From Candidatus Omnitrophota bacterium (GTDB lineage Bacteria > Omnitrophota > Gorgyraeia > Gygaellales > Profunditerraquicolaceae): 34,571 nucleotides of DNA. Every line of letters starts with the position of its first letter. Within the stretch, counting starts at the first letter, position 1. The DNA is taken from NCBI GenBank assembly GCA_025453445.1, contig JALOQJ010000007.1:1-34571 (forward strand). Reading direction: 5' to 3'. The translations under genes and the position numbers were made by a program. A model generated the notes under the pieces. The model was not told the DNA's origin and made no database searches. It worked only from the letters and a program-made list of their open reading frames with translations. Positions 1 through 34,571 of the stretch are shown here, in pieces.

Positions 1-59
1 TCCTTTCTGGTTTTTGGTTTGTCCAAACTAATTATACCAAAAAGGCTAACATGATCCCG

Positions 60-300
60 TTTTACTTCCAATATGTCAACACATCTCCGAGCGAGTTCAG
101 CTTGGCTGTGTTTTTGCGGGATCTTGGAAGCCCCGAGCGGGCACGGTGTCCCCCGCGATAATCTTATTTGGGACGAGCGAGGCCGAGGAGCCGAGCGCGA
201 TTTTTCACGCTGGGAAAAATCGTGCGTTCCTGCGAGAATACGCCTCGGCAGGACCCGCGACATCTCATGAGCGAGAAAATGCGGCGGATTCATTAAAGAA
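60..300. repeat. GC-rich structured intergenic element, possible interspersed repeat
   Basis: The stretch holds nested inverted repeats. Bases 198-206 (CGATTTTTC) pair perfectly with 214-222 (GAAAAATCG) across a 7-nt loop. Outside this, 182-188 (GCCGAGG) pairs with 243-249 (CCTCGGC), and 228-233 pairs with 248-253. An 8-bp palindrome (CTCATGAG) lies near 265-272. Forms of CGAGCG recur several times. Base composition differs from the flanks. This could be a dispersed repeat, a structured RNA or the remnant of a small mobile element. A second copy in the genome is needed to call it a repeat, and none is visible in this window. Confidence 0.35.
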
Positions 301-326
301 ACAGAGATAGCGTCCCCGATAAAATA

Positions 327-355
327 TAGACAAAATAAACTTTGAATGCTAAAAT
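327..355 (+). promoter_or_regulatory. Sigma70-type promoter for the KAS gene
   Basis: TAGACA (327-332) and TAAAAT (350-355) are separated by 17 bp, each matching the consensus at 5 of 6 positions. TGC directly before the -10 box makes an extended -10. The predicted start near 362 gives a leader of about 20 nt. Confidence 0.6.
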
Positions 356-380
356 TGAAAGACAGTAAAGATAGGTGATA

Positions 381-1595
381 ATGGATAAACGTATAGTTAT
401 TACAGGAATAGGGGTTATTTCTTCGATTGGTATTGGCAAGGATGAATTCTGGAAGGCCCTGATAGCAGGCAAATCAGGGATTTCTGAGATTACTTCTTTT
501 GATACCTCGGCTTTTCCTACTCATAGAGGCGGAGAAATTAAAAATTTTCAGCCGGAATTGTTTATGCATAAAAGAAGGGCGAGGACTTCAGGTCGTACTT
601 CCCAGCTGGCTGTAAGTTGCGCTAGGCTTGCCCTTTTTGACTCCGGTATTAAATCAGATAATTTAGATACGGAAAAGACCGGCGTTATTCTCGGCACAAC
701 AATGGGAGAGTCTGCTGTTTTTCAGAAACTTAATGCAGCATGGTTAAAAGATGGCGAGCAGGCAGTAGATGCGCAATCAGTTTTTTATTGCCAGGCCAAT
801 GTTTTGTCTTCGAGTGTTGCAATTGAACTAAAATTAAAGGGCCCTAATTATGTCATTCCCACTGCTTGTGCTGCAGGAAACTATGCTATCGGCTATGCCT
901 ATGATTTAATCAAGATGGGCAAAGCAGATATTATGTTTGCCGGAGGAGCGGATGGTTTTTCCAAACTTGCTTTTACCGGTTTTAACCGTCTCTTTGCTAT
1001 TGCTCCGGAAATCTGCCAGCCATTTGATAAAAATAGGAAAGGTATGATGGTTGGTGAGGGCGCAGGAATAGTAATCTTGGAAACTCTAGAGAGCGCATTA
1101 AAGCGCAAGGCAAATATCTATGCGGAAATCTTAGGCTATGGCTTAAGTTGCGATGCGCACCATATGACTGCGCCTGATGCAGACGGTATTGCTTCTGCAA
1201 TAGAAAAAGGGTTGTATGGGGGCGGTATCAGTATCAATGATGTTGATTATATCAGCGCGCATGGCACAGGCACACCGGCAAATGATAAGGCAGAATGCAC
1301 TGCTATGCGGAAAGTTTTTGGTGAGAGGCTTAAAGAAATCCCTGTTAGTTCAATAAAATCAATGTTAGGCCATACAATGGGTGCGGCATCGGCAATTGAA
1401 GCGATTGCCTGTTGCTTGGCATTGAAAGATGGGTTGTTACCGCCTACGATTAATTATGCAACTTTAGATGAAGATTGTAATATTGATTGTGTTCCTAATC
1501 TTAGCCGCAGGAAAGAAATAGAAGTTGCTCTGAATAATGCCTCGGCGTTCGGCGGAAATAATGCTTCTTTAGCGCTTAAAAAGTTTCTGCTTTAG
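381..1595 (+). CDS. Beta-ketoacyl-ACP synthase II-like protein (first FabF paralogue)
   Basis: A condensing enzyme that would join a malonyl-ACP unit to an acyl chain in the cytoplasm. The protein is 404 aa, the usual FabF length. The thiolase-fold catalytic triad is complete: Cys163 in TACAAG, His294 in AHGTGT and His331 in GHTMGAA. I start at ATG 381, which gives the normal FabF N-terminus MDKRIVITG; a GTG six bases upstream is in frame, but the AGGTG before 381 fits better as a ribosome site. The gene has its own promoter and lies outside the fab operon, among accessory genes (acyltransferase, hydrolase, CrtI-like oxidoreductase). This suggests a specialised lipid or polyketide role rather than housekeeping synthesis, which the fabF at 17197 can serve. 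It overlaps the opposing gene tail-to-tail by 27 bp. Function class is firm; substrate is unknown. Confidence 0.9.
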   Translation: MDKRIVITGIGVISSIGIGKDEFWKALIAGKSGISEITSFDTSAFPTHRGGEIKNFQPELFMHKRRARTSGRTSQLAVSCARLALFDSGIKSDNLDTEKTGVILGTTMGESAVFQKLNAAWLKDGEQAVDAQSVFYCQANVLSSSVAIELKLKGPNYVIPTACAAGNYAIGYAYDLIKMGKADIMFAGGADGFSKLAFTGFNRLFAIAPEICQPFDKNRKGMMVGEGAGIVILETLESALKRKANIYAEILGYGLSCDAHHMTAPDADGIASAIEKGLYGGGISINDVDYISAHGTGTPANDKAECTAMRKVFGERLKEIPVSSIKSMLGHTMGAASAIEAIACCLALKDGLLPPTINYATLDEDCNIDCVPNLSRRKEIEVALNNASAFGGNNASLALKKFLL

Positions 1596-2741
1596 GTGTT
1601 TCTTTTCCTTTTCTTCCTCAATTTCCCTTAGTGTAGAATCGATATTTTTCGGCTCAATCCATTTTGCTGTCAGCCTGACTAGGGTGTTTAGCAGGGGATT
1701 AAAGGCCTTGGCATAAATATAAAGCGGGATAAGTTTTGCTCCTAGCCTGATTTTCGGGTAGTAGTCAGTAGTCCCGGGCTGGTAATAATGAATACCATTC
1801 TTGATACACCAGTCAAAATTATAGCAGAAGGTGGTAAAATAGAGATGGTATTTACGAGCCAGGTTTTTATCGAAGCCAATAAATTTGTCGATAAATAAAT
1901 CATTCTCAACGAAGCAAAGATTAAATGCCACTATTTTATTTTTATCGTGGGTAATGAAAAATTTTGCTACTCCAGGCATATTCCGGCAGATATTTTTGAA
2001 GAATTCAGGGGTGAGGGTTTCAAAGCGTACGTCTGCGTCTGTAAAGTTATTCAGGTAAAGCTCATATATTCTGTCAATAATATCATCGATATTTTCGCGA
2101 ATTTCTGTCTTTAGCTCTGTTTGCTCCGCAGATCTTCTTAATTTACGCTTGATATCTTTGCGCATATTTTTACTTAAAGAAGCCAAATATTCTTCAAGCG
2201 ATTTAGCTTTAATTTCAATCATTGTTGTAGCCAGGCTTTCCATGCGGATAAAATTTCTTCTCATAAGGGCCTGTCCGAGGAATTTATTTTTGCTGGAAAG
2301 ATTATTGAAGGCAACTGTGCTTACTTTGTTTTCTTTAGCAAATTCATAAATTCTCGGCAGTGCTTTATTCAGAAATGCCCCGAGGTCTTCATGCCTGGCA
2401 ATACCGAAATAGAATTCTTCAGTAGTAGGCGAGCCTAAAAAAAGGACTTTCATGCATAAGAATCTCTTTAATTTGAAAAGCCATTTGTGTATCGGGCCGG
2501 GGATCAGCGTGTCCAGGGAAAAATTCATGATAAAAAAAGGAATGATTACCCTGATTTTGCTATTACGTTCTCCTATTAAGTAGCCGAAAGAAAATTCTTT
2601 TAAATGGGCCTCTTCAATATTGCGGTGGTATCCGTAGCCTTCGATAGGATTGGCACTAAAAAGATTATCCCAGTCTTTTCTGGGTATGTCCCGGATAGTG
2701 TCAACAATAGTGAAGGTAAGAGGGGCTTTTGATTTTCGCAT
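1569..2741 (-). CDS. FemAB/GNAT-like N-acyltransferase (CelD/BioF2-type)
   Basis: The protein is 390 aa and lacks a signal peptide or clear membrane segment. The middle carries a basic stretch, SLSKNMRKDIKRKLRR at about residues 190-206, typical of the FemAB/peptidoglycan-bridge and CelD-like GNAT superfamily, where it precedes the second GNAT domain. The C-terminal half has the aromatic-rich pattern of that domain (FDWCIKNGIHYYQPG). Such proteins transfer acyl or aminoacyl groups to amino groups of envelope precursors; the exact reaction cannot be read here. The C-terminal tail is a charged Glu/Lys helix. It is transcribed divergently from the alpha/beta hydrolase and overlaps the KAS gene convergently by 27 bp. 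The start at 2741 has no good Shine-Dalgarno sequence, but a promoter lies immediately upstream. Superfamily likely; precise family moderate. Confidence 0.7.
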   Translation of the reverse strand: MRKSKAPLTFTIVDTIRDIPRKDWDNLFSANPIEGYGYHRNIEEAHLKEFSFGYLIGERNSKIRVIIPFFIMNFSLDTLIPGPIHKWLFKLKRFLCMKVLFLGSPTTEEFYFGIARHEDLGAFLNKALPRIYEFAKENKVSTVAFNNLSSKNKFLGQALMRRNFIRMESLATTMIEIKAKSLEEYLASLSKNMRKDIKRKLRRSAEQTELKTEIRENIDDIIDRIYELYLNNFTDADVRFETLTPEFFKNICRNMPGVAKFFITHDKNKIVAFNLCFVENDLFIDKFIGFDKNLARKYHLYFTTFCYNFDWCIKNGIHYYQPGTTDYYPKIRLGAKLIPLYIYAKAFNPLLNTLVRLTAKWIEPKNIDSTLREIEEEKEKKHLKQKLFKR

Positions 2742-2749
2742 ATTTTCTC

Positions 2750-2778
2750 AGTATAACAGAAAGCTCAATGCGTCACAA
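2750..2778 (-). promoter_or_regulatory. Promoter for the FemAB/GNAT-like gene, near-leaderless
   Basis: On the minus strand, TTGTGA (2778-2773) and TATACT (2755-2750) are 17 bp apart. Only 8 nt separate the -10 box from the ATG, so transcription would begin at or next to the start codon. Confidence 0.5.
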
Positions 2779-2806
2779 TAATAAAAATGTTGTTTTTTTA
2801 ATTTTG

Positions 2807-2815
2807 TGCTATAAT
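2807..2815 (+). promoter_or_regulatory. Extended -10 promoter for the alpha/beta hydrolase
   Basis: TGC followed by a perfect TATAAT (2810-2815) makes an extended -10 element; no good -35 box is visible. The ATG at 2826 is 10 nt downstream, leaving a predicted leader of about 4 nt and no Shine-Dalgarno sequence. Confidence 0.5.
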
Positions 2816-2825
2816 ATTCGGCATT

Positions 2826-3662
2826 ATGAGTTTTAACAATTCTAAGAAATATAATTTTTTGCTTGAGGGCAATAACGGAAAAGCAGTGCTTTTAATCCAC
2901 GGAATTACCGGCACGCCTTCTGAGATGCGCCATGTGGGCAAAGTATTGAATAAGGCAGGTTATACTGTTTTTTGTAGTGCCCTGCCGCGGCACTGCAGCA
3001 GCCTGGGTGAATTGAAGAAAGTTACCTGGCAGGAAATTGCCGATGCCTGCAAAGAAGATTTTTTGGCGCTTAAAGCTAAGCATGAGAAGGTTTTTATCGC
3101 TGGCCTTTCCATGGGCGCTTTAATGAGTATCCATCTTGCCTATCAATACCCGCAAGAAGTCAGCGGTATTGCTGTGCTTGCGCCGACAATATTCTATGAT
3201 GGCTGGGCACTACATAAGGGTAAGGTTTTTCTAAACTTTGTCTGGAATATACCTTATCTGCGCAACAGGATAAATATCCGTGAAGGCTGGCCGTATGGCC
3301 TAAAAGATGAAGATTTGAGATGGAGCATCGAAAGATTCTATAAAGATGCCAATGCTAATAAATTCAGCAATAAAGTGCTTTTATTCGGCAGCCCGTTTTT
3401 CCCCTTAGCAAATCTTTATCAGCATAATCTTTTTACAAAATTAGTGATTAAAGAATTGAAAAAAGTAACTACCCCTGCAGTTATCATTCATGCGAAAGAA
3501 GACGATATGACCAGCCTTAAGAACGCCCGTTTTGTGCTGGACAATATTGGCTCGCCCAATAAATCCCTGGTTGTCCTTGAAGACAGCTACCATATGATTA
3601 CCATTGATAAAGAAAAAGACCGGGTCGCTGAGGAAATCATCAGTTTTTTTAATAAACTATAA
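2826..3662 (+). CDS. Alpha/beta hydrolase, carboxylesterase/monoacylglycerol lipase-like
   Basis: A 278-aa single-domain serine hydrolase that would cleave an ester or thioester, with no signal peptide, so probably cytoplasmic. The oxyanion-hole motif LIHGITG is near residue 24; the nucleophile elbow GLSMG holds Ser95; Asp226 or Asp227 lies in HAKEDD; His256 lies in SYHMITID. This spacing matches the Est30-type carboxylesterases. It sits directly ahead of the CrtI-like oxidoreductase with an 8-nt gap, so the two are probably co-transcribed. A role in releasing or trimming acyl groups made by the nearby KAS is an inference from position. Enzyme class is sure; substrate unknown. Confidence 0.85.
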   Translation: MSFNNSKKYNFLLEGNNGKAVLLIHGITGTPSEMRHVGKVLNKAGYTVFCSALPRHCSSLGELKKVTWQEIADACKEDFLALKAKHEKVFIAGLSMGALMSIHLAYQYPQEVSGIAVLAPTIFYDGWALHKGKVFLNFVWNIPYLRNRINIREGWPYGLKDEDLRWSIERFYKDANANKFSNKVLLFGSPFFPLANLYQHNLFTKLVIKELKKVTTPAVIIHAKEDDMTSLKNARFVLDNIGSPNKSLVVLEDSYHMITIDKEKDRVAEEIISFFNKL

Positions 3663-3669
3663 TTTTGAA

Positions 3670-5169
3670 ATGAAACAATATGATTGCCTTATCATCGGAG
3701 CAGGTATTGGAGGGTTAATTTCAGCGTTGAAATTATCTTCCGTTGGCAAGAAAGTCCTGCTTTTGGAAAAACAGCCTGTAGCGGGAGGTTTTGGCACTTC
3801 TTTCAGCCGTAAGGGTTTTACTTTTGAGTCTTCTTTGCATTGCGTTGATGCTTTGGCTGAAGGTGGCGAAATAAGGCAATTCCTGCAGGAATCGGGTATC
3901 GAAAATAAAGTTAAGTTTATTGAATTAAAGGATTTCTGCCGCATTATTTATCCTGAGCATGATTTTGTCGCTGATTTCAATAGCGATAATTTGCAGAATT
4001 TTCTTAAAAATAATTTTCCTGCCGAAGCAAAAAATTTAGATAAGCTTTTTTCTGAATTTAGCGGGTTTTATCGCCAGTTTGACCGTTTCTATTATTCTAA
4101 GTTGCCGGCATGGCTTAACCTGATGCTTTGCCCATTTATTTCCCCTAAAATAATCAAAATGTCGTTGTTTGCTACCGGGGAGGTGATTAATAGATATATA
4201 AAGGATGAAAAACTCCGGGGTATGCTTGGCGATATCTGGCGTTTTATCGGGCTGCCTCCGGAAGAGCTTTCTGCGTTCTATTTTCTGATAGTTTTCAGGG
4301 GGTATTTTTATAATCCTACTGTTTATGTGCAGGGCGGCTACAACCGGATTTTTCAGGCGATAGTTGAGAAAATTAGGGAGAATGGCTCTGAAGTAAAATT
4401 GAGTACTACGATTGAAAAAATTATTACTTGTAATGGCGCGGTGAGGGGCGTAATTACGGAAAAAGAGGAAGAATTTACTGCACCGGTAGTTATTTCTAAT
4501 GCCAATGCTATTAGTACGCTTACTGAATTATTGGATAATCAGTCTGTCAGGGAAATATATAAGAAAAAATTATCTTGTCTGAAAAAATCTATATCCGCTT
4601 TTCAGGTATATCTTGGGCTTCGATTTCCTGCAAAGCAATTGGGCATGAGTAATTTCATGTATTCTTTAAATAGTACATATAACCACAACGATAACTTTAA
4701 ATACAGCCTTGAAGGTAATTATCAGTTTTGTCCTTTGTCGCTGGTTGATCATGCTCAGGTTGATTCATCGCTCGTGCCCGAAGGAAAAGGAAGCCTGTTG
4801 ATTATGGCTCTGGATAGTTATTTTAATTGGAATAGTTTAACAGATGAAGAATACAGGCAGAAAAAGATAGAAGCAGCTCAGCAATTAATTAACCGTGCAG
4901 AAAAATATTTACCCGGGTTAAGTAGCAATATTGAAGTAATGGAAATAGCTTCTCCTCGTACTATGGCGCATTACGGTGTATCTCCTGAAGGGGCTATTTA
5001 CGGATTTAGCCAGACAGTAAAGCAGGCAAGTATTAATCGCCTGCCCCAGAAAACTGTAATCAAAGGTTTAATTTTAGCCGGGGCCTGGACTCAGCCCGGC
5101 GCAGGCGTGCATGGTTGTTTTGTTTCAGGAATTGATGCTGCAAATTTAGCTTTGAGCCAGTTAAGGTAA
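3670..5169 (+). CDS. CrtI/phytoene desaturase-like FAD-dependent oxidoreductase
   Basis: 499 aa from ATG 3670. An upstream in-frame start at 3604 would overlap the hydrolase gene and add 22 residues before the flavin fold, so I reject it. The N-terminus has the dinucleotide-binding motif GAGIGG (Gly10, Gly12, Gly15) followed by LLEKQPVAGGFGTSF, as in CrtI-type desaturases and retinol-saturase-like enzymes. The C-terminus has the family's closing FAD motif, LILAGAWTQPGAGVHG followed by SGIDAA. Such enzymes desaturate, saturate or isomerise long isoprenoid or acyl chains, often at the membrane. No phytoene synthase or other carotenoid gene is in view, so a lipid substrate is as likely as a carotenoid. 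A TATAAT overlaps the stop codon of the previous gene 6 nt before the ATG, with no clear -35 box. Family sure, substrate open. Confidence 0.85.
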   Translation: MKQYDCLIIGAGIGGLISALKLSSVGKKVLLLEKQPVAGGFGTSFSRKGFTFESSLHCVDALAEGGEIRQFLQESGIENKVKFIELKDFCRIIYPEHDFVADFNSDNLQNFLKNNFPAEAKNLDKLFSEFSGFYRQFDRFYYSKLPAWLNLMLCPFISPKIIKMSLFATGEVINRYIKDEKLRGMLGDIWRFIGLPPEELSAFYFLIVFRGYFYNPTVYVQGGYNRIFQAIVEKIRENGSEVKLSTTIEKIITCNGAVRGVITEKEEEFTAPVVISNANAISTLTELLDNQSVREIYKKKLSCLKKSISAFQVYLGLRFPAKQLGMSNFMYSLNSTYNHNDNFKYSLEGNYQFCPLSLVDHAQVDSSLVPEGKGSLLIMALDSYFNWNSLTDEEYRQKKIEAAQQLINRAEKYLPGLSSNIEVMEIASPRTMAHYGVSPEGAIYGFSQTVKQASINRLPQKTVIKGLILAGAWTQPGAGVHGCFVSGIDAANLALSQLR

Positions 5170-5175
5170 GAAGTA

Positions 5176-5562
5176 TTAGGCGTTACTGTAGGTCAAGAGA
5201 ATTATCCCGATTACGATAAAAAACGTTCCCACCCACCGCCACAATCCAACTTTTTCTTTCAGGAAGATTCTTGAGGTCAGGGCAATCAGGATATAATGCA
5301 TGCTGTCTGCGGAAAAAGCAAAGTTTAAGTCAGCCTTGGAGAGAGCAAATAGCCAGACTATTAAAGAAGCGCAGCAGAATAAAAATCCCAGCCAAATTTT
5401 TGGCATAAAAAGCAATTTAGCAATAAAATAGAAGGCTTTTTTAATGCTGTTAACGTTTGATTCAAGGGAATTTATGGAGGTTTTTAATAACAGTTGGTTA
5501 ACTGTATCAAAAACACTGGTAAGAAATATCAGGAATATTATAAAAAGTACGTTTGCTTTCAT
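5176..5562 (-). CDS. SMR/EamA-type half-transporter, second of a pair
   Basis: 128 aa with four predicted membrane segments (about residues 4-24, 42-70, 80-100 and 108-125), the layout of small multidrug resistance proteins and of ArnE/ArnF. The motif ALSKADLNFAF matches LSKIDLSVAV in its partner, so the two are related halves. An acidic residue in helix 1 (Asp in SVFDTVNQ) is near the position of the EmrE Glu14 site. The start codon overlaps the stop of the upstream partner by 4 bp (ATGA), which indicates translational coupling and suggests a heterodimer. ArnE/ArnF flip a lipid-linked aminosugar; that role is a possibility here, not shown. The gene ends 6 bp from the convergent CrtI-like gene. 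Confidence 0.75.
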   Translation of the reverse strand: MKANVLFIIFLIFLTSVFDTVNQLLLKTSINSLESNVNSIKKAFYFIAKLLFMPKIWLGFLFCCASLIVWLFALSKADLNFAFSADSMHYILIALTSRIFLKEKVGLWRWVGTFFIVIGIILLTYSNA

Positions 5563-5975
5563 TGGGTGCTTACCTTACTTTTTCCCGAACTCATCGAAAC
5601 AAAGACTACCCCGACAAGAATGAAAAATATGCCTGTCCAATCAAGGAACGTCATTACTTCGTGTAGGAAATAAATTGATACCAAAGGTACCAAAATATAG
5701 CTGAAGCTGGCGATAGGTACAGCTACGCTTAAATCTATCTTAGAAAGTACCGTAGACCAGAGGACAAAGGTTAAAAACACGAAAATAAAACCAAGCCAGA
5801 GATAAGGAGAAAAAACTAAAGGTTTCATAAAGGCGATTGTGTCGCCAAGATTCTTGAATGTGAAACTGCTCTGTAGCATCGCGCTTTTCTTAAAAAAGAA
5901 TTGCGTGAGAGTTTCAAAAATATCCGTTGCCACCAGGAATAATAATATTTTTAGGGTAACTCTTCTTTTAGACAT
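5559..5975 (-). CDS. SMR/EamA-type half-transporter, first of a pair
   Basis: 138 aa from the ATG at 5975, which is preceded by AAGGAAA at proper spacing. The open frame continues upstream to 6077, but that extension overlaps the start of the divergent aminotransferase and lacks a ribosome site. Four membrane segments are visible. Helix 1 carries DIFETLTQFFFKKS with a central Glu, similar in position to the EmrE proton/substrate residue, and helix 3 follows LSKIDLSVAVPIASFSYI. Co-transcribed with its paralogue (4-bp overlap), it probably forms an ArnE/ArnF-like heterodimer in the inner membrane. It is divergent from a DegT/ArnB-family aminotransferase. Transported substrate unknown; drug export is an alternative. 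Confidence 0.75.
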   Translation of the reverse strand: MSKRRVTLKILLFLVATDIFETLTQFFFKKSAMLQSSFTFKNLGDTIAFMKPLVFSPYLWLGFIFVFLTFVLWSTVLSKIDLSVAVPIASFSYILVPLVSIYFLHEVMTFLDWTGIFFILVGVVFVSMSSGKSKVSTQ

Positions 5976-5984
5976 TTTATTTCC

Positions 5985-6013
5985 TTGATTGAGCATACAT
6001 TTTAGCATAAAAT
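5985..6013 (+). promoter_or_regulatory. Candidate promoter for the DegT aminotransferase
   Basis: TTGATT (5985-5990) and TAAAAT (6008-6013) are 17 bp apart, about 35 nt before the ATG at 6049. The element overlaps the leader of the divergent transporter gene, so the two units may affect each other. Confidence 0.4.
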
Positions 6014-6048
6014 GAATTTTACGAAAGGAATATTTAATAAATCTTAGA

Positions 6049-7263
6049 ATGAGCATATTCAGGGAGATTCCCCCCACAGCCGGCCTGCCGATTTACCTTA
6101 ATGATATATTGTCTCTATTTGCACCTGTAAGACAATCTTTAGAGGATGATTTTAAGAAATATCTCGGAGTGAGTTTTGCGAAAGTTACTTATTCCGGCAC
6201 TGCTGCATTTTATCTGATCCTCGAAGGACTGAAGGAATTATCATCTAAGAGGACGGTAATTATCCCTGCATATATATGTCCATTGGTACCTTTGGCAATT
6301 AAAAGAGCAGGATTAAAGATAGAGATATGCGATATAAATAAAAACAATTTTAATTTTGACCTAGCTGCTTTAGAAGAATTGTGTGCTTTAAATGATGATA
6401 TTTTAGCTGTGGTTCCGGTGCATCTGGCAGGGATCCCGCTTGAATTTCAAGAATTAGAAAAAGTTTGCCGTGATAATGGTATATTTATTATCGAAGATTG
6501 TGCGCAGAGCTTAGGTGCATTATATCAAGGTAATAAGGTTGGGGCACTCGGCGATTTTAGTTTTTTCAGCCTTTGCCGCGGTAAAGGCCTGACGATTTAT
6601 GAAGGAGGAGTAATTGTTGCAAATAAAAAAGAATATGCCCCTATAATTGAACGTGCTTTTAGGAAGCTGGCCAATGACGATATTTTTTCCGAAATGATAA
6701 AAGTACTGGAATTATTCGGATACTGGATTTTTTACCGGCCTGCTCTTTTTTGGTTTATCTTCCGCCTGCCGCAATTATTTTGGAATTTACAAGGTAATCA
6801 ATTTAGAGCTAATATCGAATATTTTGAAATTAATTTTCCCCTGCATAGTGTATCTGAATTCAGGAAGAAAATTGCTCATAATGGTATCCTTCGCTTGGAC
6901 GCGGAAATTATTGGCCAAAGGCAAAGAGCTCATTACTATCTGGAAAATTTAAGAAAAATTCCCGGGATAACAGTAGTGGATGAGCCGGCAGCTGGCCAGG
7001 CAACCTTTCCGTTTGTTACTCTGATTTTTTCTGAAAGCCACCAAAAAGAAAAAGCGCTAAAAAATTTTGAAAAATCCGGGCTGGGTGTATCGCAAATATA
7101 TGAGTTGGCGATTACAGGCTATGATTATTTAAAAGAGATGCTTCCGGATAAAATATACCCTAATGCCGCTTATCTGGCAGAACGGGCAGTAACCTTATCC
7201 ACCAGTACTTTTATGCACGAAAAAGATTTAGATGCAGTTTTAAATATAATAAAAAAATTATGA
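6049..7263 (+). CDS. DegT/DnrJ/EryC1/StrS-family PLP aminotransferase
   Basis: A 404-aa sugar-aminotransferase-type enzyme (fold type I). Family marks are the N-terminal REIPPTAG start, the SGTAAF phosphate-binding turn near residue 49, the VVPVHLAGIP strand, the cofactor aspartate in IIEDCAQSLG, and Lys179 in CRGKGLTIYEGG as the Schiff-base lysine. These enzymes transaminate ketosugars attached to nucleotides; ArnB is one example. Substrate cannot be told from sequence. The region between about residues 215 and 260 is rich in aromatic residues (YWIFYRPALFWFIF) and may form a membrane-associated insertion unusual for the family. The gene is divergent from the SMR pair and lies 46 nt before the PagL-like gene. 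No good Shine-Dalgarno sequence precedes it. Confidence 0.85.
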   Translation: MSIFREIPPTAGLPIYLNDILSLFAPVRQSLEDDFKKYLGVSFAKVTYSGTAAFYLILEGLKELSSKRTVIIPAYICPLVPLAIKRAGLKIEICDINKNNFNFDLAALEELCALNDDILAVVPVHLAGIPLEFQELEKVCRDNGIFIIEDCAQSLGALYQGNKVGALGDFSFFSLCRGKGLTIYEGGVIVANKKEYAPIIERAFRKLANDDIFSEMIKVLELFGYWIFYRPALFWFIFRLPQLFWNLQGNQFRANIEYFEINFPLHSVSEFRKKIAHNGILRLDAEIIGQRQRAHYYLENLRKIPGITVVDEPAAGQATFPFVTLIFSESHQKEKALKNFEKSGLGVSQIYELAITGYDYLKEMLPDKIYPNAAYLAERAVTLSTSTFMHEKDLDAVLNIIKKL

Positions 7264-7271
7264 AAATTTAT

Positions 7272-7300
7272 TTGACAAAATATAAATGCCTAACTATAAT
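7272..7300 (+). promoter_or_regulatory. Perfect-consensus sigma70 promoter, leaderless
   Basis: TTGACA (7272-7277), a 17-bp spacer and TATAAT (7295-7300) match the housekeeping consensus at 12 of 12 positions. The ATG at 7310 is 9 nt after the -10 box, so the transcript would start about 0-3 nt before the codon. An in-frame ATG at 7286 lies inside the promoter and cannot be the start of this transcript. Confidence 0.85.
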
Positions 7301-7309
7301 AAACACAAT

Positions 7310-7993
7310 ATGAAAGCAAAAACTTTAAAAATATTTTTAGCACTATTTTGTGCTGTTTGTTTTTCAGGCAATTATTGCTTTGCGGATGAAGTTGCACAGC
7401 CTGTTGCACAGCCTGTTGTGCAGGAAGCTGCTCAGCAGCAGGAATTGGCTATGCAAAAAGAAGAAGCAAAGAAAAGTATTTTTTCCAGTATAGATGTACT
7501 CAGCGGTTATGCCTGGTCAAAACTTAAGGCAAAAAGCGATATGGAATTAAAACGCGATTATGATTTTTATCCTGTTTTTGTGGGATTAGGTTTTAACCTG
7601 AAAAACCTGACTAAACGAATCGGTTTTAATCCTCCGGTAACTTTTGAATTTCAACTTGAACCTTATGTTGCTTATGTTTCAAGTCCTGATGCCAATGTGG
7701 AATTCGGCAATTCTTTTTTGCTGAAATTAGGGCTTGTGCCTGAGAATTGGAAGTTGCAGCTTTATGCCAAGGCAGGCGTTGGTGTGTCATATATGACTAA
7801 TCATACCTGGGAACAATCCACGCAATTCAATTTTATCGAAAGCGGGGGCTTGGGAGCAAAGTATTTTCTTACCAAAAATTTCGCTTTGATTGCTGAAGGC
7901 CGCATGCGCCATCTTTCTAATGCCGGAGTAAAACAGCCTAATCACGGAATTAATACCTATTTTGCTTTGGCAGGTGTTTCCTACAAATATTAA
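7310..7993 (+). CDS. PagL-like acyloxyacyl hydrolase (lipid A 3-O-deacylase family), outer membrane
   Basis: 227 aa. Residues 1-26 form a signal peptide (Lys-rich start, hydrophobic core, FADE boundary). A short Gln/Ala/Val linker follows, built from a 12-bp direct repeat (VAQP, VAQP, VVQE). The rest reads as an eight-stranded beta barrel ending in the aromatic SYKY typical of outer membrane proteins. The PagL active-site motif is present: His201 and Ser203 in RHLSNAG, followed by QPNHGIN. The third catalytic residue of Pseudomonas PagL, a Glu about 12 residues after the Ser, is not seen; Asn215 is close to that place. The family removes the 3-O-linked acyl chain of lipid A. The start is set by the promoter. 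Family fairly sure; activity uncertain. Confidence 0.8.
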   Translation: MKAKTLKIFLALFCAVCFSGNYCFADEVAQPVAQPVVQEAAQQQELAMQKEEAKKSIFSSIDVLSGYAWSKLKAKSDMELKRDYDFYPVFVGLGFNLKNLTKRIGFNPPVTFEFQLEPYVAYVSSPDANVEFGNSFLLKLGLVPENWKLQLYAKAGVGVSYMTNHTWEQSTQFNFIESGGLGAKYFLTKNFALIAEGRMRHLSNAGVKQPNHGINTYFALAGVSYKY

Positions 7994-8035
7994 TTAAGCC
8001 CTTCCTTCTAATTAATCAATCCTGTAAATTAAAAT

Positions 8036-8989
8036 ATGTTAAATATCGGTTCATTAAAATTATCTTCCAATGTAATCCTTGCTCCTATGGCCGGGATTAC
8101 GGATTTGCCTTTTCGTATGCTAAACCGCCAATTTGGCTGCGAGCTGGCGTTTGTAGAGATGATCAATGTGCGTTCTATCAGTTATAAAAGCAAGAAGACT
8201 GCGCATATGCTTTCTACGAAGCGCACAGACCGGCCGTTGGGCATACAAATATTAGGCTTAGAGGAGAAGTTTATCCGTCGGGCAATAGATATCTTAAAAA
8301 AATATAAATTTGATCTTTTAGATTTTAATGCTGCTTGTCCGGCAAAAAAAGTAGTGCGCCGCGGCGAGGGCGCAAGCCTGATGCGCCAGCCAAAAAAAAT
8401 ACAGAAGTTATTAAAAATAGTAGTGGAAGATTCTCTTTGGCCGGTGAGTATAAAGATCCGTGCTGGTTGGGATAAGGATTCGGTAAATGCTAAAGACATA
8501 GCATTGGCAGCAGAAGATGCAGGGGTAAGCGCTGTATTTATCCACGGCCGGACAAAATTGCAGGAATATAGCGGCAGCGTAGATTATAAAATAATCAGGG
8601 AAGTGAAAAAGGCTGTGCATATTCCGGTTATTGGAAGCGGGGATGTTTTGTCCGCTCAGCTGGCCAAGCAAATGCTTACTGAAACCGGCTGCGACGGAAT
8701 AGCAGTGGCGCGGGGCGCTTTAGGCAATCCCTGGATATTCCGGGAAATCGCTGAATTTTTAGAAAGCGGACAAATTATTCTCCGCCCCAGCCACGAAGAA
8801 ATAGTTTCTGTGATGCGGGCGCATCTGGAATCATGCATTGATTTTTACGGTGAGCACAGCGCTGTGGTAATTTTCCGCAAATTTTTTGCATGGTACACCA
8901 GAGGGTTTAAAAAAATCAGGCCCCTGAGAGAAAAATGCTGCCGTGTAAAGTCAAAAGAAGAGGTGCTTAAGGTATTTGCAGAATTGTAA
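8036..8989 (+). CDS. dusB: tRNA-dihydrouridine synthase
   Basis: Reduces uridine to dihydrouridine in the tRNA D-arm, using FMN. The 317-aa protein is of normal length and starts LSSNVILAPMAGITDLPFR, the FMN-binding first strand of the TIM barrel. The active-site Cys101 lies in NAACPAKKVVRRGEGASLM; most family members have a Gly before this Cys, so the Ala is a mild variant. HGRT and IGSGDV near residues 178 and 200, and ARGALGNPWIF near 228, are the FMN phosphate-binding parts. The DusB subgroup is the usual one in such bacteria, but A/B/C subtype is inferred. No Shine-Dalgarno sequence is seen. The gene ends 20 nt before the BatD-like gene. Confidence 0.93.
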   Translation: MLNIGSLKLSSNVILAPMAGITDLPFRMLNRQFGCELAFVEMINVRSISYKSKKTAHMLSTKRTDRPLGIQILGLEEKFIRRAIDILKKYKFDLLDFNAACPAKKVVRRGEGASLMRQPKKIQKLLKIVVEDSLWPVSIKIRAGWDKDSVNAKDIALAAEDAGVSAVFIHGRTKLQEYSGSVDYKIIREVKKAVHIPVIGSGDVLSAQLAKQMLTETGCDGIAVARGALGNPWIFREIAEFLESGQIILRPSHEEIVSVMRAHLESCIDFYGEHSAVVIFRKFFAWYTRGFKKIRPLREKCCRVKSKEEVLKVFAEL

Positions 8990-8997
8990 AATTGTAG

Positions 8998-9003
8998 TAT
9001 AAT
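8998..9003 (+). promoter_or_regulatory. -10 box for a leaderless transcript of the BatD-like gene
   Basis: A perfect TATAAT ends exactly 6 nt before the ATG at 9010, so the first transcribed base would fall on or beside the start codon. TTTGCA at 8975-8980 is a weak -35 candidate with a 17-bp spacer. There is no Shine-Dalgarno sequence. Confidence 0.55.
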
Positions 9004-9009
9004 TGCTCT

Positions 9010-9477
9010 ATGCTTAAAAAATTCATTATTTTTGCTGTGTTGTTTCTTTTGTCAAGCGCACCTGCTTTGGCTCAGACGAGCATTAAGGCAGAAATAGACA
9101 AGCAATCCATTTCTACTGACGAGGCATTAACTTATAAAATTATCATTGTTTCTACGGAAAAACAAATTCCCCGGCCGCAGCTGCCGGCGTTTGAAGGTTT
9201 CAATGTTGTTTCTCAGGCGCAATCCACCTCAGTTAATTTCTCCAGTGCTGGAGTGAAGAATGCCGCGGTTTTTATCTATATCTTAGTGCCGAATAAAACC
9301 GGGGAAATTGAAATTAAGCCTAGCAGTATTAAAGTTGATAATCAGGTTCTTTCAAGCGATTCCTTTAAGATACAGGTAAAACAAGGCAAGTCTAAACCCC
9401 AGCCGAAACTAAATCCAAAACAACAACCTTCCCTGCCCCAGGGGATTTCCTCCGGGCAGGAAGAAACTACTCTTTAA
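9010..9477 (+). CDS. Short secreted BatD-like protein
   Basis: 155 aa with a clear signal peptide (residues 1-21, cleavage after PALA). The mature part, about 95 residues, resembles the first immunoglobulin-like domain of BatD (aerotolerance protein): SIKAEIDKQSISTDEALTYKI, then a central LPAFEGFNVVSQ segment and VFIYILVPNKTGEIEI. Full BatD proteins are several times longer and end in a membrane helix. This one stops after a Pro/Gln/Lys-rich tail (about 125-155), so it is a free periplasmic domain, either a distinct short family or the stump of a longer gene. No BatA or MoxR neighbour is present. It is followed after 9 nt by recG and probably shares its transcript. Domain assignment moderate. 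Confidence 0.65.
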   Translation: MLKKFIIFAVLFLLSSAPALAQTSIKAEIDKQSISTDEALTYKIIIVSTEKQIPRPQLPAFEGFNVVSQAQSTSVNFSSAGVKNAAVFIYILVPNKTGEIEIKPSSIKVDNQVLSSDSFKIQVKQGKSKPQPKLNPKQQPSLPQGISSGQEETTL

Positions 9478-9486
9478 TTTTTCTTG

Positions 9487-11577
9487 ATGAGTGAAACGCT
9501 TGATACCTCTATCCGGTATTTGAAAGGTATCGGCCCGAAAAGGGCAAAAGTTTTTCAGGCTTCAGGGATTAATACTATTGAAGACCTTATCTATTATTTT
9601 CCCCGGAATTATCAGGATCGCACTAATTTTATCCCTATTTCTAATCTTCAGGAAGGTTTCTTACAGACGATAAAAGCAGAGGTATTGCTTCAGAGACAGC
9701 GCACATCTTTTAAGCGTAGAGGTTTTACGATTACCGAAGTGATCGTAGGAGATGAGAGCGGAAAAATTTCCGTTGTCTGGTTCAATCAGCCGTATTTGAG
9801 GGATTATTTTAAAACCGGTGAGAAGTTAATTCTTTCCGGCAAGGTAGAGCGTTATGGCGCTAAATTACAGATGCATTCTCCGGAGTTTGAAATTATTTCC
9901 GAAGAAGGCGATGATGCGCTTGACCTTAACCGGCTTGTCCCGGTTTATTCTCTTCCTGAGGGCGTAACTCAGAGGTATTTCAGGAAAATTATAAAATCAG
10001 CGCTGGATAAATTCCTGCCGCAAATTAAAGATTTCTTAAGTTTTGAAGCACGCTCGAGGAATAACCTGGTAAATTTAGCCAGGGCACTTATGGACATTCA
10101 TTTCCCGGAAAATCAAGAAGCACGGATGCGGGCCTATGAACGTTTATCTTTCGACGAATTTTTTATTTTTCAGCTGCCGTTGGTTTTAAGAAAATTAAAC
10201 AGAAAGGATAAGCAGGGTATCGCGCATACGGTTAATGGGAAGTTGCTTGATGATTATATCGCGGCTTTGCCATTTCGCCTGACTAATGCGCAAGAGAAGA
10301 CGCTCCTTGAAATAAAATCCGATATGTCAAAACCGCTGCCCATGCAGAGGCTGTTGCAGGGAGATGTGGGTTCAGGTAAAACAGTGGTTGCTATAATCGC
10401 GTCGCTTGCGGCAATCCAGAGCGGATATCAGGCGGCAATTATGGTACCGACGGAGATTTTGGCAAGGCAGCATTATGAAAAGATTAGCTTTCAGCTTTCA
10501 GCTTTCAGCTCTCAGCCGAAGATCAGAATAAGATTATTAACCAGCAGTTTGAAAAAAAATGAAAAAACCAAGGTCTACCGGCAGATGCAGGATGGTACGG
10601 TTGATTTGGTCATCGGCACGCATGCGTTGCTTGAGGAAACAGTAGGATTTAAAAACTTAGGCCTGGTGGTAATTGATGAGCAGCACAAGTTTGGCGTGGG
10701 CCAGCGCGCGCTATTACCAAAAAAAGGCCTTAATCCGGATTGTTTAATTATGACAGCAACGCCTATACCGCGTACTTTAGCAATTACTCTCTACGGCGAT
10801 CTGGATATTTCCGTGATTAACGAATTACCAGCAGGCAGAATTCCGGTTAAGACTTTAAATTATAGAGGTAAAGATCAGGCAAAAGCATATCTGACGGCTA
10901 TAGAGCAATTAAAGTTGGGCCGTCAGGCTTACATTATTTATCCGGTAATCGAAGAATCATATGCTTTGGATATGGCAGGTGCTAAAAAAATGTACGCCCG
11001 GTTAAAGAATGAAGAGTTTAAGGATTTTCGGCTCGGCCTGATTCACGGAAAGCTCGATGAGAAAGAGCAAAATGAAATCATGCTTAAATTCAAAGAGAAA
11101 GAGCTGGATGTATTAATTGCCACAACTATACTGGAAGTAGGAATAGATATTGCCAATGCTAGCTGTATGATTATCGAGCATGCCGAGCGTTTCGGGCTTG
11201 CCCAGTTGCATCAGTTGCGCGGCCGCGTCGGACGCGGGCCATACCAGTCTTTTTGTATATTATTATCAGGTGCATTGACGCCTGATGCAGAAGCACGCAT
11301 CAACGCCATGGTCAGGTATAACGATGGTTTCCGGATAGCTGAGGAGGATTTAAAAATAAGGGGGCCGGGAGAGTTTTTTGGCCGCAGGCAGCACGGTTTA
11401 ACCGAATTAAAGATCGCCAATCCGCTTACTCAGATGCAATTATTGAAAAGAGCGCGCGAAGAAGCAATCAGATTAATTGAAGCTGATCCGCATTTACAAG
11501 CGCGGCAGAATATTTTAGCCAGAGAGAAATTACTGCAAAGATTCCCCGAATACGAAAAATTAATGGTGGTAGGCTGA
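9487..11577 (+). CDS. recG: ATP-dependent DNA helicase RecG
   Basis: Reverses stalled replication forks and processes Holliday junctions. 696 aa from ATG 9487; a TTG codon just before is in frame but less likely. The N-terminal wedge/OB domain (SIRYLKGIGPKRAKVF, later VVWFNQPYLRDYF) precedes the helicase core: Walker A GDVGSGKT near 292, PTEILARQH, DEQHKFGVGQR near 397, TATPIPRT, LEVGIDIA and QLRGRVGRG. Residues 334-343 (SFQLSAFSSQ) are encoded by four heptamer repeats and fall in the variable loop after motif Ia, where other RecG proteins are several residues shorter. The frame is kept and all motifs are intact, so the enzyme is probably functional. It ends in a 1-nt stop/start overlap with rsmD. 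Confidence 0.96.
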   Translation: MSETLDTSIRYLKGIGPKRAKVFQASGINTIEDLIYYFPRNYQDRTNFIPISNLQEGFLQTIKAEVLLQRQRTSFKRRGFTITEVIVGDESGKISVVWFNQPYLRDYFKTGEKLILSGKVERYGAKLQMHSPEFEIISEEGDDALDLNRLVPVYSLPEGVTQRYFRKIIKSALDKFLPQIKDFLSFEARSRNNLVNLARALMDIHFPENQEARMRAYERLSFDEFFIFQLPLVLRKLNRKDKQGIAHTVNGKLLDDYIAALPFRLTNAQEKTLLEIKSDMSKPLPMQRLLQGDVGSGKTVVAIIASLAAIQSGYQAAIMVPTEILARQHYEKISFQLSAFSSQPKIRIRLLTSSLKKNEKTKVYRQMQDGTVDLVIGTHALLEETVGFKNLGLVVIDEQHKFGVGQRALLPKKGLNPDCLIMTATPIPRTLAITLYGDLDISVINELPAGRIPVKTLNYRGKDQAKAYLTAIEQLKLGRQAYIIYPVIEESYALDMAGAKKMYARLKNEEFKDFRLGLIHGKLDEKEQNEIMLKFKEKELDVLIATTILEVGIDIANASCMIIEHAERFGLAQLHQLRGRVGRGPYQSFCILLSGALTPDAEARINAMVRYNDGFRIAEEDLKIRGPGEFFGRRQHGLTELKIANPLTQMQLLKRAREEAIRLIEADPHLQARQNILAREKLLQRFPEYEKLMVVG
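10486..10516 (+). repeat. Heptamer repeat array inside recG
   Basis: Three AGCTTTC copies followed by AGCTCTC and a partial AGC. It is in frame with recG and encodes SFQLSAFSSQ. The same heptamer family is found at 29172-29230, 33223-33287 and 33447-33481. Confidence 0.9.
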
Positions 11578-12137
11578 TGCGTATACTGACAGGTAAATAT
11601 AAGGGCAAGCCGTTGAAAATGCCTAAGGGTATTCGGCCCACGCAAAATAAGGTAAGAAAAGCAATTTTTGATATTTTGGGAGATGTTGAAGGATTGTCTT
11701 TTTTGGAATTGTTTGCCGGTTCAGGCGCAGTAGGTTTAGAAGCCCTTTCAAGGGGCGTGGCAGAACTGGTTTTGGTGGAGAATAGCCGCCAAAACCTGCC
11801 AATAATCAGGGCTAATATTGAGATGTTCAGCCTGTCTAATTACGAACTGCTACCCATGGAAGCAGAGGAGGCTATAGGGATTTTGGCAAAAAACAAAAGA
11901 AAGTTTGAGATTATCTTTTTAGATCCGCCGTATTATCAGGGCTTGCCAAAAAAAACCTTGCAATTGCTGAGTGCTTGTGATATATTAGCCCCCGCTGGAT
12001 TTATTATCATCCAGCATTTTACTAAGGACAATCTCCCGGATGAAATGGGAGGTTTAATTTTATTAAAGCGTTATAAATACGGCAGCACTTTGCTGTCGCT
12101 CTATCAACATGTGCCAGAAAGCAATATATCCCGGTAG
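11577..12137 (+). CDS. rsmD: 16S rRNA (guanine(966)-N(2))-methyltransferase
   Basis: Methylates G966 of 16S rRNA during small-subunit assembly, using S-adenosylmethionine. The 186-aa protein has the RsmD N-terminus MRILTGKYKGKPLKMP and RPTQNKVRKAIFDIL, the SAM-binding FLELFAGSGAVGLEALSRG near residue 42, the acidic end of strand 2 in LVLVEN, and the catalytic FLDPPYYQG near 119. Its ATG overlaps the recG stop by one base. Its end overlaps coaD by 29 bp; rsmD-coaD adjacency is a common bacterial arrangement and supports both calls. Confidence 0.95.
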   Translation: MRILTGKYKGKPLKMPKGIRPTQNKVRKAIFDILGDVEGLSFLELFAGSGAVGLEALSRGVAELVLVENSRQNLPIIRANIEMFSLSNYELLPMEAEEAIGILAKNKRKFEIIFLDPPYYQGLPKKTLQLLSACDILAPAGFIIIQHFTKDNLPDEMGGLILLKRYKYGSTLLSLYQHVPESNISR

Positions 12138-12591
12138 CTTCGATCCCGTAACTTACGGCCATATCGATTTGATTAAGCGGGCGGCAGATATTTTCCCGGA
12201 GTTAACGGTTGCCGTAGCGCATAATCCGCACAAAAAACCGCTTTTTAGCGTCAAGGATAGAGTCGAGATGCTGAAGAAGTCAACTGTCGATTTAAAAGGT
12301 ATTGAGATAGTGGATTTTGACGGGTTGGTAGTGGATTATGCTATGAAGGAGAAAGCCAAAGTATTGATCCGGGGTTTACGCATGCTTTCCGATTTTGAAT
12401 ATGAATTTCAGATGGCTCTGACGAACCGTAAGCTCAACTCCGATATAGAGACCATCTTTTTAATGCCACATGAATCATATAGCTATATTTCTTCAAAGCT
12501 CCTTAAGGAAGCAGCTTCTTTAGGAGCTGATTTATCAAATTTTGTCCCTAGCTTTGTGGAAAAGGCTTTAAAAGATAAATTAGGTAAATGA
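12109..12591 (+). CDS. coaD: Phosphopantetheine adenylyltransferase
   Basis: Penultimate step of coenzyme A synthesis: adenylates 4'-phosphopantetheine to dephospho-CoA. 160 aa, the normal length. The nucleotidyltransferase motif is YPGSFDPVTYGHIDLI near residue 7 (the TxGH-type signature), with RGLR near 88 and YSYISSKLLKEAA near 122 for substrate and ATP binding. ATG 12109 lies within the end of rsmD. CoA supply links it to the fatty acid genes downstream, since the ACP prosthetic group derives from CoA. The stop overlaps the next gene's start by 4 bp. Confidence 0.96.
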   Translation: MCQKAIYPGSFDPVTYGHIDLIKRAADIFPELTVAVAHNPHKKPLFSVKDRVEMLKKSTVDLKGIEIVDFDGLVVDYAMKEKAKVLIRGLRMLSDFEYEFQMALTNRKLNSDIETIFLMPHESYSYISSKLLKEAASLGADLSNFVPSFVEKALKDKLGK

Positions 12592-12992
12592 AAATTTATC
12601 CCATCCGGATAGCCTCCGAGGGTTTGTCCCTGGTGGAAGAAATTCCCGCGCAGGATCTTGAGTTGGAAGTTGAAGGCATAAAGTTTTGCGCTCCGGTGGC
12701 TGTCAGGGCCCAGGTAACCAGGATTACCAACGCAGTTACAGCAGAGTTAAGTTTATCCACTACCATGGATTTAATTTGCGGCCGTTGCCTGGAACATTTT
12801 ACTCAGCAGCTGAATAAGGATTTTAGGCTTAGTTACCAGGTTGAGCAGTTAAATTCGGTGATAGATTTAAATCCGGAGATAAGAGAGGAAATAATTCTTG
12901 ATTACCCGGTTAAGCCTTTATGCAGGAATGACTGTAAAGGGCTTTGCCCTAAATGCGGCGCTAATTTAAACGAGAAAAAATGTAATTGCTGA
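12588..12992 (+). CDS. yceD: YceD/DUF177 family protein
   Basis: A 134-aa protein of the DUF177 family, which nearly always precedes rpmF and is linked to 23S rRNA accumulation in E. coli; the molecular role is poorly known. Features are the LICGRCLEHF motif near residue 62 and the Cys-rich C-terminus CRNDCKGLCPKCGANLN, likely a metal-binding or structural knuckle. Its start overlaps the coaD stop (ATGA), and rpmF follows after 12 nt, the expected order. Confidence 0.9.
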   Translation: MKIYPIRIASEGLSLVEEIPAQDLELEVEGIKFCAPVAVRAQVTRITNAVTAELSLSTTMDLICGRCLEHFTQQLNKDFRLSYQVEQLNSVIDLNPEIREEIILDYPVKPLCRNDCKGLCPKCGANLNEKKCNC

Positions 12993-13004
12993 AAGGAGCT
13001 AAAA

Positions 13005-13205
13005 GTGGCACTACCTAAACGAAGGCATTCAAGCGCGCGCGGCAGAAGGCGCCGTACTCATTGGAAAATAGCGAAAACTAGTTTAAGTACCTGTCCTCAA
13101 TGCAAACAGCCGAAATTACCGCATCAGGTCTGTAAGATTTGCGGTTATTACGCAGGTAAGCAGGTAATTGAGGTTAAGGCAAAAGAAAAGAAGAAAAAGA
13201 AATGA
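13005..13205 (+). CDS. rpmF: 50S ribosomal protein L32
   Basis: 66-aa ribosomal large-subunit protein with a GTG start and a strong AAAGGAG (12992-12998) 6 nt upstream. The N-terminus MALPKRRHSSARGRRRR is characteristic. The four-cysteine form (CPQC then CKIC) binds zinc, so this is the C+ paralogue type. The last bases overlap the plsX start by 4 bp. The yceD-rpmF-plsX-fab order is widely conserved and couples ribosome and membrane lipid synthesis. Confidence 0.96.
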   Translation: MALPKRRHSSARGRRRRTHWKIAKTSLSTCPQCKQPKLPHQVCKICGYYAGKQVIEVKAKEKKKKK

Positions 13206-14197
13206 AAATAATTATTGATGCTATGGGCGGCGATCATGCGCCGCAGGTTACAGTAGATGGCGCATTGGCAGCAATCAAGGAAATTAACGCCGATATTGTC
13301 CTTGTAGGGGATGAAGCGCGCATTGAATCTCTGTTGCAAAGAGCCAGATATCTAGGAGATAGAATTTCCATTCATCCGGCTTCTGAAGTTATTGAAATGC
13401 ATGAATCGCCTGCTACCAGTGTGCGTAGGAAAAGAAATTCTTCTATAGTGGTTGGTGTGGATCTGGTGAAAAAAGGCGTTGGCGATGCTTTTGTAAGCGC
13501 CGGCAATACCGGCGCCATTGTATGTGCTGCAACTTTAGGTTTGGGCCTATTGCCGGGCATTGAAAGGCCGGGTATTTCCATTATGACCCCTACTTTAAAA
13601 GGTTCGGCTTTAATCGTTGATGTCGGGGCAAATATTGATCCAAAACCTGTACAGTTACTACAATACGCGATTATGGCCAAGGCTTATTGCGAAGGTGTGC
13701 TTAATAAAACTAATCCTAGCGTCGGGCTGTTGAACGTCGGAGAAGAAGAGGGTAAGGGTACGGATTTTCTGAAGGAAACATATGAGCTGCTTTCCAAGGC
13801 ACCGATTAATTTTATCGGTAATGTGGAAGGCAAGGCTCTTTTTTCGGGTGTCTGCGATATTATTGTCTGCGATGGTTTTATCGGTAATGTTGCCCTGAAA
13901 GTGACCGAAGGCGCGGCTGAAGCAATGCAGGTGTTTTTAAAGCGCCATCTTTTAAGAAGTAATTTCTTGGGTAAACTTGGGTTGGTTTTATTGAAACCAA
14001 CATTGATAAAATTTAAAAATGATTTGGATTATTCGGAATACGGCGGAGCGCCGCTATTAGGAGTTAACGGCGTAGTAATCAAAGGGCACGGCCGTTCGAA
14101 TGCCAGGGCAATTAAGAATGCGATTAAAGCTGCGGCCACAGAAGTTGAACGGCATGTTAATCAGAAAATTTTAGAGACGCTCAATTCCCTTAAATAA
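13202..14197 (+). CDS. plsX: Phosphate acyltransferase PlsX
   Basis: Makes acyl-phosphate from acyl-ACP for the PlsY step of phospholipid synthesis, at the inner face of the membrane. 331 aa, the standard length. It begins MKIIIDAMGGDHAPQVTVDG and has the conserved SAGNTGAIV near 98, LIVDVGANIDPKP near 138, NVGEEEGKG near 177 and the C-terminal YGGAPLLGVNGVVIKGHG. Translationally coupled to rpmF by a 4-bp overlap; fabH follows after 4 nt. Confidence 0.97.
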   Translation: MKIIIDAMGGDHAPQVTVDGALAAIKEINADIVLVGDEARIESLLQRARYLGDRISIHPASEVIEMHESPATSVRRKRNSSIVVGVDLVKKGVGDAFVSAGNTGAIVCAATLGLGLLPGIERPGISIMTPTLKGSALIVDVGANIDPKPVQLLQYAIMAKAYCEGVLNKTNPSVGLLNVGEEEGKGTDFLKETYELLSKAPINFIGNVEGKALFSGVCDIIVCDGFIGNVALKVTEGAAEAMQVFLKRHLLRSNFLGKLGLVLLKPTLIKFKNDLDYSEYGGAPLLGVNGVVIKGHGRSNARAIKNAIKAAATEVERHVNQKILETLNSLK

Positions 14198-14201
14198 GAC
14201 G

Positions 14202-15179
14202 ATGAAAAAAGTAGGCATAATTGGAGTAGGAGAGTATCTGCCCAAGAAAGTGTTGACAAATGCTGACTTGGAGAAAATGGTAGATACTTCTGACGAATGG
14301 ATTACTACCCGCACCGGAATTAAAGAGAGGCATTTAGCAGCTAAGGATGAAGCAGCTTCGGATCTGGCAATAAAAGCAGGCCAAAGTGCTTTGGAGGATG
14401 CTAAACTAAAGGGTGAAGATTTAGATTTAATTATTATTGCTACGATTTCTCCTGATATGCAAACTCCTGCCACTGCCTGCATTGTGCAGAATGCCTTAGG
14501 CGCAAAAAAAGCAATTTGTTTTGATATTTCTGCTGCTTGTGCAGGTTTTGTTTATGCTTTAACCGTTGCTCAGCAGTTCATCGCCCGCGGCAGCTGTAAA
14601 AATGCTTTGGTTATCGGTACGGAAATCTTGTCTTCTATTACCGACTGGAAAGATAGAAATACTTGTGTTCTTTTTGGTGATGGTGCGGGTGCTGCAATAT
14701 TGTCAGAAGTAAAATCCGGCGGGATAATCGCAAGTTACTTAGGCGGCAACGGATCAATCTATGATATCCTGATGGTGCCTGCTGGCGGCTCAAAGATGCC
14801 TGTTTCTCAGGAAACTCTGGATAAACGGCTGCATTTTTTAACCATGCGCGGCAACGAACTTTTTAAAATTGCCGTTAAAGCCATGCATGATGCTGCTTGC
14901 GTAGTTTTGGAACGCGCCGGATTAAAGGCAGAAGATGTGGATTTGGTTATTCCGCATCAGGCTAATGTACGTATCATTATGGCGGTAGCAAAAAAGCTGG
15001 GTTTTACCGAAGATAAAATTTATTTGAACATCGAAAAATGCGGGAATATGTCTTCTGCTTCTACTGCTACGGCATTATGCGAAGCAGTAAAGGAAGGTAA
15101 GATTAAAAAAGGCGATATTGTTCTTTTAGATGCTTTTGGAGCAGGTTTGGTTTGGGGCGCTTGTGTTATAAAATGGTGA
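14202..15179 (+). CDS. fabH: 3-oxoacyl-ACP synthase III
   Basis: Starts fatty acid synthesis by condensing acetyl-CoA (or a branched starter) with malonyl-ACP. 325 aa. The catalytic triad is Cys113 (SAACAGF), His252 (PHQANVR) and Asn282 (GNMSSAS). The last motif usually reads GNTSAAS, a mild variant. DTSDEWITTRTGIKERH near residue 29 is the family hallmark. It ends in a region shared with a short palindromic repeat that also forms the fabD start. Confidence 0.96.
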   Translation: MKKVGIIGVGEYLPKKVLTNADLEKMVDTSDEWITTRTGIKERHLAAKDEAASDLAIKAGQSALEDAKLKGEDLDLIIIATISPDMQTPATACIVQNALGAKKAICFDISAACAGFVYALTVAQQFIARGSCKNALVIGTEILSSITDWKDRNTCVLFGDGAGAAILSEVKSGGIIASYLGGNGSIYDILMVPAGGSKMPVSQETLDKRLHFLTMRGNELFKIAVKAMHDAACVVLERAGLKAEDVDLVIPHQANVRIIMAVAKKLGFTEDKIYLNIEKCGNMSSASTATALCEAVKEGKIKKGDIVLLDAFGAGLVWGACVIKW

Positions 15180-15195
15180 GCTTATCGAACCATGA
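15173..15195. repeat. Short palindromic repeat at the fabH-fabD junction
   Basis: ATGGT (15173-15177) and ACCAT (15189-15193) flank an 11-bp centre containing GAGCTTATCGA. The sequence resembles, from memory, a TGAGCTTGTCGAA-type interspersed motif found in many bacterial genomes. It contributes the fabH stop and the fabD start codon. Confidence 0.5.
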
Positions 15196-16105
15196 AATAG
15201 TAGGATTTCTCTTTAGCGGCCAAGGCAGCCAATATATAGGTATGGGCAAGGATTTATATGAAACCTTCTCTGAAAGCCGGGTAGTTTTTGAAAAGGCAGA
15301 AGAAGTTTTAGGTTTTGACCTTAAGGCACGCTGTTTTGAAGGCCCTCAGGATTTGCTTAAGCTTACCAGCGTTTCTCAACCAGCTATCCTTGCTGTCAGT
15401 ATTGCTGCTTTTGCAGCATTCAGGGTTAAAATTAATGTTATGCCGGCTTATGCTGCAGGGTTAAGCTTGGGAGAATATACTACTTTAGTTGCCGCTGAAT
15501 GTCTTACTTTGGAAGAAGGTATCAAGCTGGTAAGAAAAAGAGGCGAAATCATGGAGCAGGCAGCAACGCGCGCTCCCGGGAAGATGGCCGCAGTCCTGGA
15601 ATTGCCTTTAGAAAAATTAAAAGAGATTTGTGTTCTTTCTGACGCAGAGATAGCAAATTTAAATTCTCCGGTACAGGCAGTTATTTCCGGTAAAGCCGAA
15701 GCAGTAGAGAAAGCCATGGATTTATGCAGCAAAGCAGGCGCAAAACGAGTGATTGCTCTGGAAGTAAGCGGTGGTTTTCATTCCTCGCTGATGTTAGAAG
15801 CAGCTAAGGAGTTAAGGGCTGTTTTAGATAAGACGCAATTTTCTCCGCCTGTTTTTCCTGTTGTCAGCAATTATAGCGCAGGCATGGAAAATACCGTTCA
15901 GGAAATAAAAGATAATTTAGAGCGCCAGATGTATTCTCCGGTGCGCTGGGAAGAATCGATGAGGTTCATGTTATCTAAAGGGGTGAAGAAATTTTATGAG
16001 TTTGGCCCGGGCAGGGTCTTAAAAGGATTGATGCGTAAGATTGACCCGCAGGCTGAAGTGATTGCGATAGAGAGAAAAGAAGATTTAATTAATCTGGTGA
16101 GGTAA
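15173..16105 (+). CDS. fabD: Malonyl-CoA:ACP transacylase
   Basis: Loads malonyl groups on ACP. 310 aa from ATG 15173. The nucleophile is Ser98 in GLSLGEY; nearly all FabD proteins have His before this Ser, and here it is Leu97, which is odd. The partner His203 lies in GGFHSSLM, and the oxyanion-side GQGSQ motif is near residue 15, so the enzyme is likely active. The first residues, MVSLSNHE, are encoded by a repeat-like palindrome (15173-15193) and are not part of the usual FabD start, which would begin near VGFLFSGQG. It overlaps fabH by 7 bp and ends 2 nt before fabG. Confidence 0.94.
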   Translation: MVSLSNHEIVGFLFSGQGSQYIGMGKDLYETFSESRVVFEKAEEVLGFDLKARCFEGPQDLLKLTSVSQPAILAVSIAAFAAFRVKINVMPAYAAGLSLGEYTTLVAAECLTLEEGIKLVRKRGEIMEQAATRAPGKMAAVLELPLEKLKEICVLSDAEIANLNSPVQAVISGKAEAVEKAMDLCSKAGAKRVIALEVSGGFHSSLMLEAAKELRAVLDKTQFSPPVFPVVSNYSAGMENTVQEIKDNLERQMYSPVRWEESMRFMLSKGVKKFYEFGPGRVLKGLMRKIDPQAEVIAIERKEDLINLVR

Positions 16106-16107
16106 AT

Positions 16108-16851
16108 ATGAGGTTTAAAGGAAAAGTAGTTTTGGTAACAGGCAGTGCGCAGGGCATTGGCAAAGAGATTGCTTTAAGTTTCGCCCGGGAAGGGGCGGAT
16201 GTAGTTATCAGTGATATTAACTTGGAAAGAGCAGCTGCAACCAGCCGCGAGATAGAAGCTTTAGGCAATAAGTCTATGGCAGTAGAGCTGAATGTGGCTG
16301 ACTTTGCGAAAGTTGAGGAAGCGATAAACAAAATTCTTGACAAATTCGCAAAGGTTGATATATTAGTTAACAACGCTGGCATCACCAAGGACAATTTAAT
16401 GCTGCGCATGGGTGATGCGGACTGGGATGCGGTAATAAATGTTAATTTAAAAGGTACATTTAATTGTACCAAAGCCGTATCCCGGCCGATGATGAAACAG
16501 CGTTATGGTAAGATTGTCAATATTGCTTCGATCATTGGCATAATCGGAAACGCAGGCCAGGCAAATTATTCCGCCAGTAAAGCAGGAATAATTGCCCTGA
16601 CGAAGACTACGGCAAAAGAATTCTCCAGCCGCAATATTAATGTTAACGCCGTAGCACCGGGATTTATCCAGACCGAGATGACTGCTAAGCTTTCTGAGGA
16701 AGTAAAGCAGAAAATGCTTGAGCTGATCCCGATGAATAAACTAGGGCTGCCATTAGATGTGGCAAATGTATGTTTATTTTTAGCGTCCGATGAAGCAAAC
16801 TATATTACAGGCCAGACTATTGTAGTGGATGGCGGAATGGTTATGGCATAA
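16108..16851 (+). CDS. fabG: 3-oxoacyl-ACP reductase
   Basis: NADPH-dependent ketoreduction in the elongation cycle. A 247-aa short-chain dehydrogenase with the cofactor motif TGSAQGIG near residue 11, NNAG near 88, and the catalytic set Ser141, Tyr154 and Lys158 (YSASK). The C-terminal PGFIQTEMT and [12 protein letters not shown] are typical FabG. It sits between fabD and acpP in the usual order. Confidence 0.96.
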
Positions 16852-16867
16852 CGCGCGAGTGTATTAC

Positions 16868-16875
16868 AAAGGAGG
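16868..16875 (+). promoter_or_regulatory. Very strong Shine-Dalgarno sequence of acpP
   Basis: AAAGGAGG, a near-perfect complement to the 16S rRNA 3' end, lies 8 nt before the acpP ATG. It is the strongest ribosome site seen in the window, in keeping with the high level of ACP needed. Confidence 0.8.
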
Positions 16876-16883
16876 AAAAAAGA

Positions 16884-17123
16884 ATGGCAGCACAAGATAA
16901 GGTTAAATCAATAATCGCAGAACAGTTGGGTGTTAAGCCGGAAGAGGTTACTTCCGAGGCGTCATTTGTTGATGACTTAGGCGCAGATTCATTAGATACC
17001 GTAGAGTTGGTTATGGCCTTAGAAGAAGAATTCGGTATCGAAATACCTGATGAGGATGCGGAAAAAATTGCTACAGTAGGTGATGCAATTAAATATATCG
17101 AAGAAAAAGCAGGTAACAAATAA
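16884..17123 (+). CDS. acpP: Acyl carrier protein
   Basis: 79 aa, acidic, carrying growing acyl chains on a phosphopantetheine arm. Ser36 in [18 protein letters not shown] is the attachment site. The downstream helix EEKAG closes the four-helix fold. Production is favoured by a strong ribosome site; a hairpin follows the gene. Confidence 0.97.
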
Positions 17124-17149
17124 ACGATATATTAAATATATAGTTTTGC

Positions 17150-17183
17150 TTACCCCGCCTTTTAAGCTGGCGGGGTAAATTTT
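17150..17183 (+). terminator. Hairpin between acpP and fabF (terminator or attenuator)
   Basis: TTACCCCGCC (17150-17159) pairs perfectly with GGCGGGGTAA (17169-17178) over a 9-nt loop, followed by a short, interrupted T stretch (ATTTTG). The weak T tract suggests partial termination or mRNA-end protection, raising acpP transcript over the genes behind it. Confidence 0.65.
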
Positions 17184-17196
17184 GTTAAGGGTAATA

Positions 17197-18447
17197 ATGA
17201 ATATAAAAGAAAAAAGAGTGGTAGTTACGGGTTTAGGGGTAATCTCTCCGCTCGGTAACGACGTAAAAACCTTCTGGCAGGCATTAAAAGAAGGTAAAAG
17301 CGGCGTGGGAGTGCTGACAAAATTCGATACTACCGGATTTGATTCGCGTATTGCCGGCGAGGTCAAAGTGTTTGAACCTGCTTTGTACGGCATGACTGCG
17401 AAAGATACCAAACGTATGGATCGTTTTGTCCAGTTTGCCGTAGCCAGCACAAAACAAGCGATTACTGATGCGGGATTAGAGCTGGATAAAGAAGATAGAA
17501 ATAGATTTGGGGTTGTGATTGGCTCAGGTATAGGCGGATTGGATATTATAGAGAAAGAGCATAATGTATTCTTGCAGAAAGGCCCATCCAGATTATCGCC
17601 TTTTCTGATTCCAATGTTAATCGTAAATGAAGCTGCCGGCCAGGTAGGAATTACCTTCGGGCTAAAAGGCCCTAATACCTGTGTTGCTACTGCTTGTGCT
17701 TCTGGTTCGCATGCTATCGGTGATGCTTTCAGGATTATAGAGCGCGGAGATGCTGATATGATGGTTTGCGGCGGCACGGAGAGCAGTGTTGTGCCTACGG
17801 GTGTCGGCGGTTTTTGCGCTTTAAAAGCGCTTTCCACCAGAAATAACGAACCGCAAAAAGCCAGCCGTCCTTTTGAAAGGGACAGAGATGGTTTTATTAT
17901 GGCAGAAGGTTGCGGAATAGTAGTTTTAGAAACTTTAGAGCATGCCAAAAAGAGAAATGCCCATATATATGCTGAGATTGTTGGTTATGGTATGTCTTGT
18001 GATGCATATCATATGACTGCTCCTGATCCTGAGGGAGATGGAGCGAGCAGGGCGATTAAGTTGGCATTGCATGATGCCGGGCTTAACTCTGAAGATGTTA
18101 AATATGTGAATGCGCATGGCACGTCCACAAAACTGAACGATAAAATTGAAACAATTGCCATGAAGAGGGCCCTGGGCGCTCATGCGAAGAAAGTAATGAT
18201 TTCTTCGACGAAATCCATGACCGGCCATCTATTGGGAGCAGCCGGCGGAGTAGAATTTGTGGTTTGCTGCTTGACGATTAAGGATAATGTAATACATCCC
18301 ACCATAAATTACGAACACCCCGACCCTGATTGTGACCTCGATTATGTGCCGAATATTGCGCGCAAAACCGAAGTTAATGTTTGCATGTCTAATTCTTTAG
18401 GGTTCGGCGGCCACAATGCCACTCTTGTTTTGAAAAGATTTAAGTAA
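17197..18447 (+). CDS. fabF: 3-oxoacyl-ACP synthase II
   Basis: Main elongation condensing enzyme. 416 aa from ATG 17197, preceded by AAGGG at 5 nt; a TTG 15 nt upstream is in frame but lies in the terminator region and is unlikely. Catalytic residues are Cys167 (TACASG), His307 (AHGTST) and His344 (GHLLGAAG). DPDCDLDYVPN and SLGFGGHNATL close the protein as usual for FabF. The acpP-fabF order supports the housekeeping role, in contrast to the paralogue at 381-1595. leuC follows after 15 nt. Confidence 0.96.
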   Translation: MNIKEKRVVVTGLGVISPLGNDVKTFWQALKEGKSGVGVLTKFDTTGFDSRIAGEVKVFEPALYGMTAKDTKRMDRFVQFAVASTKQAITDAGLELDKEDRNRFGVVIGSGIGGLDIIEKEHNVFLQKGPSRLSPFLIPMLIVNEAAGQVGITFGLKGPNTCVATACASGSHAIGDAFRIIERGDADMMVCGGTESSVVPTGVGGFCALKALSTRNNEPQKASRPFERDRDGFIMAEGCGIVVLETLEHAKKRNAHIYAEIVGYGMSCDAYHMTAPDPEGDGASRAIKLALHDAGLNSEDVKYVNAHGTSTKLNDKIETIAMKRALGAHAKKVMISSTKSMTGHLLGAAGGVEFVVCCLTIKDNVIHPTINYEHPDPDCDLDYVPNIARKTEVNVCMSNSLGFGGHNATLVLKRFK

Positions 18448-18462
18448 AATTTCTTTTAAAAA

Positions 18463-19722
18463 ATGGGTTACACAATAGCAGAAAAAATATTAATGGCGCA
18501 TGCCGGGAAAAAAGATATTTTCCCTGGCGGGTTTATTGAAGCCAAGGTTGATATTGCTTTGGGCAATGATATTACCGCGCCCATAGCCATCGAAGAATTC
18601 AAAAAATCCGGCGCTCTTCGTGTTTTTGACAATAAGAAAATAGTTTTAGTCCCTGATCATTTCGCTCCGGCTAAAGATTTGAGGAGTGCAAATCAATGTA
18701 AGATTCTCGCTAATTTCGCCAAAGAGCAAAAGATAAAAAATTATTTTGAAATAGGTTGCATGGGTATTGAGCATGCACTTTTACCGGAAAAGGGATTGGT
18801 CCTGCCGGGTGATTTAATAATTGGCGCAGATTCGCATACTTGTACTTATGGCGCGCTTGGCGCATACGCTACAGGAGTAGGTTCAACAGATTTGGCGCGT
18901 GCTTTTATTGACGGAAAATGCTGGTTTAAAGTGCCGCCATCAGTTAAATTCATATATAAAGGTAAATTAAACAAATGGGTAGGCGGCAAAGACCTGATTT
19001 TATATACTATCGGCAATATCGGAGTAGATGGCGCAATATATAAGGCAATGGAATTTTGCGGCCCGGTTATTTCAGGGCTTTGTATGGATGACAGGTTTGC
19101 TATGTCAAATATGGCAATCGAAGCCGGAGGCAGGGCAGGGATTATTACTGCGGATAAAATTACCTTAAAATACGTTAAGCCGGTAGCAAAAAGAAAATAT
19201 AAATTATATAAAAGTGATCCTGACGCGGCCTATGAAAAAATTTATGAATATGATGTTTCAAGTTTGGAACCGCAGGTTGCCTGCCCGCATTTACCGAGTA
19301 ATGTTAAACCTGTAAGCAGTTTAAAAGATATTGTGCTTGATCAGGTAGTTATTGGCTCCTGCACTAACGGAAGGATCTCTGATTTAAGGATTGCGGCAAA
19401 AATTTTAAAAGGCAAAAAAGTAAAAACCGGCTTAAGATTAATTATCATTCCGGCAACCCAAAAGATTTATCTTCAGGCGGTGAAAGAAGGATTAGCAGAA
19501 ATATTTGTTGAGGCAGGAGGTATATTTTCTACGCCTACTTGCGGCCCTTGTTTGGGCGGGCATATGGGGATTTTGGCTGAAGGGGAAAGGTGCCTTGCTA
19601 CAACCAACCGCAATTTTATCGGCCGTATGGGCAGCCCCAAGTCAGAAGTTTATTTGTCTAATCCGGCAGTGGCCGCAGCCAGTGCAATCAGGGGCAGGAT
19701 AACGCATCCTGATAAGATATGA
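18463..19722 (+). CDS. leuC: 3-isopropylmalate dehydratase large subunit
   Basis: Isomerises 2- to 3-isopropylmalate in leucine synthesis, with a 4Fe-4S cluster. The 419-aa length fits the shorter archaeal-type LeuC subfamily (LeuC2/HacA-like), not the approximately 465-aa E. coli type. Cluster ligands are Cys300 (GSCTNGR), Cys360 and Cys363 ([11 protein letters not shown]). [20 protein letters not shown] near residue 123 is a substrate motif. Members of this subfamily can also act as homoaconitase or citramalate-pathway enzymes; the leuD-leuB neighbours favour leucine. No Shine-Dalgarno sequence. It overlaps leuD by 4 bp. Confidence 0.92.
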
Positions 19723-20213
19723 TTATAAAAGGAAAAGCCCATAAATTCACAGATGATATTAATACCGATGATATCATTGCTGCTAAATATTTGATTTCGA
19801 CTAATGAATCAGAGCTGGGGTCTCATTGTATGGAGACAATCAGTCCGGATTTTTGCAAAAATGTTACCCAGGGAGATATTATTGTTGCAGGAAAAAATTT
19901 CGGCTGCGGCTCATCGCGTGAACATGCACCGCTGGCAATTAAAGGCTGTGGGGTTGCTGCAGTGATTGCCAAAAGTTTTTCCGGGATATTTTTTAGGAAT
20001 GCAATTAATATTGGTTTACCGTTTCTGGAATCGAAAGATACTGATGAAATTTCTGATGGCGATATATTAGAAATAGACTTAAATAGCGGCTTAATTAAAA
20101 ACCTTACGAAAAAACGCTCTTATCAAACAGCAGCTTTCCCGGAATTCCTGCAGAAAATTGTGCAGGATGGAGGGTTGATGAAATATATCTTGAAGAAAGG
20201 CAAGGGTAAATAA
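19719..20213 (+). CDS. leuD: 3-isopropylmalate dehydratase small subunit
   Basis: 164-aa swivel-domain partner of Leu[19 protein letters not shown] at the start and [14 protein letters not shown] near residue 59 are the substrate-binding motifs of the short LeuD2 form. The 4-bp overlap with leuC ensures paired production. leuB follows after 2 nt. Confidence 0.93.
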
Positions 20214-20215
20214 TT

Positions 20216-21268
20216 ATGTATCGCATTGCAGTAATCCCCGGAGACGGTACTGGGCCGGAAGTAGTGGCTGAAGGTCTGAAAGTTTTGGAGGCAACAGCTA
20301 AAAAATATAAATTTGAATACGAAACCAAGGGATTTGATTTTTCCGGTGCACGTTATTTAAAGACAGGTAAAACCGTTGATGATAATGATGTTGCGGAATT
20401 AAAAAAATATTCCGCAATTTACTTGGGCGCGGTAGGGCATCCGGATGTAAAACCGGGTATTCTAGAGGCTGGTGTGCTTTTAAAATTAAGGTTTGCTCTG
20501 GATCAATATATTAATCTCCGTCCGGTAAAGCTTTATAACTCGGCCTTTTGCCCCTTAAAGGACAAAAATCCGGAAGATATTGATTTTGTAGTGGTGCGCG
20601 AAAATTCCGAAGGTTTATATAAAGGCCTGGGTGAGTTTCAGAATAAAGGCACTAAAGATGAGGTAGCAATTCAAGTGTCTTACAATACCCGTAAGGGCGT
20701 TGAGCGTTGCATCAGATGTGCTTTTGAATTTTGCCGCAAGCGCAATAAAAGAAAAAAGCTCACTCTTTGTGGTAAAACTAATGTGCTTACTTTTGCCTGG
20801 GATCTTTGGCAGCGTACTTTTAACGAGGTAGCTAAGGATTATCCGGATATTAAGACGGATTATGCCCATGTGGATGCTACAACCATGTGGTTTGTGAAGA
20901 ATCCGGAATGGTTTGATGTGATTGTCACCGATAATATGTTCGGTGATATTATTACTGATTTAGGTGCGATGATTCAGGGTGGTATGGGTATTGCTGCAGG
21001 CGGCAATATTAATCCTGAAGGGATTTCTATGTTTGAACCGATTGGTGGAAGCGCTCCTAAATATACTGGCCAGCATGTAATTAACCCTTTGGCAGCAATT
21101 TGCGCGGTGGGGATGATGCTGGAAAGTTTAGGCGAAGAAAAAGCAGGTAAGGCAGTAGAAAATGCAGTGATTACCGTAGCCCAAACTAAACTTAAGAGTT
21201 TAGCCGCCGGAAAAATGGGTTATTCTACCGAAGAAGTGGGAGATTTGGTGGTTAAGGAGATAAAATAG
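20216..21268 (+). CDS. leuB: 3-isopropylmalate dehydrogenase (isocitrate/isopropylmalate dehydrogenase family)
   Basis: Oxidative decarboxylation of 3-isopropylmalate with NAD. 350 aa. Markers are [11 protein letters not shown] at residue 7, [17 protein letters not shown] near 90 (substrate arginines), [10 protein letters not shown] near 126, and [15 protein letters not shown] near 235 (metal aspartates), with [10 protein letters not shown] as the nucleotide-binding loop. The family also includes isocitrate and tartrate dehydrogenases. Placement next to leuCD makes the leucine role most likely. The stop codon directly abuts the asd ATG. Confidence 0.88.
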
Positions 21269-22288
21269 ATGAAAAAATATAATGTTGCGGTTGTTGGCGC
21301 CGGAGTCGTCGGTATTGAAATGTTACGCGTTTTAAAACAGCGTAATTTTCCTATCAATAGATTAAAGGTTTTTGCCCGTTCAGCGCGCGATATTGAAGTA
21401 GATGGTGAGATTTATCCTGTTGAGCCTATTTCACCAGAAGGATTTAACGGCATAGACATTGCATTATTTGCCGGCACAGAAGGGGAAAAGGGGGCAGCAG
21501 TAACTTATGCTGCGGAAGCAGTAAAAAGAGGCGCTGTGGTAATTGATAATGGCGCAGATTTCAGGATGGATCCTAAAGTGCCTCTGGTTGTCCCTGAAGT
21601 AAACGGTAATGACGTCAAGAAGCATAAAGGGATTATTGCTAATCCGAATTGTTCAACAATTCAGATGGTAGTGGCCTTATGGCCAATTCATAAAAAAGTT
21701 GGGATTAAAAGGATTATTGTTACTACTTTGCAGGCATCTTCCGGCGCAGGAAAAGGCGCGGTAGAGCAGCTAAAAGAGGAGAATTCTATTATTGCTGCTG
21801 CTGGTTTTAACAGCGTCTATGCGAAAATAGAAAAACTTTCCATGCCTCAGCAGTTAGCTTACAATGTTTTTCCTCATATCGGCGGTTTTGCTGAATCAGA
21901 TTATACCTCGGAAGAATGGAAATTAGTTAAAGAAACCCACAAGATTATGCATGACAATAAAATTAAAATTTCTGCCACTACTGTTCGTGTTCCTGTCAGG
22001 ACCGGACATTCTGAATCAGTCTATATTGAAACTGCCAAGCCGATTACGCCTGCTAAAGTAAGGGCATTGCTTGCTAAGGCGCCGGGAATTATTATTATGG
22101 ATGATCCTAAGAGCAATCTTTATCCTATGCCGCGCGACGCAGAAGGTAAAGACGAAACTTTTGTCGGCCGTATCCGGCGCGACTGTTTTGTGAAAAACGG
22201 TTTATGGCTTTGGGTAGTTGCTGATAATTTGCGTAAGGGCGCAGCCACTAATGCCGTGCAGATTGCCGAATGCGTAATCTCAAAATAG
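21269..22288 (+). CDS. asd: Aspartate-semialdehyde dehydrogenase
   Basis: Reduces aspartyl phosphate to the semialdehyde, the branch point to lysine/diaminopimelate and threonine/methionine. 339 aa. NADP fold VVGAGVVGIEML at residue 8; catalytic Cys128 in NPNCSTIQ; His247 in RVPVRTGHSESV; TLQASSGAGKGA near 153. It is separate from the dapA-dapF-lysA group at the end of the window. No gap from leuB; its last 19 bp overlap truA. Confidence 0.95.
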   Translation: MKKYNVAVVGAGVVGIEMLRVLKQRNFPINRLKVFARSARDIEVDGEIYPVEPISPEGFNGIDIALFAGTEGEKGAAVTYAAEAVKRGAVVIDNGADFRMDPKVPLVVPEVNGNDVKKHKGIIANPNCSTIQMVVALWPIHKKVGIKRIIVTTLQASSGAGKGAVEQLKEENSIIAAAGFNSVYAKIEKLSMPQQLAYNVFPHIGGFAESDYTSEEWKLVKETHKIMHDNKIKISATTVRVPVRTGHSESVYIETAKPITPAKVRALLAKAPGIIIMDDPKSNLYPMPRDAEGKDETFVGRIRRDCFVKNGLWLWVVADNLRKGAATNAVQIAECVISK

Positions 22289-23049
22289 AGATAGAATACG
22301 ACGGGACAAATTACTGCGGCTGGCAGACCCAAAAAGGTTACCCCACTAAATCCATTCAGGAAACTTTAGAAAAAGCCCTCCATAGAATATTACATCATAA
22401 AGTATTTTTGATCGGTTCCGGCAGGACTGATGCCGGAGTGCATGCTTTGGCACAGGTAGCCAATTTTAAAACAAATTCCGATATAGCTATAGATAAATTG
22501 CAGCAAGCCTTAAATGGGACTCTGCCGGTTGATATCAGGATTATCAAGGTAAAAGAAGTCAAAGCCGGTTTTCACAGCCGTTTCCATGTTAAGTCAAAAT
22601 TATACCGTTATAGTGTTCTCGGCCGCAAGTATAATTCGGCTATCCTGAGGAACTTCGTTTCTTTCTACCATTATCACTTAGACGAGAAATTGATGCGCCA
22701 AGAAGCAGCCTGCCTTATCGGCAAGCACGATTTTAAAGCATTCTGCGCCAATGCCAGCAGCGCTAAGAACACTGTGCGCACGATTAAGAAAATAGTAATT
22801 AAGAAACAATCTTCCGGATTGGTTACCATTGATATAGAAGCTGACGGGTTTCTTTATAATATGGTGCGTAATATCGCAGGTACATTATGTTTACTAGGGC
22901 GGCATAAGCTAAAATCCGGAGACTTAAAAAAAATATTATTATCCAGAAATAGGAGGTTTGCCGGCCCGGCTGCCCCTGCGCAGGGGCTTTGCCTGGTTAA
23001 GGTTAATTATCTAAAAAAAGGTTTGACTTCAGCAAAAAATGTGTTATAA
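22270..23049 (+). CDS. truA: tRNA pseudouridine(38-40) synthase
   Basis: Converts U38-U40 of tRNA anticodon arms to pseudouridine. 259 aa. Starts KIEIEYDGTNYCGWQTQ; catalytic Asp54 in GRTDAGVHA; LYRYSVL near 115 and DGFLYNMVRNIAGTL near 195 are family motifs. The start overlaps asd by 19 bp. The C-terminal GPAAPAQGLCLV is encoded through a perfect 16-bp palindrome (22972-22987). The stop codon lies inside the -10 box of the rplM promoter. Confidence 0.96.
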   Translation: MRNLKIEIEYDGTNYCGWQTQKGYPTKSIQETLEKALHRILHHKVFLIGSGRTDAGVHALAQVANFKTNSDIAIDKLQQALNGTLPVDIRIIKVKEVKAGFHSRFHVKSKLYRYSVLGRKYNSAILRNFVSFYHYHLDEKLMRQEAACLIGKHDFKAFCANASSAKNTVRTIKKIVIKKQSSGLVTIDIEADGFLYNMVRNIAGTLCLLGRHKLKSGDLKKILLSRNRRFAGPAAPAQGLCLVKVNYLKKGLTSAKNVL

Positions 23050-23050
23050 T
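23023..23050 (+). promoter_or_regulatory. Promoter of rplM-rpsI, near-leaderless
   Basis: TTGACT (23023-23028), 16 bp, then a perfect TATAAT (23045-23050) that overlaps the truA stop codon. The rplM ATG is 10 nt after the -10 box, giving a leader of about 4 nt and no Shine-Dalgarno sequence. Confidence 0.75.
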
Positions 23051-23060
23051 CTTTTTTCTT

Positions 23061-23492
23061 ATGAAAAAGACATATTTTGCAAAAAAACAGGAAATTAAAC
23101 GCACTTGGTATCTTGTGGATGCCAAGGATAAGATTCTTGGCCGGCTTGCCAGTAAGGTTGCTGCGGTTTTAAGAGGCAAGCACAAGCCTATGTTTACTCC
23201 TCATTTAGACAGCGGAGATAATATTGTAGTTATTAACGCTTCAAAAGTGAGGCTGACCGGCAGAAAGGCGCAACAGAAGGTTTATCGTCGCTATTCCGGT
23301 TATCCCGGAGGCCTGCGGGAGGTGTCATTTGAGGTTATGTTTAGTAGAAAACCGGCTACCGTAGTCCATTTGGCAATCAGAAGAATGTTGCCGGGTGGCC
23401 GTTTAGGCAGTAAAATATTAAAGAAATTGAAAATTTATGCTGATGATAAACATCTTCATGCAGGTCAGAAATTAGTCCCTTTGGAGGTTTAG
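23061..23492 (+). CDS. rplM: 50S ribosomal protein L13
   Basis: 143-aa early assembly protein of the large subunit. Typical parts are RTWYLVDAKDKILGRLAS near residue 14, LRGKHKPMFTPHLDSGDN, and the C-terminal MLPGGRLGSKILKKLKIY. Most rplM genes have a leader carrying a ribosome site; this one appears to be read from a nearly leaderless transcript. rpsI follows after 5 nt, the universal pairing. Confidence 0.97.
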   Translation: MKKTYFAKKQEIKRTWYLVDAKDKILGRLASKVAAVLRGKHKPMFTPHLDSGDNIVVINASKVRLTGRKAQQKVYRRYSGYPGGLREVSFEVMFSRKPATVVHLAIRRMLPGGRLGSKILKKLKIYADDKHLHAGQKLVPLEV

Positions 23493-23497
23493 TTTAG

Positions 23498-23899
23498 ATG
23501 GCAGAAAATACGATTACAAAATTTAGTGCAACAGGCAGGCGTAAAGAAGCAGTGGCCAGGGTGCAGCTTATACCCGGCAAAGGCGAGATTATTGTCAATA
23601 AAAAGCCTGTCTTAAAATATTTTATCCGCGAGACTGACAGGATTATCTTGCAGCAGCCGCTTACATTAACCAATAATTTGAATAAATATGATGTAGTTGC
23701 CAATATTAAGGGTGGTGGGCTTACCGGACAGGCAGGCGCTTTAAGGCATGGAATTTCCCGTGCTTTGATTTTAGCTGAGCCGGCTTTAAAGGAAATACTG
23801 CGCAAGAATACCTATCTTACGCGTGACCCGCGCATGAAGGAGCGCAAGAAATACGGCCAAAAAGGCGCACGCAAACGCTTCCAGTGGACAAAGAGGTAA
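23498..23899 (+). CDS. rpsI: 30S ribosomal protein S9
   Basis: 133-aa small-subunit protein whose C-terminal tail reaches the decoding site. It contains TGRRKEAVARV near residue 11 and GGGLTGQAGALRHGISRAL near 70, and ends KKYGQKGARKRFQWTKR, the usual basic tail. GGAGG (23483-23487) lies 10 nt upstream, so unlike rplM it has a normal ribosome site. A strong terminator follows 36 nt later. Confidence 0.97.
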   Translation: MAENTITKFSATGRRKEAVARVQLIPGKGEIIVNKKPVLKYFIRETDRIILQQPLTLTNNLNKYDVVANIKGGGLTGQAGALRHGISRALILAEPALKEILRKNTYLTRDPRMKERKKYGQKGARKRFQWTKR

Positions 23900-23935
23900 T
23901 TATAGGTTAAAACATATTTGCTATAAGTTTAAAAT

Positions 23936-23963
23936 AATCCCGCTGGCGAAGCGGGATTTTTTT
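23936..23963 (+). terminator. Rho-independent terminator of rplM-rpsI
   Basis: AATCCCGCT and AGCGGGATT form a 9-bp stem over the loop GGCGA, followed by a run of T residues to 23963. It separates the ribosomal unit from the arginine operon. Confidence 0.92.
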
Positions 23964-23974
23964 ATCTCTTGACC

Positions 23975-23990
23975 CGTCGGGAAACCGACG
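23975..23990. other. GAAA-loop hairpin ahead of the arg promoter
   Basis: CGTCGG (23975-23980) and CCGACG (23985-23990) form a 6-bp stem closed by GAAA, a GNRA tetraloop, 10 bp before the argC -35 box and preceded by another TTGAC. No poly-T follows, so it is not a standard terminator. It could be a repeat or a regulatory site. Confidence 0.4.
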
Positions 23991-23999
23991 AGAAAAGAC

Positions 24000-24028
24000 T
24001 TGACGAGATGGAGTTTTTATCTTAATAT
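24000..24028 (+). promoter_or_regulatory. Promoter of the arginine operon
   Basis: TTGACG (24000-24005) and TAATAT (24023-24028) are 17 bp apart. The predicted start near 24035 gives a leader of about 20 nt with a strong AGAGGAG (24044-24050) 5 nt before the argC ATG. I see no convincing ArgR box. Confidence 0.6.
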
Positions 24029-24055
24029 GAGTTTTATAAAATCAGAGGAGTTAAA

Positions 24056-25081
24056 ATGATTAAGGCAGGGATTATCGGAGTAACAGGTTATGCCGGGGAA
24101 GTTTTAATTGATATTCTTTTAAATCATCCTGAGGTAAGGATTGTTAATCTGTCGGCGAAAGTTGCAAAGCCGCAGCAAATTGCAGAGATATTTCCTAAGC
24201 TTCAGAATAGGATTGCTTTAATATGCACTGAACCTGATCTTGAAGAAATTAATAGCCAGTGCGACTTGGTATTTTTGGCCCTGCCGCATACGGTTTCTAT
24301 GCAGATTGTCCCGAAGCTATTGAAGGCTAAAAAGAAAGTAATTGATTTAAGCGCTGATTATCGGCTGAAAAATATTAAAATTTATAAAAAATTCTATGGA
24401 GTAAGCCACAAAGATAAAGCAAATCTTAAAAATGCCGTTTACGGGCTCCCGGAAATTTATCGCAATAAAATTAAACAAGCATCTTTTATTGCTAACCCCG
24501 GTTGTTATCCCACCGCGGCAATATTGGCTTTAGCGCCGCTGGCAGCATTGAATTTAATCGATTTAGATTCGGTAATCATCGACGCTAAATCAGGAGTGAC
24601 CGGCGCAGGAAGAAAGCCTTCTGAAGGGCTTTTATTCCCGGAGATCAATGAAGATTTTAAAGCATATAAAGTTAATATCCATCAGCATAGCCCGGAAATT
24701 AATCAGGTGCTTTCAGGCCTGTCCAGAAAGGCAATGGAAGTAACTTTTGTGCCGCATCTTTTGCCTTTGAATCAAGGGATTCTGGAAACTATTTATGTAA
24801 ATAAAGCAAAAAGCGCAAAACCCGCTAAAACAAAAAACTTAGCAGAGTTATACAAAAAATTTTATAAAAAAGAGCCTTTTGTAAGGATCAAAGGAGAAGG
24901 CCTATTTCCGCGGATTAAGGATGTGGTAGGGGCGAATTTTTGCGATATCGGGATTAAAGATTGCGGTGATAAGATAATTATTATTTCCGCGATTGATAAT
25001 TTAATTAAGGGCGCTTCAGGGCAGGCAGTGCAGAATATGAATATTATGTATGGCTTTCCCGAGACGCTGGGTTTATTATGA
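24056..25081 (+). CDS. argC: N-acetyl-gamma-glutamyl-phosphate reductase
   Basis: Third step of arginine synthesis, NADPH-dependent reduction of acetylglutamyl phosphate. 341 aa. Nucleotide fold IIGVTGYAGEVLIDIL at residue 5; catalytic Cys150 in NPGCYPTAA; SGVTGAGRKPSEG near 181; HQHSPEINQ near 210; VPHLLPLNQGI near 231. First gene of the operon with its own promoter. The stop overlaps argJ by 4 bp. Confidence 0.97.
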   Translation: MIKAGIIGVTGYAGEVLIDILLNHPEVRIVNLSAKVAKPQQIAEIFPKLQNRIALICTEPDLEEINSQCDLVFLALPHTVSMQIVPKLLKAKKKVIDLSADYRLKNIKIYKKFYGVSHKDKANLKNAVYGLPEIYRNKIKQASFIANPGCYPTAAILALAPLAALNLIDLDSVIIDAKSGVTGAGRKPSEGLLFPEINEDFKAYKVNIHQHSPEINQVLSGLSRKAMEVTFVPHLLPLNQGILETIYVNKAKSAKPAKTKNLAELYKKFYKKEPFVRIKGEGLFPRIKDVVGANFCDIGIKDCGDKIIIISAIDNLIKGASGQAVQNMNIMYGFPETLGLL

Positions 25082-26220
25082 CGTCTGTTTTTAAAAAAGT
25101 TATTTTGCCTTTAGGTTTTCAGGCTAATGGCCTATCTGCTGGTTTAAAAAGGAAGAATAAGCTGGATTTAGCGTTGCTTTATTCTGTAGTGCCTGCTAAA
25201 GCAAGTTGTTTGTTTACCCGCAACAAAATTCTTGCCGCGCCGATTATTGTCTGTAAAAAGCACCTTAAAAATAATCAGGGATTTCAGGCAGTAATTGCGA
25301 ATAGCGGCAATGCTAATTGTTTTACAGGAGCGCAGGGTATAAAAGATGCTCTTGCTATGGCAGCTTCAGCAGGAAGTGCTTTAGGAGTTAAAAAAGAGGC
25401 TGTATTAGTGGCTTCTACCGGAATCATCGGTAGAAAACTACCCATAGATAAAATTAAAAAAGCTATGCCTGTTTTAGTAAGTGGCCTGACAGAGTCAGGT
25501 GTAGATAAAGCAAAAAAAGCAATTATGACCACTGATACTTTTAGCAAAGAGATTACTGTGAAGTTTGTTCTCGGTGGTAAAACCATCACCTGTTGTGGTA
25601 TTGCTAAAGGCGCTGGTATGATTGCTCCGGATATGGCAACTATGCTTTGTTTTATTCTTACTGACGCGCAAATTACCCAGGGTGCTTTAAATAAAGCCCT
25701 GCAAACGGCTGTAGAGAAATCTTTTAATTGTATTACTGTAGACGGCTGTATGAGTACAAATGATACGGTGATGGTTTTAGCAAACGGCATGGCGGGTAAC
25801 AAATTAATTACTGCCGGCAGTAATTTTGCAGTTTTTTCTTCAGTATTAAATAAAGCCTGCCTGGAATTGGCGAAAATGATTGTCCGGGATGCTGAAGGCG
25901 CAACTAAATTCGTGCATATCAAAGTAATTCAAGCAAAGAGCGCAAAAGAGGCTAAAACAGCGGCTTTAAGTATTGCCAATTCTGCACTTTTTAAAACCGC
26001 GATGTTTGCCTCAAGCCCTAATATCATGGGAAGGATTACCGCGGCAATCGGCGCAAGTGGCGTGGCAGTTAAAGAGCAAGGCCTGAGAATTAAGTATAGC
26101 CCCTTAAAGAAGAAAGAAGTTAATATTGAGATTTCTCTTGGGTGCGGTAAGGCCCGGGCAGAAGTGTATACTTCAGATTTATCGTATGAGTATGTAAAAA
26201 TAAACGCAGAATATAATTAA
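25078..26220 (+). CDS. argJ: Glutamate N-acetyltransferase / amino-acid acetyltransferase ArgJ
   Basis: Transfers the acetyl group from N-acetylornithine to glutamate, recycling it; the precursor self-cleaves into two chains. 380 aa. The cleavage/nucleophile residue is Thr188 in KGAGMIAPDMATML. NSGNANCFTGAQG near 79 forms the oxyanion part and STNDTVM near 223 is conserved. Whether it also uses acetyl-CoA (bifunctional type) cannot be settled by eye, but no argA or argE is in view. Translationally coupled to argC. Confidence 0.95.
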   Translation: MTSVFKKVILPLGFQANGLSAGLKRKNKLDLALLYSVVPAKASCLFTRNKILAAPIIVCKKHLKNNQGFQAVIANSGNANCFTGAQGIKDALAMAASAGSALGVKKEAVLVASTGIIGRKLPIDKIKKAMPVLVSGLTESGVDKAKKAIMTTDTFSKEITVKFVLGGKTITCCGIAKGAGMIAPDMATMLCFILTDAQITQGALNKALQTAVEKSFNCITVDGCMSTNDTVMVLANGMAGNKLITAGSNFAVFSSVLNKACLELAKMIVRDAEGATKFVHIKVIQAKSAKEAKTAALSIANSALFKTAMFASSPNIMGRITAAIGASGVAVKEQGLRIKYSPLKKKEVNIEISLGCGKARAEVYTSDLSYEYVKINAEYN

Positions 26221-26233
26221 GAAAGGTTAAAAT

Positions 26234-27088
26234 ATGGATGAGGCAATTAAGAAAGCAGAAGTTCTGGTAGAAGCACTGCCATACATTAAAAAATTCCACA
26301 AGAAAGTTATTGTTATCAAGTATGGCGGTAGTATCCTTGGGGAGGAAAAAATCAGGCGGGGCGTTTTAGAAGATATTGTTTTTTTGAATTTCATGGGCTT
26401 AAGGCCGGTTTTGGTGCATGGCGGCGGGCCGAATATCAGCGATCGCATGCGTACCAGCGGCAGGAAAGCCGAATTCATCGATGGGATGCGCGTTACCGAC
26501 GAAGAAACACTGGTAGTTGTGGAAGAAGAGCTGCAGAAATTGAATGATATGATCGTAGAGGAAATATCCGACCTGGGGGCTAAATCCGCAGGCTTAAACG
26601 GCAAGAACGATAAATTAATTCAGGCAGAAAAGAAGAAAGCTAAAATAGACTTAGGCTTGGTCGGTAATATTATTGGCATTGATCCTGAAGCAGTATTGGA
26701 TATTTTAAAATCTGACAAGGTGCCTGTGATCCTGCCGATGGGCAGGGGCAGCGATAAAAAAGCTTACAATGTCAACGCCGACGAGGCAGCAGCGCATATT
26801 GCCGTTGCTTTGAAAGCGGAAAAACTGGTTTTATTAACTAATGTAAAAGGGGTAATGCGTAATTCTGATGATCAGGCTTCTTTTCTTTCTACCCTGACTA
26901 CTGAAGAAGCAAAAGGATTGATTAGTGAAAATGTTATACAACAGGGAATGATTCCTAAGGTTAATGCCTGTATCATGGCTTTAGAGGGTGGAGTGAAAAA
27001 GACGCACATGATTGATGCGCGTACCCCGCATGGATTACTTTTGGAAATATTTACAGTTAAAGGAGTGGGAACGGAGATAGTAAAATGA
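26234..27088 (+). CDS. argB: Acetylglutamate kinase
   Basis: Second step of arginine synthesis and the usual point of feedback control. 284 aa. KYGGSILGEE near residue 30, VLVHGGGPNIS near 59, SAGLNGKND near 117, NVNADEAAAHIA near 178 and the C-terminal GMIPKVNACIMALEGGVKKTHMIDAR. An N-terminal helix of about 20 residues (KKAEVLVEALPYIKKF) is present, as in the hexameric, arginine-inhibited form, so feedback inhibition is likely. AAAGG lies before the ATG. Overlaps argD by 4 bp. Confidence 0.96.
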   Translation: MDEAIKKAEVLVEALPYIKKFHKKVIVIKYGGSILGEEKIRRGVLEDIVFLNFMGLRPVLVHGGGPNISDRMRTSGRKAEFIDGMRVTDEETLVVVEEELQKLNDMIVEEISDLGAKSAGLNGKNDKLIQAEKKKAKIDLGLVGNIIGIDPEAVLDILKSDKVPVILPMGRGSDKKAYNVNADEAAAHIAVALKAEKLVLLTNVKGVMRNSDDQASFLSTLTTEEAKGLISENVIQQGMIPKVNACIMALEGGVKKTHMIDARTPHGLLLEIFTVKGVGTEIVK

Positions 27089-28254
27089 CACTACAGGAAG
27101 TTTTTGATAGTTATAAGATAAATGTTATGTCTACTTATACCAAGACGCCGCTGGTCTTGGTTAAAGGTAAAGGCAGCAAGCTTTGGGACATTCATAATAA
27201 GGCTTATCTGGATTTTTTCCCCGGATGGGGAGTAGGCAGCCTTGGCCATTGCCATCCTAAAGTCATGCAGGCTGTTAGGAGCCAGGTTTCTAAATTAATT
27301 TTTGTACCAAACAATTATTATAATATCCCGCAGGCGAAGCTGGCCGAAGAGATTATAGCTGTGTCTTTTCCGGGAAAAGTTTTTTTCTGCAATTCCGGCG
27401 CAGAGGCAAACGAAGGGGCGATAAAATTAAGCCGTAAGTTTGGACAGGGCAGATTTGAAATCATTACCTTTGAGAATTCTTTTCACGGTAGGACTCTTGC
27501 TGCTTTGGCAGCTACGGGCCAGAAGAAATACCAGTCTGGGTTCGCTCCTTTGCCTGTTGGGTTTACGGCGGTTAAGTTTAATGATTTGGCTGCGGTAAAA
27601 GCTGCTTTGACTGAGAAGACCGTGGCAATTATGCTGGAATTGGTTCAGGGTGAAGGCGGAGTTAATCTGGCAGATAAAGATTTTGTTTTGGGCTTAAGAA
27701 AACTATGCGATGAGAAAAACTTGCTTTTGATTGTTGATGAAGTTCAGACAGGTATTGGCAGGACAGGAAAATTCTTTGCTTATCAGCATTATGGGATTAC
27801 TCCTGATATTATGACTTTGGCCAAGGCATTAGGCGGAGGCCTGCCGATTGGAGCAATGGTGGCCAGCCAAAAAATTGCCGATACTTTAGGCCCGGGCATG
27901 CATGCTTCAACTTTTGGTGGCAGCCCGTTGGTTTCGAAGGCTGCTTTAGCGGTTTTAGAAGCAATAGAAAAAGAAAAATTACTTCATAATACCCAAAAAA
28001 TGGGGGCTTATTTATTGGCTAAACTCAATGAATTGAAAGCCAAATGTCCGCTTATCCAGGAAGTAAGAGGTTTAGGTTTAATGATAGGTGTGGAATTGTC
28101 TGTTGAAGGAAAAGTAATCGTAGAAAAATGCATAGGGAAAGGCCTCCTGATTAATTGTACCCATGATAAGGTCTTAAGATTGATGCCGGCGTTGAATATT
28201 ACCAAGAAAGAAATTGATAAGGCCATAGGGATCTTAAACGAGGTATTAAAATGA
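27085..28254 (+). CDS. argD: Acetylornithine aminotransferase
   Basis: PLP enzyme making N-acetylornithine. 389 aa. Motifs are FFPGWGVGSLGHCHPKV near residue 46, CNSGAEANEGAIKLSRK near 104, SFHGRTLAALAATGQ near 130, the cofactor VDEVQTGIGRTGK near 219, and Lys247 in LAKALGGGLP. ArgD often also serves as succinyl-diaminopimelate aminotransferase, relevant because lysine genes lie downstream and no dapC or dapL is visible. Coupled to argB and argF by 4-bp overlaps. Confidence 0.95.
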   Translation: MTLQEVFDSYKINVMSTYTKTPLVLVKGKGSKLWDIHNKAYLDFFPGWGVGSLGHCHPKVMQAVRSQVSKLIFVPNNYYNIPQAKLAEEIIAVSFPGKVFFCNSGAEANEGAIKLSRKFGQGRFEIITFENSFHGRTLAALAATGQKKYQSGFAPLPVGFTAVKFNDLAAVKAALTEKTVAIMLELVQGEGGVNLADKDFVLGLRKLCDEKNLLLIVDEVQTGIGRTGKFFAYQHYGITPDIMTLAKALGGGLPIGAMVASQKIADTLGPGMHASTFGGSPLVSKAALAVLEAIEKEKLLHNTQKMGAYLLAKLNELKAKCPLIQEVRGLGLMIGVELSVEGKVIVEKCIGKGLLINCTHDKVLRLMPALNITKKEIDKAIGILNEVLK

Positions 28255-29165
28255 AGAAAGATTTGATTTCCATAAAAGATTTAAGTGTCAAAGAAATCCA
28301 GGATATTTTTACGCTTACTGATCAGCTTAAAAAAAATAAGTCTAAATTCAGTAAAGCGCTGGCTGGAAAGACGTTGGTATTGTTATTTCAGAAGCCCTCT
28401 AATAGGACAAGGGTATCTTTTGAGGTTGGAATGTACCAATTAGGCGGCAATGCTGTTTATTTAAGCCCTGGTGAGATTAATCTGGGAGTGAGAGAATCAA
28501 TTCATGATGTGGCAAAAACTTTATCACGCTATGCTGATGCCATAGTTCTAAGGACATTTGAGCATCAGAATGTTTTAGAGATGGCTAAATTTGCCGAAGC
28601 TGTGGTAATTAACGGGTTGTCGGATTTTTCTCATCCTTGTCAGGCCTTAGCAGATATCTATACGATTAAAGAAAAACTTAAAACGGTTAAGGGTAAAACT
28701 CTTGCTTATATCGGCGATGGTAATAATGTTTGCAATTCATTGTTATTTGCCTGTGCGAAGACAGGGATGAATATGAATGTAGCTTCGCCTGAGGGATTTG
28801 CGCCTGAAGCAGCGGTGTTGTCTGAGGCTAAAAAGATTAGCGCAGGATCTGCTGAGATAAAAATATTTTATGACTCTGTTGAAGCGGTTAAAAACAGTGA
28901 TGTTATTTATACTGATGTTTGGGCAAGTATGGGGCAGGAAGCTGAAGCAGAAGAGAGAAAAAAGGCATTTAAGGATTTTCAGATTAATGCTAAACTTGTC
29001 AGCTTGGCTAAGAAAGGTGCTTTGATAATGCATTGCCTGCCGGCGCATCGGGGCGAAGAAATATCCGCTGATGTAATTGATGGAAAAAATTCTGTTGTTT
29101 TTGATCAGGCGGAAAACAGAATGCATGTGCAGAAGGCAATTTTAATTAAACTACTAAAAAGATAA
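28251..29165 (+). CDS. argF: Ornithine carbamoyltransferase
   Basis: Forms citrulline from ornithine and carbamoyl phosphate. 304 aa. The carbamoyl phosphate motif is KPSNRTRVSFE near residue 46 (Asn where many have Thr), with SHPCQALAD near 124, and the ornithine and active-site motif MHCLPAHRGEEI near 260. The domain linkage and length are normal. After the stop there is a 76-nt gap to argG, the longest within the arg unit until argG-argH, filled by heptamer repeats. Confidence 0.95.
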   Translation: MKKDLISIKDLSVKEIQDIFTLTDQLKKNKSKFSKALAGKTLVLLFQKPSNRTRVSFEVGMYQLGGNAVYLSPGEINLGVRESIHDVAKTLSRYADAIVLRTFEHQNVLEMAKFAEAVVINGLSDFSHPCQALADIYTIKEKLKTVKGKTLAYIGDGNNVCNSLLFACAKTGMNMNVASPEGFAPEAAVLSEAKKISAGSAEIKIFYDSVEAVKNSDVIYTDVWASMGQEAEAEERKKAFKDFQINAKLVSLAKKGALIMHCLPAHRGEEISADVIDGKNSVVFDQAENRMHVQKAILIKLLKR

Positions 29166-29171
29166 TTTTTC

Positions 29172-29230
29172 GGCTGTCAGCTTTCAGCTATCAGCAATCA
29201 GCTGAAGACTGAAAGCTGAAAACTGAAAGC
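29172..29230. repeat. Inverted heptamer array between argF and argG
   Basis: Forward copies (GGCTGTC, AGCTTTC, AGCTATC, AGCAATC, AGCTGAA) are followed by copies on the opposite strand (GAAAGCT type). TCAGCTTTCAG (29177-29187) pairs perfectly with CTGAAAGCTGA (29209-29219), forming an 11-bp stem over a 21-nt loop. There is no T run, so termination is unlikely. The argG ribosome site (GGAG, 29232-29235) directly adjoins the array. Confidence 0.85.
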
Positions 29231-29241
29231 TGGAGAATATG

Positions 29242-30423
29242 ATGAAGAAAGTAATATTAGCTTATTCAGGCGGGCTTGATACATCCTGTATTGTTAAATG
29301 GTTAAATGAGCGGGGGTATGATGTCATTTGCTTTATGGCAGATTTAGGACAAGGTTTGGGCCAGGGCGAAGATATTGAAGCTATCGAGGAGAGGGCATAT
29401 GCTGCGGGTGCATCAAAAGTATACATTAAAGACCTACAGGATGAATTTGCCCAAAGTTTTGTCCTGCCAGCTTTAAAAGCTAATGCTATTTATGAGGGTA
29501 AATACCTTTTGGCTACTGCATTAGGCAGGCCGTTAATTGCAAAATACTTGGTGCAAATTGCGCACAAAGAAAAAGCGCATGCCATAGCCCACGGCTGTAC
29601 TGGTAAAGGCAATGATCAGGTGAGGCTGGAAGTTGCCGCAGGAATACTTGATCCAAAATTAGAAATCATTGCTCCTGTAAGGAGCTGGGAATTTAAATCG
29701 CGCGAAGAAGAAATTGAATACGCGCAAATGCATAATATTCCTATCGATGTTACTAAAAAGAAGCCGTATAGTATTGATAGGAATCTTTGGGGGATTAGTA
29801 TTGAGTCGGGAATTTTAGAAGACTTGGAACAGGAGCCGCCGGAAGATGCTTATATGATTACTAAGTCGCCCAGCGGCACAACGAGTTACCCGCGGTATGT
29901 GGAAATTTATTTTGAAAAAGGAATCCCGAAAAAACTAGACGGCAAAAGCTGTAAATTAACAACTTTAATTAGCCGTCTGAATGAAATCGGCGGCCTCTAT
30001 GGCGTAGGCAGAAGCGATTTAGTGGAGAACAGATTGGTGGGGATTAAGTCACGGGAAATTTATGAAGCTCCTGCTGCAACCATTCTCTATACTGCGCATA
30101 AAGAATTGGAGAGTTTAGTTTTGGATAGAGAACTGGCACATTTTAAAGAGATGATTGCCTTAAAATATTCGGAGCTGGTGTATTATGGGTTATGGTATTC
30201 GCCCTTAAAGGAAGCACTGGATTCTTTTGTGGAATCTACGCAGGAATTAGTTAGCGGGACAATTAAGTTAAAATTATTTAAGGGCAACTGCGTTGCTGTG
30301 GCAAGAAAATCGCAGAATGCGCTTTATAAAAAAGAATTAGCTACTTACGGCAAAGAAGATAAGTTTAATCAGCAGCTTGCTGAAGGGTTTATAAAAATCT
30401 GGGGAATGCCGTATAAAAGGTAA
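29242..30423 (+). CDS. argG: Argininosuccinate synthase
   Basis: Condenses citrulline and aspartate using ATP. 393 aa from ATG 29242, chosen because GGAG lies 6 nt before it; ATG 29239 is also in frame. AYSGGLDTSC near residue 7 is the N-type ATP pyrophosphatase P-loop; GCTGKGNDQVRLE near 120 and SPSGTTSYPRYVEI near 213 follow. Around residues 35-43 the protein reads DLGQGLGQGEDIE, where related enzymes have one GQ-E/D segment, so GLGQ looks like a small in-frame duplication. The last codons (GMPYKR) are nearly duplicated 82 bp downstream. Confidence 0.95.
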   Translation: MKKVILAYSGGLDTSCIVKWLNERGYDVICFMADLGQGLGQGEDIEAIEERAYAAGASKVYIKDLQDEFAQSFVLPALKANAIYEGKYLLATALGRPLIAKYLVQIAHKEKAHAIAHGCTGKGNDQVRLEVAAGILDPKLEIIAPVRSWEFKSREEEIEYAQMHNIPIDVTKKKPYSIDRNLWGISIESGILEDLEQEPPEDAYMITKSPSGTTSYPRYVEIYFEKGIPKKLDGKSCKLTTLISRLNEIGGLYGVGRSDLVENRLVGIKSREIYEAPAATILYTAHKELESLVLDRELAHFKEMIALKYSELVYYGLWYSPLKEALDSFVESTQELVSGTIKLKLFKGNCVAVARKSQNALYKKELATYGKEDKFNQQLAEGFIKIWGMPYKR

Positions 30424-30503
30424 TGTCTCCTCGCAGAGCTCGGGGTGATTTCGGCGTATACGCCAAAGGCACGCCGAAATCAGGGGAATGCCTATAAAAG
30501 ATA
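30401..30503. repeat. Duplicated argG tail flanking a palindromic insert
   Basis: The end of argG (30401-30422, beginning GGGGAATGCC) is repeated at 30483-30503 with one base missing and one changed. Between the copies is a segment of about 60 bp with a perfect 12-bp inverted repeat: TGATTTCGGCGT (30446-30457) and ACGCCGAAATCA (30471-30482), its centre containing the palindrome GGCGTATACGCC. This fits insertion of a small palindromic element with target duplication, or a slipped duplication. No poly-T follows the stem. Confidence 0.7.
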
Positions 30504-30525
30504 GTAGGTAGGATTAGGGGGAAAA

Positions 30526-31905
30526 ATGAGTAAAAAACTCTGGGGAACAAGATTTTCTAAAAAAACAAGCGCCTTGACGGATAAATTTACTTCCAGCATA
30601 TCTTTTGATTACAGGTTAGCTAAATACGATATTTTAGGTAGTATTGCCCATGCAAAAATGCTGGCCAAACAAAAAATAATTCCAACTAAGGATGCTGCCT
30701 CGATTATCAAGGGCTTAAATTTTATCCTCAAGGATGTGCAGTCAGGGAAATTTAAATTTGATTTTCAGGCAGAAGATGTCCACTCTAATATTCAGGATAT
30801 CTTAAGCAAAAAAATCGGTAAAGCCGCTCAGAGATTGCATACAGCCCGCTCAAGAAATGATCAAGTAGCGCTGGATATTAGAATGTATTTAAAAGATGAG
30901 ATTGATGAAATGGCGGATTTGATTACATTATTGGAAAAAACTATACTGAAATTTGCCAAGAATAATTCTAAAATTATTATCCCCGGATATACTCATTTGC
31001 AGGTAGCGCAATGTGTTTTACTGGCGCATCATCTGTTGGCGTATATTTCCGGATTGGAAAGAGACAAAGCAAGACTGATTGATGCAAAAAAAAGAGTGGA
31101 CCTGATGCCTTTAGGTGCTTGTGCTTTTTCAGGGACAGGTCTGCCCATAGATAGAGGATATGTTAGGAAACAATTGGGTTTTAAGGATCTGACCGCAAAC
31201 AGCATTGATTCGGTGAGTGACAGAGATTTTATTGTTGAAATATTGGCAGACTTATCGATTCTTTCCGTGCATTTATCGCGAATTGCTGAAGATTTAATTC
31301 TTTGGTCTACGAGAGAGTTTAATTTTATTGATATTGATTTTTCTTTTTGTACCGGCTCCAGCATTATGCCGCATAAGAAAAATCCTGATGTCCTGGAATT
31401 AATCCGGGGCTCTGTCGGTAAAATCCACGGAGATCTCTCTAGTGTTTTGATTCTGATGAAAGGCCTGCCTTCATCATATAACCGGGATTTGCAATTAGAT
31501 AAGCCCCCGCTTTTTAATGCCATAGATACGATGAAGGATATCCTGGAAATATTTATCGCGTTATTCGGAAACATTGTAATTGAAAAAGAAGCGATTGCCG
31601 CGAAATTAATGGACGAATCCTTATTTTCTGTGGATATCGTTGAGTATTTAATTAAAAAAGGCGTATCCTACAGGGAAGCGCATGATATCGTTGGCCGGAT
31701 GGTGAGGGATTGCCTGGATAAGGGCAAGAAGATTTCCAGTTTAACTGACCATGAATTGAAGAAATATTCGGATAAGCTTAAGCCGGATGTAAGGAAGATC
31801 CTTAATGCATGGGTGTCAGTTAACCTGAAATCATCTTATGGCGGAACTAACCCCGCGTTGGTAGGAAAACAATTAAACCTTTGGAGTAAAAAGTTAAATG
31901 CATGA
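30526..31905 (+). CDS. argH: Argininosuccinate lyase
   Basis: Last step of arginine synthesis, splitting argininosuccinate to arginine and fumarate. 459 aa. LWGTRFSKKTSALTDKFTSS at the start, HTARSRNDQVALD near 105, TPGYTHLQ-type motif (IPGYTHLQVAQ) near 153, and the fumarase-superfamily signature GSSIMPHKKNPD near 277 containing the catalytic Ser loop. AGGGG lies 4 nt before the ATG. The end overlaps lysA by 8 bp, joining the arginine and lysine genes. Confidence 0.96.
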   Translation: MSKKLWGTRFSKKTSALTDKFTSSISFDYRLAKYDILGSIAHAKMLAKQKIIPTKDAASIIKGLNFILKDVQSGKFKFDFQAEDVHSNIQDILSKKIGKAAQRLHTARSRNDQVALDIRMYLKDEIDEMADLITLLEKTILKFAKNNSKIIIPGYTHLQVAQCVLLAHHLLAYISGLERDKARLIDAKKRVDLMPLGACAFSGTGLPIDRGYVRKQLGFKDLTANSIDSVSDRDFIVEILADLSILSVHLSRIAEDLILWSTREFNFIDIDFSFCTGSSIMPHKKNPDVLELIRGSVGKIHGDLSSVLILMKGLPSSYNRDLQLDKPPLFNAIDTMKDILEIFIALFGNIVIEKEAIAAKLMDESLFSVDIVEYLIKKGVSYREAHDIVGRMVRDCLDKGKKISSLTDHELKKYSDKLKPDVRKILNAWVSVNLKSSYGGTNPALVGKQLNLWSKKLNA

Positions 31906-33160
31906 ATTTAAATATATAAATAATAATTTATACTGTGAGAAAATAAAAGTTAAAGATTTGGCTGATAAATTCGGCACACCACTTTATATTTACAGCTACC
32001 ATACGCTGGTTGATCATTTTTATAAATTACAATCAGCTTTTTCAGGAGTTGATGCCGTAGTTTGTTATTCGGTAAAAGCAAATTCTAACCTTGCGCTTTT
32101 AAAAGCCCTGGTGGATAAAGGCGCAGGTTTGGATATTGTTTCCGGCGGTGAACTCTTCCGTGCATTAAAAGCCGGCTGTCCGCCTGAAAAAATAGTCTAT
32201 GCTTCGGTCGGTAAAACCAACGCTGAAATAGAAGAGGCGATTAAAAGAGGGATTCTTTTCTTTAATGTGGAATCCTTGCCCGAGCTGGAAAATATTAACC
32301 GCATTGCCAAAAAATTAAATAAAATTACCCGTGCTGCGATCAGGATTAATCCTGATGTGGAGGCAAAAACGCATAAATTTATTACTACCGGAAAAATCAC
32401 CAATAAATTCGGCATTGACCTGGACAATGCCTATAAAATTTTACTTCTGCGTAAAAATTTTTCTCATTTAAAAATTTGCGGCTTGCATATCCACATTGGC
32501 TCTCAAATTACTCAGAGTGCGCCGTTTGTAGCAGCAGTAAAGAAAATCACTGATTTTATTGCTCATCTAAAAAGAATCGGTATTACCTTGGAGTATCTTA
32601 ATATCGGAGGCGGATTAGGGATTATTTACAAAAATGAAACTCCGCAGACCGCGCAAATCTATGCAAAAAAGATCCTTCCGTTTTTAAGGAAAAGCGGTTT
32701 AAAAATAATTTTAGAACCGGGTAGGTTCATTGTCGGCAATGCCGGTATATTGGTGACGAAAGTTTTGTATCTGAAAGATACCCCGAAGAAAAAATTTGTG
32801 ATTATCGATGCCGGGATGAACGATTTGATCCGTCCGGCGCTTTATGATGCGTATCATATGATTTTGCCTCTTCAGAAAAGAGGCGTGCGATTGGAAAAAG
32901 TAGATGTAGTCGGCCCTATCTGTGAAAGCGGCGATTTTTTAGCAAAAGAAAGAAAGTTACCGCTGGTTAAAGAGGGAGAGTATCTTGCGGTAATGAGTGC
33001 CGGAGCGTATGGCTTTAGCATGTCTAGTAATTATAATTCCCGCCGCCGTTTGGCGGAATTGTTGGTTGTTAAAGACCAGGTATTTGTAATCAGGAAGCGC
33101 GAATCTTTTGATGATTTAGTGCGCAATGAAGAAGTTCCATCTTTTCTTTTAGGTTTATAG
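31898..33160 (+). CDS. lysA: Diaminopimelate decarboxylase
   Basis: Final lysine step, PLP-dependent decarboxylation of meso-diaminopimelate. 420 aa, fold type III. Lys60 in SVKANSNLALLK binds PLP; GLHIHIGSQI near 198, GGGLGIIY near 236, EPGRFIVGNAG near 272 and the active-site Cys in CESGDFLA near 346 complete the site. GGAG lies about 12 nt before the ATG, inside argH. dapF follows with a 1-nt gap, so lysine and peptidoglycan precursor genes are co-expressed. Confidence 0.95.
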   Translation: MHEFKYINNNLYCEKIKVKDLADKFGTPLYIYSYHTLVDHFYKLQSAFSGVDAVVCYSVKANSNLALLKALVDKGAGLDIVSGGELFRALKAGCPPEKIVYASVGKTNAEIEEAIKRGILFFNVESLPELENINRIAKKLNKITRAAIRINPDVEAKTHKFITTGKITNKFGIDLDNAYKILLLRKNFSHLKICGLHIHIGSQITQSAPFVAAVKKITDFIAHLKRIGITLEYLNIGGGLGIIYKNETPQTAQIYAKKILPFLRKSGLKIILEPGRFIVGNAGILVTKVLYLKDTPKKKFVIIDAGMNDLIRPALYDAYHMILPLQKRGVRLEKVDVVGPICESGDFLAKERKLPLVKEGEYLAVMSAGAYGFSMSSNYNSRRRLAELLVVKDQVFVIRKRESFDDLVRNEEVPSFLLGL

Positions 33161-33161
33161 T

Positions 33162-34004
33162 ATGAAAAAAATAAAGTTTACTAAAATGGTGGCTTCGGGG
33201 AATGATTTTGTTGTTATCAGGAAGCTTTCACCTATCCCCGCCGCAGGCGGGTCCGCCTTCGGCGGAAGCTATCAGCTATCAGCTTTTGCAAAATCTATTT
33301 GCAATCGGAAATACGGAGTAGGGGCGGATGGATTATTGCTTTTAGAAAAATCTAAAAAGGCTGATATCCGCATGCGCATTTTTAATGCTGATGGCTCAGA
33401 AGCGGAGATGTGTGGTAATGGCGCACGCTGTGCGGCATTGTATTTCAGCTTTCAGCTTTCAGCTCTCAGCTCTCAGCTAAAAATAGAAACAAAAGCAGGG
33501 ATTATTGCATCTGAAGTAAATAAAGATAATGTAAGGATAAAATTAACTGATCCGAAGCACTTAAAATTAAATTTCCCTATCAAGGTTCGCGGCCGATTAA
33601 TTAGGGTAAATTTTGTCAATACCGGTGTTCCTCACGCGGTTATTTTTACTGAGGGACTGGAAAAAATTAATATAAAGGAATTAGGTAGGCAAATTCGAAA
33701 TCATAAAAAATTTGCCCCCGTCGGAACAAATGTTGATTTTATCGAAGTGCTGGGGAACAATTCTATAAGAGTGAGGACTTATGAAAGAGGCGTAGAGGAT
33801 GAAACTTTGGCTTGTGGTACAGGTTCGGTTGCCTCCGCCCTGATTACAGCTCGTAGTTTAGGGCTTGCAGGCGAAAAAATAAATGTGCATACTCAAAGCA
33901 AGGAAATATTAAAGATTTATTTTGAAAAGTCCGGCAATAGTTTTAAAAATGTCTGGCTGGAAGGTAAAGCAAAGAAAGTTTATACGGGGGTGTATGATGT
34001 TTAA
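33162..34004 (+). CDS. dapF: Diaminopimelate epimerase with repeat-encoded insertions
   Basis: Interconverts LL- and meso-diaminopimelate for lysine and peptidoglycan. 280 aa. Catalytic cysteines are Cys90 (GNGARCAALY) and Cys218 (LACGTGSVAS). GNDFVVI near residue 13 and YGVGADGLLLLE near 50 are conserved. Residues 21-42 come from a heptamer/hairpin repeat insertion after the first strand, and residues 96-106 from a second heptamer array just after Cys90. In Haemophilus DapF the first Cys is at 73 (recalled), so about 17 extra residues precede it, agreeing with the first insertion. The frame is intact and active-site motifs are complete, so it is probably active. It overlaps dapA by 8 bp. Confidence 0.94.
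   Translation: MKKIKFTKMVASGNDFVVIRKLSPIPAAGGSAFGGSYQLSAFAKSICNRKYGVGADGLLLLEKSKKADIRMRIFNADGSEAEMCGNGARCAALYFSFQLSALSSQLKIETKAGIIASEVNKDNVRIKLTDPKHLKLNFPIKVRGRLIRVNFVNTGVPHAVIFTEGLEKINIKELGRQIRNHKKFAPVGTNVDFIEVLGNNSIRVRTYERGVEDETLACGTGSVASALITARSLGLAGEKINVHTQSKEILKIYFEKSGNSFKNVWLEGKAKKVYTGVYDV
33223..33287 (+). repeat. Composite repeat inside dapF: heptamers around a double hairpin
   Basis: AGCTTTC and ACCTATC precede two adjacent GC-rich hairpins: CCCGCC/GGCGGG (33237-33242 and 33246-33251, loop GCA) and TCCGCC/GGCGGA (33252-33257 and 33261-33266, loop TTC). Two AGCTATC copies and AGCTTTT follow. The whole reads open in the dapF frame. Confidence 0.85.
33447..33481 (+). repeat. Second heptamer array inside dapF
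   Basis: Two AGCTTTC and two AGCTCTC copies followed by AGCTAAA. It encodes SFQLSALSSQLK in the linker between the first catalytic Cys motif and KIETKAG, in the same reading phase as the recG array. Confidence 0.88.
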
Positions 34005-34571
34005 AGGCTCGATAGTGGCAATAGTCACGCCGTTTAAAAACGGAAAAGTCGATGAGAAAAAATATAAAGAGTTGATCGAGTTTCAGATTAAAAACGGCTC
34101 TGCCGGGATTGTGCCTTGCGGGACAACCGGTGAATCGGCGACTTTGTCTTTTGCCGAGCATGAGCGGGTAATAGAAATCACAATTAAACAGGTGCGTAAA
34201 AGAGTCTTGGTTATTGCCGGCACAGGTTCAAACTCAACTGAAGAAGCGATTATGCTTACTCAGCAGGCAACATCTGCCGGAGCAGATGCATCTCTGCAGG
34301 TTTCTCCTTATTATAATCGTCCCACCCAGAGAGGGCTTTATGAGCATTTTAAAGCCATTGCCAATTCCGTAGGCATCCCGATTATTCTTTATAATATTGC
34401 TTCGCGCACCGGAGTTAATATTGAGCCGGAAACAATCGCAAAGCTGGCGCATGATTGTAAAAATATTATCGCAGTTAAAGAGGCATCAGGCAGCCTTGAG
34501 CAGATGTCGCGGATTAAACAATTATGCCCGCCTAATTTTGAATTAGTTGCCGGAGATGATGCTTTGACTTT
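33997..34571 (+). CDS. dapA: 4-hydroxy-tetrahydrodipicolinate synthase, cut by the window end
   Basis: First committed step of diaminopimelate/lysine synthesis, condensing pyruvate with aspartate semialdehyde. 191 codons of about 290 are present. The start ATG 33997 is preceded by GGGGG at 6 nt; another ATG at 33994 is in frame. Visible motifs: IVTPFKNGKVD near residue 9, PCGTTGES near 42, YYNRPTQRG near 105, the catalytic Tyr132 in ILYNIASRTG, and the Schiff-base Lys161 in AVKEASG. No stop is reached before the edge. Overlaps dapF by 8 bp and continues the lysA-dapF-dapA unit. Confidence 0.96.
   Translation, partial: MFKGSIVAIVTPFKNGKVDEKKYKELIEFQIKNGSAGIVPCGTTGESATLSFAEHERVIEITIKQVRKRVLVIAGTGSNSTEEAIMLTQQATSAGADASLQVSPYYNRPTQRGLYEHFKAIANSVGIPIILYNIASRTGVNIEPETIAKLAHDCKNIIAVKEASGSLEQMSRIKQLCPPNFELVAGDDALT

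What the first reader, a model, noticed from the sequence alone, without database searches (positions are those of the whole stretch)
381..7993. Possible envelope lipid or glycolipid remodelling locus
Adjacent genes encode a second ketoacyl synthase, a FemAB/GNAT-like acyltransferase, a serine hydrolase, a CrtI-like FAD oxidoreductase, an ArnE/ArnF-like transporter pair, an ArnB-family (DegT) aminotransferase and a PagL-like deacylase. Chain synthesis, chain redox, amino-group addition, flipping and lipid A deacylation are plausible steps of a single envelope modification. I do not recognise this exact set as a described system. Several strand changes mean it is not one operon.
Basis: inference. 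Interest (0 to 1): 0.6.

Follow-up and report, generated by a model that had tools for sequence, protein, structure and literature searches.

The report
Ladderane-type acyl synthase with aminolipid genes
In an uncultured Omnitrophota bacterium, these genes are half of a conserved locus that probably builds an unusual unsaturated fatty chain, with machinery closely related to that suspected of making ladderane lipids in anammox bacteria, and joins it to an amino head group for the cell envelope.

Summary
The gene list is real, and the neighbourhood is conserved. The window is contig C54 of a 1.29 Mb Omnitrophota genome, cut at position 1 beside a dispersed repeat. The missing upstream half almost certainly lies at the end of contig C7: HAD, class-III aminotransferase, ureohydrolase, CLF, KR, ACP, FabZ. 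In one relative (G035) nearly the whole set, in the same order, lies on one contig.

The 'second ketoacyl synthase' is the KS of a KS/CLF pair. It and its CLF group with a solved KS/CLF pair whose residues identify it as Kuste3605/3606, from the candidate ladderane locus of the anammox bacterium Kuenenia. KS, CLF, ACP, FabZ and a CrtI-like enzyme are shared with kuste3603-3608; its radical SAM enzyme is absent. KR has no counterpart there.

FemAB, hydrolase, EmrE pair and DegT belong with HAD, class-III aminotransferase and ureohydrolase to a module that relatives carry even without KS/CLF. Best reading: an amino-headed envelope lipid, with a polyene-type acyl supply added in some lineages. 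The product is inferred. The arn assignment fails; PagL lacks its catalytic Glu. antiSMASH 'ladderane' calls in Omnitrophota are already published, so this is a new variant of a known kind.

The parts
1..300 (.). Start of contig C54, with dispersed non-coding repeat sequence at about 100-182 and 232-297; explains why the assembly breaks here
   Evidence: 15 further matches elsewhere in the genome; contig C7 ends in a related repeat family
381..1595 (+). KS: catalytic ketoacyl synthase of a KS/CLF pair (Cys-His-His triad intact)
   Evidence: Pfam ketoacyl-synt; triad against the inactive CLF; best PDB match 9s5h_B, 508 bits vs 368 for the next; tree
1569..2741 (-). FemAB-like double-GNAT transferase; 3' end overlaps that of the KS gene by 27 bases
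   Evidence: PF04339 and PF13480; AlphaFold model pLDDT 88, fold of FemX, streptothricin Sbb17 and the MprF soluble domain
2826..3662 (+). Alpha/beta hydrolase (GLSMG nucleophile elbow), candidate thioesterase or lipase
   Evidence: PF12146; motif; 59-70% identical in relatives, directly before the CrtI-like gene
3670..5169 (+). CrtI-like FAD oxidoreductase or isomerase
   Evidence: PF01593 and crtI_fam below cut-off; model pLDDT 93, best fold match gamma-carotenoid desaturase 4rep
5176..5562 (-). EamA/EmrE-type small membrane protein, subunit B
   Evidence: always beside subunit A in relatives
5559..5975 (-). EamA/EmrE-type small membrane protein, subunit A (start placed by comparison with relatives; the longest ORF begins at 6077)
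6049..7263 (+). DegT-family PLP aminotransferase (Lys in SLCRGKGLTIYEGG)
   Evidence: PF01041 154 bits; orthologue in 43 of 108 family genomes
7272..7300 (+). Perfect sigma-70 consensus TTGACA-17-TATAAT just before the PagL-like gene
7310..7993 (+). PagL-like outer-membrane beta-barrel (ORF from 7286); catalytic His and Ser kept, Glu replaced by Asn
   Evidence: PF09411 63 bits vs cut-off 23

Best explanation
The region is the downstream half of a conserved Omnitrophota biosynthetic locus; the upstream half lies at the right end of contig C7. Shown: (1) a KS/CLF pair, a FabG-type reductase, a dedicated ACP and a FabZ-type dehydratase form an iterative type II elongation core of the anammox ladderane-candidate type, with no enoyl reductase or radical SAM gene in the cluster; (2) a CrtI-like flavoprotein is tied to that core; (3) FemAB, hydrolase, the EmrE-type pair, DegT, a class-III aminotransferase, an arginase-like ureohydrolase and a HAD phosphatase form a second conserved module, which relatives also carry without KS/CLF/CrtI. 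Inferred: the core builds a chain on its ACP with several double bonds retained; the CrtI-like enzyme isomerises, desaturates or reduces it; the aminotransferases, ureohydrolase and phosphatase make an amine head group; the FemAB-like transferase joins acyl (or aminoacyl) and amine; the hydrolase trims or releases; the EmrE-type pair flips the product. The PagL-like protein is a frequent outer-membrane companion, perhaps not a deacylase. The net product would be an amino-headed envelope lipid with an unusual unsaturated chain.
For: C7 carries HAD, class-III aminotransferase, ureohydrolase, CLF, KR, ACP, DH and stops 256 bases after DH; C54 starts with KS. G035 has HAD, ureohydrolase, CLF, KR, ACP, DH, KS, FemAB, ABH, CrtI, EmrB, EmrA, DegT, PagL in that order on one contig. 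CLF has lost Cys and both His; KS keeps them. Best PDB matches: KS and CLF to 9s5h B and C; ACP to 7auf, 7qv0_D and 9s5i_E; FabZ to 7qv0. 9s5h_C shows the eight residues that PMC2649909 Table 2 lists for Kuste3606. Tree: all cluster KS group with 9s5h_B (97/90), and the CLFs with 9s5h_C are one clade (100/100). In KS-less relatives the module has its own FemAB and usually its own ABH; in most KS-carrying relatives with a separate module it lacks them. Co-occurrence counts. LpxC is in the genome.
Against: No product, expression or knock-out data. The C7-C54 join rests on synteny, not on sequence overlap. DegT and its module occur in 27 genomes without the CrtI-like gene, so the two halves are separable. 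G042, G046 and G065 depart from the simple picture of where FemAB sits. The CrtI-like enzyme could remove the double bonds. FemAB and ABH substrates are unknown. Co-occurrence p-values ignore shared ancestry.
Confidence: 0.5

Rival explanations
1. Two independent loci that happen to lie together in a few genomes: a ladderane-type acyl cluster (CLF to CrtI) for an ordinary membrane lipid or pigment, and an unrelated amine module (HAD to EmrA) for a polysaccharide or lipid A sugar.
For: In most relatives the two sit at different places, and the module occurs without the acyl cluster. PagL and DegT are only weakly associated (p 0.03). In several relatives the CrtI-like gene is followed by RsmD, not by the module.
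Against: FemAB and ABH are shared between them in a largely complementary way: in the module when KS/CLF is absent, in the acyl cluster when it is present. 20 of 22 CrtI-like carriers have the class-III aminotransferase. The nested arrangement recurs in G000, G026, G035 and L092.
Confidence: 0.3
2. The acyl cluster makes a membrane-bound polyene pigment or antioxidant of the aryl-polyene or ishigamide kind rather than a structural lipid.
For: KS/CLF, KR, DH and ACP without an enoyl reductase is the make-up of highly reducing type II PKSs; ishigamide KS 6kxd is the second-best match and the next clade out.
Against: KS is not in the clade of 6smo (a ketosynthase that I know as the aryl-polyene one), and no aryl starter gene was recognised. 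The cluster travels with FemAB, hydrolase and flippase-like genes.
Confidence: 0.2
3. An arn-like lipid A modification (aminoarabinose type) with PagL deacylation.
For: DegT plus two EmrE-type proteins plus a PagL-like barrel; LpxC is present.
Against: ArnB, ArnE and ArnF cut-offs all failed; no other arn-like gene recognised in the module; the catalytic Glu of PagL is absent; KS/CLF and CrtI are unexplained.
Confidence: 0.05

Closest known systems
kuste3603-3608 locus of Kuenenia stuttgartiensis (candidate ladderane genes; PMC2649909, PMC4790861)
   Same: KS (3605-like), CLF-like non-canonical FabF (3606-like), ACP (3603-like; double-Phe motif in C7 and most family members), FabZ (3604-like) and a CrtI-like flavoprotein (3607-like); KS and CLF group together in trees
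   Different: No radical SAM gene (kuste3608); a dedicated FabG-type KR, FemAB, hydrolase, and the amine and flippase-like module are added. Whether the CrtI-like genes are orthologous to kuste3607 was not tested
antiSMASH 'ladderane' gene clusters in non-anammox phyla, Omnitrophota included (PMC9902471)
   Same: Omnitrophota MAGs were already flagged there as carrying, and expressing, ladderane-like clusters
   Different: That paper gives, in the text read, no gene-level anatomy, no KS/CLF pairing, and no link to FemAB, DegT or EmrE genes
Highly reducing type II PKSs (ishigamide Iga11/Iga12 6kxd, aryl polyene ApeO/ApeC; PMC8358021)
   Same: KS/CLF, KR, DH, ACP and no enoyl reductase in the cluster
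   Different: Separate KS clade; other tailoring genes
FemX, streptothricin Sbb17 and MprF transferase domains
   Same: Double-GNAT fold of the FemAB-like protein
   Different: 8-14% identity; substrate unknown; no membrane flippase domain of the MprF kind

Membership tests
Anammox ladderane-candidate (kuste3603-3608-type) cluster | KS with intact triad paired with a KS-fold partner lacking Cys and both His, Glu in place of the second His | tested here: met
   Table 2 of PMC2649909
Anammox ladderane-candidate (kuste3603-3608-type) cluster | KS and CLF group with the anammox pair to the exclusion of FabF and aromatic PKS ketosynthases | tested here: met
   KS 97/90, CLF clade 100/100
Anammox ladderane-candidate (kuste3603-3608-type) cluster | Dedicated ACP with a double-Phe motif | tested here: met
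   FF in C7 and in 8 of 12 cluster ACPs of the family; FV, FI or FM in the other four
Anammox ladderane-candidate (kuste3603-3608-type) cluster | FabZ and CrtI-like flavoprotein in the cluster | tested here: met
Anammox ladderane-candidate (kuste3603-3608-type) cluster | Radical SAM enzyme in the cluster | tested here: not met
   none among the cluster genes of C7, C54 or the family loci read
Anammox ladderane-candidate (kuste3603-3608-type) cluster | Ladderane lipids produced | not testable with these tools
   needs lipid analysis
Highly reducing type II PKS (polyene) | KS/CLF, KR, DH and ACP without enoyl reductase in the cluster | tested here: met
Highly reducing type II PKS (polyene) | Polyene product | not testable with these tools
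   needs reconstitution
Housekeeping FabF | TIGR03150 curated cut-off | tested here: not met
   438.7 vs 493.75
CrtI phytoene desaturase family (TIGR02734) | Curated cut-off | tested here: not met
   172.3 vs 238.1
Arn (aminoarabinose) pathway | ArnB, ArnE and ArnF curated cut-offs | tested here: not met
   81.7 vs 631; 31.5-35.0 vs 92; 30.1-36.5 vs 99
PagL lipid A 3-O-deacylase | Pfam PagL gathering score | tested here: met
   63.0 vs 23
PagL lipid A 3-O-deacylase | Catalytic His, Ser and Glu (triad from established knowledge of PagL) | tested here: not met
   His and Ser kept; the Glu aligned in 2erv is Asn here and Asn or Asp in all homologues read

The most novel reading that the evidence does not exclude
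Omnitrophota use a ladderane-type KS/CLF system, without the radical SAM partner, to make a polyunsaturated or otherwise unusual acyl chain that is amide-linked to a dedicated amine head group and flipped to the outer envelope: a new class of bacterial amino lipid that shares the elongation enzymes of the unsolved ladderane pathway.
Probability: 0.3. Interest if true: 0.8.

Novelty: new variant of a known kind. Interest (0 to 1): 0.56.

Why it matters
How ladderane lipids are made is unsolved, and expression of the anammox candidate genes in E. coli gave no new product (PMC4790861). A natural version of the same KS/CLF/ACP/FabZ/CrtI set without the radical SAM gene, coupled to an identifiable transferase and amine module, separates the chain-building step from the ring-forming step and makes it directly testable. 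It also gives a gene-level reading of the 'ladderane' clusters that antiSMASH reports in non-anammox phyla, and a candidate envelope lipid for a phylum about whose membranes little is known.

Tried and rejected
Overlap of contig ends C7 and C54: no shared word of 12 bases; both ends lie in dispersed repeats, whose arrangement elsewhere neither proves nor excludes the join. Arn pathway: rejected on cut-offs. Housekeeping FabF duplicate: rejected on tree and triad partner. Carotenoid biosynthesis: CrtI cut-offs failed and the partners are acyl-chain genes. Search for the window-type locus outside Omnitrophota: CrtI-like relatives in other phyla are 36% identical or less, with no conserved KS/CLF/FemAB/ABH neighbourhood. 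Wider phylum: CLF in 95 of 384 genomes, but other families mostly carry other gene sets. Enoyl reductase: FabK absent from the genome; FabI and other types not tested. Rfam: nothing in the window. No paper describing PDB entry 9s5h was found in the library.
Full report
What the window is. The window is the whole of contig C54 (34,571 bases) of a 1.29 Mb genome in 57 contigs, 93% complete. Its relatives are titled Candidatus Omnitrophota.

Observation. All named genes are there; coordinates are corrected under 'parts'. Names hold at superfamily level only. ArnB, ArnE, ArnF, CrtI and FabF models all fall below their curated cut-offs.

The missing half. A search of the genome with the KAS found seven KAS-fold genes. 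One, at the right end of contig C7, lies in the series HAD phosphatase, class-III aminotransferase, arginase-like ureohydrolase, KAS-fold gene, FabG, ACP, FabZ, and the contig stops 256 bases after FabZ. In relatives this series continues directly into the KAS gene with which C54 begins: G026, G035, G070, G071 and others. In G035 the order HAD, ureohydrolase, CLF, KR, ACP, DH, KS, FemAB, hydrolase, CrtI, EmrB, EmrA, DegT, PagL is on one contig. The contig ends share no overlap but both lie in dispersed repeats. Adjacency is therefore inferred, with high confidence.

A KS/CLF pair. The window KAS keeps Cys, His and His; the C7 protein has Phe, Ala and Glu in their place, the mark of a chain-length-factor-like partner. 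The closest solved structures are chains B and C of one complex, 9s5h: 508 bits for the KS (next best 368) and 432 for the CLF (next best 279). The PDB file gives no organism. However, 9s5h_C has Val, Asn, Tyr, Gly, Lys, Glu, Gln and Arg at exactly the eight positions that Table 2 of Rattray et al. lists for Kuste3606 of the anammox bacterium Kuenenia (PMC2649909). I conclude that 9s5h is Kuste3605/3606 or a close homologue; this is an inference. The ACP and FabZ also match 7auf, 7qv0 and 9s5i best, which I take from memory to be anammox proteins; the 7auf ACP shows the double Phe described for an anammox ACP (PMC9821293). A maximum-likelihood tree puts all Omnitrophota cluster KS with 9s5h_B (97/90), then ishigamide KS 6kxd, apart from FabF and aromatic-type KS; the CLFs with 9s5h_C form one clade (100/100). 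Kuenenia kuste3603-3608 is ACP, FabZ, FabF, non-canonical FabF, phytoene-desaturase-like and radical SAM (PMC4790861). The Omnitrophota locus has all of these types except the radical SAM, plus a KR.

Two modules, one shared pair. Among 108 family genomes, CrtI orthologues occur in 22 and CLF in 33, both in 21. DegT occurs in 43, and all 43 have the class-III aminotransferase; 41 have a FemAB. Reading 20 DegT neighbourhoods shows HAD, aminotransferase, ureohydrolase, DegT, EmrA and EmrB together in varying order and orientation. In relatives without KS/CLF/CrtI (G018, G069, G075, G094) the module also contains a hydrolase (40-42% identical to the window's) and a FemAB (34-37%). In most relatives that have both a KS cluster and a separate module (G048, G012, G022, G070, G011, G068, G031, G051) the module lacks these two, and the KS cluster holds them. 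Exceptions are recorded: G042 and G065 have FemAB in the module, G074 has the close FemAB elsewhere without CrtI, and G046 keeps the module without FemAB or hydrolase although its KS cluster also holds both. In G000, G026, G035 and L092 the KS cluster sits inside the module. The simplest reading is one pathway whose transferase and hydrolase are always needed and whose special acyl supply is optional. Fisher tests (CrtI with DegT p 5e-4; DegT with aminotransferase 3e-18) ignore shared ancestry and are only a guide.

Enzymes. The FemAB-like protein models well (pLDDT 88) and has the double-GNAT fold of FemX, the streptothricin ligase Sbb17 and the soluble MprF domain: transfer of an aminoacyl or acyl group to an amine or hydroxyl. 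The CrtI-like protein models as a carotenoid desaturase fold. HAD is MtnX-like above its subfamily cut-off; the aminotransferase is class III without an assigned substrate; the ureohydrolase passes Pfam Arginase, and its metal-ligand motifs read as kept (sequence). The PagL-like barrel has His and Ser but Asn at the Glu position, as do its homologues (Asn or Asp), and a perfect consensus promoter lies just before its likely start. LpxC is in the genome, so lipid A is probably made.

Mechanism. Shown: gene content, conservation, loss of the catalytic residues in CLF, kinship with the anammox pair, absence of radical SAM and enoyl reductase genes from the cluster. Inferred: retained double bonds, action of the CrtI-like enzyme on the chain, amine head group, joining by FemAB, flipping by the EmrE pair.

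Known or new. antiSMASH 'ladderane' clusters were reported in, and expressed by, Omnitrophota MAGs of the Cariaco Basin, with unknown function (PMC9902471). What I did not find in the library is this anatomy: the KS/CLF pairing with the anammox enzymes, and the tie to a FemAB, DegT and EmrE module. The library is partial. I rate it a new variant of a known kind.

Noticed in passing
L039 (G000 contig C47, 1-18969), KS 7371-8633 and CLF 6140-7378: A third KS/CLF pair with ACP, a polyketide-cyclase-like SRPBCC protein, a PF04199 cyclase, an SDR, an MFS exporter, and a B12-type radical SAM gene split in two frames: looks like an aromatic-type type II PKS in a 1.3 Mb Omnitrophota genome. Its KS matches actinorhodin KS best and groups with 6smo and 1tqy.
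   Followed up: partly
L038 (G000 contig C10), 6794-16127: A second ladderane-type KS/CLF/ACP cluster with an acyl-ACP-reductase-like protein, a thioester-reductase-like SDR, a GMC oxidoreductase, a nitroreductase and another CrtI-like enzyme; related sets recur in other Omnitrophota families.
   Followed up: partly
window 100-182 and about 15 further places in the genome: A dispersed non-coding repeat of about 50-80 bases, often near a second related repeat arm as at the end of C7; it breaks the assembly.
   Followed up: partly
window 7272-7300: A 12-of-12 sigma-70 consensus promoter only about 10 bases before the likely start codon of the PagL-like gene (7310), which would leave an almost leaderless transcript.
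   Followed up: no
L199, L201, L206, L209, L214, L215: Omnitrophota loci of other families with CLF, KR and DH but no close KS beside them, among other conserved unlabelled genes.
   Followed up: no
window 13202-18447: Ordinary housekeeping fatty acid genes (plsX, fabH, fabD, fabG, acpP, fabF); in many relatives the KS/CLF cluster sits between recG and rsmD, close upstream of this operon.
   Followed up: partly
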